A stretch of DNA of 64,000 nucleotides from Methylopila jiangsuensis (lineage in GTDB: Bacteria; Pseudomonadota; Alphaproteobacteria; Rhizobiales; Methylopilaceae), in assembly GCF_027922305.1 (NCBI RefSeq), contig NZ_BSFK01000010.1, forward strand, positions 186,001 through 250,000. The letters are read 5' to 3'. The notes beneath the pieces are model-generated. The model was not told where the DNA came from and did not search any database. It was given only the letters and a program-made list of their open reading frames with translations. A program made the translations under genes and the position numbers. This document shows, piece by piece, positions 1-64,000 of the stretch (positions within the stretch are counted from its first letter, which is position 1; each line of letters begins with the position of its first letter).

Positions 1-2
1 GT

Positions 3-3000
3 TTCGTCCCCGGCGAGGGCGTTGGAGCGATCGTGCTACGCCGTCTCGACGACGCGCTCCGGGACGGGGACCGCATCCTCGGCGTCATTCGCGGCAGCGC
101 CGTGAACCACAGCGGCCGGACGAACGGCTACACCGTGCCGGGTTCGCGTTCGCAGGCGGCGCTCATCCGCAAGGCGCTGGACAGGGGAGGGCTGTCCCCA
201 CGGCAGATCGGCGCCGTCGAGGCCCACGGCACCGGGACCAAACTCGGCGATCCGATCGAGATCGGCGGTCTGGCGGAGGCGCTCGGAGGCGAGGCGGACG
301 CCCCGCCCTGCGCCGTCAGTTCGGTCAAGAGCAACATCGGCCATCTCGAGGCGGCGGCGGGCATCGCCAGCGTGCTCAAGGTGCTGCTGCAGCTTAAACA
401 CGGCCTGCTGGCGCCCTCGATACATGCGCGCGTTCCCAATCCCGATCTTCATCTCGACGGCACGCGGTTCTTCGTGCCGCAAAGCCCGGTCCCGTGGCCG
501 CTCGCATCCGACGGGCGGCGCAGGGCGGGCGTAAGCTCGTTCGGCGCCGGCGGGGCCTGCGCCCATGTGGTCATCGAAGACGCGCCGGCCGCGCCGGAGC
601 GCGAGCCGCATGAGGGGCCGGCGGTGTTTCCGCTTTCGGCCCAGACGGTCGGCCAACTGCTCGAACTTGCGCGCCGCCTGCGCTCACAGATCGCCTTCGC
701 CGGGGGGATGACCCGCGAGCGGTTGGGCGGCGTCGCCTACACGCTCCAATGCGGCCGCGCCGCGCTGCGCTTCCGTGTCGCGGCCGTGGGCTGGAACGCG
801 GAGGACCTCGCAGCGCAGCTCGACGCCTTCGCCGCCGACCCAGAGGGTCGGGCGGTCGACTCGCTTCCAGGCGCCGGCGCGCGCGACGTCGACGGCGCGA
901 AGCTTCGGGCGCTGGCGATCCATTGGGAAAAGGGCGGCGACGTGCGTTGGGGCGAGCTCTGGGCGCGCAAGCCGATCCCTGAGGATGCGCCGCATTATCC
1001 TTTCACGCTCGAACGTCATGCGCTGCCGCGGATCGAAGGCCCCGCGCCCCGCGGCCCGCGCCCCGCGGACATGCCGATTCCGCCGATCGAAATCGACGGG
1101 TCGGAATATTACGTCCGGGATCACCGCATCGCGGGCCGCGACACCGTCGCCGGCGCCGCCTATGTGGGATTTCTCGCCGCCGCGCTGGACCGGAGAGAGA
1201 AGGGGCGGCCGCTTCATCTGCGGGACGTGGTCTGGCGGGCGCCCTGCCGTCCGGAGGCCGGAACGACTCATCGCCTGCATGTCGCCGTGACCGACGTGGA
1301 GGCCGGCCTGCGGCTGGAGGTGTCTTCCGACGACGGGAGCGCGCCGCACTGCGTCGCGATGGCGGACGGCGCGCCTCGGTCGCCGGCGGGGCGCGCCGTC
1401 GACGCCCTCGAGGCCGTGCGCGCGCGCTGCGCCCGGCCCGCAAGCGCCGACGAGCTTTACGGATCGCTGCCGGCCATCGGCGTCGAGTTCGGCGAAAGCT
1501 TCCGCTGCGTGGCCCGCGCCTGGCGCGGCGCGGGCGAGGCTCTGGTTCAGGTGTCGGCGCCCGTCCGGACGCGCGCGGACGGAGCCGACGTTCCGTTTCA
1601 CGCCGGAGTGCTGGATGGGGTTTTCCAGGCGGCCTTCTTCGCGCTCCCCGAGGCGCCGAAGGGCCCGATGGTTCCCGTCCGGGCGCGCGCGATCCGCCTG
1701 CATGATCTGTCGGAACCGCATCTTTTCGCGCATGTGACGCGGGCCGGCGCCGAGGATGCGTCGGTCTTCGACTATCGCATCTTCGCGTCGGACGGGCGTC
1801 TGCTGGGCGAGGTCGAGGGCCTTGCGTTCCGTCGCCTTCCGGCGCCGCATCGTCTCGCCCCCGCGGAGCGGGCCGGGGACGAGCTCAGCCTGTTCCATCC
1901 CGTCTGGGTCGACGACCCTGCGGAGCGTTCGCCGGCGCGCATTCCGAAGTCGGTGCTTGCGCTGGATGAGGATGGAGCGCTGACCGACGCGCTTCGCGCC
2001 AGCGCGGATTACGGCGATCTGCGGCGGGTCCGCAGCGGCGAGGCGTTCGAGGTCGACGCGGATGGGGACGTCGCTCTCGATCTGGAGCGGGACGATCACC
2101 TCGACCTTCTCTGGCGTCTTCACCGCGCCGAAGGCGCGCCGCCCGACGCGGTGGTGGCGGCGTTGTGGGACGACGGCATGCGGGAGCCGCGGGGCGCTCC
2201 GTCGTCCTGGGAGCAGGGCGCCGGACTCGCTCCGTTGCGACGTCTGCTGCCGGTTCTCCGAGGGCTCGCCCGAAACGCCGGCGGCGCCCGGAAAACCCAG
2301 CTTGTTCTGGCGTGCCGATGCCCGCGAACCGCCGCGGCCGCGGCGGCCATGATGCGGTCGGTGCGTCTGGAGCATCCGGCGCTGGGCTGCACGGTGATCG
2401 AGGCCGAACGGGACGTCGCCGTGACGGCGATCGCCGAGGCGGCGGCGCGGGAGATCGGCGGCGGCGCCGCCGCCTTGCGCGTGATGCGTCTCGCCGGCCG
2501 CGCGACGTGGTCGCTGGCGTTCCTTCCGGACGGGGACGAACTGGCGTCGGCGCCGCAGGAACCGGATGTCGGCCCCGGAGACGTGGTGGCGATTACGGGC
2601 GGCGCGGGCGCCGTGGGCCGCCGCATCGCCGCCGCGTTGTCCCGACCGGGCGTTCGGATCGCCCTGCTCGGCCGGTCCGCCGCATCGGACGAGATCGACC
2701 GGACGCTTGCGGATCTGCGCTCCTCTGGCGCCGAATGCGGGTACTGGAGCTGTGACTGCGCCGATCGCGAGGCGCTGGAGCGCGCGCTCGACGACGTGCG
2801 GGAGCGCTTCGGGCCGATCACAGGCGTGTTCCACGCCGCCGGGGTTCTGCGGGACGCGCTGTTTGCGCGCCCGGACGGGGGCGCCTGGGACGCGGTCGTC
2901 CGGGCCAAGGTCGCGGGCGCCGACAATCTCGACGCGCTGACCCGGCGCGATCCGCTGCGCTGGTTCGTGGTCAGTTCGGCGCTGGCCGGCGTCTGCGGCA

Positions 3001-5579
3001 ATGTGGGCCAGAGTCTGTATGGCTTGGCAAACGGCTGGCTGGACGGCTTCGCCGCGGAGCGACGCGGTCGCGGCGCGCCCGGCCGCACGGTGTCCGTCGC
3101 CTGGCCGCTATGGCGCATGCCGGACGGCATGCAGGCGTCGAAAGGCTTCGTCGAGCGCTTGCGGAAGGAAGGTCTCGCTCCGCTTGAACCGGACGACGGA
3201 GCGCGCCTGTTCGCGGCGGCCACCTGGTCGGAGCGCGCGACGCTGGCGCCCGTTCCGGGCGATCCCGTGCGGGCCGCCGCGCTGCTCGGCGCCCGTCCCG
3301 CGTCGCCGCCGTCCGTCGCCCCGCGCCGTGCGGCGGCGCCTGCGGACATCCTGCCCTATCTCGGCGCAACCCTGGCCAGGGTCACGGGCGCCGATCCGGC
3401 GAAGATCGACCCGGACGCGCCGTTCGAGCGCTTCGGGCTGGATTCGTTGCTCATCGTCGAAATGAGCGAGGCGCTCAGGGAGCGCTTCCCGGCGATTTCG
3501 GTCGCGAGCCTGTTCGAGGCGCAAAGCCTGCGGGCCCTGGCCCGCCTGCTGGCGGATGAGGCGCCGGACGACGCGGCGTCGCTGGCCGAGGCCGCGGGGG
3601 AGGAGGACGCAGGCGACGCCCGCCCCCTCGCGCCGGCGGAGATCGCGGCGCCGATCGCCCCAGAGCCTGTTCCCGAGCACGCGGTCGCCATCGTGGGGCT
3701 GGCGGGGCGCTATCCGAGATCGTCGGATCTCTGGGACTTCTGGGATCATCTGCGCGAGGGCGCGGATCTGATCGAGGAGAGGCCGGCCCGGGCCCGATCC
3801 GATCGCGAGCCGGAGGGGGTCTACGCCCGCTGGGGCAGCTTCATCGACGACGTCGACGTGTTCGATCCGCTGTTTTTCGGCATCTCCCCACGCGACGCGG
3901 AGCGCATGGACCCGCAGGAGCGCATCTTCCTCCAGACCGCCTGGCGCGCGGTGGAGGACGCCGGCTACACGCCGGAGGCGCTTTCGGGCAAGGACGGCGG
4001 CGGCGATCTCCGCCGCGTCGCCGTCATCGCCGGCGTCATGTATGGGGAGTATCAGTTCTACGGCGCGGTCGGCGGGCAGGGCCTCGCGAACTCGTCCTAC
4101 GCGTCGATCGCGAACCGGGTGTCCTACTGCCTCGATTTCGACGGGCCCTCCTTCGCGGTCGACAGCATGTGCTCGTCGTCGCTGACCAGCATCCATCTGG
4201 CGTGCGACCTGCTGCGCGGGGGCGGCTGCGACGTGGCGCTGGCGGGCGGCGTGAACCTGTCGCTCCACTCCTACAAGTTCCGCACCCTATCGGAGCTGAA
4301 GTTCGCGGCGAGCGACGGGCGCTGCCGCAGCTTCGGGGAGGGCGGAGACGGCTACGTTCCCGGCGAAGGGTGCGGGGTGGTCGTGTTGCGGCGCCTTGAG
4401 GACGCCGTGGCGGCGGGCGACCACATCTATGCGGTGATCCGCGGCGGCGACATCGGACATGGCGCGCGCACGTCGGGCTACACGGTCCCAAATCCCGACG
4501 CGCAGGCCGAGGTCATCCGGCGGGCCTTCGCGCGCTCCGGCGTGGATCCCGCAAGGTTGTCCTATGTGGAGGCCCACGGCACGGGCACCAGCCTTGGCGA
4601 TCCGATCGAAATCCGGGGGCTCGCCAAAGCGGTGGGCGCACGCTTCCCTGCGGGCGCCGTCTGCGCCATCGGGTCGCTCAAGTCGAACATCGGTCATCTG
4701 GAGGCCGCGGCCGGAGTCGCCGCCCTGACCAAGGTGCTGCTGCAGCTGAAGCACCGCAAGATCGCCCCGTCGCTCCACAGCGCGAAGCTCAATCCCTTCA
4801 TCGACTTCGCGCGCACGCCGTTCCGCGTGCAGCGGGAGCTTGGCGAGTGGGACAGCTTCGGATCGCCCAGGGTGGCCGCGATCAGCTCCTTCGGCGCCGG
4901 GGGCTCCAACGCCCATCTGGTGATCGAGGAATGGGTCGAGCCGGAGCCTGTTCCGGACGCCCCGGAGCCCGTCTGCCTGCGCTTCTCCGCGCCGAGCGAC
5001 AGACAGCTCAGGGAGATGTCGGCGTCGTTCATGAAGCACATCGAGCGCGAACGGGAGACGCCGGGCGGGCCTCGTTCGCTGAGGGACATCGCGGCGACGC
5101 TGCGGCGCGGCCGCCGGCGGTTCGAACGCCGCCTCGCCGTGGTCGCTTCGGGCTACGACGAACTCCGCCGGAGGCTGGCGGCTTATCTCGCCGCGGCGGA
5201 GGATGGCGCGGCCGCACGCCTCGCCCGCGAGGGAGTTTACGTGTCAGGCCTCGCGCAGGGCGAGGCTCCCCCGTCGCGCGACGAAGCGCGCCGGCAGGCT
5301 TTCGCCTGGGTGACGGGCGGCGACGATGACGCCGTCGTCGAAGCCGGTCGCTGGCGCCGCGCGCCGCTGCCGGGCCACGCGTTCCTGCGGCGTCGCTTCT
5401 GGATCGGCGCCGCGGACGGCGCGCCGTCCGAGGGCGCGCCGTCCGCGGACCGCGAGTTGGCCGCGTCGCCGGCCCGGCCCGATCGAGAGGCGGTCACGCC
5501 GAGCGACATCCTGGCGAAGGTCCGGGCCGGAGAACTCTCCGCCGAAGACGCCAGGGCCATGCTCCTGGCGATCCGCTAG
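3..5579 (+). CDS. Trans-AT type I polyketide synthase (KS'-DH-KR-ACP-KS), 5' end outside window
   Basis: This is the C-terminal part of a modular PKS; the open frame runs in from the left edge (first full codon at 3). Numbering from the GTG at 33: the C-terminal half of a KS (EAHGTGT and KSNIGH histidines, about 60-110); a post-KS linker with no AT; a DH (about 345-640) with His near 364 in HxxxGxxxxA, where the usual Pro is Ala, and the second motif LDGVFQ near 528; a KR (about 740-1060) with GGAGAVG and Ser/Tyr/Asn catalytic residues (SSALAG, YGLAN) and HAAGVLRD, whose Asp hints at a B-type reductase; an ACP with GLDSL near 1135; and a complete KS from 1218 with Cys in DSMCSSS and both histidines. 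The protein ends in a short helix-like tail (DILAKVRAGELSAEDARAM), possibly a docking element. Lack of any AT makes this a trans-AT system. The last KS has no partner domains, so its module continues on later proteins. Confidence 0.95.
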   Translation, partial: FVPGEGVGAIVLRRLDDALRDGDRILGVIRGSAVNHSGRTNGYTVPGSRSQAALIRKALDRGGLSPRQIGAVEAHGTGTKLGDPIEIGGLAEALGGEADAPPCAVSSVKSNIGHLEAAAGIASVLKVLLQLKHGLLAPSIHARVPNPDLHLDGTRFFVPQSPVPWPLASDGRRRAGVSSFGAGGACAHVVIEDAPAAPEREPHEGPAVFPLSAQTVGQLLELARRLRSQIAFAGGMTRERLGGVAYTLQCGRAALRFRVAAVGWNAEDLAAQLDAFAADPEGRAVDSLPGAGARDVDGAKLRALAIHWEKGGDVRWGELWARKPIPEDAPHYPFTLERHALPRIEGPAPRGPRPADMPIPPIEIDGSEYYVRDHRIAGRDTVAGAAYVGFLAAALDRREKGRPLHLRDVVWRAPCRPEAGTTHRLHVAVTDVEAGLRLEVSSDDGSAPHCVAMADGAPRSPAGRAVDALEAVRARCARPASADELYGSLPAIGVEFGESFRCVARAWRGAGEALVQVSAPVRTRADGADVPFHAGVLDGVFQAAFFALPEAPKGPMVPVRARAIRLHDLSEPHLFAHVTRAGAEDASVFDYRIFASDGRLLGEVEGLAFRRLPAPHRLAPAERAGDELSLFHPVWVDDPAERSPARIPKSVLALDEDGALTDALRASADYGDLRRVRSGEAFEVDADGDVALDLERDDHLDLLWRLHRAEGAPPDAVVAALWDDGMREPRGAPSSWEQGAGLAPLRRLLPVLRGLARNAGGARKTQLVLACRCPRTAAAAAAMMRSVRLEHPALGCTVIEAERDVAVTAIAEAAAREIGGGAAALRVMRLAGRATWSLAFLPDGDELASAPQEPDVGPGDVVAITGGAGAVGRRIAAALSRPGVRIALLGRSAASDEIDRTLADLRSSGAECGYWSCDCADREALERALDDVRERFGPITGVFHAAGVLRDALFARPDGGAWDAVVRAKVAGADNLDALTRRDPLRWFVVSSALAGVCGNVGQSLYGLANGWLDGFAAERRGRGAPGRTVSVAWPLWRMPDGMQASKGFVERLRKEGLAPLEPDDGARLFAAATWSERATLAPVPGDPVRAAALLGARPASPPSVAPRRAAAPADILPYLGATLARVTGADPAKIDPDAPFERFGLDSLLIVEMSEALRERFPAISVASLFEAQSLRALARLLADEAPDDAASLAEAAGEEDAGDARPLAPAEIAAPIAPEPVPEHAVAIVGLAGRYPRSSDLWDFWDHLREGADLIEERPARARSDREPEGVYARWGSFIDDVDVFDPLFFGISPRDAERMDPQERIFLQTAWRAVEDAGYTPEALSGKDGGGDLRRVAVIAGVMYGEYQFYGAVGGQGLANSSYASIANRVSYCLDFDGPSFAVDSMCSSSLTSIHLACDLLRGGGCDVALAGGVNLSLHSYKFRTLSELKFAASDGRCRSFGEGGDGYVPGEGCGVVVLRRLEDAVAAGDHIYAVIRGGDIGHGARTSGYTVPNPDAQAEVIRRAFARSGVDPARLSYVEAHGTGTSLGDPIEIRGLAKAVGARFPAGAVCAIGSLKSNIGHLEAAAGVAALTKVLLQLKHRKIAPSLHSAKLNPFIDFARTPFRVQRELGEWDSFGSPRVAAISSFGAGGSNAHLVIEEWVEPEPVPDAPEPVCLRFSAPSDRQLREMSASFMKHIERERETPGGPRSLRDIAATLRRGRRRFERRLAVVASGYDELRRRLAAYLAAAEDGAAARLAREGVYVSGLAQGEAPPSRDEARRQAFAWVTGGDDDAVVEAGRWRRAPLPGHAFLRRRFWIGAADGAPSEGAPSADRELAASPARPDREAVTPSDILAKVRAGELSAEDARAMLLAIR

Positions 5580-5600
5580 AGCTTCGGGAGATCACACGGG

Positions 5601-6893
5601 ATGAGCGCAGGGCGGATCGGAATCATCGGCGCGGGGGCGAGCGGGATCGGGGTCGCGCGGGCGCTGCGAAAGGACGGGCTCGATTTCGAGGTCATCGAGG
5701 CCACGAAGGATGTGGGCGGGAACTGGCAGCCTGACGGTCCCGCGTCCAAGATGTACCGCTCCGCGCATCTCATAAGCTCAAAGAAAAACACCCAGTTCTC
5801 CGATCATCCGATGCCGGATGACTATCCGCATTACCCGCACAACTCCCTGATGTTCAAATACCTCAACGACGTGGTCGACGCCGCGGACGTCCGCAAGGCG
5901 ATCCGCTTCGGCGCCGGCGTCCTGCACGCCGCGCCCGAGGACGGCGGGTGGCGCGTCACCCTGAGCGACGGCGAGGAGGCGTTTTACGACGCTCTTGTCG
6001 TCTGCGCCGGTTTGCTGCGCAAGCCGTTCGCGCCGGTCTATCCGGGGCGCTTCGACGGCGAGACGATGCACGCCGCCGACTATCGCTCCAGCGCCGCGCT
6101 GGAGGGCAGGCGCGTGCTCGTGGTCGGGGGCGGCAACTCCGGCTGCGACATCGCCGTGGATGCGGCTCATGTGGCCGCGAAGGTGTTTCATTCCACCCGC
6201 CGCGGCTATCATTACATGCCGAAGTTCATCGCCGGAAAGCCGACCCAGGAATGGCTGATGGACATCTCGCCCCAGTTTCGGGGCGCCGATGAATACTGGT
6301 CGCATGTGGCGGACGTCTTCAAGCTCGCCGGGTTCGACGGTCGAGATTTCGGTCTTCCGGAGCCTGATCACAGCATTCAGGCCGCTCATCCGATCATGAA
6401 TTCCCAAATCCTTTATCACATCGGGCATGGCGCAATCGCGCCGGCGCCGGACGTCGCCCGTCTGGACGGCGGCGTCGTCGAGTTCGTCGACGGGCGTCGG
6501 GAGCGGATTGACGTGATCGTGTGGGCGACCGGCTACGGCGTCGATCTGCCGTTCCTGTCCGGCGCCGGCTTTGATGCGAAGGCGGATCTTGGCGGCGCCT
6601 TCCTGAAAGTGCTTTCAGGTCGATACGACAATCTTATTTACGTTGGATACTTGAATACGCCATCAGGTATTGGAAATATAGCAAATATAGTTGGAAAATT
6701 TGTATCAAAATATCTGATTTCAAAAAATGAAAAAAGTCCCGGCTGGATCCGGCTCAAATCGATCCAGAGCAGCGGCGCCCAAATCGACCTCGGGCAGGAT
6801 CGGTTCATGAAGACAAGTCGGCACTCTCATGAAGTCGACCTGTGGAAGTTCATAAAAACAATAAACTTCATTTCGTCTGAATTGTCGAAATAA
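5601..6893 (+). CDS. Flavin-dependent monooxygenase (class B, FMO type), stand-alone
   Basis: A 430-residue FAD- and NADPH-dependent monooxygenase. Visible motifs: the N-terminal FAD Rossmann GAGASG (residues 9-14), the FMO fingerprint FxGxxxHxxxY as FDGETMHAADY (about 150-160), a second Rossmann motif GGGNSG for NADPH, and the late WATGY motif (about 309). FMOs of this class carry out Baeyer-Villiger or heteroatom oxidation, and in trans-AT PKSs some insert oxygen into the growing chain. It lies between a PKS ending in a KS and a protein starting with an ACP, so it probably acts on an ACP-bound intermediate in trans. The ATG at 5601 follows a GGGAG about 14 bases upstream and the spacing to the PKS stop is 21 bp. 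The last 250 bases are conspicuously AT-rich against the rest of the gene. The oxidation type cannot be read from sequence. Confidence 0.9.
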   Translation: MSAGRIGIIGAGASGIGVARALRKDGLDFEVIEATKDVGGNWQPDGPASKMYRSAHLISSKKNTQFSDHPMPDDYPHYPHNSLMFKYLNDVVDAADVRKAIRFGAGVLHAAPEDGGWRVTLSDGEEAFYDALVVCAGLLRKPFAPVYPGRFDGETMHAADYRSSAALEGRRVLVVGGGNSGCDIAVDAAHVAAKVFHSTRRGYHYMPKFIAGKPTQEWLMDISPQFRGADEYWSHVADVFKLAGFDGRDFGLPEPDHSIQAAHPIMNSQILYHIGHGAIAPAPDVARLDGGVVEFVDGRRERIDVIVWATGYGVDLPFLSGAGFDAKADLGGAFLKVLSGRYDNLIYVGYLNTPSGIGNIANIVGKFVSKYLISKNEKSPGWIRLKSIQSSGAQIDLGQDRFMKTSRHSHEVDLWKFIKTINFISSELSK

Positions 6894-6917
6894 CGGTTGA
6901 TGTGGAGAGACGCGCCC

Positions 6918-9900
6918 ATGGTGAAGATGGATCCGATCACGCCGGAGCGTAATGTCAATTCCGGGGCTGACGCATTGAGCGTAGATGAGGCGCTTGCGTT
7001 GCTGGAGCGTCTTGACGACGTCGAGGGGCGCTCCTCCGCTGAGGCCGGCCTCAAGGCGCGGGTGTCTCAGGATCTCGGCCAGCTTCTCGTCTCGGTGCTG
7101 AAGCTGCAGCTCCAGGATCTGTCGCCGGACAAGTCCTGGATGGACTACGGGCTGGATTCGATAGCCTCGACGGAGCTCGCGACGGCGTTCACGGAAAAAT
7201 TCAAGATCTCTTTGCCTCCGACCATTTTCTTTGAATTCCAGAATCTCGCGACTTTCACGGAATATCTTGCGACGAGCTACGGTCCCGAACTTGAGAACAT
7301 CTATCGCCATCAGCCGTTGAGACTGGTCGCCGCCGCGACGCCGGGAACGGCGTCCGCGGACGCGCCCGAGCCCGCGCCTGCGGCGCCGGACCGCGCGGCG
7401 TCCATCGAAGATCTGTGGGCGGCCGCGCCGGCGTCGCCCGAGGCGTCCTTCGCCGTGTCCGCCCCGATGGAGCCCGCGGCGGACGAGATCGCGAGCCGGG
7501 AGCCCTTTGTCGCGGCGGCGACGGTGCATGACTTCCCCCGTCCGGGAGGCGGCCGCCTTGAGTGCGCGGTCTACGGAGAGGGCGAGCCGGTCCTGCTGCT
7601 CGGCGGTCTGGTCATGCATTTCAGCGTCATGTGGCGGCTGCAGCTGGAGGCTTGGGGCGCTGACCGCCGGCTCATCATGATGCATATGCCGGGCTGCGGC
7701 GGGGCCACGCTTTATGACGGCGTCACCCTGGACAGCCTTGCGGACGACGCCGCCGCCCTGCTGGACGCCCTCGGCGTCGCGGGCCCGGTTCCCGTTCTGG
7801 GCTATTCCTTCGGCGGCGTGCTGGCGCAGGCCTTCGCCCTTCGGCATCGCGCGCGCTGCTCGCGGCTGGCGATCTGCGTCAGCGCCTCCTCCTCCGAAGG
7901 CGCAGACGATTTTTCGACCCTCATGCGGGAGCTTCAGAAAAGTCCCCGTTTCATGGAGCTGAACCGGGGCTGGCCGATGTCGGCCCTGCCGACCTATGGC
8001 CGGGTGGCGACGGGATTCGATTTCCGGGCCCGGCTGAGCGCGCTGGATCTGCCGGCGCTGGTCGTGTCCGCGGATCGCGACCGCTACATGACGTCGGCTC
8101 ATGCCGCGGAAACCGCCGCCCGCTTACCCAACGCGCGGACGCGGGCGTTTCCAGACGCAGGCCATCTGGTCGGCTTCACCCATCATCGCGCGTTCAACGA
8201 GGCGGTTCTGGAGTTCTGGCGGGAGGAGACGGTCCCGCACGACGGGGCGTCCGGGACCGCCGTCTACGCCCCCGCCTCGGACGACACGCTGCAGGCTCTC
8301 GAGGACTACGTCCGCGCCGGAGATCAGGGCCACGCCATTCTGCTTTCGCCCGACGTGGCGCAGGCGGCGCTGTTGCTCGACATCGGCCTGAACGCGGGCA
8401 AGCCGGAGCCGCAGCGCTACCGGTCCTTCTTCCTGACGTCGCAGGAGGAGGCGCTGGACGCCGCGATCCGCTTCGCGCGCCATCTCGCCCGCAACAGGTC
8501 CGGCGGCGCGGACGGCCGAACGGTGATGATCGACCCGAGCGGCGTGTGGGAGCGCCGCTTCAACCCGGTCGGGGGACCGGCGGCGGAGGCGCTGACCCCC
8601 GGCGTCGAGATCGTGGCCTCGCTGGCGGCCGCGCGGTCCGCGCTTGCGGAAGGCGCCGGCGCGGCCGCGCTGGTCTTCGTCGCGACGCAGGAGGCGCAGC
8701 CGGACGATCTCGCCCGCTTCGTCGGTCTCGCCCGGAGCTGCTCCGCCGCCGCAATTCTCGTCGATCGCGACGGGCCGGGCGTCGCGCCGTCCGACTGGCT
8801 GTCGTTCCGCTCCGCGACCGCCTGTGACATCGTCGTGCTGGGCGAATCCGTCAGCGGCGCCCAGGCGCCGTCCGGCGCGATGGCGACGCGGGATGCGATC
8901 GGCAATCCCTGGGCCATGACGCCGAACGAAGGCTATGTGCGGCATCCGATGGCCAATCTGGGCTTCGCGTCGCGGGCCATCCTGGACCATCTGCGGCGCA
9001 CGATCGCGGTGACCGACGATCAGGCCCGCAACCTGCGCCGGATCCGAAGGGATCCGGAGGCCAACCACGCGGCCCACCTGTCCCACGGCAATGGCGGCTA
9101 CGCCCGCGTCGCCCGGATGCATGGCTTCGACGCGCGGTTCTATGAGGGGCGGGGGAGCCGGTCGCGCGTGATCCCGGCCGAGGGCGGTCCGTCGCGGGAA
9201 ATCGTGGACTGCCTGTCGAACGTGGGCTCCTGTCCGCGGGGGCTCAATCCGCTCGACGTGATCGACGCGGTCGCGCGCGGTCATGACCGCGATCACGATT
9301 ACTGGGGCGACCTGCGCGCCGCCCTGTGCGAGCTCACGGGCTTCGACGACGCCCTGCCGGCCGCGAGCCATGTCGCCGCGCTGGACGCCGGCGTCGCTCT
9401 CGCGCTCGCCGCCTCCCGCGGGCGGACCAAGATCGTGGCCTTCAGCGGCGGCGCGGCGTTCTCGCTTGCGAGCGCGGCGGTCGCTCACGATCCCCTGTTC
9501 GACAGTTTCCGCGCGCCGTTCCAGCCGGTTTATCCGCACGTCGCCTTCATCGATCCCGGCGCGGCGGATGCGGGAGCGAAGCTGGAGGCCGAGCTCGCGT
9601 CCGGCGACGTGGCGCTGGTCTGGCTCGAAACCCTCCAGGTCGAGGGCAACGCCACCCGACCGCTGCCCGCCGATCTGGTCGAAACGGTCGAGCGCCTGCG
9701 GGGCGCGGGAGGCTATCTCGTCGGCGTCGACGAGACCCAGACCGCGTTCTGGACCGGTCGGCCTCTGCACAGCGAAACCCTGTCGCCGCGCCCGGACATC
9801 GTCGTGCTCGGCACGGCGGTGACGGACGGCTTGCTGCCGATGGGCGTGGTCCTGGGCCGCTCCGAGGTCTTCGCCCGGGCCGAGACGGCAGGCGGCGGCT

Positions 9901-11828
9901 GGCTCGCCGAGCGCCGGCGTCGGGCCTGCCAGCTGTCGTCCCATCTCGCGGCGCACGCGCTGCGCGACATCCTGGCCCGCGATCTGATGCGGGAGGCGCG
10001 CGAACAGGGCGCCTATTTCAAAGCGGCCCTCGAAGATCTCCGCGCCCGGCGACCGATCATCCGCGAGATCCGGGGCGAAGGGCTGCTTCTGACCATCGAG
10101 CTCGATCTTTCCGGTTTCCCCGCCTTCGTCCAGCAGAGCTTCGGCTATCTGCTTTGGGGCAGCCTGATGCGGGATCCCGAAGGCGGCGTCGCCGTCGTCG
10201 TCTGCCCGCTGCACAACGCCTGCCTTCGGTTCGCGCCGCCGCTCACGATCAGCAGGACCGAGATCGACCTCATCATCGGCGCGCTGGACCGCGCTCTGGC
10301 CGCCGGACCGGCGGGCGTGCTGAGCGGCTGCGCCAGCTACTGCGAGCAGCGAGGCGACATGAAGACCGCAAGCTTCCTCAACAGGCTGAGCGCGGAGAGC
10401 GCGGCGAAAGGCGAGGCGTCCGGACCGGCGGCGGGGACGAAAGGGCGCTCCGCGGGCAGGCGGGATTTTCGCGTCTGCATCATCGGCGCGGGCGTCGCGG
10501 GCATCTCCATGGCCAAAGCGCTCAAGGACAAGAACATTCGGTTCGACTGCTATGAAAAGCGCGAACATCTGGGCGGAATCTGGGCCTACGACGCTGACCG
10601 CAAGCATACGTCCACCTGGGCGAACCTGAACATGAACACCCCGAAAGGGCATTACCAGTTCGCAGACATGCCCATGCCGCAGGATTATCCGGATTATCCG
10701 TCCCGCCAGCAGGTGCAGGACTACCTGGAGGCCTACGCCGACCGGAATGATCTAAGGGAGCACATTCATCTTGGCTGCGGCGTCCGCCGCGCCGAGCGGC
10801 GGACGGATGGGGTTTGGGAGGTGACGCTGGACGACGGCGACACGCGGGAGTTCGACGCGCTCGCCGTCGCCAACGGGCATCACAACCAGCCGGCGGTTCC
10901 CGAGTTCGACGTCAGCCGCTTCACCGGAACGGTGTCGCATTCGCAGCATTACCGCAGCCGGCACGAATACCGGGATCAGCGGGTGATGGTGGTTGGAATC
11001 GGCAACAGCGGGTCGCAGATCGCGGTGGACGTCAGTCATGACGCGGCCATGACGTATCTCGCCGTGCGGAGAGGCGTCTACGTGCTTCCCCACTACCTGT
11101 TCGGGATGCGGATCGACAAGGCGCTCGGCCCCCTCAATTCATGGTGGGTGAAGAAGCTTCTTCCCTATCCGCTTCACGAAATACTTCTGACGACCACCTA
11201 CAACCTCTTTATCGCCAGACACCGCAGTCTGGGCATGCCACGCCCCGACCACTGGATGATGTCCTGCCTGCCGACGATGTCGGAGAATCTTCCCAATCGC
11301 ATCGGCGACGGAAAGCTCAAGATCGTCACGGGCGTCGACCGGGTCGAGGGCAGGACGGTCCACCTCGCCGGCGGAGACCGGATCGAAGTGGACGCGATCA
11401 TCTACTCCACCGGCTACAGAACGAGCTTTCCCTTCCTGGATGACGGCGTCATCGACGCCTCGGACAACACTATTCAGCTCTACAAGAGGATTTTTCATCC
11501 CGGCATAGACAATATTGTCTTCATAGGACTTTTCCAGGCCATCACCTGGGGGTTCCTTGATATCATGGAGAGGCAAAGCCAGCTCGCGGCGCAGTATTTT
11601 TCCGGCGAATACGCGCTTCCGAGCGCGGAGCGGCAGATGGAGGACATCGCCGCCGAGCGCAAGCGGATCGAACGCGAGTATGTTCCGACCCTGCGCAATC
11701 AATACTACCTGCATGGCCCGACCTACATGCGCGACCTGAGCCTGGAGATGCGCCGCGGCCGCAGGCGCACGCAGGGCGCGGCGGAGCGCGCGCCGCTGTC
11801 CTTCCTCAGTTTCGCCGGGAGCCGCTGA
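6918..11828 (+). CDS. ACP / alpha-beta hydrolase / tandem pseudo-aminotransferase / FMO fusion protein
   Basis: A 1636-residue protein with an unusual domain order. ACP: GLDSI with carrier Ser81. Alpha/beta hydrolase (about 205-445): nucleophile Ser297 in GYSFGG, an SADRD acid region and His416 in DAGH. First aminotransferase-like fold (about 450-700), short and divergent. Second class III aminotransferase-like fold (about 710-1140): PLP-ring Asp938 in VDETQT is kept. At the position of the Schiff-base lysine (D-I-V-x-L-A-K in active enzymes) the first fold has Glu643 and the second Thr966, so neither should form an internal aldimine. C-terminal FMO (about 1180-1600): GAGVAG, FTGTVSHSQHY, GIGNSG and STGY, all intact. 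The ATG at 6918 is chosen because GGAGAG sits 8 bases upstream; TTG 6897 and ATG 6900 are in-frame alternatives. The ACP can complete the module begun by the KS ending upstream, and the hydrolase may act as an in-line esterase or thioesterase. The role of the dead folds is unknown. Confidence 0.9.
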   Translation: MVKMDPITPERNVNSGADALSVDEALALLERLDDVEGRSSAEAGLKARVSQDLGQLLVSVLKLQLQDLSPDKSWMDYGLDSIASTELATAFTEKFKISLPPTIFFEFQNLATFTEYLATSYGPELENIYRHQPLRLVAAATPGTASADAPEPAPAAPDRAASIEDLWAAAPASPEASFAVSAPMEPAADEIASREPFVAAATVHDFPRPGGGRLECAVYGEGEPVLLLGGLVMHFSVMWRLQLEAWGADRRLIMMHMPGCGGATLYDGVTLDSLADDAAALLDALGVAGPVPVLGYSFGGVLAQAFALRHRARCSRLAICVSASSSEGADDFSTLMRELQKSPRFMELNRGWPMSALPTYGRVATGFDFRARLSALDLPALVVSADRDRYMTSAHAAETAARLPNARTRAFPDAGHLVGFTHHRAFNEAVLEFWREETVPHDGASGTAVYAPASDDTLQALEDYVRAGDQGHAILLSPDVAQAALLLDIGLNAGKPEPQRYRSFFLTSQEEALDAAIRFARHLARNRSGGADGRTVMIDPSGVWERRFNPVGGPAAEALTPGVEIVASLAAARSALAEGAGAAALVFVATQEAQPDDLARFVGLARSCSAAAILVDRDGPGVAPSDWLSFRSATACDIVVLGESVSGAQAPSGAMATRDAIGNPWAMTPNEGYVRHPMANLGFASRAILDHLRRTIAVTDDQARNLRRIRRDPEANHAAHLSHGNGGYARVARMHGFDARFYEGRGSRSRVIPAEGGPSREIVDCLSNVGSCPRGLNPLDVIDAVARGHDRDHDYWGDLRAALCELTGFDDALPAASHVAALDAGVALALAASRGRTKIVAFSGGAAFSLASAAVAHDPLFDSFRAPFQPVYPHVAFIDPGAADAGAKLEAELASGDVALVWLETLQVEGNATRPLPADLVETVERLRGAGGYLVGVDETQTAFWTGRPLHSETLSPRPDIVVLGTAVTDGLLPMGVVLGRSEVFARAETAGGGWLAERRRRACQLSSHLAAHALRDILARDLMREAREQGAYFKAALEDLRARRPIIREIRGEGLLLTIELDLSGFPAFVQQSFGYLLWGSLMRDPEGGVAVVVCPLHNACLRFAPPLTISRTEIDLIIGALDRALAAGPAGVLSGCASYCEQRGDMKTASFLNRLSAESAAKGEASGPAAGTKGRSAGRRDFRVCIIGAGVAGISMAKALKDKNIRFDCYEKREHLGGIWAYDADRKHTSTWANLNMNTPKGHYQFADMPMPQDYPDYPSRQQVQDYLEAYADRNDLREHIHLGCGVRRAERRTDGVWEVTLDDGDTREFDALAVANGHHNQPAVPEFDVSRFTGTVSHSQHYRSRHEYRDQRVMVVGIGNSGSQIAVDVSHDAAMTYLAVRRGVYVLPHYLFGMRIDKALGPLNSWWVKKLLPYPLHEILLTTTYNLFIARHRSLGMPRPDHWMMSCLPTMSENLPNRIGDGKLKIVTGVDRVEGRTVHLAGGDRIEVDAIIYSTGYRTSFPFLDDGVIDASDNTIQLYKRIFHPGIDNIVFIGLFQAITWGFLDIMERQSQLAAQYFSGEYALPSAERQMEDIAAERKRIEREYVPTLRNQYYLHGPTYMRDLSLEMRRGRRRTQGAAERAPLSFLSFAGSR

Positions 11829-11859
11829 TGTCGGCCGCGCTCGCCAAGGGGGGACCGGC

Positions 11860-14793
11860 ATGACCGCCGCCCGCGCATTCGCTCGGGGCGGGCTCGCCCC
11901 CATGGCCATCGTCGGCATGCATGGCCGGTTTCCGGGCGCGCCCGATCTCGCGGCTTTCTGGGACAACCTGGAGGCCGGGCGCGACGTGATCGGCCGTGTT
12001 CCTTCCGACCGCTGGGATTGGCGCGCCGTACACGGAACGCGATCCGGGGACGGCGAGACGTCCTACTCCAGCTGGGGAGGCTTCGCCGATCATGTGGACT
12101 GTTTCGACGGGGGCTTTTTCGGCCTGCTGCCGAAGGAGGTCCAGAGCATGGATCCCCAGCAGCGGCTTTTTCTTCAGACGGCGCACAACGCGCTGGAGGA
12201 CGCCGGGATCGGCCCGCGGAGCCTCGCCGGACGCAAGGTGGGCGTGTTCGTCGGCGTCGGCAACGCGGATTACCCGGCGCTCATGCGGGAGCACGGCGCG
12301 GAGATCGACGCCTACCGCGGCACGGGCATGGCGCTGACAGCCATTGCAAATCGCATCTCCTACCTGTTCGACCTCCGTGGACCGAGCAGCGTCGTCGACA
12401 CCGCCTGTTCGGGCTCGCTCGTGGCGCTTCACCGCGCCGTGACCTCGCTGCGCGAAGGCGAATGCGAGCTCGCGATCGTGGGGGGCGTCAATCTTCTGCT
12501 CGGGCCGGAGCTCTACGTGGCCTTCTCCAAGGCCGAAATGCTCAGCCCGACGGGGCGTTGCCGCGCTTTCGACGCCGCCGCCGACGGCTATGTGCGCGGC
12601 GAGGGGGTCGCGGCGGTGGTCGTGCGCCCGCTGGAGGCGGCTCTCGACGCCGGCGACTACGTCTACGCCGTGGTGGAGGCCGTAGCCGAGAACCATGGCG
12701 GCCGGGCGCACGGCTTCACCGCGCCCAATCCCTCCGCGCAGGCGGATGTCATCGCCGATGCCTGGCGCAAGGCGGGACGGCCCTTGAGCGAGGCCGCCTT
12801 CGTCGAGACCCATGGCACCGGAACGCCCCTCGGCGATCCGATCGAGATCGAAGGTCTGAAGCTCGCTCTGGCGCGATCGTCTCCGTCGCGTCGGGAAACG
12901 ATTTCTCTGGGCAGCCTGAAGAGCCAGATCGGCCATCTGGAGGCCGCCGCGGGGATCGCCTCGCTGATCAAGGCGGCGCTGTCGCTGCAGCGAGGGCGGC
13001 TGCCGGCCAACATGCATCATGACCGGCTCAATCCGCGGATCGATCTTGACGGCGCTCCCTTCCGCGTCGCGAGCCGCGAGACCGCGCTGAACAGGCTCGG
13101 CGATGAGCCGCTCGCGGCGGGCGTCAGCTCCTTCGGCTTCGGCGGCGTGAACGCCCACGCGGTTCTGAGGGAGTTCCGCGCCCCGCGTGGAGCAGACGGA
13201 CAGAAGGAGCGCGACCGCCGCCCGTTTCTGATCGCGCTCTCGGGAAAGGACGCCGCCGGCCTCAGGGCCCGAGCGGCCCAGCTGGTCGCGACGCTTCGCG
13301 CCGTCCCCGGAGCCTCCGAGCGCGAGCGCATCGCGCGCCTGCTGGGCGAGGCGCTTGCGCTGGACGTCTCGGGGGACACGCCGCTCGCCGCGGCCGGCGT
13401 GACGCCCGGGCGCCTGTCCGCGGCGCTGGAGCAGGCGGGGCGGAGCATCGGCGCGCCGGTGGATCTGGAGACCGTTCGCGATTGCGTCACGTTCGACGAC
13501 CTCTGCGCCGCCATCGCTGCGCGCGGGCCGGTCCCCGGCGCGGAGACGGAGGATGGCGAGACGGCGCGCCTGCTTTGCGCGGCCGCTCTGCCCGCCGCGG
13601 ATGTCGCCGCGCTCGATCTCGCGCGCCTGTCGCGGGCGCTCCTGTTCGGACGTGACGCCATGAGCGAGCGTCTCGCGCTGGTGGCGGGCGACACGGCCGA
13701 ACTTGTGGAGGCGCTGTCCTGCTTTCTCGCGGCGCCGGCGTCCGACGGCCCGTGGGTCCGCTCCTCCGTCCGCGGTCGGGGCGAGACGGTCGCGCGGCCT
13801 GAGGCGCTGGCGTCGGAGGCGAGCGCGGACGATCTCTGGCGCTGGGCCCGGTACTGGGCGGCGGTCAGGACGCCGGACATCGCCTGGCCGGAGCTGTATC
13901 CCGATCTGCCGCTCCCGCCGAAGACGCCTCTGCCGGCCTACCCGTTCGCCCTTCGGCGCGTCTGGTACCGCGCGCGAGACCGGAGCGGCGCAGGGCGCGA
14001 GGCGCCGCCATCGTCCCCGGCCGTCCTTCGCGAACGGACGCCGGAACAGGGCTCCATCCACGCGGCCTGGCGGGAGTGCTGGGCCGCCGCCGTGCGGCCG
14101 CTGCCCTCGTCTCTGACCGCCGCGCCGACCCTGATCGATCGGCTGGCCGCGCGCGGAGGCGTCGTCGCGCTGTCCGAGGTCCTGCTGGCGCGCCCGGCCG
14201 ACTTCAGCGGCGAAGCGATCGTGCGCGAGGCGGCCACGGAGCGGGTGGCGCAATGCGTCGCTCCGGGATCTGCGCCCTGGGCGGCCCTCGAGGCGAGGAT
14301 GGCGGACGGCCCCGCCCTGGCGATGGAGACGCCCCGGTCGGATCCGATCGGTTCGATCTCCGGCGCCGACTTCTACGGGTTGTGCTCCGCGGCGGGCGTT
14401 GCGCCGGGGCAGCGCCATCGCCCGGTCCGACAGGTTCGCATAGGGCGCGACACGCTCGAGTTCGAGCTTGATCTGCGACCTGCCCGCGACGCGTCCTTCT
14501 GGACGCAGCTGACCGTTACGGCGACGCTCGGCGCCGCATGGCTGCTGGATCCGGCGCTGTCGGCGGACGCGCTCCCGCTGCCCTGGCGGGTCCGCTCCCT
14601 GCGCTTCGATTCCGCGGCCTCGGAGCCGGTCGCGCGGATGTCTTTCGTCCGAAGCGGACGCGACGCCGTCGCCTTCGCCGCGCTCGGCGCGTCTGGCGCT
14701 CAGGTCCTGACGGTGGGCGAATGGGCGACGCGCCGTTTCGCCCTGCCGCGGCGGCCTGTGGCCGGGGCGGAGATCCACAGGATCGCGTCGTGA
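11860..14793 (+). CDS. Ketosynthase protein with degenerate ACP- and DH-like segments
   Basis: A 977-residue trans-AT type PKS component. The N-terminal KS (about 8-430) is intact: Cys in DTACSGS, His in ETHGTGT and His in KSQIGH (normally KSNIGH), plus the SSFGFGGVNAH end motif. About residues 475-545 read like an ACP in helix pattern, but where GxDSL should be there is AAGVTPGRL, so no phosphopantetheine serine is present. A typical trans-AT post-KS linker follows, ending in PAYPFALRRVWY (about 690). The last 200 residues look like a double-hotdog DH, but the LDxxxQ motif is replaced by TLGAAW and no HxxxGxxxxP is seen, so I call it degenerate. The ATG at 11860 has a GGGGGGA Shine-Dalgarno. 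It may accept and pass on the chain oxidised by the preceding proteins; this is inference. Confidence 0.88.
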   Translation: MTAARAFARGGLAPMAIVGMHGRFPGAPDLAAFWDNLEAGRDVIGRVPSDRWDWRAVHGTRSGDGETSYSSWGGFADHVDCFDGGFFGLLPKEVQSMDPQQRLFLQTAHNALEDAGIGPRSLAGRKVGVFVGVGNADYPALMREHGAEIDAYRGTGMALTAIANRISYLFDLRGPSSVVDTACSGSLVALHRAVTSLREGECELAIVGGVNLLLGPELYVAFSKAEMLSPTGRCRAFDAAADGYVRGEGVAAVVVRPLEAALDAGDYVYAVVEAVAENHGGRAHGFTAPNPSAQADVIADAWRKAGRPLSEAAFVETHGTGTPLGDPIEIEGLKLALARSSPSRRETISLGSLKSQIGHLEAAAGIASLIKAALSLQRGRLPANMHHDRLNPRIDLDGAPFRVASRETALNRLGDEPLAAGVSSFGFGGVNAHAVLREFRAPRGADGQKERDRRPFLIALSGKDAAGLRARAAQLVATLRAVPGASERERIARLLGEALALDVSGDTPLAAAGVTPGRLSAALEQAGRSIGAPVDLETVRDCVTFDDLCAAIAARGPVPGAETEDGETARLLCAAALPAADVAALDLARLSRALLFGRDAMSERLALVAGDTAELVEALSCFLAAPASDGPWVRSSVRGRGETVARPEALASEASADDLWRWARYWAAVRTPDIAWPELYPDLPLPPKTPLPAYPFALRRVWYRARDRSGAGREAPPSSPAVLRERTPEQGSIHAAWRECWAAAVRPLPSSLTAAPTLIDRLAARGGVVALSEVLLARPADFSGEAIVREAATERVAQCVAPGSAPWAALEARMADGPALAMETPRSDPIGSISGADFYGLCSAAGVAPGQRHRPVRQVRIGRDTLEFELDLRPARDASFWTQLTVTATLGAAWLLDPALSADALPLPWRVRSLRFDSAASEPVARMSFVRSGRDAVAFAALGASGAQVLTVGEWATRRFALPRRPVAGAEIHRIAS

Positions 14794-16688
14794 GGGCGGC
14801 GCTCTTCTCCGGGCAGGGCGCGCAGCGGCGCGGCATGGGCGGGGAGCTGTTCGCGCGCTTTCCCGATCAGGTGAGGATCGCCGACAGGACGCTCGGTTAC
14901 AGCGTGGCCGAACTGTGCCTGGAAGACCCCCGCGACGAGCTTTCGCGCACGGCCTTCACCCAGCCGGCGATCTATGTGGTTTCCGTGCTCGCCTATCTGC
15001 AGGACGCGGACGTCCACGGCGCGCCCGCCTTTGTGGCCGGACACAGCGTCGGCGAATACGCCGCGCTGACGGCCGCGGGCGTGTTCGATTTCGAGACCGG
15101 GCTGCGCCTTGTCCAGCGCCGGGCGGCGCTCATGGCCCGCGCCGACGGGGGCGGCCTCACGGCGGTCGTCGGCGCTTCTCCGGCTGAGGTCGAGGAGATG
15201 CTGCGTCTCCCCGAACTCGCCGAACTGGAGGCCGCGAATTTCAACACGCCGACCCAGACGGTGGTCGGCGGGCCTCGCGCGGCGCTCGAACGCCTGGAGC
15301 GACGCTGCGCCGAGATGGGCCGGCGCGCCGTGCGGCTCAATGTGAGCGGCGCCTTTCACACCGGCGCCATGCGGACGGCCGCCGCTGCGTTCGCCGACGT
15401 CGTCCGCTTGGTCCCCTTCGCGCCGCCTCGGATCCCGGTGGCGCTCAACCTGACGGGCGAACTTCACGCCGGCGAAGACCTGCGCGACGTGCTGTCGAGG
15501 CATATCGCGAGCCCCGTGCGCTGGAGCGGCTGCGTCGGGGCTCTGCTGCGGGCGGGGGCGAGCGTGTTCGTCGAGTTTCCCGGCGCGGGCGTTCTCTCCC
15601 GGATGACGGAGGAGATCCGGAGGACGGCGCCCCCGGCCGCGCGGCGGGCGGAAGGCCCGCTCGGGCGTCCTCTGGTCGCCGGTTCGCTCGGGCGCGGGAT
15701 GGCCGGACCGGAGATGGTGGGCGCCCTGGCGCGGGCGGACGTCACGGCGTTTCTCGACGGCGAGGGCGTCCCTGACGACCGTCTGGAAGCGGAGCTGCAG
15801 GAGCTTCTGCGCGACCCGGCGCTTGCGCCGCGCGTCGGGGCCTCGCTCGCTCTGACGCTGCGGCGCGACGATGAGCGGCGGCGCGCCGATCTGTTCATCC
15901 GCGTGGGGGTGCAGAACCTCGAGCTTCGGGGATACGAGCGGCCGTCGGATGCGGTCAGGCGCTATCGGGCTTCGGCCTCCGACGGACGCGCCCGGCGGCT
16001 TTTCGTGCGGACGGACCGCCCCGAGGCGGTCGACGGCTTCCTCGACGCGGAGGCGGAGGATGGGCGGCCTTTCGTGGCGGCGATCTGCGTCGAAGCCGGT
16101 CTCTGGCGCGCGCAGGAGGGGAATCCGGAGGCCGCTCTCCGTCGAGCCGTGGAGCGACGCGCGGCGGCGCGGCGGCTTGGCCGTCCGGAGGGCGGCGTGC
16201 TCATCGGAGCGGCCGCGCGGATCGATGACCCGCGGGCGGCGGAGGAGGCCTTCGCCGCGGGTTGCGACTTCGTCGCCGCCGGCGCCGTGATGCTGCTGGC
16301 GGACGAGGCGCGCCTTGACGGCGACGTCCGGGCGGCGGCGCGCGATGCGGGCGCGGGAAGGGTCGCGCTGTGTCCCGACGGCTGGCTGCCGGGGCTCGCC
16401 ACACAGACCCTCGCGTGGAGTCCGGACGAGACGTCCGTCGCCGAGCTGCGCCGCCTGCAGGCGCTTTACCTTCGCGCGCCGACCGAACGGCGCGGCGACC
16501 GGGCGACGCTGCGCGAGGCCATGACGGACCTCGCCGGCCGGTTGATCCCGTGCGATCCGGCGTTCGACGCCGCACGCGCCTGGATCGCGGCGGAGGCGAC
16601 GAAGGGGCCGCTCTCCGCCGCGCGCATCGCCCACATGCTGCTGACGCCGTTCCTCGCGGGGCGGCCCAACGAGGGAGGACGACCGTGA
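14790..16688 (+). CDS. Discrete (trans) malonyl-acyltransferase fused to a PfaD-like enoylreductase remnant
   Basis: A 632-residue protein. The first 300 residues are an acyltransferase of FabD type: FSGQGAQ at the N terminus, nucleophile Ser in GHSVGEYAA (about 86-94), catalytic His in SGAFHTGAM (about 190), a pattern usual for malonyl-specific trans-ATs. It should load malonyl units on the AT-less modules. From about residue 350 the sequence follows PfaD/FabK flavin enoylreductases in pieces: an RADLFIRVGVQNLELRGY strand-helix, RLFVRTDRPEAVDGFL, and the barrel end GGVLIGAAARIDDPRAAEEAF followed by CDFVAAGAVM. The family's ADSGGHTDNRP segment is not recognisable and the N-terminal half of the barrel is short, so reductase activity is doubtful. 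The start is GTG at 14790, overlapping the previous stop as GTGA, because AT homology begins right there. AT-ER fusions are common in trans-AT clusters; a damaged ER part is less so. Confidence 0.9.
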   Translation: MRAALFSGQGAQRRGMGGELFARFPDQVRIADRTLGYSVAELCLEDPRDELSRTAFTQPAIYVVSVLAYLQDADVHGAPAFVAGHSVGEYAALTAAGVFDFETGLRLVQRRAALMARADGGGLTAVVGASPAEVEEMLRLPELAELEAANFNTPTQTVVGGPRAALERLERRCAEMGRRAVRLNVSGAFHTGAMRTAAAAFADVVRLVPFAPPRIPVALNLTGELHAGEDLRDVLSRHIASPVRWSGCVGALLRAGASVFVEFPGAGVLSRMTEEIRRTAPPAARRAEGPLGRPLVAGSLGRGMAGPEMVGALARADVTAFLDGEGVPDDRLEAELQELLRDPALAPRVGASLALTLRRDDERRRADLFIRVGVQNLELRGYERPSDAVRRYRASASDGRARRLFVRTDRPEAVDGFLDAEAEDGRPFVAAICVEAGLWRAQEGNPEAALRRAVERRAAARRLGRPEGGVLIGAAARIDDPRAAEEAFAAGCDFVAAGAVMLLADEARLDGDVRAAARDAGAGRVALCPDGWLPGLATQTLAWSPDETSVAELRRLQALYLRAPTERRGDRATLREAMTDLAGRLIPCDPAFDAARAWIAAEATKGPLSAARIAHMLLTPFLAGRPNEGGRP

Positions 16689-16951
16689 CCCTGCACAGCG
16701 TCGAGGCCATCGAAGATTATATCGCCGACTATATAGGGCGGGAGCTTTTCATCTCGCCATCAGAAATAGATTTCAGTGAACCCTTTGGCTCATTCGGAAT
16801 GAGCTCCATGTCGGGTGTAAAACTTATTGGTTTGCTTGAAGACAAGATCGGCGTGCGCATAAATCCGACCCTGATATTTTCAAATCCAACCATAGAAAGT
16901 CTGGCGAAAAAATTATTTGAGATGAAAGTGTCAAATGCCGTGATGACATGA
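16685..16951 (+). CDS. Discrete acyl carrier protein
   Basis: An 88-residue carrier protein. The segment FGSFGMSSMSGVKL corresponds to the GxDSL phosphopantetheine site; the second Ser of GMSS is the attachment residue, with Ser instead of the usual Asp before it. Helix pattern and the final PTIESLAKKLFE are typical of ACPs. The GTG start at 16685 overlaps the stop of the acyltransferase gene (GTGA), suggesting translational coupling. The coding sequence after about 16730 is much more AT-rich than its neighbours. It directly precedes the FAAL gene, so the likely job is to receive the acyl group from the FAAL as starter or side-chain carrier; loading by the upstream AT is an alternative. Confidence 0.88.
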   Translation: MTLHSVEAIEDYIADYIGRELFISPSEIDFSEPFGSFGMSSMSGVKLIGLLEDKIGVRINPTLIFSNPTIESLAKKLFEMKVSNAVMT

Positions 16952-16996
16952 TGGTTTTGTAGAAGTTGAATTGCGAATAAGAGCGGGGAGAATAAG

Positions 16997-18784
16997 ATGT
17001 TCGCTAAATCCGGGATGACGGATTATGAGATTTTTTCCGCAGCTGGCGCGTTGCCGGTGCAGGATGTTCTGGCGCTTCGGGCCTGGCTTACGCCGGAGAA
17101 GACGCTTTTCACGTTTCTCGGAGACGATGGGGAGGAAACCGGCGGGCTGACCTATCGCGAGCTCTGGAGCCGCTGTGAAGCCGTTGCGGCGAGCCTCGCC
17201 CTGTCGAGCCGGCCCGGCGATCGGATCATGCTGTTCTATCCCCCGGGCCTCGATTTCGTGTCGGCCTTCGTCGGCTGCCTCATGGCGGGGCGCATCGCCG
17301 TGCCGGTCAATCTGCCGTCCCGGCGCCGCGCCGAGCGATCGGTTCGCATCATCCAAGACTGCGGCGCGCGGCTCGCGCTGGGGCTGTCGGCTCAGATCGA
17401 CGAATTCCGGGCGAGCTTCGAGGGCTCCGAAGCGGCGGACATGGTGTGGATCGCGACGGATGCCCTGGAGCCGGGCGCCGGCGCGCCGCCGACGTCCCGT
17501 TCCGCCGTGGATATGAACGCCGTCGCCTATCTGCAGTACACCTCCGGCTCCACGTCCAACCCAAAGGGCGTGATGATCACCTTCGGCAATCTGACGACCA
17601 ACTGCCGGATGATCCGAGACACGCTTCGTCTGAACGATGAATCCACCATGGTGTTCTGGCAGCCGCACCATCACGACATGGGGTTGATCTGCGCCATACT
17701 GCTGCCGATCGTCATCGGAAACCACACGGTGCTGATGGCGCCGAACACCTTCGTCCGCCAGCCGATGCTCTGGATCGAACTGATCGCGAAGCACCGGGCG
17801 GAGGTGGCGGGCGGCCCCAACTTCGCTTTTGACATCACCTCCGAGCGCTATTCGGCGGAGCGGATGGCGGGGCTCGACCTGTCGCGCTGGCGTCTGGCGC
17901 TGAACGGCTCCGACATCGTGCGGCCGACGACGCTCGACCGCTTCTCCGATCGCTTCGGGCCGCATGGATTCCGGCCGGAAACCTTCCTCGTCTGCTACGG
18001 CATGGCGGAGGCGGTTCTGTTCCTGTCCGCCGGTCCGGTGGGGCAGAAGCCCCGCTACGCCGCCGTGGACGTGGACGCGCTGGAGCAGCACGGACAGGCG
18101 CGCCCGCCCTCGGCGCCCGAGAAGGAGAGGCTTCTCGTCGGCTGCGGCGAGCCGTCGTGGGAGGTTGAGGTCGCCATCGTCGACCCCGAAACCCGCAGGC
18201 GCCTGCCGGACGGAGAAGTGGGAGAGATCTGGATCAACAGTCCCACCATCGGGATCGGCTACTGGGGAAATCCCGAGGAGTCGAGGCGGGTTTTCCAGGC
18301 CAGGATTGCAGGCGACTCCACGAAAATCTATCTCCGTACGGGAGATCTCGGCTTCGTCAATCCGGATGACTTTCAGGTCTACGTCTGCGGGCGCATCAAG
18401 GATCTGATCATCTCGGAAGGCCGGAATCTCCACCCTGAAGACATCGAGTATTCGGTCGTCGGCGCGCTGGCGGCGTTGGGCGAGTCCAGCACCCTGTCCT
18501 GCGCCGCGTTCAACGCCCAGCAGGGCGACGAGCAACTGATCGTCGCGGTGGTGGAGGTCGACCGTTCGCTGAAGCGGAATCTCGCCGACAGGCGGCCGGA
18601 GATCGAGCGCGCCGTCCGCAGGGCCGTGTCGGCGGATCACGGGGTGTCGCTCCACAGGCTGCTGTTCATTCCGCCGTCGGCCATGTGCAAGACCACCAGC
18701 GGCAAGGTGCAGCGCGGGCTGATGCGGCAACTGTATGTGGGAGGCGCGATCAAGGGTCTCGAGCCCGCCGAGGCGGCGGCGTGA
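16997..18784 (+). CDS. Fatty acyl-AMP ligase (FAAL)
   Basis: A 595-residue adenylate-forming enzyme that activates a carboxylic acid with ATP and passes it to an ACP rather than to CoA. Motifs: P-loop YTSGSTSNPKGV (about 177-188), the FAAL-type stretch WQPHHHDMGL, GGPNFAFD, the acceptor region NGSDIVRP, the hinge part TGDLGF and YVCGRIKDLII, and the C-terminal catalytic Lys in TTSGKVQR (about 572). The start ATG at 16997 follows GGGGAG. FAALs usually start lipopeptide and some polyketide chains; next to the discrete ACP this suggests acyl priming. Chain length of the acid cannot be told. The 45 bases between ACP and FAAL genes are AT-rich and contain no clear hairpin. Confidence 0.92.
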   Translation: MFAKSGMTDYEIFSAAGALPVQDVLALRAWLTPEKTLFTFLGDDGEETGGLTYRELWSRCEAVAASLALSSRPGDRIMLFYPPGLDFVSAFVGCLMAGRIAVPVNLPSRRRAERSVRIIQDCGARLALGLSAQIDEFRASFEGSEAADMVWIATDALEPGAGAPPTSRSAVDMNAVAYLQYTSGSTSNPKGVMITFGNLTTNCRMIRDTLRLNDESTMVFWQPHHHDMGLICAILLPIVIGNHTVLMAPNTFVRQPMLWIELIAKHRAEVAGGPNFAFDITSERYSAERMAGLDLSRWRLALNGSDIVRPTTLDRFSDRFGPHGFRPETFLVCYGMAEAVLFLSAGPVGQKPRYAAVDVDALEQHGQARPPSAPEKERLLVGCGEPSWEVEVAIVDPETRRRLPDGEVGEIWINSPTIGIGYWGNPEESRRVFQARIAGDSTKIYLRTGDLGFVNPDDFQVYVCGRIKDLIISEGRNLHPEDIEYSVVGALAALGESSTLSCAAFNAQQGDEQLIVAVVEVDRSLKRNLADRRPEIERAVRRAVSADHGVSLHRLLFIPPSAMCKTTSGKVQRGLMRQLYVGGAIKGLEPAEAAA

Positions 18785-19581
18785 CGGCGGGCGGGAGGCC
18801 TCCGGACGCCGCATGGACCCGGCTGTGCGACGAGGTTCCGGGCCGCCCGCGCGTCGCCTGTTTCCACGCTGCGGGAGGGAGCGCCCAGAGCTTCCTCCCC
18901 TGGCGCGGCGCCTTCGAGGGGCGTTACGGCCTCGTCGCCGCGGAGTTGCCCGGTCGGGGGCGGCGCTACGGCGAGCCCTACGCGGTTTCCGTCGCGGCGG
19001 TCGCGGCGGATCTGGCGGCGGGCCTGGATCGCTTCGGGGCCGGCCCCTGGATCTTCGTCGGACACAGCCTTGGCGCTCTGATCGCCTATGAGGCCGCGGC
19101 TGCGCTCAGGGACCGGGGCGCTCCGGCTCCTCTTGGGCTGATCGTCGTCGCGCGCCGGGCGCCGCAGGCGCGCGCCCAGGGGGACGGGCTTCCGGACGGA
19201 TCGCTCCCGGCGGTGCGCGCCTATCTGAAGGGGCTGGGCGGCACGCCGGACGCGATCCTGGCGGACGACGCCTACATGCGCATGGTCTCCGATACGCTGC
19301 AGGCCGATTTCGATCTGCTGCGCGGCTACGTTCACCGGCCGAGGCCCCCGCTGGAGACGCCCGTCCACGCGATCGGCGCTCTGGAGGACGACGCCGTCGG
19401 CTTCGAGCCGATGCTGGGCTGGCGGCTGCTCGGAGCGCCCGGCGGAACCCTGACCATGATCGAGGGCGGACATTTCAGCGCCATGCGCGATCCGTCGGCG
19501 GTCGTCCGTCGGATCGATCGCATCCGGCTCGATCGTCCTCCGGCTGACAGCGAAGAGCAAAGGCTGCCGCGCTGCGCGTGA
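18781..19581 (+). CDS. Type II thioesterase
   Basis: A 266-residue alpha/beta hydrolase of the type II (editing) thioesterase family linked to PKS and NRPS clusters. It has FHAAGGSAQSF near residues 25-35, nucleophile Ser in GHSLG (about 95-99), an Asp near DDAVGF, and the catalytic His in GGHFS near 230. Such enzymes hydrolyse stalled or wrong acyl groups from carrier proteins; some release the product. The GTG start at 18781 overlaps the FAAL stop (GTGA). The preceding open frame offers no homology upstream of this codon. No integrated C-terminal TE is visible on the PKS proteins in this window, so a direct release role is possible. Confidence 0.9.
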   Translation: MTAGGRPPDAAWTRLCDEVPGRPRVACFHAAGGSAQSFLPWRGAFEGRYGLVAAELPGRGRRYGEPYAVSVAAVAADLAAGLDRFGAGPWIFVGHSLGALIAYEAAAALRDRGAPAPLGLIVVARRAPQARAQGDGLPDGSLPAVRAYLKGLGGTPDAILADDAYMRMVSDTLQADFDLLRGYVHRPRPPLETPVHAIGALEDDAVGFEPMLGWRLLGAPGGTLTMIEGGHFSAMRDPSAVVRRIDRIRLDRPPADSEEQRLPRCA

Positions 19582-19636
19582 GCCCGGCGGCGAATGACGA
19601 AAGATGAATAAAAACAAAGCGAAAGGAGAGGAACAG

Positions 19637-20743
19637 ATGAGCTTTTTCGACGACGTTCTCCATGAGCCTCGCCATGAGGCCGTAACGCAGACACTGAAGA
19701 GCGCGCTTCAACGGAGCGACGGCGAGGTTGAAGCGAGCGTCGTGCTTCGGCTCGACGCCGACAACGACCAGTGGATCGACACCGGGCTTCATGTGCAGGC
19801 CGGGCAGGAGGTCAGTCTGCTGTCCGAAGGGGTGATCTGGCTGTCTCGGGAATACGACATCCGCATCGCCGGAAACGCCGCGTTGTGGCACAGGATCGGG
19901 GACGGACGGATCGCGAAATCCGCCGGGCGCACCACCAGCTTCCGCGCCGAGCGCTCGGGGCCGCTGCAACTGGCGTGCCGGCTCGCCGGCCAGTGGCTGG
20001 ACGACAGCGGCGCGCTCGACCCGGATGCGCCGGCGATGCCGATGGACGGCGGATTGACCGTTGCGGCGATCGTCTGGGAGGGCGCGGCGACGGAGGGCCT
20101 CGCCCATCTGGCCGCGCGGGACGGGACCGGCCTCGCCGCGGCGGAGATCGGACGCATCAAGGCGTCGCGCCCTCTTCCCCGGGGCTGGGAGCATCTGTGG
20201 CGCGTGGGCCGCACGGACATCTTCTGCGAGGCGGTGGACGAGGACGGCGGGACGGCGCTCGCCTGCGACTGCACGGCGGATTCCGGCATCATCAAGCATC
20301 CGGTCGATGCGCCGCTCGACGACGCCGCGCGCCTGTCGTGGGAATGGGTCGTCCGCAGCCTGCCCTCGCCGGCGCCGGAAAACACGTTGATCACGCACGA
20401 TTACATGTCGATCGCGGTGGAGTTCGAGAACGGCCAGGACCTGACCTACTTCTGGAGTTCGTCGCTGCCGCCCGAGACCACGTTCCGCTGCCCCATTCCA
20501 GGCTGGGAGCAGCGGGAGACGCATGTGGTCGTCCGGTCCGGTCCGGACGAGATCGGCCGCTGGGTCTCCGACGCCCGATCGATCCTTGCGGATTACCGCC
20601 GGGCGGTGGGCGGCGAAATTCCCCGCCGGATCGTGGGGGTCTGGATCATCGCGCTCAGCCCGTTCCAGCGCCGCAACGGCGTCGCGTCGTACCGGAACAT
20701 CCGGCTGGCGAGTTCGGCCGGCGAGACCGTCATCGGCCCTTGA
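19637..20743 (+). CDS. DUF3047 domain protein of unknown function
   Basis: A 368-residue protein in the polyketide operon. The second half (about 190-350) fits DUF3047: LSWEWVV, an HDYMSIAVEFENGQDLTYFWSS strand pair, then W at ETHVVVRSGPDEIGRWVSDAR and an ILADYRRAVG helix. The N-terminal half (about 30-190) resembles a beta-sandwich; the phrase LHVQAGQEVSLLSEGVIWLS recalls lectin-like or carbohydrate-binding folds, but this is only an impression. No signal peptide or membrane segment is visible. The start at ATG 19637 is set by the strong AAAGGAGAGG 7-8 bases upstream; an upstream in-frame ATG at 19604 lacks such a site. The position between thioesterase and P450 suggests a tailoring or binding role. 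Function is not known. Confidence 0.7.
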   Translation: MSFFDDVLHEPRHEAVTQTLKSALQRSDGEVEASVVLRLDADNDQWIDTGLHVQAGQEVSLLSEGVIWLSREYDIRIAGNAALWHRIGDGRIAKSAGRTTSFRAERSGPLQLACRLAGQWLDDSGALDPDAPAMPMDGGLTVAAIVWEGAATEGLAHLAARDGTGLAAAEIGRIKASRPLPRGWEHLWRVGRTDIFCEAVDEDGGTALACDCTADSGIIKHPVDAPLDDAARLSWEWVVRSLPSPAPENTLITHDYMSIAVEFENGQDLTYFWSSSLPPETTFRCPIPGWEQRETHVVVRSGPDEIGRWVSDARSILADYRRAVGGEIPRRIVGVWIIALSPFQRRNGVASYRNIRLASSAGETVIGP

Positions 20744-20814
20744 GCCGGAGAGCGAGGCCGTGCCGCGAACGGCCCCATCGCCATGCCGGAAACGCGTGAT
20801 TGAAAGGCGCGCCC

Positions 20815-22623
20815 ATGTTCAAGACCGTGGCCCAATTCTCCGAGCTTCCCCCCGAGACGCCCGTTCACGTGGTGATGGAAGGCATCGATCTCGTCCTTCT
20901 CCGCGTGGGGGACGAGGTCGCCCTGTTCGAAAGCCGCTGCCCGCATCAGGGCGCCATGCTGCACGAAAGCGCCGTCAACGACGGCCACATCGTGTGCCGC
21001 GCGCATGGCTGGGCCTTCGATGGCGTCTCCGGGCGGTGCCGTCATAAACCCGCGGTCAGCCTGCGCGCGATCCCGGTCCGCGTGACGGAGGGCGCGGTGC
21101 TCGCGGACGAGGACGCCGTCCGGGCGCTCGTGCTGGAGCGGCGGGCGGGCTCCGCGACGAGCGCCGACGCGGCTGCGGCGCGGGATGAGCCTGCGCCCAT
21201 GGCGATCGACGATCTGCCCGGACCGAAAGGGCTTCCGGTGATCGGAAACGCCCATCAGATCGATCCGGAGCGCCTCCATGTGGTCATGGAGGACTGGCAG
21301 CGGCGCCACGGCTCGTTCTTCAAGTTCAAGATCATGGGGCAGACCGCGATCGCGGTCGCGAAACCCCATCTGATCCGGATGGTGCTGCGGGAGCGTCCGC
21401 ACAACTTCCGACGCATCGACACCATCGAGGCGGTGTTCGAGGAGATGGGCGCGCAGGGCCTGTTCTCGGTCGAGGGCGGCGTCTGGAAGCGCCAGCGCAA
21501 GGTCGTGGCCCAGGCGCTGAACGCCCGCCAGATCCGGGCGTTCTTTCCCAAGCTGCAGGAGATCACCGGCCGGCTGATGCGGCGCTGGGATCGGGCGGCG
21601 GAGCAGGGCGGCCCGGTCGACGTGCAGGCGGACCTGATGCGCTACACGGTCGACGTCACCTCGAACCTGTCCTTCAACTACGACATGAACACGATCGAGA
21701 AGGAAGGCGACGTCATTCAGCAGCGGCTTGAGTATGTCTTTCCGATGATCAGCCGCCGGGTGAACTCCGCCTTTCCGTACTGGCGCTATTTCAAGCTGAG
21801 ACGGGATCGTGAGCTGGACGAGGCCCTGCGGGAGCTCAAGGTCACCATTGACGACATCATCGGTCTCAGCCGCGAGCGGCTGCGGCGCGACGGCGCGGAA
21901 AGCGGGCCGAGAAACGTGATCGAGGCCATGCTGCTCATCAGGGACGAGCAGGGCGCCCTCAGCAACGAGGACATTTTCGGCAACGTGTTCTCGCTGCTCA
22001 TCGCCGGCGAGGACACCACGGCCAACACCATGGTGTGGATTCTCCATTTCCTTAGCCGGCGTCCAGACGTCTTCGCCCGACTGCGCCAGGAAGCGGACGA
22101 GGTTCTGGGGGACAACGACATCCTGCCCGACATCGAGACGGCGGGCCGACTTGTCTATCATGACGCTGTCATCAACGAGGCGCTGCGCCTCAAGCCGGTG
22201 GCGTCCGTGTGGCCGATGGGAGCCTGCGCCGACGTCGTCATGGACGGCGTGGCCGTGCCGGCCGGAACCCCCGTTTTCCTGCTCACCCGCGTGCCGACCC
22301 TGCTCGACCCCGACGGCGCGCCCGCGCTGGAGTTCGATCCGGAGCGCTGGCTGGCGAAGGACCGCCACGCGGCTCACTTTGACAACGTCATGGTGCCGTT
22401 CGGGGCTGGACCGCGCCTGTGCCCGGGCCGCAGCCTCGCTTTGCTGGAGATACGGGCCGTGATGTCGATGATCGCCCGCCGGCTCGACCTGGTTCCCGAC
22501 CCGGACGGTCCGCCCGTGGGAGAGCGCTTCGCCTTCACGCTCATCCCCACCCATGTTCGCCTCATCTTCAGCGGGAGAAAAGCCGCGGCGCCAGTGCGCG
22601 CGGACCATGAGGAAACGGTGTAG
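20815..22623 (+). CDS. Rieske [2Fe-2S]-cytochrome P450 fusion
   Basis: A 602-residue two-domain oxidase. Residues 1-105 are a Rieske ferredoxin-type domain with both cluster motifs: Cys42-x-His44 and Cys61-x2-His64. After a 30-residue Ala-rich linker comes a full P450 (about 135-595) with LPGPKGLPVIGN at its start, the I-helix AGEDTT near 398, ExxR in NEALR, and the heme loop FGAGPRLCPG with Cys536. A Rieske domain in front of a P450 suggests built-in electron delivery, although an external reductase would still be needed; none is seen in the window. The ATG at 20815 follows GAAAGG with 7-base spacing; a TTG at 20800 is an unlikely alternative. It is the last gene of the cluster and probably hydroxylates or epoxidises the product. 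Confidence 0.92.
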   Translation: MFKTVAQFSELPPETPVHVVMEGIDLVLLRVGDEVALFESRCPHQGAMLHESAVNDGHIVCRAHGWAFDGVSGRCRHKPAVSLRAIPVRVTEGAVLADEDAVRALVLERRAGSATSADAAAARDEPAPMAIDDLPGPKGLPVIGNAHQIDPERLHVVMEDWQRRHGSFFKFKIMGQTAIAVAKPHLIRMVLRERPHNFRRIDTIEAVFEEMGAQGLFSVEGGVWKRQRKVVAQALNARQIRAFFPKLQEITGRLMRRWDRAAEQGGPVDVQADLMRYTVDVTSNLSFNYDMNTIEKEGDVIQQRLEYVFPMISRRVNSAFPYWRYFKLRRDRELDEALRELKVTIDDIIGLSRERLRRDGAESGPRNVIEAMLLIRDEQGALSNEDIFGNVFSLLIAGEDTTANTMVWILHFLSRRPDVFARLRQEADEVLGDNDILPDIETAGRLVYHDAVINEALRLKPVASVWPMGACADVVMDGVAVPAGTPVFLLTRVPTLLDPDGAPALEFDPERWLAKDRHAAHFDNVMVPFGAGPRLCPGRSLALLEIRAVMSMIARRLDLVPDPDGPPVGERFAFTLIPTHVRLIFSGRKAAAPVRADHEETV

Positions 22624-22743
22624 CTGCACGCAATGGTTTCGCCGTCGCAGGCCGGCGCCAATCCGTCCCGCGTGTTCCCTGGATCTGGGCTGCGTTCAGG
22701 CCTCCTGGGGGAGGTGAGCGCTGGCTCCGTGAGTTCCGGATTG

Positions 22744-22931
22744 TCTGATCCGGAGGGCCGGGATGTGGAGGCGCTGCGCGCGGTCGCGCATTGGCGCGAT
22801 CTTCCGGGAGCGCGTGTTCGAGAGCTGATCGCCGAATCGAGGAACGACCATCTGCTGCTCGATACGACGCTCGTCGGCGCCCATCAGAAGACGGCTGTGG
22901 CCTTAGGCTGCATCGTCCCGAAACGGGGAGG
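22744..22931 (+). pseudogene. Remnant of an IS5-type (DDE) transposase
   Basis: In one frame the sequence reads WRDLPG, then after a shortened stretch ESRNDHLLLDTTLVGAHQK. The first fits the WRDLP motif and the second the first catalytic Asp region (xxDSTxVRAHQ) of IS5-family transposases. In intact enzymes about 40 residues separate them, and a GGxxT segment follows; here the gap is nearly gone and the similarity ends after about 60 residues, so the copy is internally deleted and dead. I see no terminal inverted repeats. It lies between the last polyketide gene and the first conserved chromosomal gene. The rest of 22624-22937 shows nothing else I recognise. Confidence 0.55.
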
Positions 22932-22937
22932 GGCGCG

Positions 22938-23819
22938 TCACGCCACCCGGAAGCGGTCGGTTTCGGCGATGGTCCCGTCCGGCGTCAGGCCGCGGGTGAC
23001 GCCCTCGCATGACCAGCCGCCCGGGCCGCCGCTGACCTCATACAGATTGTAGGCCGCCGGCGGCTCATGGCTGGTGGGGCCGGCGGAACAGGACGGCACC
23101 GCAATCACCGGGATCGGGCCGTTGGGCCCTGGAACGGCGTGGCGCGTCGGCTCATGGTTGTGGCCGTGGAGCACCAGCTCCGCGCCCTCCGCGGCGAGCA
23201 CGGCGCGCAGGGCGTCGGCGTCGCGCAGGCGGCGCAGCCAGGGCGTGCCGTCCTCCGCCACCGGATGATGCACCGTCACCACACGGAACAGGCCCTCCGC
23301 CTTCAGCCGGCGCAGCAGGGGGGCGAGCGCCGCGCGCTGGGCGGGGCCCACCTCGCCGGTGGCGGCGAGCGGGGCGGTGGCCACCGCCGACGACAGGCCG
23401 ATCAGCGCGATCAGCCCGTGGCGGCGCACGTAAGGGAAGCCCGCGCCGCCGTCGTCGCAGCTCATGTGCGAGGCCCAGACCCGGCTCGGCGCGCCGACGA
23501 TGCGGCGCACATAGGCGTCGTGGTTGCCGGGGATGGCCGCCACCTTGCTGGCGGGGCCGAGCCGGCCGAGGAAGGCGGCGGCGGGCAGGAATTCGGCTTC
23601 GAGCCCGAGATTGGTGAGGTCGCCGGTGACGGCGATGGCGTCCGGCTCCTCGTCCACGACGTCGGTCACGATCTGGTCCAGCACCGCCATGTCGTGCCAC
23701 CGCCGGCGCCGGCGGTACCAGTTGATGGCCCCGAGGCCGCGCTTGGACAGCATCTCCAGCGCGGTGAAACGGGGCAGGGGGCCGAGATGCGGATCGGAAA
23801 GATGGGCGAGAACGGTCAC
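22938..23819 (-). CDS. Calcineurin-like metallophosphoesterase
   Basis: A 293-residue cytoplasmic metallophosphoesterase. The metal-ligand set is complete: HLSDPHLG at the N terminus, GDLTNLG, GNHD, VTVHHP and HGHNHE. Members of this group (3',5'-cAMP phosphodiesterase/Icc-like) hydrolyse phosphodiesters or phosphomonoesters with two metals; the substrate cannot be told. The GTG at 23819 is preferred since AAGG lies just upstream and the family usually begins right at this position; a TTG 17 codons earlier (23870) has no good site. Its 3' end lies just beside the transposase relic and it points toward the polyketide cluster. It is the first gene with ordinary chromosomal character after the cluster. 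Confidence 0.9.
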   Translation of the reverse strand: MTVLAHLSDPHLGPLPRFTALEMLSKRGLGAINWYRRRRRWHDMAVLDQIVTDVVDEEPDAIAVTGDLTNLGLEAEFLPAAAFLGRLGPASKVAAIPGNHDAYVRRIVGAPSRVWASHMSCDDGGAGFPYVRRHGLIALIGLSSAVATAPLAATGEVGPAQRAALAPLLRRLKAEGLFRVVTVHHPVAEDGTPWLRRLRDADALRAVLAAEGAELVLHGHNHEPTRHAVPGPNGPIPVIAVPSCSAGPTSHEPPAAYNLYEVSGGPGGWSCEGVTRGLTPDGTIAETDRFRVA

Positions 23820-23868
23820 GGCGGCCTTATAGCCGATCAAGCGTGGAAAGGGGATGACGTTCGCGCGC

Positions 23869-23900
23869 AAAAACGCCGGCCGCGCGTGGCGCGGCCGGCG
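23869..23900 (-). terminator. Rho-independent terminator for minus-strand transcription
   Basis: A perfect 12-bp stem (23874-23885 with 23889-23900) with a 3-base loop; on the minus strand it is followed at once by five T residues (23873-23869). It closes transcription coming from the right, that is from the hydroquinone reductase gene and the small frame at 23930-24052, and separates them from the phosphoesterase gene. Confidence 0.8.
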
Positions 23901-23929
23901 TGAGGAACATCAGAAAATCTCGGGAAAAA

Positions 23930-24052
23930 TCAGTCGCGAGAGAAGGTCATGAGCGCGGCCAGCGCGCCGCCGTGGGGCGCGCGGAAGGCTTTGCGCCAGG
24001 ACGACTCCGCCGGCGAAGCCTCGCGCGAGCGGAACGAAAACAGCCAGAACAT
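23930..24052 (-). CDS. Possible small protein of 40 residues
   Basis: A short frame starting MFWLFSFRSREASPAES, rich in aromatic residues at its start and basic after it. A GGTGAT lies a few bases before the ATG. Its stop is about 30 bases ahead of the strong terminator at 23869-23900, which shows that RNA is made through this stretch but not that this frame is translated. I do not recognise a family. It could equally be the 3' untranslated part of the upstream reductase transcript. The remainder of 23820-24195 holds nothing else recognisable. Confidence 0.3.
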   Translation of the reverse strand: MFWLFSFRSREASPAESSWRKAFRAPHGGALAALMTFSRD

Positions 24053-24195
24053 CAGATCACCAGAGGGAGAGCCACGCCCCGTCCGGGGGCGCTTCAGTCT
24101 TCTCCTGCCGCGCATATAGGCGGAACGCCGCACGATTGACCAGTGGGGCGCCCGGATGAGGGGCATGCGTTTTCGCGCGGTCCTGGCGACGGCGC

Positions 24196-25173
24196 TCACA
24201 AGCCCTCGCGCCCATGAGGGGAGCCGAGGTCAAGCTCAGGCCCCTTGGGCACGATCCGCGTCGGGTTGATGGTGGCGTGCGACCAGTAATAATGCGTCTT
24301 GATGTGGGCGAAATTCACCGTGCCCGCCACGCCCGGCCATTGGTAAAGCTCGCGAAGGTAGCCGGACAGGTTGGGATAGTCGGAGATCCGCCGCAGGTTG
24401 CATTTGAAGTGGCCGTGATAGACCGCGTCGAAGCGGACGAGCGTGGTGAACAGCCGCCAGTCGGCCTCCGTCACGGACGGTCCCGCCAGATACCGCGAGC
24501 CGGCGAGATGATCGTCGAGCCCGTCCAGTTCCGCGAACAGCGCGTCGAACGCCTCGCCGTAAGCGCCTTGCGTGGTGGCGAAGCCGGCCTTGTAGACCCC
24601 GTTGTTGACGCGGTCGTAGATCGCGTCGTTGAGGGCGTCGATCCGGGCCCTGAGCGGCTCGGGGTAGAAGTCCTGATCGTCGCCGGTCAGCCCGTCGAAG
24701 GCCGAGTTGAACATGCGGATGATCTCCGCGCTCTCGTTGGAGACGATGGTCTCCCGCTCCCGGTCCCACAGCGCCGGCACCGTCACCCGGGTGTTCGCGC
24801 CGGGCTCGGCCCTGAGGTAGACCTCGTAGAGCTTGGAGGCGCCGTTGACCGCGTCGGGCGTCGCCTCGGGGAAGTCGCCGAACACCCAGCCGTCCTCGCC
24901 CATGCGCGGGTCCACCACCGACACCGGGATCAGGTCCTCCAGCCGCTTCAGCCGGCGGAAGATCAGGGTGCGGTGCGCCCAGGGGCAGGCGAGCGACACG
25001 TAGAGGTGGTAGCGGTCGGCCTCCGCCCGGAACCCGCCGTCGCCGGAGGGGCCCGGCGCGCCGTCGGCGGTGACCCAGTTGCGGAACCGGGACGCCTGCC
25101 GTTCGAACCGGCCTCCGGTCTTCGCGGTGTCGTACCACTGGTCGCGCCAGACGCCGTCCACGAGCAAGCCCAT
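24196..25173 (-). CDS. Glutathionyl-hydroquinone reductase (GST xi class)
   Basis: A 325-residue enzyme of the YqjG/PcpF family that reduces glutathionyl-hydroquinones with glutathione. The catalytic Cys is in LACPWAHRT (about 60-68); other family hallmarks are PVLWDRE-like VPALWDRE, SNESAEIIRMFN, DxINNGVYKAGFA as DRVNNGVYKAGFA, and the end motif NFAHIKTHYYWSH then NPTRIVPKGP. Length matches the family. The ATG at 25173 follows GGAAGGAGA. It is divergent from the GNAT gene and is a stand-alone transcription unit ending in the terminator at 23869-23900. Confidence 0.95.
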   Translation of the reverse strand: MGLLVDGVWRDQWYDTAKTGGRFERQASRFRNWVTADGAPGPSGDGGFRAEADRYHLYVSLACPWAHRTLIFRRLKRLEDLIPVSVVDPRMGEDGWVFGDFPEATPDAVNGASKLYEVYLRAEPGANTRVTVPALWDRERETIVSNESAEIIRMFNSAFDGLTGDDQDFYPEPLRARIDALNDAIYDRVNNGVYKAGFATTQGAYGEAFDALFAELDGLDDHLAGSRYLAGPSVTEADWRLFTTLVRFDAVYHGHFKCNLRRISDYPNLSGYLRELYQWPGVAGTVNFAHIKTHYYWSHATINPTRIVPKGPELDLGSPHGREGL

Positions 25174-25418
25174 CGGTCTCTCCTTCCGTAAGGTCCGGCA
25201 TATAGGGCGGGGCGCGCGTTTCGCCGCTTTGCGGCAGGCTGCGCGCCGTGCTACGCGCTCGGTCGTGATGGTCACGCTTCGCCCGCTCCTCCTTCGACGA
25301 CGACGCCCCGTCCGCGCCCGATCCGGCGCGGCGACGACGCGCGGCTGAGCGGACGACACGCCTCGATGGCGCCGCCGGCCGACCGAAGGACCGACTACCG
25401 ACCGAGCCCCAGGCGCCC

Positions 25419-25919
25419 ATGACCTCCCTGCCTCTCGCCATTCTTCACGAGCAGCCCGGCGACGCCGCCGCCATCGACCACCTGCACGAGCGCGCCTTCG
25501 GGCCGGGCCGTTTCGCCCGTTCCGCCTATCGGCTGCGGGAGGGCGTGGCCGCGGCGCCGGACCTGTCTTTCACCGCGCGGGTCGGCACGCTGCTGGTGGG
25601 CTCCAACCGGCTGACGCCGATCCTGATCGGCGACTCCCCCGCGCTGCTGCTGGGGCCGCTGGTGGTGGACCCCGCCTTCCGCTCCAAGGGCATCGGCCTT
25701 GCGCTGCTCGACACCTCGCTGAAGGCGGCGGAGCTTGGCGGGCACAGGCTGGTGATGCTGGTGGGCGACGAGCCCTATTACGCCCGCGTGGGCTTTTCGC
25801 GCATCCCGAACGGGCGGGTGGCGCTGCCGGGGCCGGTGGACCCGCGCCGGGTGCTGTGGCGCCCGCTGGCGGAAGGCGCCACCGAGGGCGTCGGCGGCGA
25901 GGCCCGCCGGGCGGCCTGA
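25419..25919 (+). CDS. GNAT family N-acetyltransferase (YhbS-like)
   Basis: A 166-residue acetyltransferase. The acetyl-CoA site is visible as LGPLVVDPAFRSKGIGLALLD (the RxxGxG/A pattern), followed by LVMLVGDEPYYARVGF, which is typical of the YhbS/COG3153 group. These enzymes acetylate small molecules or proteins; the substrate is unknown. It is divergent from the hydroquinone reductase gene; the 245 bases between them must hold both promoters but I see no clear consensus. Confidence 0.88.
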   Translation: MTSLPLAILHEQPGDAAAIDHLHERAFGPGRFARSAYRLREGVAAAPDLSFTARVGTLLVGSNRLTPILIGDSPALLLGPLVVDPAFRSKGIGLALLDTSLKAAELGGHRLVMLVGDEPYYARVGFSRIPNGRVALPGPVDPRRVLWRPLAEGATEGVGGEARRAA

Positions 25920-25926
25920 CGGCGCC

Positions 25927-26232
25927 TCAGCCGCAGGCCACCGCCTCCACGATCTCAACCACCACGCCGACGCAGACCAGCAGCAGCCCGACCGGGATCA
26001 GGAACAGGCCGATCACGTATTTCGCCGTGGCGAGGCCGTAGTCCACCAGCATCCAGCCGAAGGCCTTGGTGCGCGCGCCCTGGCGGCAGTTCCTGTCGGC
26101 GTCGTCGTCCTTCGCGGCCAGCGGCGACGTCGCCGCCATGGGCGGACGGGGCGCGGCGAAGGACGGCGCGGCGGCGGCGAGGCACAGCAGGCAGGCGAGG
26201 CTGCGGAGAAGCGCGCGCGCTGCGTTCGCCAT
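25927..26232 (-). CDS. Small exported or membrane protein, function unknown
   Basis: A 101-residue protein beginning with a clear signal peptide (basic start, Ala/Leu-rich core, cut likely after SFA-AP near 25-30) and ending in one hydrophobic segment (YVIGLFLIPVGLLLVCVGVVV, about 75-95). Two cysteines lie in NCRQGAR and at the end (AVACG). The second ATG (26232) is chosen because GAAGGA lies 9 bases before it, while it directly abuts the first ATG at 26241. No family recognised. The stop is 8 bp from the convergent GNAT stop. Confidence 0.7.
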   Translation of the reverse strand: MANAARALLRSLACLLCLAAAAPSFAAPRPPMAATSPLAAKDDDADRNCRQGARTKAFGWMLVDYGLATAKYVIGLFLIPVGLLLVCVGVVVEIVEAVACG

Positions 26233-26284
26233 GAGGAACATTCCTTCGGGTTCGTGGACGTGGCCGTCTGTCCGGACGAGCCGG

Positions 26285-26959
26285 TCAGGACGGTCCGAAG
26301 CCCGCATGGCGCAGGGCGTCGGTCACGCCGCTGATGGTGATCTGCGCGCCGATGCAGAGCAAGAGAAAGGCGGACAGGCGCTGCACCACCTGGGCCCGCG
26401 CGCCGCCGAGCAGGCGCACGATGCGGTCCGCGGAGCGGTAGCAGACGAAGATCATGGCCGCCAGCGCCACGGCGGCGAGCGTGACGCCCGCGGCGTAGGC
26501 GAGGAAGGCCGCGTCGGCGGTGGGACGGTTGGCCCCGAGCGCGATCGCCACCGAAATGGTGCCGGGGCCGGTGGTCAGCGGCATGGTGAGCGGGAAGAAG
26601 GCCACGTCCGGCGGGGCCTCGCGGGCCTCGTCCGCCTGGGACATCTTGCGGTCCTCGTGCCGTTCGGGCGCGGAGAGCAACTGCCAGCCGTTCACCGCCA
26701 CCACCAGCCCGCCGGCGATGCGCAGCGCGTCCAGCGTGACGCCGAAGAAGTTCAGCACATAGACGCCGATCCACAGCGCGCCGATCATCACGAAGGCGGC
26801 GTAGACGCCGATGCGCTCGGCGAGGTCCCGCCGCTGCTCCGGCGTGCGCTCGCCCGCCACCTGCGCGAAGATCAGCGCGCCGCCGATCGGGTTGACGATC
26901 GAGAACAGCGCCGAGAAGGCCAGCAGGAAATGCTGGGCGAGGTCGACCATCCAGGGCAT
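26285..26959 (-). CDS. MarC family (UPF0056) integral membrane protein
   Basis: A 224-residue inner-membrane protein with six hydrophobic segments. The NPIGG motif in FSIVNPIGGALIF and the second half signature PLTMPLTTGPGTISVAIALG define the MarC family. The middle loop (about 105-120) is charged. The function of MarC is not settled; the old link with multiple antibiotic resistance is not supported. The gene lies 45 bp downstream of the 27004-29079 gene on the same strand and may be read with it. Confidence 0.92.
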   Translation of the reverse strand: MPWMVDLAQHFLLAFSALFSIVNPIGGALIFAQVAGERTPEQRRDLAERIGVYAAFVMIGALWIGVYVLNFFGVTLDALRIAGGLVVAVNGWQLLSAPERHEDRKMSQADEAREAPPDVAFFPLTMPLTTGPGTISVAIALGANRPTADAAFLAYAAGVTLAAVALAAMIFVCYRSADRIVRLLGGARAQVVQRLSAFLLLCIGAQITISGVTDALRHAGFGPS

Positions 26960-27003
26960 GGGGCGCGGCCCGGCTTAACGCGACGGAGGCGGGGAGGCGC
27001 GGG

Positions 27004-29079
27004 TCATCGCCCCTCCCGCGCCCAGGCGACCGCGAAGGCGCCCAGCAGCAGCGCGAGCCCCAGCACGCCGGCGAACACCGGCAGGATGCCGATGCCGCGG
27101 GCGACGGACGTCTCCGCCTGCCGCACGCCGATCCAGTCGGAGCCGCTGGCCCGCGCGCCGGCCGACACCAGCGTCACCCGCGGAACCTCGATCTCCGCGC
27201 CGGCCTCGGGCGTCACCCGGCGGGCGGAGCCGCCGGTGGCGGCCGCGAGCTTGTCCAGCCGGTTCGTGGTGCTGGCCACTTCCGTGAACTCGCGCGGGTT
27301 GGGCGGCCCCACGTTGACCAGCGCGGTCAGGGCGCCGTCGGTCGCCCGGTGCAGGCCGAGCTCCGGCGTCTCGAAGGTCCCGCGCCACAGGCCGGGCTCG
27401 GCCTGGGTCAGCGCCACCTCGCGGGCGCCCCCGCCGGGCAGCGTCACGGTCACGGGCGCCGCCTCGTCCTTCAGCGTCTGGCGCTCGAAGGTGACGACGC
27501 GGCCGTTGGCCCTGGCGCGCAGCGCCTCCTCGTCGAGGTCGGGCTCCTTCATCAGCCAGTGGGACAGCCGGCGCAGCAGGTCCACATGGGGGCCGCCGCC
27601 GTCGAAGCCGCGCGCCCACAGCCAGGCGTGATCGGACAGCATCAGGGCCACCCGGCCCTCGTTCTCCCGCGCCAGCACCAGCAGCGGACGCCCGTCGGGG
27701 CCGTTCAGCACCGCCTCGCCCTCGCGCACGCGGCTGTCCACCATGCGGAACCACGGCGCCCAGCTTGGCGGCGTGGACTGCGAGCCCGGCAGGCCGCGCG
27801 TCACCGGGTGCTTCCGGCCGATGTCCGAAAGCTCGGGCTTGAAGGCGCGCTCCAGCACGCCGCCGATGGGCTCCGCGGGCAGCACCTGCGCCAGCGGCGT
27901 CTCGTAGAGCGAGCCCGGCTCGGCGTAGTCCGGCCCGGAGGCCACCAGCACCGCGCCGCCGTCCCGCACGTAGCGGGCGATGTTCTCGAAGTAGATCATC
28001 GGCAGGATGCCCTGCCGCGCGTAGCGGTCGAAGATGATGAGGTCGAACTCGTCGATCTTCTGGATGAACAACTCTCGGGTCGGGAAGGCGATCAGCGACA
28101 GCTCGTTGATCGGCGTGCCGTCCTGCTTGTCCGGCGGGCGCAGGATGGTGAAATGCACCAGGTCCACGCTGGCGTCCGCCTTGAGCAGGTTGCGCCAGGT
28201 GCGTTCGCCCGCGTGGGGCTCGCCCGAGACCAGCAGCACCCGCAGCTTCTCGCGCACGCCGTCGATGGGCAGCACCGCGCGGTTGTTGACGTCGGTGATC
28301 TCGCCCGGCGCGGTCTCCGCCTCGATCTCGATGTAGTTCACGCCCGCATGGGCGATGGGCGCCTCGAAGCTCGTGACCTCGCCCGGCGTCGCCTCGAAGC
28401 GGTCGATCTCCTCGCCGTCGCGGCGGATGGCGATGGGCACGGGCGCGCCGCCGCCGGGGCCGGTCTCCTCCAGCCGGAAGGCCACCCGCTGGGTCTGGCC
28501 CACGATGCCGAAGCGGGGCGCGAGCGTCAGCGCCACCCGGCGGTCGCGCTCGTCCGGACGGCCGGTGATCAGCGCGTGCAGCGGCGCGGTGAAGCCGAGA
28601 TCGCGCGCGTCGGCGGGCACGTCGTGGACCACGCCGTCGGTGACGAACAGCGCGCCCGCCACCCGCTCCGGCGGCACGTCGGCCAGCGCGTCGCGCAGCG
28701 CCTTGAACAGCTCGGTGCCGTCGGAGGCCGCGCCGTCCTGTCCGGCCTCGATCCAGCGCACCTCGGTGTTCTTCAGCCCCTGCAGCCGCGCCTCGAGCTG
28801 CCGGCGCACCGCGTCGGTCTGGGGGCCGCGGCCGTCCAGCGTCTGGCTGCCGGAGCGGTCCACCACCACGGGGAGGATGTTGGTCAGCGTCTCCCGGTCT
28901 TCGCGGGTGAAGGAGGGGTTGGCGAGCGCCAGCAGCAGGCAGGCGAGCGCGCCGGCCCTGAGCCACGCGCCGCGCGTGCGCCCGAGCACGCCGAGCGCCG
29001 CGACCACGAGCGCCGCCGCCGCCAGCGCCAGCAGCGCGGGAGGCGGGATGAGCGGCGCGAAGGCGACGTCGAGGCTCAT
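27004..29079 (-). CDS. Membrane-anchored vWA/glutamine amidotransferase-like protein
   Basis: A 691-residue membrane protein. Two hydrophobic segments lie at the N terminus (about 10-55) and one at the C terminus (about 665-685). After the first comes a vWA-type MIDAS pattern (DRSGS, about 93-97) and VTDGVV. The middle (about 285-480) reads like a class I glutamine amidotransferase-type fold (LLVSGEPH, FDLIIFDRYA, YVRDGGAVLVASG) without the catalytic Cys-His pair I would expect. Last gene of the MoxR-DUF58-DUF4159 set, 13 bp after the previous gene. Such sets are thought to be chaperone or envelope-stress modules; a function for this protein is not established. Confidence 0.8.
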   Translation of the reverse strand: MSLDVAFAPLIPPPALLALAAAALVVAALGVLGRTRGAWLRAGALACLLLALANPSFTREDRETLTNILPVVVDRSGSQTLDGRGPQTDAVRRQLEARLQGLKNTEVRWIEAGQDGAASDGTELFKALRDALADVPPERVAGALFVTDGVVHDVPADARDLGFTAPLHALITGRPDERDRRVALTLAPRFGIVGQTQRVAFRLEETGPGGGAPVPIAIRRDGEEIDRFEATPGEVTSFEAPIAHAGVNYIEIEAETAPGEITDVNNRAVLPIDGVREKLRVLLVSGEPHAGERTWRNLLKADASVDLVHFTILRPPDKQDGTPINELSLIAFPTRELFIQKIDEFDLIIFDRYARQGILPMIYFENIARYVRDGGAVLVASGPDYAEPGSLYETPLAQVLPAEPIGGVLERAFKPELSDIGRKHPVTRGLPGSQSTPPSWAPWFRMVDSRVREGEAVLNGPDGRPLLVLARENEGRVALMLSDHAWLWARGFDGGGPHVDLLRRLSHWLMKEPDLDEEALRARANGRVVTFERQTLKDEAAPVTVTLPGGGAREVALTQAEPGLWRGTFETPELGLHRATDGALTALVNVGPPNPREFTEVASTTNRLDKLAAATGGSARRVTPEAGAEIEVPRVTLVSAGARASGSDWIGVRQAETSVARGIGILPVFAGVLGLALLLGAFAVAWAREGR

Positions 29080-29092
29080 GCGCGAAAGCCGA

Positions 29093-31936
29093 TCATTGCC
29101 CGAGCCTTTCCAGCAGCGCCGGCACGTGCACCTGGTCCGCCTTGTAGTTGCCGGTGAGGGTGTACATCACGATGTTGACGCCGACGCGGTAGGCCATCTC
29201 GCGCTGGCGCTCGTCGGTGGAGGTGGGCAGCAGCGGGCGGCCGTCCGCGCCGGTCGCCCAGGCGCCGGCGAAGTCCGCGCCGGTGATCAGCACCGGCGAG
29301 ACGCCGTCGCCGGCCCGCGCCGGGCGGTCGGCGGCCTCGGTCTCGTCCTCGCCCGCCAGCGCCTCGACCCAGAGCGGGCTGCCGTCGTAGCGGCCCGGGA
29401 AGTCGTTCAGCAGATAGAACGCCTTGGTGAGGACGTGGTCGCGGGGGGCGGGCTCCAGCGCCGGGATGTCGAGCCCCTCCAGCAGGCGTTTCAGCGCCGC
29501 GCTTTCGGCGCCGCCGCCGGACCCGCTCACCGCGTCGCGGGTGTCGAACAGGATGGCGCCGCCCTGTTTCATATAGGCGTCCACCCGGGCGCGCGTGGCG
29601 GCGTCGAGCGGCGCGGCGTCCTGCGTCACCGGCCAGTACAGCAGCGGGAAGAAGGCGAGCTCGTCCTTGGCCGGATCGACCGCGATCGGTCCGCCGGGGT
29701 TGAGCGCGGTGCGCGAGGCCAGCGCCTGCGTCAGGCCCTCGAGCCCCGCCTTCGCCAGTCGGTCGACCTCGAAATCGCCGGAGGCCACATAGGCGAGCCG
29801 CGTCGCGAGCGTCGCCTCCAGCGCGAAGCGCTCGTCATAGGCGGGCTTCTCGGCGGTCTGAGCCTGCGCGTGCGGAGCCGGCGCGGCGAGCGCGAGGCCG
29901 AGCGCCGCCAGCGCCAGCGCCGCGGCCCGCGCGCTCCGGCGGCCCAGCAGCCCGGCCCCGCCCGCGAGCAGGAAGGCGGCGAGGCCGTCGAGGATCGCGG
30001 CCAGCGCCGCGATGGTGAACAGCCAGGGCGCCACCGGCGTCGGCTCCGCCACCGTCACGTCGCCGGTGGCGGCGTCGAGGCCCGTGAGATCAAGCCGGGC
30101 GAGCGTGGCGTCCGCCGCCAGCGTGTTGACGGCGACGCCCGCCTCCGCCGGCCCGTAGAAGCCGGGCGGGTTGTCGGGAGTGGCGAAGGCGCGGCCCTCC
30201 GCCGGGACAGGCTTGGCGGTGGCGGGCGGCGCGCGGAAGGCGCCGTTCCCGTCCAGCGTGCGGGTGGGCGGCAGGGTGGCGGGCCGGGCCTCGGCGGCGT
30301 TCGCCGAGCCGGCCTCGGCCGCGGCGCCCTCCGCGGCCTGAGGCTGGCCGCCGCCGGTTCCGGCGAGATCGACCACCCGGCGCAGCATGTCCACGAAGGC
30401 GCCGGACAGCGGCAGGTTCGACCAGCGGGTGTCCGCGGTCACATGGAACAGCACGGTCATGCCCTTGCCCTGCCGGGCGCCGGTGACGAGCGGCGTGCCG
30501 TCGCCGAGCGTGGCCCAGACCCGGTCCGGCAGGTCGGCGTCAGGCTCCGCCAGCACCTGCCGCGTCACGGTGACGTCGTCCGGGACGGTGAGCGGAGCGA
30601 ACGGGCCGGAGCCTGCGAAGCTCGACAGCGGCTGCGGCGTCTCCCAGGCGAGCGCGCCGCCGAGCGTGCGCCCGCCCTGCCGGAGCCGCACGGGGCTGAG
30701 CCCGTCGTCGGGCGCGGCGGCGAGGCGGGGGCCGGCGAAGCGGATCAGCACGCCGCCGTTCTCCACCCACGCCTCCAGCCGGCGGTGGGCGTCGTCGCTC
30801 AAGGCGCCCACATCCGCCAGCACGATCGCCGGCAGCTTCTGGTCGAGGAAGCTCTCCACCGCCTGGCTCGCGCCCTGGCCACGGGCCTCGCGCACATCGG
30901 CGAAGGGGGCCAGCGCGCGGGTGACGTAGTACGACGGCGCCAGCAGCGGCTGCGCGGTGTCGGCGGTGGCGCCGGTGGCGACGCCCACCGCCCGGCGGCG
31001 GGAGCGCTGGTCCATGAGCTGCACCGCGCCAGCCGTGCGCGCGCCGACGATCTCAAGCCGGGCCACGTCGTTGCGCAGCTCCACGGGCAGATCGAAGGTG
31101 GCGGTCGCCTCGCGCGCGCCGACGCCGAAGACCGCCTCCGTCTCGCCCAGCGGGCGGCCGCGCAGGTCGCTCGCCCGCACGCGGACCGTCTCGGGCCCGG
31201 CGGCCTCCGCCCGGAGCGCGCGCACTGTGAGGTTCGCCGGCAGGTTGGCGGCGCCCGCGAGGCCGCGCGCGGAGCCGGTGGAATCGAGCCGCACGGTGAG
31301 TGGGCGTTCGCCCAGCGCGGCGCGCAGGCCCTGCCCGAAGGCCCGCGCCTCGCCGGCTTCGAGCCCGTCGGCGATCCACAGCGCCTCGGCGTCGCCGTGG
31401 GCGCGGAAAAACGTCTCGATCGCGGGCAGATGGGCGCGCCGGTCCGGCGACACGGGCTGGGGCGCGATCACCCGCAGGCGCTCCCGCGCTTCCCCGGCGG
31501 TGGTGAGCCCGATCTCGCGCGCAGGATCGGCGAGCGCCACCAGCGCCACGGCGCGGCCTGCGTCCTCCGCCGCGGCGAGGGCTGTTTCCGCGGAGGCGGC
31601 GCGGGCGTCCCAGTCGGCGGCGGCGGGCCAGCCGTTGTCGAGCGCGATCAGCAGCGGCCCGGCGCCTTCCGGCGCGGCGGGCGCCGGGTTCCACACCGGC
31701 TTCGCCAGCGCGAACACGATCAGCGCGATCAGCGCGAGCCGCAGCAGCAGCAGCCACCACGGCATGGCGACCGGCGTCTCGCGCCGGGCCTCCACGTCCA
31801 GCAGCAGGCGCGCCGGCGGAAAATCCACCCGCCGGGGCTTCGGCGGCGTCAGGCGCAGCAGCAGCCAGATCGCGGGCAGCGCGAGCAGGCCGAGCAGCAA
31901 CCACGGGCTGAGGAAGGCGAGCGGCAGCGCGCTCAT
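29093..31936 (-). CDS. BatA-like N-terminal / DUF4159 C-terminal membrane protein
   Basis: A 947-residue protein. Residues 1-90 are the BatA-type N terminus with two membrane segments (LAFLSPWLLLGLLALPAIW and WWLLLLRLALIALIVFALA) and the RRxxFPPARLL strip between them. A vWA-like/amidotransferase-like region follows. A further pair of membrane segments lies near 640-700. The C-terminal 220 residues are DUF4159: AYVASGDFEVDRLAKAGL, LLYWPV, YMKQGGAILFDTRD and MAYRVGVNIVMYTLTGNYKADQVH. The ATG at 31936 overlaps the stop of the DUF58 gene by 4 bp (ATGA). The frame is open further upstream but that part overlaps the DUF58 gene and has no family similarity. Confidence 0.88.
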   Translation of the reverse strand: MSALPLAFLSPWLLLGLLALPAIWLLLRLTPPKPRRVDFPPARLLLDVEARRETPVAMPWWLLLLRLALIALIVFALAKPVWNPAPAAPEGAGPLLIALDNGWPAAADWDARAASAETALAAAEDAGRAVALVALADPAREIGLTTAGEARERLRVIAPQPVSPDRRAHLPAIETFFRAHGDAEALWIADGLEAGEARAFGQGLRAALGERPLTVRLDSTGSARGLAGAANLPANLTVRALRAEAAGPETVRVRASDLRGRPLGETEAVFGVGAREATATFDLPVELRNDVARLEIVGARTAGAVQLMDQRSRRRAVGVATGATADTAQPLLAPSYYVTRALAPFADVREARGQGASQAVESFLDQKLPAIVLADVGALSDDAHRRLEAWVENGGVLIRFAGPRLAAAPDDGLSPVRLRQGGRTLGGALAWETPQPLSSFAGSGPFAPLTVPDDVTVTRQVLAEPDADLPDRVWATLGDGTPLVTGARQGKGMTVLFHVTADTRWSNLPLSGAFVDMLRRVVDLAGTGGGQPQAAEGAAAEAGSANAAEARPATLPPTRTLDGNGAFRAPPATAKPVPAEGRAFATPDNPPGFYGPAEAGVAVNTLAADATLARLDLTGLDAATGDVTVAEPTPVAPWLFTIAALAAILDGLAAFLLAGGAGLLGRRSARAAALALAALGLALAAPAPHAQAQTAEKPAYDERFALEATLATRLAYVASGDFEVDRLAKAGLEGLTQALASRTALNPGGPIAVDPAKDELAFFPLLYWPVTQDAAPLDAATRARVDAYMKQGGAILFDTRDAVSGSGGGAESAALKRLLEGLDIPALEPAPRDHVLTKAFYLLNDFPGRYDGSPLWVEALAGEDETEAADRPARAGDGVSPVLITGADFAGAWATGADGRPLLPTSTDERQREMAYRVGVNIVMYTLTGNYKADQVHVPALLERLGQ

Positions 31937-32844
31937 GCGGCGGCCTCGCCAAGGCGGGCGTGCAGCGCGAGCAGCGGTTCCGTGGCGGGCCGGTCTGTGC
32001 GGTGGATCTGGAAGCTCCAGGCGTGGCGGCGGGCGATGTCGGCGAGCGCGGCCCGGTGGCGGGCGAGCCGGGCCACATAGCCTTCGCGCCACTCCTCCGC
32101 CCGGCCGGCGGTGACGCGGGTCGCGCCGTCGGGATCGAGGAATTCGGTGCGGCCGGTGAAGGGGAAGGTCTCCTCCGCCGGATCGACGATCATCACCAGA
32201 TGGCCGCGGCCGCCGCGGGCCGCGAGCGAGGCCACGGCGGCCGCGATCTCCGCTTCGGGCGCCAGCAGGTCGCCGATCACCACCGCCTCGGACAGCCGGG
32301 CGATGGGATGCGCCTGTGGCGGCAGGCCGCTGTCGTCCGGTTGCGCGGCGCCCAGCGCCTGGGCGAGCGTCTCGATGGCGTTGCGGCTCGCGGTCGGGCG
32401 CGTCAGGCCGAGCAGTCCCACCCGCTCGCCGCCGCGCACCAGAGCGTCCGCCAGCGCCAGCCCCAGCACCGCCGCGCGCTCGACCTTGGATTCGGGCGCG
32501 AGGTTGGAGCGGAACGCCATGGAGCGGGAGCGGTCGATCCAGATCCAGACCGTGTGCGCCGCCTCCCATTCCTGCTCGCGCACGTAGAGATGGTCGTCGC
32601 GGGCGGAGCGGCGCCAGTCGATGCGGCCCACCGGCTCGCCGGTGGTGAAGCGGCGGTACTGCCAGAAGTTCTCGCCGACGCCCGAGCGCCTTCGGCCGTG
32701 CAGGCCGTGGACCACGGTCGCCGAGGCGCGCCGCGCCGCCACCACCAGCCGGGGCAGGGCGCCGGACAGGCCGAGCGCCGCCTCCTCGTGGCGGGAGGCG
32801 ATCCGCGTCTCGGCGGGATCGGCGAGGCCGGCGCGCGCCGCCAT
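31933..32844 (-). CDS. DUF58 domain protein
   Basis: A 303-residue cytoplasmic protein with the DUF58 core GEPVGRIDWRRSARDDHLYVREQE (about 75-95, seen as GRIDWRRSAR and VREQE) followed by a vWA-like part with WIWIDRSRSM, a DxSxS-type metal site. DUF58 proteins work with MoxR AAA+ ATPases; the partner gene lies directly upstream with 5 bp spacing. The start at 32844 is the ATG nearest to the end of moxR; longer open frames upstream overlap it. Role: probably part of a MoxR-dependent metal-insertion or protein-maturation system (inference). Confidence 0.9.
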   Translation of the reverse strand: MAARAGLADPAETRIASRHEEAALGLSGALPRLVVAARRASATVVHGLHGRRRSGVGENFWQYRRFTTGEPVGRIDWRRSARDDHLYVREQEWEAAHTVWIWIDRSRSMAFRSNLAPESKVERAAVLGLALADALVRGGERVGLLGLTRPTASRNAIETLAQALGAAQPDDSGLPPQAHPIARLSEAVVIGDLLAPEAEIAAAVASLAARGGRGHLVMIVDPAEETFPFTGRTEFLDPDGATRVTAGRAEEWREGYVARLARHRAALADIARRHAWSFQIHRTDRPATEPLLALHARLGEAAA

Positions 32845-32849
32845 GCGGG

Positions 32850-33860
32850 TCAGCCGAGCCGCTCGACGAGCTTCGCCACCACGCTCTCCAGCGTGTCGCC
32901 GTCGGCGCGGGCGGAGAAGGTGAGCGCCATGCGGTGCTTCAGGATGGGGTCGGCCAGCGCCGCCACGTCGTCGATGGAGGGCGCGAACCGGCCGTCGAGC
33001 AGCGCGCGGGCGCGCACCGCCAGCATCAGCGACTGGCTGGCGCGGGGGCCGGGGCCCCAGGCGATGCGGTCGGCCACGCTCTTCTCCGCCGTCTCCGGGC
33101 GCGCGGCGCGCACCAGATCGAGGATGGCGTCCACCACCGATTCGCCCACCGGCAGGCGCCGCACCAGCCGCTGGGCGGAGAGCAGGTCGTCGGCGGTCAT
33201 GGCGGCTTTCGGCCGGGCTTCGTCGGCGCCGGTGGTGGCGAGCAGGATGCGCCGCTCCGCCTCCCGGTCCGGATAGCCCACGTCGATCTGCATCAGGAAG
33301 CGGTCGAGCTGGGCTTCGGGCAGGGGATAGGTGCCCTCCTGCTCCAGAGGGTTCTGGGTGGCGAGCACATGGAACGGCCGCGGCAGGTCGTGGCGCTGGC
33401 CGGCGACGGTGACGTGATACTCCTGCATGGCCTGCAGCAGCGCCGACTGGGTGCGGGGGCTGGCGCGGTTGATCTCGTCCGCCATCAGCAGTTGCGCGAA
33501 GATCGGGCCGGACAGGAAGCGGAACGAGCGGCGGCCGTGCTCGTCCTCCTCCAGCACCTCGGAGCCGAGGATGTCGGAGGGCATCAGGTCCGGCGTGAAC
33601 TGCACCCGGCGGGCGTCGAGCCCGAGCACTGTGCCCAGCGCCTCCACCAGCTTGGTCTTGGCGAGGCCCGGCACGCCCACCAGCAGCGCGTGGCCGCCGC
33701 ACAGGATGGTGAGCAGCGCCCGGTCCACCACCTGCTCCTGGCCGAAGATCACCTGACCGATGGCGGCGCGGGCGGCGGCCACATGGGCGCCGATCGCCTC
33801 CGCGCCCCGGACCACCGCGGCGTCGAGGTCGGTGGCGCCGTCGCTTGCGGTCTGGGTCAT
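32850..33860 (-). CDS. MoxR family AAA+ ATPase
   Basis: A 336-residue ATPase of the MoxR group. Walker A is GVPGLAKTK (about 60-68), Walker B LLMADEINRA (about 120), sensor 1 ATQNPLEQEGTYPLPEAQLDRF, and a C-terminal AAA lid. MoxR ATPases act as chaperones that insert cofactors or remodel vWA partners; here the partners are the following DUF58, DUF4159 and vWA proteins, in one operon. ATG 33860 is preceded by GGAGATCACC; the open frame continues 19 codons upstream without similarity. The 182 bp to the divergent DUF1285 gene should hold the promoter. Confidence 0.95.
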   Translation of the reverse strand: MTQTASDGATDLDAAVVRGAEAIGAHVAAARAAIGQVIFGQEQVVDRALLTILCGGHALLVGVPGLAKTKLVEALGTVLGLDARRVQFTPDLMPSDILGSEVLEEDEHGRRSFRFLSGPIFAQLLMADEINRASPRTQSALLQAMQEYHVTVAGQRHDLPRPFHVLATQNPLEQEGTYPLPEAQLDRFLMQIDVGYPDREAERRILLATTGADEARPKAAMTADDLLSAQRLVRRLPVGESVVDAILDLVRAARPETAEKSVADRIAWGPGPRASQSLMLAVRARALLDGRFAPSIDDVAALADPILKHRMALTFSARADGDTLESVVAKLVERLG

Positions 33861-34042
33861 GGTGATCTCCTGAATGCCATCGCCGCCCATCGGACGACCG
33901 CGGGACGCCGAATGCAAGTCCCGCGCGCGGAACCGTCGCGGGACTTACCCCGAACGCCGCCTCGGCCTACATGATAGGCGGCGGGGGCAACCGGGCGATA
34001 TGAAGGCCGCCCGACGGCCCGGCCATGGCTCAAGGAAACGTG

Positions 34043-34621
34043 ATGTCGCAGGCGAACGCCGAAACCTCCTCCGCGGCCGGGCGCATGGACGCGCTGGCGC
34101 AGGCCGCGCGCGAGGCCGGCGGGCGGGGACCGGCGCCGGTCCATCTGTGGAACCCGGAGCGCTGCGGCGCCATCGACATGGTCATCCGAGCGGACGGAAG
34201 CTGGACCTACAACGGCTCGCCCATCGGGCGCCCGGCGCTGGTGAAGCTGTTCGCCACCGTGCTGCGCCGGGATGCGGACGGCTACGTGCTGGTGACGCCG
34301 GCGGAGAAGCTCGACATCACCGTGGAGGATGCGCCCTTCGTGGCGGTGGAGATGGCGAGCGACGGCGAGGGCCGCGACCGCCGCCTGCGGTTCCGCACCA
34401 ATGTGGACGAGGCGGTGGACGCCGGGCCCGAGCATCCGCTGCGGTTCGAGGCGGCCCCCGACGGCGGCTTCAAGCCCTACGTGCGTGTGCGGGGCGACCT
34501 CTGGGCGCTGGCGGCGCGGCCGGTGGTCTACGATCTGGTGGAGCTGGCGGAGGAGCATGACGGCGCTCTGGGCGTCTGGGCGGGCGGGGCGTTCTTCCCC
34601 TTCGGCGAGGCGGCGGCGTGA
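34043..34621 (+). CDS. DUF1285 protein
   Basis: A 192-residue protein matching DUF1285: PVHLWNPERCGAIDMVIRADGSW, YNGSPIGRPALVKLFATVLRRD and LVTPAEKLDITVEDAPFVAVEM. Function unknown. ATG 34043 is favoured by AAGGAA 5 bases before it; ATG 34025 is an alternative. First gene of an operon with a NUDIX hydrolase, DUF6111 and cca, all overlapping by 4 bp, divergent from the MoxR operon. This order is widely conserved in alphaproteobacteria. Confidence 0.9.
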   Translation: MSQANAETSSAAGRMDALAQAAREAGGRGPAPVHLWNPERCGAIDMVIRADGSWTYNGSPIGRPALVKLFATVLRRDADGYVLVTPAEKLDITVEDAPFVAVEMASDGEGRDRRLRFRTNVDEAVDAGPEHPLRFEAAPDGGFKPYVRVRGDLWALAARPVVYDLVELAEEHDGALGVWAGGAFFPFGEAAA

Positions 34622-35262
34622 GGGCGGACGGCGCGCTTTCCGCGCCGCTCGTCACCATCGAGGACCTGCGCGCCCGCGCGGCGACCCGGCTTCTGCCTGC
34701 GCCGCCCGATCCGGACGATCCCGAGACCGTGCCGATCGGCGAGTTCGCGCTGCTCGCGCCCGATCGCGTTCCCCGCGCCGCGGCGGTGCTGATCGGGGTG
34801 ACGCCCCGCGCGGAGCCGCAGCTGCTGCTGACCCAGCGCGCCGCCCATCTGCCGGTGCATGCGGGGCAGATCGCCTTTCCCGGCGGCAAGCGCGAACCGG
34901 GCGACCCGACGCCGCTCGCCACCGCGCTCCGGGAGGCGCAGGAGGAGATCGGGCTCGACCCGGCGCTGGCCCGGCCCCTCGGCTATCTCGACCTCTACGT
35001 CACCAATTCCGGCTTCGCCATCATCGGGTGCGTGGCCGAGATCGACCCCGCCTATACGCTCGCCGTCTCGCCCGACGAGGTGGACGACGCCTTCGAGGTC
35101 CCGCTCGGCTTCCTGATGGCGGCGGAGAACCACCGGGTGGAGATGCGGGAGTGGGGCGGGGGCTTGCGGAAAGTTCATCACATGCCCTGGCGCGATCGGC
35201 ATATCTGGGGCGTGACCGCAGGCCTGCTGCGCAACCTTTATGAAAGGCTCTACGCCGAATGA
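34618..35262 (+). CDS. NUDIX hydrolase, CoA pyrophosphatase type
   Basis: A 214-residue hydrolase with the NUDIX box GGKREPGDPTPLATALREAQEEIG in GX5EX7REUXEEXGU form (about 85-107) and the preceding QRAAHLPVHAGQIAFPGG, the UPF0035 signature of coenzyme A diphosphatases. It would cleave CoA or its derivatives to phosphopantetheine and adenosine 3',5'-bisphosphate. The GTG start overlaps the DUF1285 stop as GTGA, so translation is coupled. Confidence 0.92.
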   Translation: MRADGALSAPLVTIEDLRARAATRLLPAPPDPDDPETVPIGEFALLAPDRVPRAAAVLIGVTPRAEPQLLLTQRAAHLPVHAGQIAFPGGKREPGDPTPLATALREAQEEIGLDPALARPLGYLDLYVTNSGFAIIGCVAEIDPAYTLAVSPDEVDDAFEVPLGFLMAAENHRVEMREWGGGLRKVHHMPWRDRHIWGVTAGLLRNLYERLYAE

Positions 35263-35534
35263 CGCGCATCCTGCTGCAGGCGCTGCTGTTCCTGTCGCCC
35301 TTCATCGCCTACGCGCTGTGGCTGCGCCTCACCGCACGCGGCTGGCGCGCGCCGGAGCGGTGGCTGGGCGCGCCGCTGGTCTGGCTGTGCGTCGCGGGCG
35401 TCGCGCTCACGGTGGCGAGCCTGTTCGCGCTGGCCTTCACCAGCGGCGGCTCCACCAGAGCGATCTACGTCCCGGCCCATATGGAGAACGGCGTGTTCGT
35501 GCCGGGCCGCATCACCGAGCCCGGCGCGAAGTGA
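35259..35534 (+). CDS. DUF6111 small membrane protein
   Basis: A 91-residue protein with two hydrophobic segments (LLQALLFLSPFIAYALWL and PLVWLCVAGVALTVASLFALAF) and a soluble tail containing YVPAHMENGVFVPGRI, the pattern of DUF6111. Function unknown. ATG 35259 overlaps the NUDIX stop and its own stop overlaps the cca start, so it sits tightly between the two genes. Confidence 0.85.
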   Translation: MTRILLQALLFLSPFIAYALWLRLTARGWRAPERWLGAPLVWLCVAGVALTVASLFALAFTSGGSTRAIYVPAHMENGVFVPGRITEPGAK

Positions 35535-36766
35535 ACGAAACGCTCCGCCTCGCCGACGCCGGCTGGCTCGCCCGCGGCCCGCTGGCCGAGGTGCTGGCGG
35601 CGCTGGACCGGGACGGCGAGGAGGCGCGGATCGCGGGCGGCGCGGTGCGGGACGCGCTGCTGGGCGCCGCCCCCGGCGACATGGACATCGCCACCACGGC
35701 CCTGCCCGAGGAGGTCATCCGCCGCGCGCGGGCCGCGGGCTGGAAGACCGCGCCCACCGGGGTCGAGCACGGCACCGTGACGGTGGTGGCGGAGGGCGAG
35801 CCGTTCGAAGTCACCACCCTGCGCCGGGACGTCTCCACCGACGGGCGGCGCGCCACCGTGGCCTTCACCCGCGACTGGGCCGAGGACGCCGCCCGGCGCG
35901 ACCTCACCATCAACGGGCTCTATCTCGACCGATCGGGCGTGGCGCACGACCATGTGGGGGGGCTCGCCGATCTCGCGGCGCGCCGGGTGCGCTTCATCGG
36001 CGACGCCCGCGCCCGCATCCGCGAGGACTACCTGCGCATCCTGCGCTTCTTCCGCTTCCACGCCCGCTTCGCCGAGGGTCCGCCGGACGCGGCCGGGCTC
36101 GGCGCTTCGATCGCAGAGAAGGCGGGGCTCGCCCGCCTGTCGCGGGAGCGGGTGCGGGCGGAGCTGCTGAAGCTGCTGGTGGCGCCCCGGGCGGTGGAGA
36201 CCGTCGCCGTGATGGCGGACCACGATCTGGTCGCGCCGCTGACCGGCGCCGCGCCCGAACTCCGACGCTTCGCACGGCTGGCGGCGCTGGACGCCGCGGC
36301 GCCCGACGCCCTGCTGCGGCTGGCGGCGCTGGCGCTCGAGCCCCACAACGGCGCTGACCGGCTGCAGCAGGCGCTGCGCCTGTCCAAGGCCGAGGCGAAG
36401 CGGCTCGAGGCGCTGGAGCCCGCGACGCCGGCGCTGGCGCCGGACATGGGGGAGGGGGCGGCCAGGGCCGCGCTGTACGCCCTCGGCCCGGAGGCGTTCC
36501 GGGACCGGGCGCGGATGGCGTGGAGCGCGGCGGGCGCGCCCCCCGACGATGCCGCATGGGGCGCGCTGGCCGCTTTGCCGGAGCGCTGGACGGCGCCGGC
36601 GCGGCCTTTCGCGGCCAAGGACTTTCTGGCGCGGGGCGAGACCGGGGGCGCGCGGCTCGGACGGCTGATGCGCGCGGCCGAGGCGGCGTGGGTCGCGGCC
36701 GGATTCCCCACCGATCCCTCGACGGTCGCCGCCCTGCTCGACCGCGCCCGCGCCGAAACCGACTGA
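35531..36766 (+). CDS. cca: CCA tRNA nucleotidyltransferase / poly(A) polymerase family
   Basis: A 411-residue class II nucleotidyltransferase that adds or repairs the 3' CCA end of tRNAs. Motifs: RIAGGAVRDALLG (about 35-47) with the DxD pair in GDMDIATT, RRDLTINGLYLD, the GGLADLAARRVRFIG turn and RIREDYLRILRFFRFHARF. The C-terminal helical body is Ala-rich. The GTG start at 35531 overlaps the DUF6111 stop (GTGA). In alphaproteobacteria a single enzyme usually does the whole CCA addition. Last gene of its operon. Confidence 0.93.
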   Translation: MNETLRLADAGWLARGPLAEVLAALDRDGEEARIAGGAVRDALLGAAPGDMDIATTALPEEVIRRARAAGWKTAPTGVEHGTVTVVAEGEPFEVTTLRRDVSTDGRRATVAFTRDWAEDAARRDLTINGLYLDRSGVAHDHVGGLADLAARRVRFIGDARARIREDYLRILRFFRFHARFAEGPPDAAGLGASIAEKAGLARLSRERVRAELLKLLVAPRAVETVAVMADHDLVAPLTGAAPELRRFARLAALDAAAPDALLRLAALALEPHNGADRLQQALRLSKAEAKRLEALEPATPALAPDMGEGAARAALYALGPEAFRDRARMAWSAAGAPPDDAAWGALAALPERWTAPARPFAAKDFLARGETGGARLGRLMRAAEAAWVAAGFPTDPSTVAALLDRARAETD

Positions 36767-36791
36767 AGGCCAGGGCGCGATCGCGCTTCAA

Positions 36792-36829
36792 CGTCAGGCC
36801 TGAGCTTGGGCTCGGGCATGACGAGGTTT
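36792..36829. repeat. Half copy of a palindromic intergenic repeat
   Basis: In the convergent gap after cca. The minus strand carries TCATGCCCGAGC (36821-36810), identical to the start of the larger element at 48621, followed by a short imperfect hairpin of GAGC/GCTC and AGGCCT type. It looks like a single arm of the same repeat family. Confidence 0.5.
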
Positions 36830-36835
36830 GACGGG

Positions 36836-37396
36836 TTAGGGCGCCGCCGGGCCGCAGCGGGCTGAAAGAGCCGTCGCCACCAGGCCGGGCCGGGCGCTCG
36901 GCGCGGGCGCGAACAGGCGCAGCAGCACGAAGCCCCTGTCGGTGGGGGAGACGATGCGGATGCGTGGGCGGGGGGCGGCGGCGTCCTCTTCGAGCTCCTC
37001 CGCTTCCGCCTTCTCCGCCTGCGCGGCGTTGAGCACCGTCACCTCCACCCGGCCGTCCGTCGCCGCGCGGTCGGTCAGCGCATAGAACGGCAGACCCTCG
37101 AGGGTGTGGAACGCCACCGCGCCGTAGCTCGGCGGCAGGGCGGCGGTCACCGTCGCCGGGCGTTCGCTGACGTCATACCGGCACGCCGCCTCCACGAAGG
37201 CGGGGTCGCGGAACGGCAGCGCGTCGGCGCCCTCGCCCTCGTCCGGCAGCGCGGCGAAGCTGCCGTCGGCGTTCAGCGTGGCGAGGCGCTCGTAGGGGCC
37301 GCGTTCGGCGAAGCGCGGCACCGCCAGCAGCGACGCCACATGGACGAGGCCCGCCAGCGCCAGCGCCAGCGCGAGCGCATAGGCCAGACGGATCAT
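36836..37396 (-). CDS. DUF1254-like exported or membrane-anchored protein
   Basis: A 186-residue protein with an N-terminal hydrophobic anchor (AYALALALALAGLVHVASLLAV) and GPYERLATLNADGSF after it, followed by a mainly polar body with VEAACRYDVSERP. The pairing with the DUF1214 gene just upstream (4 bp overlap, ATGA) and the anchor-plus-domain layout fit the DUF1254 partner that accompanies DUF1214. Function unknown. The call rests on context and weak similarity. Confidence 0.65.
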   Translation of the reverse strand: MIRLAYALALALALAGLVHVASLLAVPRFAERGPYERLATLNADGSFAALPDEGEGADALPFRDPAFVEAACRYDVSERPATVTAALPPSYGAVAFHTLEGLPFYALTDRAATDGRVEVTVLNAAQAEKAEAEELEEDAAAPRPRIRIVSPTDRGFVLLRLFAPAPSARPGLVATALSARCGPAAP

Positions 37397-37968
37397 CGGC
37401 AGGCCCCGCGCGCGATGGTGAACAGCGTCGGCTTCGAGCGGGCGAGCGGCGTGCCCACGGCGGTCTCGTAAAGGTTGAGCCGCAGCACGAACGGCCCTTC
37501 GCCTGAGAGCGGCAGCCAGTCGCCCGCCCGCGCCTCGCGCGACAGGATCACCGATGCTGGGCGGTCGGCCATGCGCACCGCCTCGGCGCTGGTGGCGGCG
37601 AAGCGGCCGAGCGGGTTCGCCATCCGCCGACCGTCGGGCAGGAAGGCGGCGAGCGTCCACAGCCGGGCGGCGGGCATGTCGCCTGTGAGCGTGTAGTCGC
37701 AGGCGAGCGACAGCGGCCGGCCCTCCTGATCCGTCGCCGCCACGAAGGCCAGGCCGTCGCCATAGGCGAGCGGGGCCTCGCCCCGGCGGGCGAGGGCGGC
37801 GCGCTGGTACGGGTTGGCGCCGAGCCCGCCGACGCCGGGATCGGCCCGCCATGGCCCGATCACGAGGCCGCCCACGGGCAGGCCGCGCTCCACGGTCGAC
37901 CAGGTGGCGCCGAGGCCGAGCGCGGCGGCGACGCCGAGCGTGAGAAGGATGAGCAGCGTCAGCCGCAT
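37393..37968 (-). CDS. DUF1214 domain protein, membrane-anchored
   Basis: A 191-residue protein with an N-terminal hydrophobic segment (LTLLILLTLGVAAALGLGAT) and a body matching DUF1214: GANPYQRAALARRGEAPLAYGDGLAFVA, CDYTLTGDMPAARLWTLAAF and a C-terminal LRLNLYE. It lies downstream of the penicillin-binding protein gene (22 bp gap) and upstream of the DUF1254-like gene. Probably periplasmic; function unknown. Confidence 0.85.
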   Translation of the reverse strand: MRLTLLILLTLGVAAALGLGATWSTVERGLPVGGLVIGPWRADPGVGGLGANPYQRAALARRGEAPLAYGDGLAFVAATDQEGRPLSLACDYTLTGDMPAARLWTLAAFLPDGRRMANPLGRFAATSAEAVRMADRPASVILSREARAGDWLPLSGEGPFVLRLNLYETAVGTPLARSKPTLFTIARGACR

Positions 37969-37990
37969 GGCGTCGCGGGGCCCGCCGCGC

Positions 37991-40147
37991 TCAGCGCGTC
38001 GCGCCGACGGGGGTGATCCCGGCGGCGGCGTCGGCGCGGGCGGCCGCGGTTTCGGCGGCGGCCACGTCCACGAGCAGCGCCTGCAGCGTGCGCGCGGCGC
38101 CGTCCGACAGGTTGCGCGAGCCGGGCGCGGGCGCGCCGCCGCCATCGGCCGGCGCCGCCGCCGCCACCGCGTCGCGGCCGGGGTTGAACGGCACGCCGGG
38201 GATCGGTTTCGGCGCGAGGCCGTGATGGGCGAAGGTCATGATGTCGCGCCAGGTCATGGCGGGCAGGGAGCCGCCGGTCATCTCCCGGGTGGTGGTGAAG
38301 TCGTCGTTGCCGAACCAGATCCCGCCCACGAAGGAGCCGGTGAAGCCTACGAACCAGGCGTCCCGGTAGGACTGGGAGGTGCCGGTCTTGCCGCCGACCT
38401 GGTAGCCGTCGAGCCGCGCCCGGCCGCCGGTTCCGCCTTCCGTCACCGCCACCATCATGCGGTTCATGCCCGCCACCACATGCGGGCCCAGCACCTGCTG
38501 GGGCGGCTTCGAATCCCGGTCGTGGCGCCACAGCGTGTCGCCCTTGGAGTCCAGCACCTCCACGGCGGCGTAGGCCGGGGCGCGGCGGCCGCCGTTGGCG
38601 AGCGTGGAGTAGCCGGAGGTGTGGTCGAGCAGGGTGACCTCCTCCACGCCGAGCGCGAGCGCCCGGCCCACGTCCAGCTTCGAGCGGATGCCCATGCGGT
38701 GGGCGATCTCGATCACGTTCTTCTGGCCGACGTCGAGCGCGAGCCGCACGGGGACGGTGTTGATGGACTTGGCGAAGGCGGTGATCAGCGGCACCCGGCC
38801 CGCGAAACGGCGGCCGTAATTGCGCGGGCACCAGTTGCCGACGCAGACGGCGGCGTCCGTCACCACCTTGTCGGGGGTGTATTTTCCCGAGGCGAAGGCG
38901 GCGGCGTAGACGTAGGTCTTGAACGAGGAGCCGGGCTGCCGCAGCGCGTCCACCGCGCGGTTGAACTGGCTCTGGCCGTAGTCGCGCCCGCCCACCATGG
39001 CGCGCACCGCGCCTTCCGGCTCCATGATGACCGCCGCCGCCTGATCGACCCGGTACTGGTCGCCGTACTGGCGCAGCATCTGCTCCACCGCGCCTTCGGC
39101 GTGGCGCTGCAGCGGCCCGTCGAGGGCGGTGCGCACCACCAGCACCCGGTGGCCCCGGAACGCGCCCTCCTGCGCCAGCTGGCGCACCTCGCCATAGGCC
39201 CAGTCCAGATAGTAGTCCGGGCTGGAGGCCACGGCGGTCGGCTTCGGCGTCGCGGGCTGGAACCGGGCCGGCTGCACCTGGCCCTCGGTCATGAAGCCTG
39301 CGTCCACCAGATTGTCGAGCACGGTGGAGGCGCGCGCGCGGGCGGCGGCGAGGTTCACATGCGGGGCGTATTTGGTCGGGGCCTTGAACAGCCCGGCCAG
39401 CATGGCGCTTTCCGCCAGCGTCACGTCGCGGGCGGACTTGCCGAAATAGAAATGCGCCGCCGCGTCCACGCCGAAGGCGCCGCCGCCCATATAGGCGCGG
39501 TCGAGATAGAGCTTGAGGATCTCGTCCTTGGTGAGGTGGCGCTCCAGCCAGAAGGCGAGGAAGGCCTCGTTGACCTTGCGCTCCAGCGTGCGCTCGTTGG
39601 ACAGGAACAGGTTCTTGGCGAGCTGCTGGGTGATGGAGGAGCCGCCCTGCACCACGCCGTTGGCGCGGGCGTTCTGCACGATGGCGCGCGCCGTGCCCGC
39701 CACGTCGATGCCGAAGTGCTGGTAGAAGCGCCGGTCCTCGGTGGCGAGCGCGGCCTTGATCAGATGATCCGGGTACTCGCGCAAGGGGATGCCGTCGTTC
39801 TGCATCACCCCGCGCTTGCCGATCTCCTGCCCGTGCCGGTCGAGAAAGGTGATGGAGAGCTCGGCCCGGTTCAGCCAGTCCGGCCCGGTCTCCCGGAAGG
39901 CGGGCACGGCGAGCGCGAGCATCAGCGTCGCGGCGGCCGCGCCGAGCGTCAGACCCTCGCCCAGAAGCTCGGCCAGCCAGCGCCGCCAGCCGCGGGCGCG
40001 GAACGTGTCGAAGGCCGCGCAGACGCCGTCCCACCGGCGCGAGGCCGCCGGCCAGATCCGCCAGAAGGTGTGGTCCAGCCAGGAATCGAGCGCGAGAAGC
40101 CTGCGCTTCACGTCGAGCTTCCTGACCTCAGCGCTTTTACTGAACAC
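37991..40147 (-). CDS. Class A penicillin-binding protein (PBP1-type)
   Basis: A 718-residue bifunctional peptidoglycan synthase. After one membrane anchor (about 70-90) comes the family 51 glycosyltransferase domain with catalytic [12 protein letters not shown] (about 140), [12 protein letters not shown] and RKxNEAFLA. The transpeptidase domain has SxxK in PGSSFKTY (about 410), SIN (about 460) and KTGT in VGGKTGTSQ (about 605). It builds and cross-links peptidoglycan at the inner membrane. The open frame begins at 40147; a later start around MKRR-type codons cannot be excluded. Divergent from the UPF0260 gene. Confidence 0.93.
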
Positions 40148-40227
40148 GAGCGCCCCGCTTGAACCCGTCCGCGTGCCGGCCCCGGAATGGCTTGACCGTT
40201 TCCGTCCGCGCGCGCAAGACCCATGCC

Positions 40228-40755
40228 ATGAGCACGCGCCTCGCGCCGCAGCCCGCCGACGGCGGGACAGTGGAGCATAAGCCCTTCTGGAGAGTGAAGC
40301 GCCTCGGCGAGATGTCGCCCGAGGAGTGGGAGAGCCTGTGCGACGGCTGCGGCCGCTGCTGCCTGCTGAAGCTGCAGGACGAGGACACCGACCGCATCGC
40401 CTATGTGGACGTCTCCTGCCGGCTGCTCGACCGGACGAGCTGCCGGTGCTCGGATTACCCGAATCGCCGCGACCACGTGCCCGACTGCGTGCGGCTGACG
40501 CCAGCGCTGGTGGAGGAGATCGGCTGGCTGCCGCCCACCTGCGCCTACCGTCTCATCGACGAGGGCAAGGACCTGCCGTGGTGGCATCCGCTGGTCTCCG
40601 GCGACGCCGAAACGGTGCATGAAGCCGGCGTCTCAATTCGGGACAAGGTCTTCTGTTCCGAGACGGAAATCGACGAGGAGGGGCTGCTTGACCGCATGGT
40701 GAGCTGGCCCGCCCGCTGGCCGCGCGGCGCGCGCAAGCCGCGCGTCCGGGGCTGA
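40228..40755 (+). CDS. UPF0260 (YcgN-type) cysteine-rich protein
   Basis: A 175-residue protein with the UPF0260 cysteine pattern [17 protein letters not shown] (about 39-55), then CRLLD, SCRCSDY and DCVRLTP, with WLPPTCAYR later. These belong to the YkgJ-type Fe-S or zinc cluster binding proteins (CxxCxxCC core). Function unknown. The ATG at 40228 matches the usual family start; there is no strong Shine-Dalgarno. Confidence 0.9.
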
Positions 40756-40895
40756 CGGCGGAGCGCCTCGGGAGGGGTCTGGCGTTCTGCATCCCAAGTA
40801 CGCCTTGCGCCTTTGGAAAAGTTCAAGCAGGTAAGAAGCGTCTGGTCTGCGGGTTTTTGCGTACCCCGCGGCGTGTGTGAGGCGTGGGGACGCTG

Positions 40896-41525
40896 ATGTC
40901 GGGCGCGGTGGGGGACAGACGCGTGGTCGTCATCGTCGATGACGATGCGGCCATCCGGGAGATTCTGGCGGTCGCCTTTCAGGCCGGCGGATTTCAGGCG
41001 AGCGCCCATGCGGACGCCGCCAGCGCGCTCGACACGCTCGATCGGGAGCCCATGGTCTGCTGCGTGCTGCTGGACGTGGTGATGCCGGGCATGTCCGGCC
41101 TCGACGCCCTGCGCGCGCTCAACCAGCGCGGCTTCGCCGCGCCGATCCTCATGATTTCGGGCTCGGCCGACATTCCCATGGCGGTGGACGCCATCCGCCA
41201 TGGCGCGCTGGACTTCATCGAGAAGCCGTTCGATCCGCTCAGGATCGTGGCGCGGGTGTCCGAAGCGCTGGATGCGGAAGCCGCGCGCGTGGCGGCCCGG
41301 CGGGAAGGCGTGGTGGCCAACGCGACGCTGGGCGATCTGCTCACCCGGCGCGAGCGCGAGGTGCTGGCCCTGATCGCGGAAGGGCTGTCGAACAAGGAGG
41401 CGGGGCGGGAGCTCAGCATCAGCCCCCGCACCATCGAGGTGCATCGCGCCCGCATCATGGAGAAGGTCGGGGCGCGCAACGCCGCCGATCTGGTGCGCAT
41501 CGTGATGTCCCACACCACCGCCTGA
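40896..41525 (+). CDS. Two-component response regulator, FixJ/NarL type
   Basis: A 209-residue regulator. The receiver domain has the acidic pair IVDDD (about 15), phospho-acceptor Asp in LLDVVMPGMSG (about 60), Ser in MISGSAD and Lys in EKPFDP. The LuxR-type helix-turn-helix is TRREREVLALIAEGLSNKEAGRELSISPRTIEVHRARIMEK (about 150-190; key parts EREVL, NKEAG, RTIEVHR). It should activate or repress transcription on phosphorylation; no kinase gene is nearby, so it is an orphan here. ATG 40896 follows GGGGAC; a GTG at 40884 is an alternative. Confidence 0.92.
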   Translation: MSGAVGDRRVVVIVDDDAAIREILAVAFQAGGFQASAHADAASALDTLDREPMVCCVLLDVVMPGMSGLDALRALNQRGFAAPILMISGSADIPMAVDAIRHGALDFIEKPFDPLRIVARVSEALDAEAARVAARREGVVANATLGDLLTRREREVLALIAEGLSNKEAGRELSISPRTIEVHRARIMEKVGARNAADLVRIVMSHTTA

Positions 41526-41539
41526 CGGCGGCGGCGACC

Positions 41540-42229
41540 TCAGGCCGCCTGGGCGAGGCCCGCGAACAGCGGGGCGCCGTCGGTCCCGCCGATCGCGGCG
41601 TCGATCAGGTTCTCGGGGTGCGGCATCAGGCCGAGCACGTTGCGCTGCTCGGAATAGACGCCGGCGATGTCGTTGACCGAACCGTTGGGGTTGGCGCGCC
41701 CGCCCACGACGCCGTCGGCGTCGCAGTAGCGGAACGCCACCCGGCCGTCGCCTTCGAGGCGGGCCACGGTCTCCGGATCAGCGAAATAGTTGCCCTCGCC
41801 ATGGGCGATGCAGACCTCGATCACCTGTCCCGGCTGATAGGCGCGGGTGAAGGCGGTGTCGGCGCGCTCCACCTTCAGGTGCTGCTGGCGGCAGACGAAG
41901 CGCAGGTCGGCGTTGCGGGTCAGGATGCCCGGCAGCAGGCCGCTCTCCACCAGGATCTGGAAGCCGTTGCAGATGCCGAGCACCAGCCCGCCGCGGGCGG
42001 CGTGGGCGCGCACCGCGTCCATGGCCGGCGACCGCGCCGCGATGGCGCCGCAGCGCAGATAGTCGCCATAGGAGAACCCGCCCGGAAGCACCACCAGATC
42101 CGTGCCGGCCGGCAGCTCGGTCTCGGTGTGCCACACGAAGGCCGGGGCCTTGCCGCTGGCGCGGGCGAGCGCCGCCGCGACGTCGCGTTCGCGGTTGGAG
42201 CCGGGAAAGACGATGACGGCGGCGTTCAT
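41540..42229 (-). CDS. purQ: Phosphoribosylformylglycinamidine synthase, glutaminase subunit
   Basis: A 229-residue class I glutamine amidotransferase that supplies ammonia to PurL for step four of purine synthesis. Catalytic Cys is in GICNGFQIL (about 87), and His-Glu in MPHPEN (about 205-210); the N terminus [12 protein letters not shown] is typical. It works as a complex with PurS and the PurL gene product, both encoded upstream. It is separated from purS by the gene for an exported protein. Confidence 0.96.
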
Positions 42230-42265
42230 GGACGGGTCCTCGAAGGGCGACGAAACGGCGTTGTC

Positions 42266-42820
42266 TTACTGCGCGATCTGCACGGCCGCCAGCGCCTGCT
42301 CGATCTTCGGTTTGTGCGCGTCCCAGCTTGCGGCCGGAGCGACGCAGTTGAAGGCCACGTCGTAGCCCTTGGCGGCCACGAGGAACAGCCCGAAGCGCAG
42401 CTTGCCGGGCTCGCCCTCCGCCTTCATCTCCGCCCAGTGGCCGGCGTTGACGCCGAAGCGCTTGGGGGCGAAGGGCGCGACCACTTCGGTCGAGAACTCC
42501 TTCGGCGTGTTCTTGAGCACGCCGTCGCCGAAGGCCTTCACCGTCGCCTCGGGCAGCTCCACGCCGGGGCGGGCCTGCTCGTCGGCGCGGGTCTGGATGG
42601 TGCAGAACACCCGATCCTCGCCGCAGGATTTTTCGGTGCAGCGCACGCCGATCTGGCGCACGCTCTGGAACTTGACCCAGTTCACGCCGTCCGGGACCAG
42701 CCGGAACACGCTGTTGGGGCCGACGATGTCCGGCGTGCCCTGGGCGAATGCGGCGCCTGCGGCGCCGAGCAACGCGGTCGCGGCCAGGAGGCCGGCGACG
42801 CGCCTGGAAATTCCCATCAT
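42266..42820 (-). CDS. Exported protein of unknown function between purS and purQ
   Basis: A 184-residue protein with a clean signal peptide ending in AAFA-QG (about 26). The mature part has four cysteines: VRCTEKSCGEDRVFCT (three) and FNCVAPAASW near the end, suggesting disulfides in the periplasm. Its C-SCG spacing recalls the exported protein at 43113-43703, so the two may be distant relatives. Co-directional with the pur genes, 7 bp after purS and 36 bp before purQ. No family function known to me. Confidence 0.75.
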   Translation of the reverse strand: MMGISRRVAGLLAATALLGAAGAAFAQGTPDIVGPNSVFRLVPDGVNWVKFQSVRQIGVRCTEKSCGEDRVFCTIQTRADEQARPGVELPEATVKAFGDGVLKNTPKEFSTEVVAPFAPKRFGVNAGHWAEMKAEGEPGKLRFGLFLVAAKGYDVAFNCVAPAASWDAHKPKIEQALAAVQIAQ

Positions 42821-42827
42821 ATGGACG

Positions 42828-43070
42828 TCATCCCGAGATGTCGTAGCGATAGCTCTCGATCACGGTGTTCGCGAGCAGCTTCTCGCACATGGCCTTGAGG
42901 GTGGCCTCCGCCTCCGCGGGGTCGTCGGTCGCCAGCTCGACGTCGAACAGCTTGCCCTGCCGGACGCTGTCGACGCCGGCGACGCCGAGGGAGCCGAGCG
43001 CTCCCTCGATGGCCTTGCCCTGCGGATCGAGGACCCCGGTCTTGAGGGTGACGGTGACGCGCGCCTTCAT
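42828..43070 (-). CDS. purS: Phosphoribosylformylglycinamidine synthase subunit PurS
   Basis: An 80-residue protein, standard size for PurS: MKARVTVTLKTGVLDPQGKAI start, and VRQGKLFDVEL in the middle. PurS bridges PurL and PurQ in the three-subunit FGAM synthase, which matches the short PurL seen here. Confidence 0.95.
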   Translation of the reverse strand: MKARVTVTLKTGVLDPQGKAIEGALGSLGVAGVDSVRQGKLFDVELATDDPAEAEATLKAMCEKLLANTVIESYRYDISG

Positions 43071-43112
43071 GATCGGGGCAACCTCGCTTGGCGGAGAATG
43101 GGTCGGGGCTTC

Positions 43113-43703
43113 TTACAGCGCGTCGAGCGCTTTCGCGATCTTGTCGGCGCTGTCGTCGCGCAGTTTAAGAGCCGCGCTTTCGCCCTTCGTCAACACCTGA
43201 ACCGCAAGCAGCCGTCCGGCCTTGGCGTCGAACAGGGTGGTCATCACCGCCGAGGCGCCGTCCGGGCAGCCGCCGACGCTGTCGATGCGCACCCGGGTGT
43301 CGCTGAGCTTCTTGGCCTCATAGGTCTTGAACGCGCAGCCGGTGGCCTTCATGGACTCGTCGTTGCCGTACTTGTAGCTCGGCAGCGCGCCCTGCGGGTC
43401 GGCGATGATCTTCTTGAAATAGTCCTCGCTCGGACGGGCCGAGCTCACGCCCAGCACGCCGCGACCGCCGCAGCTGTCCTGGTCGCAGATGTAGGTGACG
43501 CTCTCGCCGGTGGCGGAGTGCTTGCGCCAGCCCGAGCCCACGTCGCCGAGCGTCTGCTCGATGTTGAGGGCGGGCAGGTTGTCCTCGGCCGGCGCAGGCG
43601 CGGCCTGCGGCGCCGCAGGGGCGGGCGCTGCGGCCTGCTGCGCGAAAGCGGGGCCGGCGAGGCCGAGCGCGATGGCGGCGAAGGCCCAATTTTTTATGGG
43701 CAT
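43113..43703 (-). CDS. Exported protein of unknown function between purC and purS
   Basis: A 196-residue protein with a signal peptide (cut after AFA-QQ, about 22) and an Ala/Pro-rich linker to about 42. The mature part has CDQDSCGG, a single Cys in GCAFKTYE and one in GGCPDGAS. Similar layout to the exported protein at 42266-42820. The start is supported by GGGAGG 9 bases before the ATG. Possibly a periplasmic invasion-associated-like (IalB-like) protein, but I cannot confirm that from the sequence. Confidence 0.7.
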   Translation of the reverse strand: MPIKNWAFAAIALGLAGPAFAQQAAAPAPAAPQAAPAPAEDNLPALNIEQTLGDVGSGWRKHSATGESVTYICDQDSCGGRGVLGVSSARPSEDYFKKIIADPQGALPSYKYGNDESMKATGCAFKTYEAKKLSDTRVRIDSVGGCPDGASAVMTTLFDAKAGRLLAVQVLTKGESAALKLRDDSADKIAKALDAL

Positions 43704-43729
43704 CTTATTATCCTCCCAGTCGAAACGAC

Positions 43730-43757
43730 GCCGCCCCGTTCAGGGGAACGGGGCGGC
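43730..43757. terminator. Strong hairpin after purC
   Basis: A perfect 12-bp GC-rich stem (43730-43741 with 43746-43757) with a 4-base loop between the purC stop and the next minus-strand gene. On the minus strand only a short T run (GTTTCG) follows, so it may be a weak terminator or an mRNA-stabilising hairpin that separates purC from the genes after it. Confidence 0.5.
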
Positions 43758-43797
43758 GCATGAAGTGAAGCTCACAGGCGGCGTCGTCGGGCGGGGG

Positions 43798-44601
43798 TCA
43801 GTCCTTCGACGTCACCAGCACCGGACCGCGGCCGTTCGGCGTCTCCTGCTCCGGCAGGATGCCGAGGCGACGCGCGACCTCGGAATAGGCTTCGACCAGA
43901 CCGCCCATGTCGCGGCGGAACCGGTCCTTGTCGAGCTTGTCGTTGGACTTGATGTCCCAAAGACGGCACGAGTCCGGCGAAATCTCGTCAGCGACGACGA
44001 TGCGCACCGTGTCGTTCTCCCACAGGCGGCCGCACTCCATCTTGAAGTCCACAAGACGGATGCCGACGCCCAGGAACAGGCCGGACAGGAAGTCGTTGAC
44101 GCGGATGGCGAGCGCCATGATGTCGTCGATCTCCTGCGGGCTCGCCCACCCGAAGGCGGTGACGTGCTCCTCGGAGACCATCGGATCGTTCAGGGCGTCG
44201 TTCTTGTAGTAGAATTCGATGATCGAGCGGGGCAGCTGGGTGCCCTCCTCGATGCCGAGCTTCTGCGCCAGAGAGCCGGCGGCGACGTTGCGCACCACCA
44301 CCTCGAGGGGGATGATCTCCACCTCGCGGATGAGCTGCTCCCGCATGTTGAGCCGACGGATGAAGTGCGTCGGCACGCCGATGTCGTTCAGGTTCTGAAA
44401 GACGAATTCGGAGATGCGGTTGTTCAGTACGCCCTTACCGTCGATCACCTCGTGCTTTTTGGCGTTGAAAGCGGTGGCGTCGTCCTTGAAGTGCTGGATC
44501 AGCGTGCCGGGTTCGGGGCCTTCGTACAGGACTTTCGCCTTGCCTTCATAAATGCGGCGGCGGCGGTTCATCGGCGTATACCGTGGCTTGAGGAAATCCA
44601 T
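43798..44601 (-). CDS. purC: Phosphoribosylaminoimidazole-succinocarboxamide synthase
   Basis: A 267-residue SAICAR synthetase: ATP-dependent joining of CAIR and aspartate. Seen: [15 protein letters not shown] at the start, [38 protein letters not shown], and LVDFKMECG and [15 protein letters not shown] in the C-terminal half. The ATG at 44601 has AGGTGAT just before it; a second ATG 10 codons later is possible. Codon use is somewhat less GC-rich than in neighbours, as usual for a highly expressed gene. Confidence 0.97.
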
Positions 44602-44764
44602 ATCACCTGCCGGTTGATCACGTCAGACCGGATGGTCGTCGATCCGGCGAACGCATGGATCGGCCGTCGTCTCAGTGCGAGAGACGCCATGCGTGCGGGC
44701 GGACCCTAGCCGATCAGGGCCTTGAGCACAACGATCGCGGCGGATGGACGGGGACGCGGCCGGT

Positions 44765-45097
44765 TCAGGCGCTCTGCTTCAGCGGCACGCCGGCTTCCGT
44801 CAGCAGGGTCTGCAGCTCGCCGGCCTGGAACATCTCGCGCACGATGTCGCAGCCGCCCACGAACTCGCCCTTGACGTAGAGCTGGGGGATGGTCGGCCAG
44901 TTGGAGAACTCCTTGATGCCCTGGCGCAGCTCGTCGCTCTGCAGCACGTTCACGCTGCCGTAGGGGGCGCCCAGATAGTCCAGGATCTGGACCACCTGGC
45001 CCGAGAAGCCGCACTGCGGGAACTGGGGCGTGCCCTTCAGGAACAGCACCACGTCGTGGGTGCTGATGGCGTTCTGGATGAAGTCCTTGGCGCTCAT
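44765..45097 (-). CDS. grxD: Monothiol glutaredoxin Grx4 type
   Basis: A 110-residue CGFS glutaredoxin: active site PQCGFSGQ (about 30), WPTIPQLYV and GGCDIVREM. It binds a [2Fe-2S] cluster with glutathione and works with BolA in iron-sulfur trafficking; the bolA gene lies just upstream in the same direction. ATG 45097 is taken as start; a TTG four codons earlier is an alternative. Confidence 0.95.
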
Positions 45098-45129
45098 GGG
45101 TCTCGTCAAAACCTCTCGGATCCGGGTGC

Positions 45130-45369
45130 TCAGGCGTCGGCTGGGGCGCTGGTCTGAAGGGCGAGCGCGTGCAGCGCGCCGCCCATCTGCCCTTTGAGGG
45201 CCTGATACACGATCTGATGCTGCTGGACGCGGCTCTTGCCGCGGAAGCTCTCGGAGACGACCGTGGCCGCGTAATGGTCCCCGTCGCCGGCGAGATCGCG
45301 AATCGTGACCTCGGCGTCGGGCAGGGCGTCGCGGATCAACTGCTCGATCTCGCGGGCGTCCATGGGCAT
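45130..45369 (-). CDS. bolA: BolA family protein
   Basis: A 79-residue BolA-like protein: [18 protein letters not shown] and the class signature [21 protein letters not shown], with [11 protein letters not shown] at the end. It pairs with monothiol glutaredoxins to hold a [2Fe-2S] cluster; the 32 bp spacing to grxD supports that. Located between purL and purC, a common arrangement in alphaproteobacteria. Confidence 0.93.
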
Positions 45370-45406
45370 CGGCGTTCGTCTCCGTCTTTCGGGTCGCGGC
45401 GGGCGT

Positions 45407-47629
<2,223 letters not shown>

Positions 47630-47812
47630 CGCTCTCGGGGGCAAGGATCGGGGCCTAGGGGAGACGTGGGGTCTTGCTACGCCAACGGGGCCGGAGACGC
47701 CAGCCCGAAGCGCCCGCCGCGCCCGGAAGCCGCGCCGCTTGCCTCCCGCGGGCGATCCGCTAAGCCTGTCCGCCGCCCTTTCGACCCCGCACGCCCAAGG
47801 ACGAGACCGACG

Positions 47813-48562
47813 ATGACCACGGAGCTTCCTCTCGCCGGCCGCGTGGCGGTCGTCACCGGCGCCTCCCGCGGGATCGGCTACGCCGTCGCAAAGGCTCTGG
47901 CGGGGGCCGGCGCCCATGTGGTCGCCACCGCCCGCACCCAGGGCGGCCTTGAGGAGCTCGACGACGAGATCCGGGCCGCGGGCGGCTCCGCCACGCTCGC
48001 GCCCTTCGCCATCGACGATTTCGACGCCATCGACCGGCTGGGCGCGGCGCTTTACCAGCGCTTCGGCAAGCTCGACGTTCTGGTGGCGAACGCCGGCCAG
48101 CTCGGGCCGCTGACGCCGCTCGGCCATGTGGAGCCCAAGGAGTGGGACAAGACGGTGGCGGTGAACCTGACCGCCAACTGGCGGCTGATCCGCTCGCTCG
48201 ACCCGCTGCTCAGGGCGTCCGACGCCGGACGGGCGGTGTTCCTCACCTCGGGCGTCGTCCACAAGGACCGGGCCTATTGGGGCCCCTACGCCGTGACCAA
48301 GGCCGGGGTGGAGGCGCTGGCGCGCTCCTACGCCGCCGAGACGCGGACCAACACGGCCGTTCGGGTGACGCTGGTCAATCCCGGCCCCCTGCGCACCGCC
48401 ATGCGCGCCCGCGCCATGCCGGGCGAGGACGCCGCGACGCTGAAGACGCCGGCGGAGCTTGCGCCGAAGATCGTGGCGCTGTGCCTGCCGTCCTGGACCG
48501 AGACGGGCAAGCTCTACGACTTCCCCGCCGACAGCCTGCTGGCGTTCCAGCCTCCGGCCTGA
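47813..48562 (+). CDS. Short-chain dehydrogenase/reductase
   Basis: A 249-residue SDR of the classical type: NAD(P) site TGASRGIG (about 15-22), NAG in [14 protein letters not shown], the catalytic Ser in LTSG and YxxxK as YAVTK (about 160). ATARTQ after the second strand hints at NADP. It is a typical alphaproteobacterial SDR found next to purL, but the substrate is unknown. ATG 47813 with AAGGACGAG upstream. Divergent from purL. Confidence 0.9.
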
Positions 48563-48620
48563 GGCGAGGGCGCGAGAGGCTGCGGGGACACGGCGGGACC
48601 GCGTGCCGTAAAGACCTTCG

Positions 48621-48718
48621 TCATGCCCGAGCTCGTCTCGGGCATCCACGACTTGAACGCGTCGAGCTCCCGCTCCGCTCGAGAAGTCGTGGATACCCGC
48701 GCGAAGGCGCGGGCATGA
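48621..48718. repeat. Palindromic intergenic repeat (REP/BIME-like)
   Basis: Two inverted arms (48621-48654 and 48684-48718) that share TCATGCCC at the ends and CCACGACTT inward; each arm also has its own small hairpin (GCCCGAG/CTCGGGC; CCCGCG/CGCGGG). This structure in a convergent gap between the SDR and der genes is typical of dispersed palindromic elements in Rhizobiales genomes. It might also serve as a two-way terminator. Confidence 0.75.
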
Positions 48719-48783
48719 CCGCGAGGGGGCGTCCCGGTCAGATCGGGACGTCCTGAACGGCCCGCGACGTCCCGAACGGGCCG

Positions 48784-50127
48784 TCAGCCCTTGGTGTCGT
48801 AAGGGTTGTCCGGCGTGCGGAAGGTCAGCCGGATCGGCGCGCCGGGCATGTCGAAGGTCTCGCGCAACCCGTTGATCAGGTAGCGCACATAGGAGTCCGG
48901 CAGTTCCTCGGTGCGGGTGCCGAAGATGACGAAGAACGGCGGCCGCGCCTTGGGCTGGGTGGCGTAGCGCAGCTTGATGCGCTTGCCGGCGACGGCGGGC
49001 GGCGGGTGACGCTCCAGCACGCCTTCGAGCCAGCGGTTGAGCGCGGCGGTGGAGACCCGGCGGTTCCAGACCTCGTGCGCGGTCTGGACGGCGGTCATCA
49101 GCCGGTCCACGCCCTCGCCGGTCTGGCCCGACAGCGCCACCATCTGGGCGCCCTTCACCTGCGGCAGCAGCCGGTCCAGCGCCTCGCGGTGGCGCTTCAT
49201 GGCCTCGCCGCGATCCTCCACCAGATCCCACTTGTTCAGGCCGAACACCAGCGCGCGGCCCTCGCGGGCCACCAGATCGGCGATGGACAGGTCCTGCTTC
49301 TCGAACGGGATGGTGGCGTCCAGCAGCACGACCACCACTTCCGCGAACTTGATGGAGCGGATGGCGTCGGCGACCGACAGCTTCTCCAGCTTGTCGATCA
49401 CCCGCGCCTTGCGCCGCAGGCCGGCGGTGTCCACCAGCCGCACCCGGCGGCCGCGCCACTCCCAGTCGATCGAGACCGAATCGCGGGTGATGCCGGCCTC
49501 GGGGCCGGTGAGCATGCGCTCCTCGCCCACGAGCCGGTTCACCAGCGTGGACTTGCCGGCGTTCGGGCGGCCGACGATGGCGATGCGCAGCGGGGCGCCC
49601 TCGCCGGTCTCCTCGTCCTCATCCTCGTCGGACGGCTCGGGGAAGAACGGCTGCAGCGCGTCGTAGAGGTCGCCCAGGCCCTCGCCGTGCTCGGCGGAGA
49701 CGGGCAGGGGATCGCCGAGGCCGAGCGAATAGGCGTCGTAGGCGCCGTCGCGCCCCGCATGACCTTCCGCCTTGTTGGCGAGCAGGATCACCGGGCTCGA
49801 CGCGCGCCGCACCAGATCGGCGAAGCGCACGTCGTCGGCGGTGACGCCGGCGCGGGCGTCGATCACGAACAGCACCACGTCCGCCTCGGCGATGGCGGCC
49901 TCGGTCTGCTGGCGCATGCGCGCCTCGAGCGAGCCGTCGGCGGCGCTTTCGAGGCCGGCCGTGTCCACGATGCGGAAGGTGAGGTCGCCGAGGCGGCCTT
50001 CGCCCTCCCGGCGGTCGCGGGTCACGCCCGGCCGGTCGTCGACCAGCGCGAGGCGCTTGCCGACGAGGCGGTTGAACAGCGTGGACTTGCCCACGTTCGG
50101 CCGGCCGACCACGGCGATCAGCGGCAT
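48784..50127 (-). CDS. der: Ribosome-associated GTPase Der (EngA)
   Basis: A 447-residue double GTPase needed for 50S subunit assembly. Two G domains: GRPNVGKST with DTAGLE and NKAE (first), and GRPNAGKST with DTAGLRRKA and NKWD (second), followed by a KH-like domain ([20 protein letters not shown]). ATG 50127 starts at [11 protein letters not shown], as in most homologues; a GTG at 50160 is an in-frame alternative. Confidence 0.96.
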
Positions 50128-50236
50128 GGGGCCTGCGGGGAGGCGCTCAATCTCGGTCACGGCGGCGACGCCCTCCCGGCGCCCTCTGGGCTCGCGCGAA
50201 CGGCCGCCTCACGCGGCCGCCGCTCTGGAGCCGACG

Positions 50237-50458
50237 TCAGGCGAAGTTCGACGGGGCGGCCGGCAGCGCCGACAGCGGCTGCGGCACGGTCTCGGGCGGG
50301 GGCGGGGCCACCTGCGGCACCGGACGGCGCTCGCCCGGAAGCGGCGTCTCCTTCTCGCCGAACGGGTTCATGTTCGACAGCGATTCGCAGCCGACCACGG
50401 TCGCGCCGAGCGCGGCCACGACGGCGAGGCGAAGCAGGATCCTGGAACGCTCGGTCAC
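50237..50458 (-). CDS. Short lipoprotein, probable N-terminal remnant of BamB
   Basis: A 73-residue lipoprotein: signal peptide with lipobox VVGC (Cys about 24), then ESLSNMNPFGEKETPLPGERRPV and a Pro-rich end. In alphaproteobacteria BamB (the beta-propeller lipoprotein of the BAM complex) sits between the YfgM-like gene and der, and its mature N terminus reads C-S-x-L-x-x-x-N-P-F-x-x-K-E-x-x-LPGER. Position and that motif match, but the propeller is absent; only about 110 bp separate the stop from der. The GTG start has GGGGAG 8 bases upstream, so the stub still seems translated. Otherwise it is a lineage-specific small lipoprotein. Confidence 0.65.
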   Translation of the reverse strand: MTERSRILLRLAVVAALGATVVGCESLSNMNPFGEKETPLPGERRPVPQVAPPPPETVPQPLSALPAAPSNFA

Positions 50459-50505
50459 GATATGCGGTCTCCCCCTGAACGAGACGGCTGCGGCGCTTGC
50501 GCGCC

Positions 50506-51171
50506 TCACTTCGCGCCGTCAGCCGCCGCCGGCGGCGGCATGACGGCGAGCATAAGCTCGGCGCGCTGGCGGGCGCCTTGCGGCGTGTCGTCGTCCGACA
50601 TCAGCGCCTCGAACTGGCGGCGGGCGTCGGCGACGTCGCCGGCCTTGTAGGCGGCGAGGCCGAGCGCCTCGCGGGCGGCGTGGCGCCAGCCGCCGTTGTC
50701 CACCGCGAGCGGCTCCACCAGCCGGCGCACCTCGTCGCGGGAGGCGGCGTCCACCGCCACATAGGCGGCGCGCACCCGGGCGGCGTCGCGCAGCAGGCCG
50801 TCGAGAGTCGAATCGTTCGCGATCGCCTCATATGCCGTGATGGCGGCGGCGGGATCGCTCTCGGTCAGCAGCGCCGCCTCGCGCAGGCGGGCCACGGCGC
50901 GGTAGCCGGCCGGTCCATCGGCGGCGAGGGCGGCGAAGGCGGCGCGCGCCTCCTCGTCCTTGCCCTCGGTCGCGAGCCGGGCCGCGGCCTGGTAGCGGTC
51001 GCCGGCGGCCTGGGCCTGATGTGCGGCGTAATACTCGTAGCCCCGCCAGGCGCCGACGCCGAGCACGGCGAGCGTCACCACGGCCACGATCAGCCAGCCG
51101 TAACGGGTCCAGACGCGCTGCAGCCGTTCGCGGCGAATCTCTTCCTGAACTTCGTGGAAGATGTCGGTCAT
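50506..51171 (-). CDS. YfgM-like TPR membrane protein (ancillary SecYEG translocon subunit family)
   Basis: A 221-residue protein with a short cytoplasmic N terminus (FHEVQEEIRRERLQRVWTRYG), one membrane segment (WLIVAVVTLAVLGVGAW, about 25-42) and a periplasmic part with TPR-like helices, the layout of the YfgM/DUF2659 family. It may work at the Sec translocon as a periplasmic chaperone. Directly upstream of the BamB-like stub and der, as usual in the group. Confidence 0.85.
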   Translation of the reverse strand: MTDIFHEVQEEIRRERLQRVWTRYGWLIVAVVTLAVLGVGAWRGYEYYAAHQAQAAGDRYQAAARLATEGKDEEARAAFAALAADGPAGYRAVARLREAALLTESDPAAAITAYEAIANDSTLDGLLRDAARVRAAYVAVDAASRDEVRRLVEPLAVDNGGWRHAAREALGLAAYKAGDVADARRQFEALMSDDDTPQGARQRAELMLAVMPPPAAADGAK

Positions 51172-51311
51172 CGGCGGTGACGCACGTCCTGAACGCGTGG
51201 GGGCTCGAAATCGAGGCCATGTAAAAACCGCGCCGGCCATGACGCCGTCGCGAAGGCGCGCACCATAGCGACGCCGGTCGCGCCCGGCAAATCCTTAAAT
51301 GATCGCCGCCA

Positions 51312-51884
51312 TCACGAGCCGAAGGCGGGAACGCCGATCAGGAGCGGATGCAGGAACGCGCCGAACACGCCGTAGAGCACGACGCCGATCGCCACCGCCA
51401 CGATGTCGTTGCGCGCGTCGCCGGGCGCGACCGGCGCCCGGCCCTCCGCGCGCTCCCGGCGCTTGATCAGGATGCGGGCGATCACGCCATAGGCGAGCAG
51501 GCCGCCGAACAGCAGGATGCTGGCGAGATCGCCGTTGGCGGCGAGATGGGCGAAGGCCCAGAGCTTCAGCGCCGCCAGCATGGGATGCTTCGCCGCGGCC
51601 CGGATGCGCCCCGGAACATAGGCCGAGACCAGCAGGATGAAGGCCGGCAGCATCAGCGCGGCGGGGATGTGCCGGGTCCAGGCGGGCGGCGTCCACACCG
51701 CCACATAGGGCGCGTGGCCATAGCCGTAGATCATGAGCGCGAGCGCCAGGGCCGAAACGACCGAATAGCCGATCTTGTAGCCCGGCTCGCCGAACCGGGC
51801 GATCAGGCGGGCCCGGCCGTCCCGGGCGCGGGTCACAAGATGCGCGCCGATGAACAGCAGAAGTCCGGCGACAAGCGTGATCAT
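51312..51884 (-). CDS. NnrU family membrane protein
   Basis: A 190-residue inner-membrane protein with about five hydrophobic segments. NnrU marks: HLVTRARD after the first segment, GYKIGYSVVSALAL, and KHPMLAALKLWAFAHLAANGDLAS. NnrU relatives were first found with denitrification genes, and the family also includes the isomerase of carotenoid metabolism; no denitrification genes are near here. Single gene. Confidence 0.92.
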   Translation of the reverse strand: MITLVAGLLLFIGAHLVTRARDGRARLIARFGEPGYKIGYSVVSALALALMIYGYGHAPYVAVWTPPAWTRHIPAALMLPAFILLVSAYVPGRIRAAAKHPMLAALKLWAFAHLAANGDLASILLFGGLLAYGVIARILIKRRERAEGRAPVAPGDARNDIVAVAIGVVLYGVFGAFLHPLLIGVPAFGS

Positions 51885-51965
51885 GGCGGCGTCCGATCGG
51901 TCTGGAGGAATTCCAGACTAGCGGACTCCCGCGCCCGGCGCCATGGCGCCGGGCGCGGCCGAGGG

Positions 51966-53459
51966 TCAGCTCGCCTCGGCGATCAGGGACAGCTGGCGCG
52001 GGGTTTCGCCGGAATAGTCGGTGAGCGCGGTCGGGTAGTCGCCGGTGAAGCAGTGGTCGGAGAACTGGGGATGGGCCGCGTCGCGGGCCTCGTAGCCCAT
52101 GGCGCGGTAAAGCCCGTCCACCGACAGGAAGGCCAGGCTGTCGGCGCCGATGAACTCGCGCATCTGCTCCAGCGTGTGGGTGGCGGCGAGCAGCTTGTTC
52201 CGCTCCGGCGTGTCGATGCCGTAGAAGTCGGAGTGCATGATCGGCGGGCAGGCGAGGCGGAAATGCACCTCCTTGGCGCCGGCGTCGCGCATCATCTTCA
52301 CGATCTTCAGCGAGGTGGTGCCGCGCACGAGGCTGTCGTCCACCAGCACGACCCGCTTGCCCTCCACCTGGCTGCGGTTGGCGCTGTGCTTCATGCGCAC
52401 GCCGAGCTCGCGCACGCCCTGGGTCGGCTGGATGAAGGTGCGGCCCACATAGTGGTTGCGGATGATGCCGAGCTCGAACGGGATCCCGCTCTCGCGGCTG
52501 AAGCCGATGGCCGCCGGCACGCCCGAATCCGGGATCGGCACGATCACGTCGGCGTCGGGGCAGCTTTCGCGGGCGAGCTCCATGCCCATGCGCTTGCGCA
52601 CCTCATAGACCGACTGGCCCTGCACCACGCTGTCGGGACGGGCGAAATAGACGAACTCGAACACGCAGGGACGCATGGGCTGCGGCGGGAACGGGCGCAG
52701 CGACTGCACGCCGTCCTCGGAGATGATCACCACTTCGCCGTTCTCGATGTCGCGCACGTATTTGGCGCCGATGATGTCGAGCGCGCAGGTCTCGGAGGTG
52801 AGGATGTGGCAGCCGTCCAGCTCGCCCAGGATCAGCGGGCGGATGCCGAGCGGATCGCGGGCGCCCACCAGCTTCTTGGTGGAGAGCGCCACCAGCGCGT
52901 AGGCGCCTTCGATCTCGCGCAGGGCGTTGACGAAGCGGTCGATGATGCGCGGCCGGCGGCTGTGGGCCACGAGGTGGAGAATCACCTCGGTGTCGGAGGT
53001 GGACTGGCAGATGGCGCCGGCGCGGATCAGCTCGCGGCGCAGGGTCATGGCGTTGGTGAGGTTGCCGTTGTGCGCCACCGCCAGCCCGCCGGCGTCCAGC
53101 TCCGCGAACAGCGGCTGGACGTTGCGCAGGATGGTCTCGCCGGTGGTGGAGTAGCGGTTGTGGCCGATGGCGGAGCGGCCGGGCAGGCGGGCGATGATCT
53201 TGCCGTCGGAGAAGTGGTCGCCCACCAGGCCGAGGCGCTTTTCGGCGTGGAACCGGTCGCCGTCGTAGGAGACGATGCCGGCGGCCTCCTGGCCGCGATG
53301 CTGCAGGGCGTGCAGGCCGAGCGCGGTCAGCGCCGCCGCCTCCGGGTGCCCGAACACGCCGAACACGCCGCACTCCTCCCGAAGCCGGTCGGCGTAGGGG
53401 TCGAAGATGTCCTCCACGACGTCGAGCGCGCCGGGGCGCGCGGAGAAGCCATCCGTCAT
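51966..53459 (-). CDS. purF: Amidophosphoribosyltransferase
   Basis: A 497-residue enzyme that makes phosphoribosylamine from PRPP and glutamine, the first step of purine synthesis. The N-terminal nucleophile glutaminase Cys follows the propeptide (REE-CGVFGVFG, about 30); GHNRYSTTG and NGNLTN are present. The phosphoribosyl site is VVLVDDSLVRGTTS (about 360-373). Near the C terminus there is no CxxC cluster pair beyond one Cys in HCFTGDYP, so the Fe-S cluster ligands should be checked. Lies downstream of cvpA in the same direction, a classic pairing. Confidence 0.97.
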   Translation of the reverse strand: MTDGFSARPGALDVVEDIFDPYADRLREECGVFGVFGHPEAAALTALGLHALQHRGQEAAGIVSYDGDRFHAEKRLGLVGDHFSDGKIIARLPGRSAIGHNRYSTTGETILRNVQPLFAELDAGGLAVAHNGNLTNAMTLRRELIRAGAICQSTSDTEVILHLVAHSRRPRIIDRFVNALREIEGAYALVALSTKKLVGARDPLGIRPLILGELDGCHILTSETCALDIIGAKYVRDIENGEVVIISEDGVQSLRPFPPQPMRPCVFEFVYFARPDSVVQGQSVYEVRKRMGMELARESCPDADVIVPIPDSGVPAAIGFSRESGIPFELGIIRNHYVGRTFIQPTQGVRELGVRMKHSANRSQVEGKRVVLVDDSLVRGTTSLKIVKMMRDAGAKEVHFRLACPPIMHSDFYGIDTPERNKLLAATHTLEQMREFIGADSLAFLSVDGLYRAMGYEARDAAHPQFSDHCFTGDYPTALTDYSGETPRQLSLIAEAS

Positions 53460-53538
53460 GATCCGTCTCCCGGGGGCGAGAGCCGCCGCCCCCTTTCGCC
53501 AGCCGCGCCCGATCCGTCGGCGCGGCGAAATCAGGGCT

Positions 53539-54204
53539 CTACCGGGCGTCCCGATCGAGCAGTTGCTGAATGCCCTGCTGCCGCTCCTGCGGCGAGGCGT
53601 TCGGCGTCTCCTCCGGGGGAGGCGCGGTGTCCGGCGTCGGCGCGGAAGGGGCGGCGGGCGCCTGGGCGTCCCCGGCCGCGCCGTCCCGGCGCTTGAGCTT
53701 CTGCAAGATGGTGCTTTCGGGATCGTCCGGCAACAGCGCCAGAAGCTGGTCGCCCGCGCTCTGGAGCAGGGGCTTGGACTGGGAGGTGCGGAACCAGTCC
53801 GGCTGTCCCTTCTCCGGCACCAGCCAGGTGAAGAACAGGAAGGCCACCACCACCAGCAACAGCCCGCGCGCGGCCCCGAAGGCGAAGCCGAGGGTGCGGT
53901 CGATGGGCCCGATGCGGCTGTCGAGGATCGCGTCCGAGATCTTCATGGTGATGAAGGACACGATCAGCAGCGTGACGATGAAGATGCCGCCGGCGGCGAT
54001 CACGTCCGCGATCTGCGGCGGGTTGAACGCGATGTGCTGGCGGGCGAGCGCGCGCGCCGGCTCGAACAGCAGCACGGTGGCCGCCACCGCCGCCACCCAG
54101 GAGGCGATCGACAGCACTTCGCGGGTGAAGCCGCGCACCATGGCGAGCAGCGCCGACACCAGCATCACGGCGAGGAGGATCACGTCGAGAAGGGTGATGG
54201 TCAT
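53539..54204 (-). CDS. cvpA: CvpA family membrane protein
   Basis: A 221-residue protein with four hydrophobic segments in the first 120 residues (LLDVILLAVMLVSALLAMVRG, ASWVAAVAATVLL, AAGGIFIVTLLIVSFI, GLLLVVVAFLFF) and the CvpA mark GFTREVLSIASW. The C-terminal 80 residues are a Pro/Ala-rich disordered tail. CvpA is linked to colicin V export and envelope homeostasis. It precedes purF by 79 bp. Confidence 0.93.
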   Translation of the reverse strand: MTITLLDVILLAVMLVSALLAMVRGFTREVLSIASWVAAVAATVLLFEPARALARQHIAFNPPQIADVIAAGGIFIVTLLIVSFITMKISDAILDSRIGPIDRTLGFAFGAARGLLLVVVAFLFFTWLVPEKGQPDWFRTSQSKPLLQSAGDQLLALLPDDPESTILQKLKRRDGAAGDAQAPAAPSAPTPDTAPPPEETPNASPQERQQGIQQLLDRDAR

Positions 54205-54277
54205 CTACGCGGCCGGGAACTCGAGATCAGGCGCGCCCCGACAGGGGACGCTTGCGCGGGGTCTCTATACAGCGCGG

Positions 54278-55705
54278 TCACTCATCCGTCACGCGGCTTG
54301 TCGCCGCCCCCGCGGACTCCGCCCGCGCGGCGAGCCGCGCCACCAGCGCGTCGAGGGTGGGGGCGGCCACCGGCCTGACGCCGGCCTCCTGCGCGGCCTC
54401 CGCCGCGGGCGGCGGCAGCACCGCCCGCCGGAAGCCGAGCCGGGCGGCCTCCCGAAGCCGCGGCCCCGGATGGGACACCGGGCGCACCGCGCCGGTGAGG
54501 CTGATCTCGCCGAAGAACACCGCGTCCACCGGCAGGGGCGCGTTCAGCAGCGACGACACCAGCGCCGCCGCCACCGCGAGGTCCGCCGCCGGCTCCTGGA
54601 TGCGCAGGCCGCCGGCCACCGCCAGATGCACGTCGTGGCCGCCGAGCCGCACGCCGCAGCGCGCCTCCAGCACCGCCAGCACCATGGCGAGGCGGGCGCC
54701 GTCCCAGCCCACCACCGCGCGGCGCGGCGTGCCGAGCGTGGACGGCACCACCAGCGCCTGGATCTCCACCAGGATCGGCCGCGAGCCTTCGAGCCCGGCC
54801 AGCACCGCCGCGCCCGGCGCGTCGGGGTCGCGGTCGCCGAGGAACAGGGCGGACGGATTGGTCACCTGCTCCAGCCCGTCGCCGGTCATGGCGAACACGC
54901 CGATCTCGTCGGTGGGGCCGAAGCGGTTCTTCTGGGCGCGCAGGATGCGGAAGTCGCGGCCCGAATCGCCCTCGAACGACAGCACCGCGTCCACCATGTG
55001 CTCCACCACCCGGGGACCGGCGATCTGGCCGTCCTTGGTGACGTGGCCGACGAGAATCACGCAGGCGCCGGTGGTCTTGGCGTGGCGGATCATGGCCTGC
55101 GCCGCCGCGCGCACCTGGGTCACGGTGCCGGGCGCGGATTCCACCTGCCCGGTCCACAGCGTCTGGATGGAGTCGATGATGACGAGCCGCGGCGGCTCGC
55201 CCGCCTTCAGGGTGGAGAGGATGTCCTCCACGTTGGTTTCGGCCGCAAGCGCCACCGGCGCCTCCGACAGGCCGAGCCGCTGGGCCCGGAGCCGGACCTG
55301 CGCCGCCGCCTCCTCGCCGGAGACGTAGACCACCCGGTGGCCGGCCCGCGCCAGCGCGGCCGAGGCCTGCAGCAGCAGTGTGGACTTGCCGATGCCGGGC
55401 TCGCCGCCCAGCAGCAGCACCGAGCCGTGGACGAAGCCGCCGCCGGTGACCCGGTCGAGCTCCGCAAGCCCCGAGACGAGACGGGGGGCCTCGTCGCTCG
55501 CGCCCGACAGCCCCTCCAGCGCCACCACCCGGCCGCGCCCGAGCGCCCGCGCCGCAACGCCGGACCCAGCGCCGCCCGGCAGCGGCGCGGCGGCCGCCTC
55601 CTCGACGATGGAGTTCCACGCGCCGCAGGCTTCGCACTTGCCCGACCAGCGCGAACTCGCCGCGCCGCAGGCCTGACAGATGAAGGTGGGTTTCAGGCGG
55701 GCCAT
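54278..55705 (-). CDS. radA: DNA repair protein RadA
   Basis: A 475-residue RecA-like helicase for branch migration. N-terminal C4 zinc finger (CQACGAASSRWSGKCEACGAWN, about 9-30), Walker A GEPGIGKST (about 95), the RadA-specific KNRFG (about 255) and a C-terminal Lon-like domain with the DVHLAVAGGLRI strand. Complete and of normal length. Upstream of cvpA in the same direction (73 bp apart). Confidence 0.96.
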   Translation of the reverse strand: MARLKPTFICQACGAASSRWSGKCEACGAWNSIVEEAAAAPLPGGAGSGVAARALGRGRVVALEGLSGASDEAPRLVSGLAELDRVTGGGFVHGSVLLLGGEPGIGKSTLLLQASAALARAGHRVVYVSGEEAAAQVRLRAQRLGLSEAPVALAAETNVEDILSTLKAGEPPRLVIIDSIQTLWTGQVESAPGTVTQVRAAAQAMIRHAKTTGACVILVGHVTKDGQIAGPRVVEHMVDAVLSFEGDSGRDFRILRAQKNRFGPTDEIGVFAMTGDGLEQVTNPSALFLGDRDPDAPGAAVLAGLEGSRPILVEIQALVVPSTLGTPRRAVVGWDGARLAMVLAVLEARCGVRLGGHDVHLAVAGGLRIQEPAADLAVAAALVSSLLNAPLPVDAVFFGEISLTGAVRPVSHPGPRLREAARLGFRRAVLPPPAAEAAQEAGVRPVAAPTLDALVARLAARAESAGAATSRVTDE

Positions 55706-55841
55706 GGGCGTTCGTCGGAGAGCAGGGCGTCGATGGTCAGCGCGTCATGAGGCGCACGGACCCTGACGACGTAGACGATCGCGCGGCCGCTTTCCACCAG
55801 CCGGCGAAAACGGGGCCTCTTCGGCGGCCGGGCGCCGCCCC

Positions 55842-56261
55842 TCACGCGTCCTGCTGGCGGGACTCCTCTTCAGCGGCGGCGGCGATCTCGTCGAACGTCT
55901 CCTTGGCCACCAGCAGGGCGTTCACCGCTGCGGGGAACCCGGCGTAGATCGCCATCTGGGTGATGACCTCCACGATCTCGTCGCGGGAGAGGCCCACGTT
56001 CAGGCCGCCGCGGATGTGCCATTTCAGCTCCCGCTCCGCGTGGCCGAGCGTGACGAGGGCCGCGATGGTGGCGATCTGGCGGGAGCGCAGGTCGAGGCCG
56101 GGGCGGGAGTAGACGTCGCCGAACGGGAACTCCACCAGATGGCGGGCGAAGTCCGGCGCGATGTCCGAAAGCTGCGCCACCACGCTCTCGCCCACCCGGT
56201 CGTGGATGCGCGACAGGGTGCGCCGTCCCCGGTCGTGGCGGCTTTCGGCGTCGTCGGTCAT
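55842..56261 (-). CDS. Carboxymuconolactone decarboxylase family protein
   Basis: A 139-residue protein of the CMD/AhpD fold: RSRQIATIAALVTLGHAERELKWHIRGGLNVGLSRDEIVEVI with His in GHAERELKWH. No CxxC redox pair as in AhpD peroxidases, so it is nearer to gamma-carboxymuconolactone decarboxylase-like proteins; no aromatic degradation genes are nearby. The ATG at 56261 has a strong GGAGGGAC site. Stand-alone, 136 bp upstream of radA in the same direction. Confidence 0.9.
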   Translation of the reverse strand: MTDDAESRHDRGRRTLSRIHDRVGESVVAQLSDIAPDFARHLVEFPFGDVYSRPGLDLRSRQIATIAALVTLGHAERELKWHIRGGLNVGLSRDEIVEVITQMAIYAGFPAAVNALLVAKETFDEIAAAAEEESRQQDA

Positions 56262-56415
56262 GGGCGTCCCTCCGGGCGTGGTCGGGCCAGCGTTCCGGCG
56301 TCGGCGCGCGCCCGTCAAGCGCCGCGCGGCGAGGCTTGCGCGCCCGTCCTCGGCTTGACACATGGCCCAAAGGCCTGTTTGCACGCCGCGACGTCAAAGC
56401 AGCGGGAGCCGCGCA

Positions 56416-57375
56416 GTGAGCATCGCCTTGATCTTTCCGGGGCAGGGAAGCCAGCAGGTCGGCATGGGCCGCGCGCTTTCCGACAGCTTCGCCGCGGCCC
56501 GCGCCGTGTTCGAGGAGGTGGACGCGGCGCTGGGCGAGAGCCTGTCCGCGACGATCTTCGAAGGCCCCGAGGACAAGCTGACGCTCACCGCCAACGCCCA
56601 GCCGGCGCTGATGGCGGTCAGCCTCGCGGCGATCCGGGTGCTGGAGGCCGAGGCCGGGCTCGACGTGGCCCGTCACGCCGCCTTCGTGGCCGGCCATTCG
56701 CTCGGCGAATATTCGGCGCTCGCCGCCGCCGGCGCGCTGTCGATTTCCGACGCCGCGCGCCTGCTGCGCATCCGCGGCGAGGCGATGCAGAAGGCGGTTC
56801 CGGTGGGCGAGGGCGCCATGGCGGCGCTGCTCGGGCTCGATCTGGACGCCGCCCGCGCGGTCGCGGCCGAGGCGGCCGAGGGCGACGTCTGCGCCGCCGC
56901 CAACGACAACGCGCCGGGACAGGTGGTGATCTCGGGCGCCAGGGCCGCGGTGGAGCGCGCCATCGCGCTGGCGAAGCCGAGGGGCGCCAAGCGGGCGGTG
57001 CTGCTGCCGGTGTCCGCGCCGTTCCATTGCGCGCTGATGCGGCCGGCGGCCGAGGCCATGCGCGAGGCGCTGGCCGGGGTGAAGCTCCAGGCGCCGAAGG
57101 CTCCGCTGGTCGCCAACGTCACCGCGAGCCCGCTCACCGACCCCGAGGACATCCGCACCCGGCTGGTGGAGCAGGTCACCGGCGCGGTGCGCTGGCGCGA
57201 ATCCATGGGCTTCATGGCGGGCGCGGGCGTGACCCATTTCGTCGAGGTGGGCGCCGGCAAGGTGCTGGCCGGCCTCGTGAAACGCAACGCCGAGGGCGCG
57301 ACCGGCGAGTCGGTCGGAACGCCCGAGGACGTGGCCCGCGTCGTCGCGGCCGGCGCGTTCGCCGGCGACGCCTGA
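56416..57375 (+). CDS. fabD: Malonyl-CoA:ACP transacylase
   Basis: A 319-residue FabD: FPGQGSQQVGMG at the start, catalytic Ser in GHSLGEYSAL (about 92), Arg in RGEAMQ, and His in SAPFHCALM (about 205). It transfers malonate from CoA to AcpP to start fatty acid elongation. GTG 56416 is the start (VSIALIFPGQG). First gene of the fab operon. It is the primary metabolism counterpart of the trans-AT in the polyketide cluster; the two are clearly different in sequence. Confidence 0.96.
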   Translation: MSIALIFPGQGSQQVGMGRALSDSFAAARAVFEEVDAALGESLSATIFEGPEDKLTLTANAQPALMAVSLAAIRVLEAEAGLDVARHAAFVAGHSLGEYSALAAAGALSISDAARLLRIRGEAMQKAVPVGEGAMAALLGLDLDAARAVAAEAAEGDVCAAANDNAPGQVVISGARAAVERAIALAKPRGAKRAVLLPVSAPFHCALMRPAAEAMREALAGVKLQAPKAPLVANVTASPLTDPEDIRTRLVEQVTGAVRWRESMGFMAGAGVTHFVEVGAGKVLAGLVKRNAEGATGESVGTPEDVARVVAAGAFAGDA

Positions 57376-57399
57376 ACCGCACAGATCGGGGACAAACGC

Positions 57400-58137
57400 A
57401 TGTTCGATCTCACCGGGCGCACCGCCCTCGTCACCGGCGCCACGGGCGGCATCGGCGGCGCCATCGCCCGCGCGCTGCACGGCCAGGGCGCGACCGTCGC
57501 CATCTCCGGCACCCGCGCCGAGGCGCTTCAGCAGCTTGCGGACGAACTGGGCGAGCGGGTCCACGTCCTGCCCGCGAACCTGAAGGACGCGGCGAGCGTC
57601 GACGCCCTGCCGGGACAGGCGGAGGCGGCGCTGGGCGGCCTGGACGTCCTCGTCCACAACGCCGGCATCACCCGCGACAACCTGTTCCTGCGCATGAAGG
57701 ACGAGGAATGGGCGGACGTGATCCAGGTGAACCTGACGGCGGGCTTCCGGCTCTACCGGGCGGCGCTGAAGGGCATGATGAAGCGCCGCCGCGGCCGCCT
57801 CATCGGCATCACCTCGGTGGTGGGCGTCACCGGCAATCCGGGGCAGGGCAACTACGCCGCCTCCAAGGCCGGGCTGATCGGCATGTCCAAGTCGCTGGCG
57901 GCCGAGGTGGCGAGCCGGGGCATCACCGTGAACTGCATCGCGCCCGGTTTCATCGAAAGCCCGATGACCGACGCGCTGAACGAGAAGCAGAAGGAAGCCT
58001 CGCTGGCCCACATCCCGCTCGGCCGCTTCGGCCAGGGCGCGGAGGTGGCCGCCGCGGCGGTCTATCTGGCCAGCGACGAGGCGGCCTATGTCACCGGCCA
58101 CACGCTCCAGGTGAACGGCGGCATCGCCATGGTCTGA
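57400..58137 (+). CDS. fabG: 3-oxoacyl-ACP reductase
   Basis: A 245-residue SDR: NADPH site TGATGGIGG (about 12-20), HNAGITRDNLFLRMKDEEW, which is FabG-specific, Ser in ITSVVG, YAASK (about 152-156), and the end motif TGHTLQVNGGIAM. Reduces beta-ketoacyl-ACP in fatty acid synthesis. 24 bp after fabD. Confidence 0.97.
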   Translation: MFDLTGRTALVTGATGGIGGAIARALHGQGATVAISGTRAEALQQLADELGERVHVLPANLKDAASVDALPGQAEAALGGLDVLVHNAGITRDNLFLRMKDEEWADVIQVNLTAGFRLYRAALKGMMKRRRGRLIGITSVVGVTGNPGQGNYAASKAGLIGMSKSLAAEVASRGITVNCIAPGFIESPMTDALNEKQKEASLAHIPLGRFGQGAEVAAAAVYLASDEAAYVTGHTLQVNGGIAMV

Positions 58138-58387
58138 GGCGAGACCCTCTTGGCGCGACTGGCGCCGGGCGCCGCGACATGATACCAGACGCCCGGCCCA
58201 GAAACGGAGACGGAGCAGGGGTCCCGCCGCGCGGCGAGCCGACGAAGCGTTAGAAAGTCGTTGCCGGAACCGTCTTCCGCCTTCAAAAAGCCCTCTCGGA
58301 AGAATCGCGGCCTGCCCAAACCAACACGGGCCGGGATTTCTCCACCGAGGCGATCTTCCGAAGCAGAACCACCGAAGGAACACCTAG

Positions 58388-58630
58388 ATGAGCGACATTG
58401 CCGAACGCGTGAAGAAGATCGTGGTCGAGCATCTCGGCGTGGACGCCGAGAAGGTCACCGAGAACGCGAGCTTCATCGACGACCTCGGCGCGGACAGCCT
58501 CGACACCGTCGAGCTGGTCATGGCGTTCGAAGAAGAGTTCGGCGTCGAGATTCCGGACGACGCGGCCGAGACCATCCTCACGGTCGGCGACGCCACCAAG
58601 TTCCTTGAGAAGAACGCCGCGCAGGCTTGA
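58388..58630 (+). CDS. acpP: Acyl carrier protein of fatty acid synthesis
   Basis: An 80-residue AcpP with phosphopantetheine Ser in [11 protein letters not shown] (about 37) and [17 protein letters not shown] at the start. Very acidic, as expected. The 250 bp leader after fabG suggests it has its own promoter, though I cannot point to a convincing -35/-10 pair. GAAGGAACACCTAG precedes the ATG. Confidence 0.98.
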
Positions 58631-58693
58631 TCTGCGCCGCATCGACACGGCGGGCATGATGCAGGACGGAACTCGGTTCCGGCGAGCCGCGCG

Positions 58694-59959
58694 ATGAGGC
58701 GCGTCGTCGTCACGGGCCTCGGGCTGGTGACGCCGCTGGGAAGCGGCGTCGAGACGGTTTGGCGGCGGCTCATCGCCGGCGAGAGCGGTCTCCGGAAGAT
58801 CGAGACCTTCCAGGTCGACGATCTTCCGGCGCGCATCGCCGGCGTCATCCCGCGCGGCGACGGGTCCGACGGGACCTTCAACGCCGACGACTGGATGGAG
58901 CCCAAGGAGCAGCGCAAGGTCGACGACTTCATCGTCTTCGCCATGGCGGCCGCCGACCAGGCTCTGGCGGATAGCGGCTGGACGCCGAAGACGGAGGACG
59001 ACCGCTACGCCGCCGGCGTGCTGATCGGCTCCGGCATCGGCGGCCTGCAGGGCATCGAAGAGGCGTCGCACACGCTGCGCGACAAGGGCCCCCGCCGCCT
59101 GTCGCCGTTCTTCATCCCCGGCCGGCTGATCAATCTGGCGAGCGGACACGTCTCCATCCGGCACGGGCTCAAGGGCCCGAACCACGCGGTGGTGACGGCC
59201 TGCTCCACCGGCGCGCACGCCATCGGCGACGCCGCCCGGCTGATCGCCCTCGGCGACGCCGACGTGATGGTGGCCGGCGGCACGGAGTCGCCGGTCTGCC
59301 GTCTTGCGGTCGCGGGCTTCGCGGCCTGCAAGGCGCTCTCCACCTGCTTCAACGACGAGCCCACCCGCGGCTCGCGGCCTTACGACAAGGACCGCGACGG
59401 CTTCGTGATGGGCGAGGGCGCGGGCGTGGTGGTGCTCGAGGAGTACGAGCACGCCAGGGCGCGCGGCGCGAAGATCTACGGCGAAGTGATCGGCTACGGC
59501 CTCTCGGGCGACGCCTTCCACATCACCGCGCCGTCCATGGACGGCGACGGCGCGTTCCGCTGCATGAAGGCGGCGCTGAAGCGCGCGGGCATCGAGCCCT
59601 CCGCGGTCGACTACGTCAACGCCCACGGCACCTCGACGCCGCTCGGCGACGAGATCGAGCTCGGGGCCGTCACGCGCCTGCTGGGCGACGCGGCGGGAGG
59701 CGTCACCATGTCCTCCACCAAGTCGGCCATCGGGCATCTGCTCGGAGCGGCCGGCGCGGTCGAGGCGATCTTCTCCCTGCTCGCCATCCGCGATCAGGTG
59801 GCCCCGCCGACGCTCAATCTCGAGAATCCCTCCGTGGAGACCGAGATCGACCTCACGCCGCTCAAGGCCAAGCCGATGACGATCGACGTGGCGCTGTCGA
59901 ACTCCTTCGGGTTCGGCGGCACCAACGCCTCGCTGGTGTTCCGCCGCCTCGAGGCGTGA
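58694..59959 (+). CDS. fabF: 3-oxoacyl-ACP synthase II
   Basis: A 421-residue condensing enzyme: VVVTGLGLVTPLGSG start, Cys in TACSTGAHA (about 172), His in NAHGTSTPLGD (about 312), Lys-His in STKSAIGHLLGAAG (about 345-350), and the GFGGTN end. Elongates acyl-ACP by two carbons. Standard acpP-fabF pairing with 63 bp spacing. Confidence 0.97.
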   Translation: MRRVVVTGLGLVTPLGSGVETVWRRLIAGESGLRKIETFQVDDLPARIAGVIPRGDGSDGTFNADDWMEPKEQRKVDDFIVFAMAAADQALADSGWTPKTEDDRYAAGVLIGSGIGGLQGIEEASHTLRDKGPRRLSPFFIPGRLINLASGHVSIRHGLKGPNHAVVTACSTGAHAIGDAARLIALGDADVMVAGGTESPVCRLAVAGFAACKALSTCFNDEPTRGSRPYDKDRDGFVMGEGAGVVVLEEYEHARARGAKIYGEVIGYGLSGDAFHITAPSMDGDGAFRCMKAALKRAGIEPSAVDYVNAHGTSTPLGDEIELGAVTRLLGDAAGGVTMSSTKSAIGHLLGAAGAVEAIFSLLAIRDQVAPPTLNLENPSVETEIDLTPLKAKPMTIDVALSNSFGFGGTNASLVFRRLEA

Positions 59960-60065
59960 GGCGGCGAACGGCTTTCGCCACAATGACGACTAGACTGCCG
60001 GCGCCGACATCACGCGCCGGCGGTCTTCCCGCCTGCCATCCGCCCGTTCAGGAGGAGCGTCGAGC

Positions 60066-61337
60066 TTGAGCGCCGATCCTACGCCGCCCGCCCCATCCTC
60101 CGACGCCGCGCCAAACCGGGCCGCGTCCCAGACGTCCGACCGCCGCGCGCCGCGCGGCGCCGAGGCCGGCGGTCCGGACACGCCGCCGCCGCCGCCGCCG
60201 CGGCCTGTGCGCCGCCGTGTCCGGCATGGCGCGCTGGTGGGCTATCTCAGCGGCCTGTTCACCTTCCTCACGCTGGCGGCGCTTGGCCTCGGCGGCGCGA
60301 TCTACTACGGCAAGGCGCTGTTCGACGGTCCCGGCCCGCTGGAGCAGGAAACCGCGGTCGTGATCCCGCTCAACCGGGGCGTCGGCGAGATCGCCGAGAC
60401 CCTCGCCCGCGCCGGCGTGCTGGACCATCCCAAGGTGTTCGAGGCGGGCGTGCGGCTTTATGGCGGCAGTCTGCGCTACGGCGAATACGCCTTCCCGGCC
60501 CATGTCTCCATGCGCGAGGCGATGGAGATCCTGATCTCCGGCAAGGCGATCGAGCACGCCGTCACCGTGCCCGAGGGCCTGACGAGCCAGCAGGTGGTGG
60601 AACGTCTGCGCGACGTCGCGGTGCTGACCGGCGACGTGCGCGAGGCGCCGCCGGAGGGCTCGCTGCTGCCGGAGACCTACCGCGTCATGCGCGGCACGCC
60701 TCGGGAGCAGGTGATCGCCCGCATGCGGGCCGCCCAGAAGGCCGCGCTGGACGAGATCTGGCGCAAGCGCGACCCCTCCGTGCCGGTGAAGTCGCCGGAC
60801 GATCTGGTGACGCTGGCCTCGCTGGTGGAGAAGGAGACCGGGATCGCCGAGGAGCGCGGCCGCGTGGCGGCGGTGTTCGTGAACCGGCTCAACAAGGGCA
60901 TGCGGCTGCAGTCCGATCCCACCATCGTCTACGGGCTCGTGGGCGGCCGCGGCACGCTGGGCCGCAGCCTGACGCGCTCCGACATCCAGTCGCGCACCGC
61001 GTACAACACCTATGTGATCAACGGCCTGCCGGCGGGACCGATCGCCAACCCCGGCCGCGCCGCGCTGGAGGCCGCCGCCCGGCCGCCCAAGACCGGCGAA
61101 CTCTATTTCGTCGCCGACGGCAGCGGCGGCCACGCCTTCGGCAAGACGCTCGCCGAGCACAACCGCAACGTCCAGCGCTGGCGGCAGGTGGAGCGCGCCC
61201 GCGGCGCCGCGGCCGATCGGGTCGCGCCGGACGAGGCCACGCCCGAGCCCGAAGGCGGAGCCGATTCGGACCCGCCCACCTCCACCTCCGCGCCGGCCTC
61301 CTCGGCGCCGCAGCAGCCGGTCCGTCCCCGGCGATGA
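60066..61337 (+). CDS. mltG: Endolytic murein transglycosylase
   Basis: A 423-residue YceG/MltG protein: a Pro-rich cytoplasmic N terminus, one membrane segment (YLSGLFTFLTLAALGLGGAIYY, about 60-80), and the catalytic part with LASLVEKETGIAEERGRVAAVF (Glu) and LQSDPTIVYGL, TAYNTYVINGLPAGPIANPG. It cuts nascent glycan strands. The start is the TTG at 60066, with a near-perfect GGAGGAG 8 bases upstream. The C-terminal 50 residues are disordered and rich in Ser, Pro and Ala. Confidence 0.94.
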   Translation: MSADPTPPAPSSDAAPNRAASQTSDRRAPRGAEAGGPDTPPPPPPRPVRRRVRHGALVGYLSGLFTFLTLAALGLGGAIYYGKALFDGPGPLEQETAVVIPLNRGVGEIAETLARAGVLDHPKVFEAGVRLYGGSLRYGEYAFPAHVSMREAMEILISGKAIEHAVTVPEGLTSQQVVERLRDVAVLTGDVREAPPEGSLLPETYRVMRGTPREQVIARMRAAQKAALDEIWRKRDPSVPVKSPDDLVTLASLVEKETGIAEERGRVAAVFVNRLNKGMRLQSDPTIVYGLVGGRGTLGRSLTRSDIQSRTAYNTYVINGLPAGPIANPGRAALEAAARPPKTGELYFVADGSGGHAFGKTLAEHNRNVQRWRQVERARGAAADRVAPDEATPEPEGGADSDPPTSTSAPASSAPQQPVRPRR

Positions 61338-61428
61338 CGCCGCGGCCGCGCTGCGGCGATTGACGGGGCGCGGACCGCCGGTCCACAAGCCGGACGCACA
61401 GCGCGCCGCCCGAGACGGAGACGATCCC

Positions 61429-62319
61429 ATGGCCATCGCCAGCATGACAGGCTTCGCCCGCGTCGCGGGCGGCGTCGGGGATGTGCGCTGGACCTGGGAG
61501 ATCCGCAGCGTCAACGCCAAGGGGCTGGACCTGCGCCTGCGCACCCCGCCGGGCTTCGACGCGCTGGAGCCGCAGGCCCGCGCGCTCGCCGCCGCCAGGC
61601 TGCATCGGGGCACGCTGCACGCGTCGCTGGCGCTGGAGCGCGCGGCGCGTCCGACCGAGGTGCGGGTCAACGAGGCGGCGCTCGCCGCGGTGCTGGCGGC
61701 CGCCGCCGCCATCCGCGCCCGCGCGCCCGAGATCGCGCCGCCGAGCGTCGACGGCCTGCTCGCCCAGCGCGGCGTGGTGGAGGTGGTGGAGACGCAGGAG
61801 ACGCCCGAGCAGCGGGCCGCCCTCGACGCCGCGGCGCTCGCCGATTTCGGAAGGGCGCTCGACGCGCTTTCGGCCATGCGCGCCGCGGAAGGCGCGGCGC
61901 TGGCCGCGGTGCTGGGCGAGCGGCTGGCGACCATCGCCGCGCTCGCCGCGCAAGCGGACGCCTGTCCCGCCCGCCGTCCGGAAGCGATCCGGGCCAGGCT
62001 CGCGGAGCAGGTGGCGGCGCTGCTCGGGGCGTCTCCCCAGCTCGATCCCGACCGGCTGCACCAGGAGGCGGCGCTGCTCGCCGCCCGCGCCGACGTGCGC
62101 GAGGAGCTGGACCGGCTCGCCGCCCATGTGGAGGCGGCGCGGGCGCTGATCGCCGAGGGCGGTCCCGTGGGCCGGCGGCTCGATTTCCTGGCGCAGGAGT
62201 TCGGGCGCGAATCCAACACGCTGTCGGCCAAGTCCAACGACCGCAGCCTCACCGCCATCGGGCTGGAGCTCAAGGCCGTGGTGGAGCAGTTCCGCGAGCA
62301 GGTCCAGAACGTGGAGTGA
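61429..62319 (+). CDS. yicC: YicC family endoribonuclease-like protein
   Basis: A 296-residue YicC/YloC protein: MTGFARVAG start (after MAIAS), EIRSVNAKGLDLRLRTP, and the highly conserved C-terminal GRRLDFLAQEFGRESNTLSAKSND. YicC proteins are endoribonucleases that take part in small RNA turnover. Coupled to gmk, whose start is 6 bp after its stop; the yicC-gmk pair is a common arrangement. Confidence 0.95.
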   Translation: MAIASMTGFARVAGGVGDVRWTWEIRSVNAKGLDLRLRTPPGFDALEPQARALAAARLHRGTLHASLALERAARPTEVRVNEAALAAVLAAAAAIRARAPEIAPPSVDGLLAQRGVVEVVETQETPEQRAALDAAALADFGRALDALSAMRAAEGAALAAVLGERLATIAALAAQADACPARRPEAIRARLAEQVAALLGASPQLDPDRLHQEAALLAARADVREELDRLAAHVEAARALIAEGGPVGRRLDFLAQEFGRESNTLSAKSNDRSLTAIGLELKAVVEQFREQVQNVE

Positions 62320-62324
62320 CGGCC

Positions 62325-62993
62325 ATGGCCCCCCAATCCGCCGCCGAGCTGGTGGCCGAGCATCCGCGCCGCGGCGTGCTGCTGATCCTGTCCTCGCCCT
62401 CCGGCGCGGGCAAATCCACGCTCACCCGCGCGCTGCTGGACACCGACGACCAGATCACGCTGTCGATCTCCGCCACCACCCGCGCCAAGCGGCCGAGCGA
62501 GGCCGACGGCGTGCATTACCGCTTCCTGAAGCAGCGCGACTTCGACGTGCTGCGCGACGCGGGCGAACTGCTGGAGCACGCCGAGGTGCACGGCAACTCC
62601 TACGGCACGCCCAAGGAGCCGGTGGTCCGCGCGCTGGAGGAAGGCCGCGACGTGCTGTTCGACATCGACTGGCAGGGCACGCTGCAGGTGCGCAACGCCA
62701 TGCCGGACGACGTCGCCACCGTGTTCATCCTGCCGCCCTCGGTGCCGGAGCTGAAGGCGCGGCTGGAGCGGCGGGCGGAGAACACGCCGGAGGACATCAA
62801 GCGCCGGCTGCGCAACGCCGCGGTCGAGATCGAGCGCGGGACCGACTACGACTACGTGGTGATCAACGACGACTTCGAGCGCTGCCTGAACGAAGTGCGC
62901 GCCATCCTGCAGGCGGAGCGCCTGAAGCGCGTGCGCCAGCCCGGCCTCAACGCCTTCGCCGCCAGCCTGATCGGCGCGTTGTCCGGGGACTGA
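62325..62993 (+). CDS. gmk: Guanylate kinase
   Basis: A 222-residue kinase (GMP + ATP to GDP + ADP). P-loop SSPSGAGKSTL (about 24-34), GMP-binding TTRAKRPSEADGVHYRF, YGTPKEPV and FDIDWQGTLQV. ATG 62325 is placed 8 bases after GGAG; a GTG at 62316 is a possible longer start. Confidence 0.97.
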   Translation: MAPQSAAELVAEHPRRGVLLILSSPSGAGKSTLTRALLDTDDQITLSISATTRAKRPSEADGVHYRFLKQRDFDVLRDAGELLEHAEVHGNSYGTPKEPVVRALEEGRDVLFDIDWQGTLQVRNAMPDDVATVFILPPSVPELKARLERRAENTPEDIKRRLRNAAVEIERGTDYDYVVINDDFERCLNEVRAILQAERLKRVRQPGLNAFAASLIGALSGD

Positions 62994-63017
62994 GCCGCCC
63001 CCGGACGCAGCTTGGCG

Positions 63018-64000
63018 TCAGCCGTTCTCCGGCGCGTAGGTGAAGGCCCACGTCTCGGTCAGCGCCCGCTCGCCCGCCTTCAGGAAGGCGCGCAGCTCCA
63101 TGGGCCTGGCGCCGTCGGCCTGCACGTCGATGCCGACCCGGAAGCCGCCGATCTTCGGGTTCGGCGTCACGAAGGCCCCGCGGATGCCGCCGGTGGAGGC
63201 CGAAGGCACCACCTGCACCCGCGACGGGTCGTTCAGGTAGTAGGGCAGGTCGCCGCCGGCGAAGTCGATGATGAAGCGCTGGGCCCCCGGAGGCACGGGC
63301 TCCGCCGAGCCCAGCGCCGCCGCGCGGGTGGGATAGGTGTTCACCGCCCGGCCGCCCGGATGCATCTTGCCGTCCGAGGACAGCGACTTCAGCCGGTATC
63401 CGAACACCTTCTCCTGGCCCACGGGCAGCGGGTCGGTGGGGGTCCAGAAGGCGACGACGTTGTCGTTGGTCTCGTCGTCGGTGGGCAGTTCGATCAGCTC
63501 GATCCGGCCCGCGCCCCAGCCCTCGCGCGGCTCCACCCAGTAGCTCGGGCGGAGCTGATAGGCGAGGTCGAGGTCCTGGTAATGCTCGAACAGCCGGTCG
63601 CGCTGCATCAGGCCGAAGCCGCGGGGGTTGGCGTCCCACAGCGCGGTGGTCTGGGGCGTCTTCGGGTTGCGCAGCGGGCGCCACACCCATTCGCCGCCGC
63701 TGGTCTGCACTAGCAGGCCGTCGGAATCGTGCAGTTCGGGGCGGAAGTCGCTGTAATGGCGGCGCTGGTTCTCGCCGTAGAAGAACATGGAGGTGAGCGG
63801 CGCGATCCCGAGCTTGGCGATGGGCTTGCGGGCGATCAGCGTCGCGGTCACGTCCACCGTGGTGTCCACGTCCGGATAGACCACGAAACGGTAGGCGCCG
63901 ACGATGGACGGGCCGTCCAGCAGCGCGTGGATCACCGCCCGGTCGGCGTTGGCGCCGGGCATCTCCACCCAGAACTCGCGAAAGTCCGGGAACTCCTCCG
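63018..64000 (-). CDS. Glucan biosynthesis protein OpgG/OpgD family (N-terminal part outside window)
   Basis: The visible 327 residues are the C-terminal part of a periplasmic MdoG-type protein: EFPDFREFWVEMPGA, TSMFFYGEN, the RPELHDSDGL segment, LFEHYQDLDLAYQLRPSYWVEP, and the C-terminal sandwich ending in WAFTYAPENG. It acts in making osmoregulated periplasmic (cyclic in many alphaproteobacteria) glucans. The 5' end lies beyond 64000. OpgG and OpgD cannot be told apart from this part. Confidence 0.93.
   Translation of the reverse strand, partial: EEFPDFREFWVEMPGANADRAVIHALLDGPSIVGAYRFVVYPDVDTTVDVTATLIARKPIAKLGIAPLTSMFFYGENQRRHYSDFRPELHDSDGLLVQTSGGEWVWRPLRNPKTPQTTALWDANPRGFGLMQRDRLFEHYQDLDLAYQLRPSYWVEPREGWGAGRIELIELPTDDETNDNVVAFWTPTDPLPVGQEKVFGYRLKSLSSDGKMHPGGRAVNTYPTRAAALGSAEPVPPGAQRFIIDFAGGDLPYYLNDPSRVQVVPSASTGGIRGAFVTPNPKIGGFRVGIDVQADGARPMELRAFLKAGERALTETWAFTYAPENG

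Follow-up and report, generated by a model that had tools for sequence, protein, structure and literature searches.

An epoxide and a cyclopropanol are reportedly formed by carbon–carbon shortening in the system described by Ueoka in 2018. M. extorquens AM1 is a producer of toblerols, which contain a cyclopropanol according to a paper title. A commentary from 2021 speaks of 'poorly understood biosynthetic principles', and how toblerol-type PKSs make the cyclopropanol appears unsettled in the portion of the literature consulted. A split order of KS, flavin-dependent monooxygenase (FMO) and acyl carrier protein (ACP) is described in PMC8262917 as an oxygen-inserting trans-AT PKS module, in which the FMO acts as a Baeyer–Villiger monooxygenase and converts beta-keto thioesters into malonyl esters. 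In the sesbanimide genes sbnO, sbnP and sbnQ treated in the same paper, an FMO gene lies between a KS-ending gene and an ACP-holding gene. Among class III aminotransferases, the prodigiosin enzyme PigE carries its class III domain at the C-terminus; its N-terminal part is described as resembling acyl-ACP reductases (PMC8341465), and the purified enzyme gives a PLP band.

In this study, a multidomain gene was analysed within a 64,000-nucleotide stretch of Methylopila jiangsuensis DNA (the window; unless another record is named, coordinates refer to it and features given with coordinates lie on the + strand). The reading frame 6897–11828 is unbroken: a TTG at 6897 opens it, an ATG stands at 6918 and the stop codon ends at 11828. 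The gene (6918..11828) encodes 1636 aa counted from 6918, in the order ACP, alpha/beta hydrolase, AT1 (half a fold), AT2 and FMO. The first-pass annotation had proposed an intact frame with an ACP, a hydrolase, two aminotransferase folds and an FMO; the frame and AT2 proved to be complete, but AT1 amounts to half a fold. The contig and a locus on the AM1 megaplasmid are colinear from about −3788 to 22581 of the window, and the contig shows the gene content and order of that locus. The shared order comprises an opposite-strand gene, a small gene, an SDR-like gene (assigned by eye), a PKS, an FMO, the 6918 gene, a KS gene and an acyltransferase, followed by an AMP-ligase, a thioesterase, a DUF3047 protein and a Rieske–P450; the AM1 neighbours, in a different organism, are colinear from the SDR-like gene to the Rieske–P450. 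The 22-kb stretches from Methylosinus sp. Ce-a6 and Methylobacterium sp. R2-1 are colinear over their extent. The AM1 orthologue (NC_012811.1, L007 16573–21597) has the same domain order, with E and T at the two lysine positions as here. The Methylopila protein adds a new member to a type of cluster that AM1 already carries, and the AM1 megaplasmid locus is presumably the toblerol (tob, cyclopropanol) cluster. The earlier view that no enzyme of the same domain order exists elsewhere was overturned by this full-length orthologue, 63% identical and located in a colinear trans-AT PKS locus.

The split order of KS, FMO and ACP is found in the window. The upstream PKS (3..5579; its frame starts at window position −1446 in the contig) has a KS at its end, and a stand-alone FMO gene (5601..6893, 430 aa; Pfam FMO-like 168.4 bits; AM1 orthologue 66%) lies between this KS and the ACP of the 6918 gene, likewise to the arrangement in sbnO, sbnP and sbnQ. 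Compared with the sesbanimide split module, a second FMO, a hydrolase and an AT-like pair are here fused to the ACP. The next PKS gene (KS; 11860..14793) was assigned by Pfam and is colinear with AM1, and it is followed by a stand-alone acyltransferase, the trans-AT (14790..16688; Pfam Acyl_transf_1 119.5 bits; start set by homology with locus L008).

Judged by their motifs, whose names we assign from general knowledge, the ACP, hydrolase and FMO parts of the protein look intact. The ACP domain (residues 53–117, 7074..7268; Pfam PP-binding 53.7 bits) carries a DS motif with Ser81 in all five proteins, namely that of the window and four orthologues. The putative hydrolase triad of Ser297 (G-Y-S-F-G), Asp388 and His416 is invariant in 5/5 (residues 206–435, 7533..8222; Pfam Abhydrolase_1 67.3 bits, best stretch 224–328), and the relatives of this domain in the PDB are esterases and enol-lactonases. 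The FMO domain (residues 1185–1608, 10470..11741; Pfam FMO-like 233.3 bits) keeps the motif F-x-G-x3-H-x3-Y (1335–1345) and both nucleotide-binding glycine motifs in 4/4 full-length proteins. Its closest PDB structure is 8z12 (E 8.7e-71), and 8odw, a 'polyketide synthase modules-related protein', follows with E 6.4e-34; a literature search for the function of 8z12/8z13 found nothing. Type I Baeyer–Villiger enzymes have Trp at the end of the corresponding motif. Because both FMOs, the domain and the separate gene, are nearer to 8z12 than to the PKS-named 8odw, and because their motif ends in Tyr rather than Trp, the Baeyer–Villiger step proposed below is drawn from gene order.

AT2 (residues 706–1137, 9033..10328) has the complete large- and small-domain fold of class III aminotransferases (PF00202). 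Pfam Aminotran_3 matches residues 795–1127 with 78.8 bits against a cut-off of 30.5, the single Aminotran_3 stretch in the whole protein, and hhalign against a profile of 25 class III enzymes gave Prob 99.8 over 392 columns. The profile was built from 5 enzymes of the same genome and the 20 top matches that the PigE model found among 398 genomes, so that the reference sample is uneven. Among the NCBIfam aminotransferase models, putrescine aminotransferase and PigE ranked top, both far below their cut-offs. An AlphaFold model from a 3-row alignment reached pLDDT 42 and was set aside; with 39 class III enzymes added to the alignment, pLDDT was 82.3 and pTM 0.86, but these rows pull AT2 toward the class III fold, so that the model is not independent support for it, and the AT1 part of the model rests on 3 alignment rows. 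In structural superposition, where the rows span model residues 276–703 and represent AT2 rather than AT1, acetylornithine aminotransferase 1vef_A (VIA-align Z 26.3, rmsd 2.5, 367 aligned) tied with PigE 4ppm_A (Z 26.3, rmsd 3.5, 419 residues). YgjG putrescine aminotransferase (4uox, Z 25.6) and PigE (4ppm) are the class III enzymes closest to AT2, and PigE is its best PDB sequence and Foldseek match.

AT1 (residues 450–703, 8265..9026) was assigned to the same fold from hhalign, PDB matches and the model, and consists of the large domain only, lacking the N-terminal segment and the C-terminal small domain. Against the 25-enzyme profile, hhalign gave Prob 95 and E 2.8e-8, with an alignment that runs in order through 209 columns and sets Glu643 against the lysine, and 11 of the 12 weak matches of an AT1 profile to PDB sequences (E 0.012–0.97) are class III enzymes. 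No Pfam model reports residues ~450–703 at E 0.001, no NCBIfam family is matched by residues 441–740 alone, and AT1 and AT2 are weakly alike (hhalign Prob 7.6), which falls short of establishing the two independent losses that the first-pass annotation assumed. A PigE-like architecture, suggested by the NCBIfam PigE match to residues 670–1064, was rejected for AT1: the N-terminal part of PigE is reductase-like, whereas AT1 matches class III large domains, and hhalign of AT1 against two PigE N-terminal parts gave Prob 0.2.

When aligned to class III aminotransferases, both folds match the family and neither has a lysine at the Schiff-base position. The first-pass annotation had read Glu643 (8844..8846) and Thr966 (9813..9815) at this position, in each case after D-I-V-V-L-G, and had read Asp938 (9729..9731), which we take to be the Asp for the pyridine nitrogen, as retained in the second fold; the alignments bear out each of these readings. 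The Schiff-base lysine of PF00202 is replaced by Thr in AT2 of all five proteins, and the AT1 position reads E,G,E,E,E. A lysine stands here in 25/25 reference class III enzymes and in 38/39 enzymes from viral contigs; the latter set began as 61 loci, one with an internal stop, and was reduced to 46 after removal of exact copies, to 41 by an 88% filter and to 39 after L096 and L098 were excluded by hand. One viral-contig class III aminotransferase (L101 1860–3134) carries Asp at the aligned lysine position and Lys adjacent to it. Within residues 440–1086 of the five proteins, K495 and K838 are the only invariant lysines and neither occupies the Schiff-base position; the idea that a lysine from another site keeps the transaminase active was rejected on this ground. 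Transamination by this protein is very unlikely on the sequence evidence.

Other positions of the former cofactor site have changed together with the lysine; their roles are assigned here from general knowledge of the family. AT2 shares with the class III enzymes the fold, Asp938, Gln941 and Glu904 (each retained in 5/5) and the RGxG and PPL motifs, of which the RGxG Arg is kept in 5/5 and PPL in 4/4, as the cut row of the fourth orthologue, G671, ends before PPL. Unlike those enzymes, AT2 is fused into a PKS protein with the half domain AT1 ahead of it, and it lacks the Schiff-base Lys, the phosphate-cup Gly, the ring-loop His and probably the partner Thr. The phosphate-cup Gly (25/25 references) is H,H,Y,Y,Q by alignment; of the S-G-x-E motif, Ser is retained, Gly is replaced and Glu has become Ala, and SGxEA is retained in AT1 of AM1 and of Methylobacterium sp. 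R2-1. The ring-loop His (25/25 references) is Ala in 5/5 by alignment, and the Arg of GxGRTG (25/25 references) is a gap in 5/5. The partner-subunit Thr (24/25 references) aligns to R,R,R,R,E, in a loop that aligns poorly and differs between alignments, so that its loss is less certain than that of the lysine. Of 81 family-conserved positions (at least 22/25 references), AT2 keeps 25 in 5/5 and replaces 34 in all five proteins, with gapped columns excluded from the count and the G671 row ending at residue 1086, after which a frameshift occurs. Half of the replaced positions (17/34) carry one new residue that is invariant in the five proteins, among them Thr966, His951, Asp970, Asn911 and His1009, which makes the AT2 pocket look rebuilt.

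Conservation along the protein is uneven. AT2 has 152/381 positions invariant in the five proteins and keeps 53% identity even to G671, and the 17/34 at replaced sites is not clearly higher than this overall proportion (no formal test), so that the replaced sites appear about as constrained as the rest of AT2 and not relaxed. The AT1 core has 47/206 invariant positions. Within the AT region, conservation is among the highest in the loops that surround Glu904 and Asp938 and in AT1 residues 663–682 (8904..8963); this AT1 loop, NPWAMTPNEGYVRHPMANLG, is the most conserved 20-mer in residues 1–1086, with 16/20 positions invariant. Values of dN/dS (Nei–Gojobori, three pairs) are 0.08–0.31 for AT2, 0.33–0.36 for AT1, 0.04–0.12 for the FMO, 0.03–0.10 for the ACP and 0.16 for the hydrolase, and the linker gives 0.35–0.37 in two computable pairs; with dS close to 1 or higher in two pairs, these values are rough. 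Purifying selection acts on AT2, and AT1, with values close to those of the linker, is weakly held except at its end (663–682). In class III dimers, the loop matching AT1 663–682 reaches the cofactor of the other subunit. From its conservation and this partner-reaching position, we infer that AT1 takes the place of a partner subunit for AT2. The absence of the lysine from the four relatives as well indicates that the aminotransferase-shaped parts have probably been given a different task, which may lie in the biosynthesis of cyclopropanol compounds. The reused, non-transaminating role proposed in the first-pass annotation is thus upheld by a conserved loss, by purifying selection on AT2 and by the replacement of family motifs with residues that are themselves conserved.

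We propose, with a probability of roughly 0.55, that the protein serves a toblerol-type trans-AT PKS as its oxidising, chain-editing subunit, and that its PLP-free AT1–AT2 pseudo-dimer holds the chain. The growing chain would sit on the ACP of the 6918 protein, and one of the two FMOs would insert oxygen next to the beta-keto group in a Baeyer–Villiger reaction. The hydrolase would then cleave the resulting ester to give a shortened chain and an alcohol, and the presence of FMO and hydrolase on a single ACP-bearing protein fits chain shortening to an alcohol. With a cyclopropyl group as the migrating carbon, the alcohol would be a cyclopropanol, as judged on chemical grounds. In the AT1–AT2 pseudo-dimer, AT1 would supply the partner loop, and the former cofactor pocket of AT2 (Thr966, Asp938, Gln941, Glu904, Asn911, Trp945 and His951, all invariant) would bind and orient the acyl chain or the beta-keto group in the absence of PLP, so that the AT pair would present the chain to FMO and hydrolase. 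The substrate and the order of steps in this scheme are conjectural. A conserved, cofactor-stripped aminotransferase fold in the toblerol-type line is a testable candidate for an unexplained step, and AM1, which has the orthologue, is a laboratory strain. If its pocket binds the chain, the fold would be a new kind of substrate-holding domain in PKSs. An 'aminotransferase' annotation would mispredict an amine in the product.

The alternative that survives best, although it is unlikely for the pair as a whole, is that AT1–AT2 is a decayed structural spacer that only separates ACP, hydrolase and FMO. AT1 suits this reading better than AT2 does: it comprises half a fold, its dN/dS lies near that of the linker, its lysine position varies (E or G), and this ratio together with the 47/206 invariant core positions means that part of the AT pair may indeed be a spacer. 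AT2, with its invariance, its 53% identity to G671 and 17 family positions uniformly replaced, does not fit this explanation, and the conservation of its motif loops argues against its being just a spacer; scaffold, binding and new chemistry would look alike at the level of the alignments.

Quite unlikely, in our estimate, is PLP-free catalysis, in which the AT2 pocket would carry out a carbanion or enolate attack that closes a three-membered ring before Baeyer–Villiger oxidation and hydrolysis. The motif loops of AT2 rank with the best-conserved parts of the AT region, the replacements Thr966, His951, Asp970, Asn911 and His1009 are invariant, and toblerols have a cyclopropanol while the cluster genes scanned match no family named as cyclopropane-forming. 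However, a precedent for such catalysis in this fold was not found, and the Rieske–P450, the SDR-like gene or an FMO could make the ring instead. Its fullest form, a decidedly speculative one, would make AT1–AT2 a new cofactor-free enzyme, in which the AT1 partner loop and the AT2 pocket (Thr966, Asp938, His951, Trp945 and Asp970) close the cyclopropane by base chemistry, and FMO and hydrolase then release the cyclopropanol by chain shortening. A catalytic pocket would make the protein a PLP-fold enzyme that gave up PLP.

A PLP or PMP enzyme that holds its cofactor with no lysine at all, or with one supplied from another site, is improbable. In another fold class there are PMP enzymes that work without a lysine and offer a parallel, and Asp938, Gln941 and Glu904 are kept in 5/5; against this, the phosphate-cup Gly has become His, Tyr or Gln, the ring-loop His and probably the partner Thr are lost, and K495 and K838 are the sole invariant lysines. 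An artefact, in the form of a sequencing error at the two codons or a chance motif match, has next to no probability and is refuted for AT2, as Thr recurs in five genomes at 43–70% identity, AT1 reads E,G,E,E,E in the same genomes, and the fold is backed by both profile and model.

Searches for the protein in other genomes gave full-length orthologues from M. extorquens AM1 (62–63% identical), Methylosinus sp. Ce-a6 (70%) and Methylobacterium sp. R2-1 (62%). The fourth orthologue, G671, comes from a genome of the same taxonomic order and is 43% identical over residues 20–1086 and 54% over 1087–1619, with the two parts in different frames; in its orthologous cluster (contig C3, L039 and L040), large genes carry several apparent frameshifts, which may stem from assembly error. 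The genome draws, which overlap, returned only the own genome among 398 genomes of the phylum at 1e-40, among 376 of the class at 1e-50 and among 18 of the family at 1e-5 with AT1 as query, and two matches, the own genome and G671, among 397 of the order at 1e-60. One of 72,556 plasmid records matched (the AM1 megaplasmid), and exact short peptide patterns found two loci in genome contigs, although such patterns can miss relatives like G671. The literature searched, of which the 2018 study of Ueoka formed no part, contained no description of a PKS that bears a class III pair devoid of the lysine.

Several minor features of the cluster were also recorded. In the upstream PKS, the DH region at ~1120–1150 lacks the full HxxxGxxxxP motif and reads HRIAGRDTVA in a pattern search, which likewise found no HxxxGxxxx(P/A) pattern in the corresponding DH region of AM1 or Ce-a6; the incomplete motif agrees with descriptions of oxygen-inserting modules. 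The remainder of the colinear cluster spans 16997..22623 and comprises the AMP-ligase (16997–18784), the thioesterase (18685–19581), the DUF3047 protein (19604–20743), 62% identical to its AM1 counterpart, and the Rieske–P450 fusion (20800–22623). In the last of these, a Rieske [2Fe-2S] domain lies N-terminal to a cytochrome P450 in a single 607-aa protein, and the AM1 counterpart (L007 30932–32755) is 69% identical.
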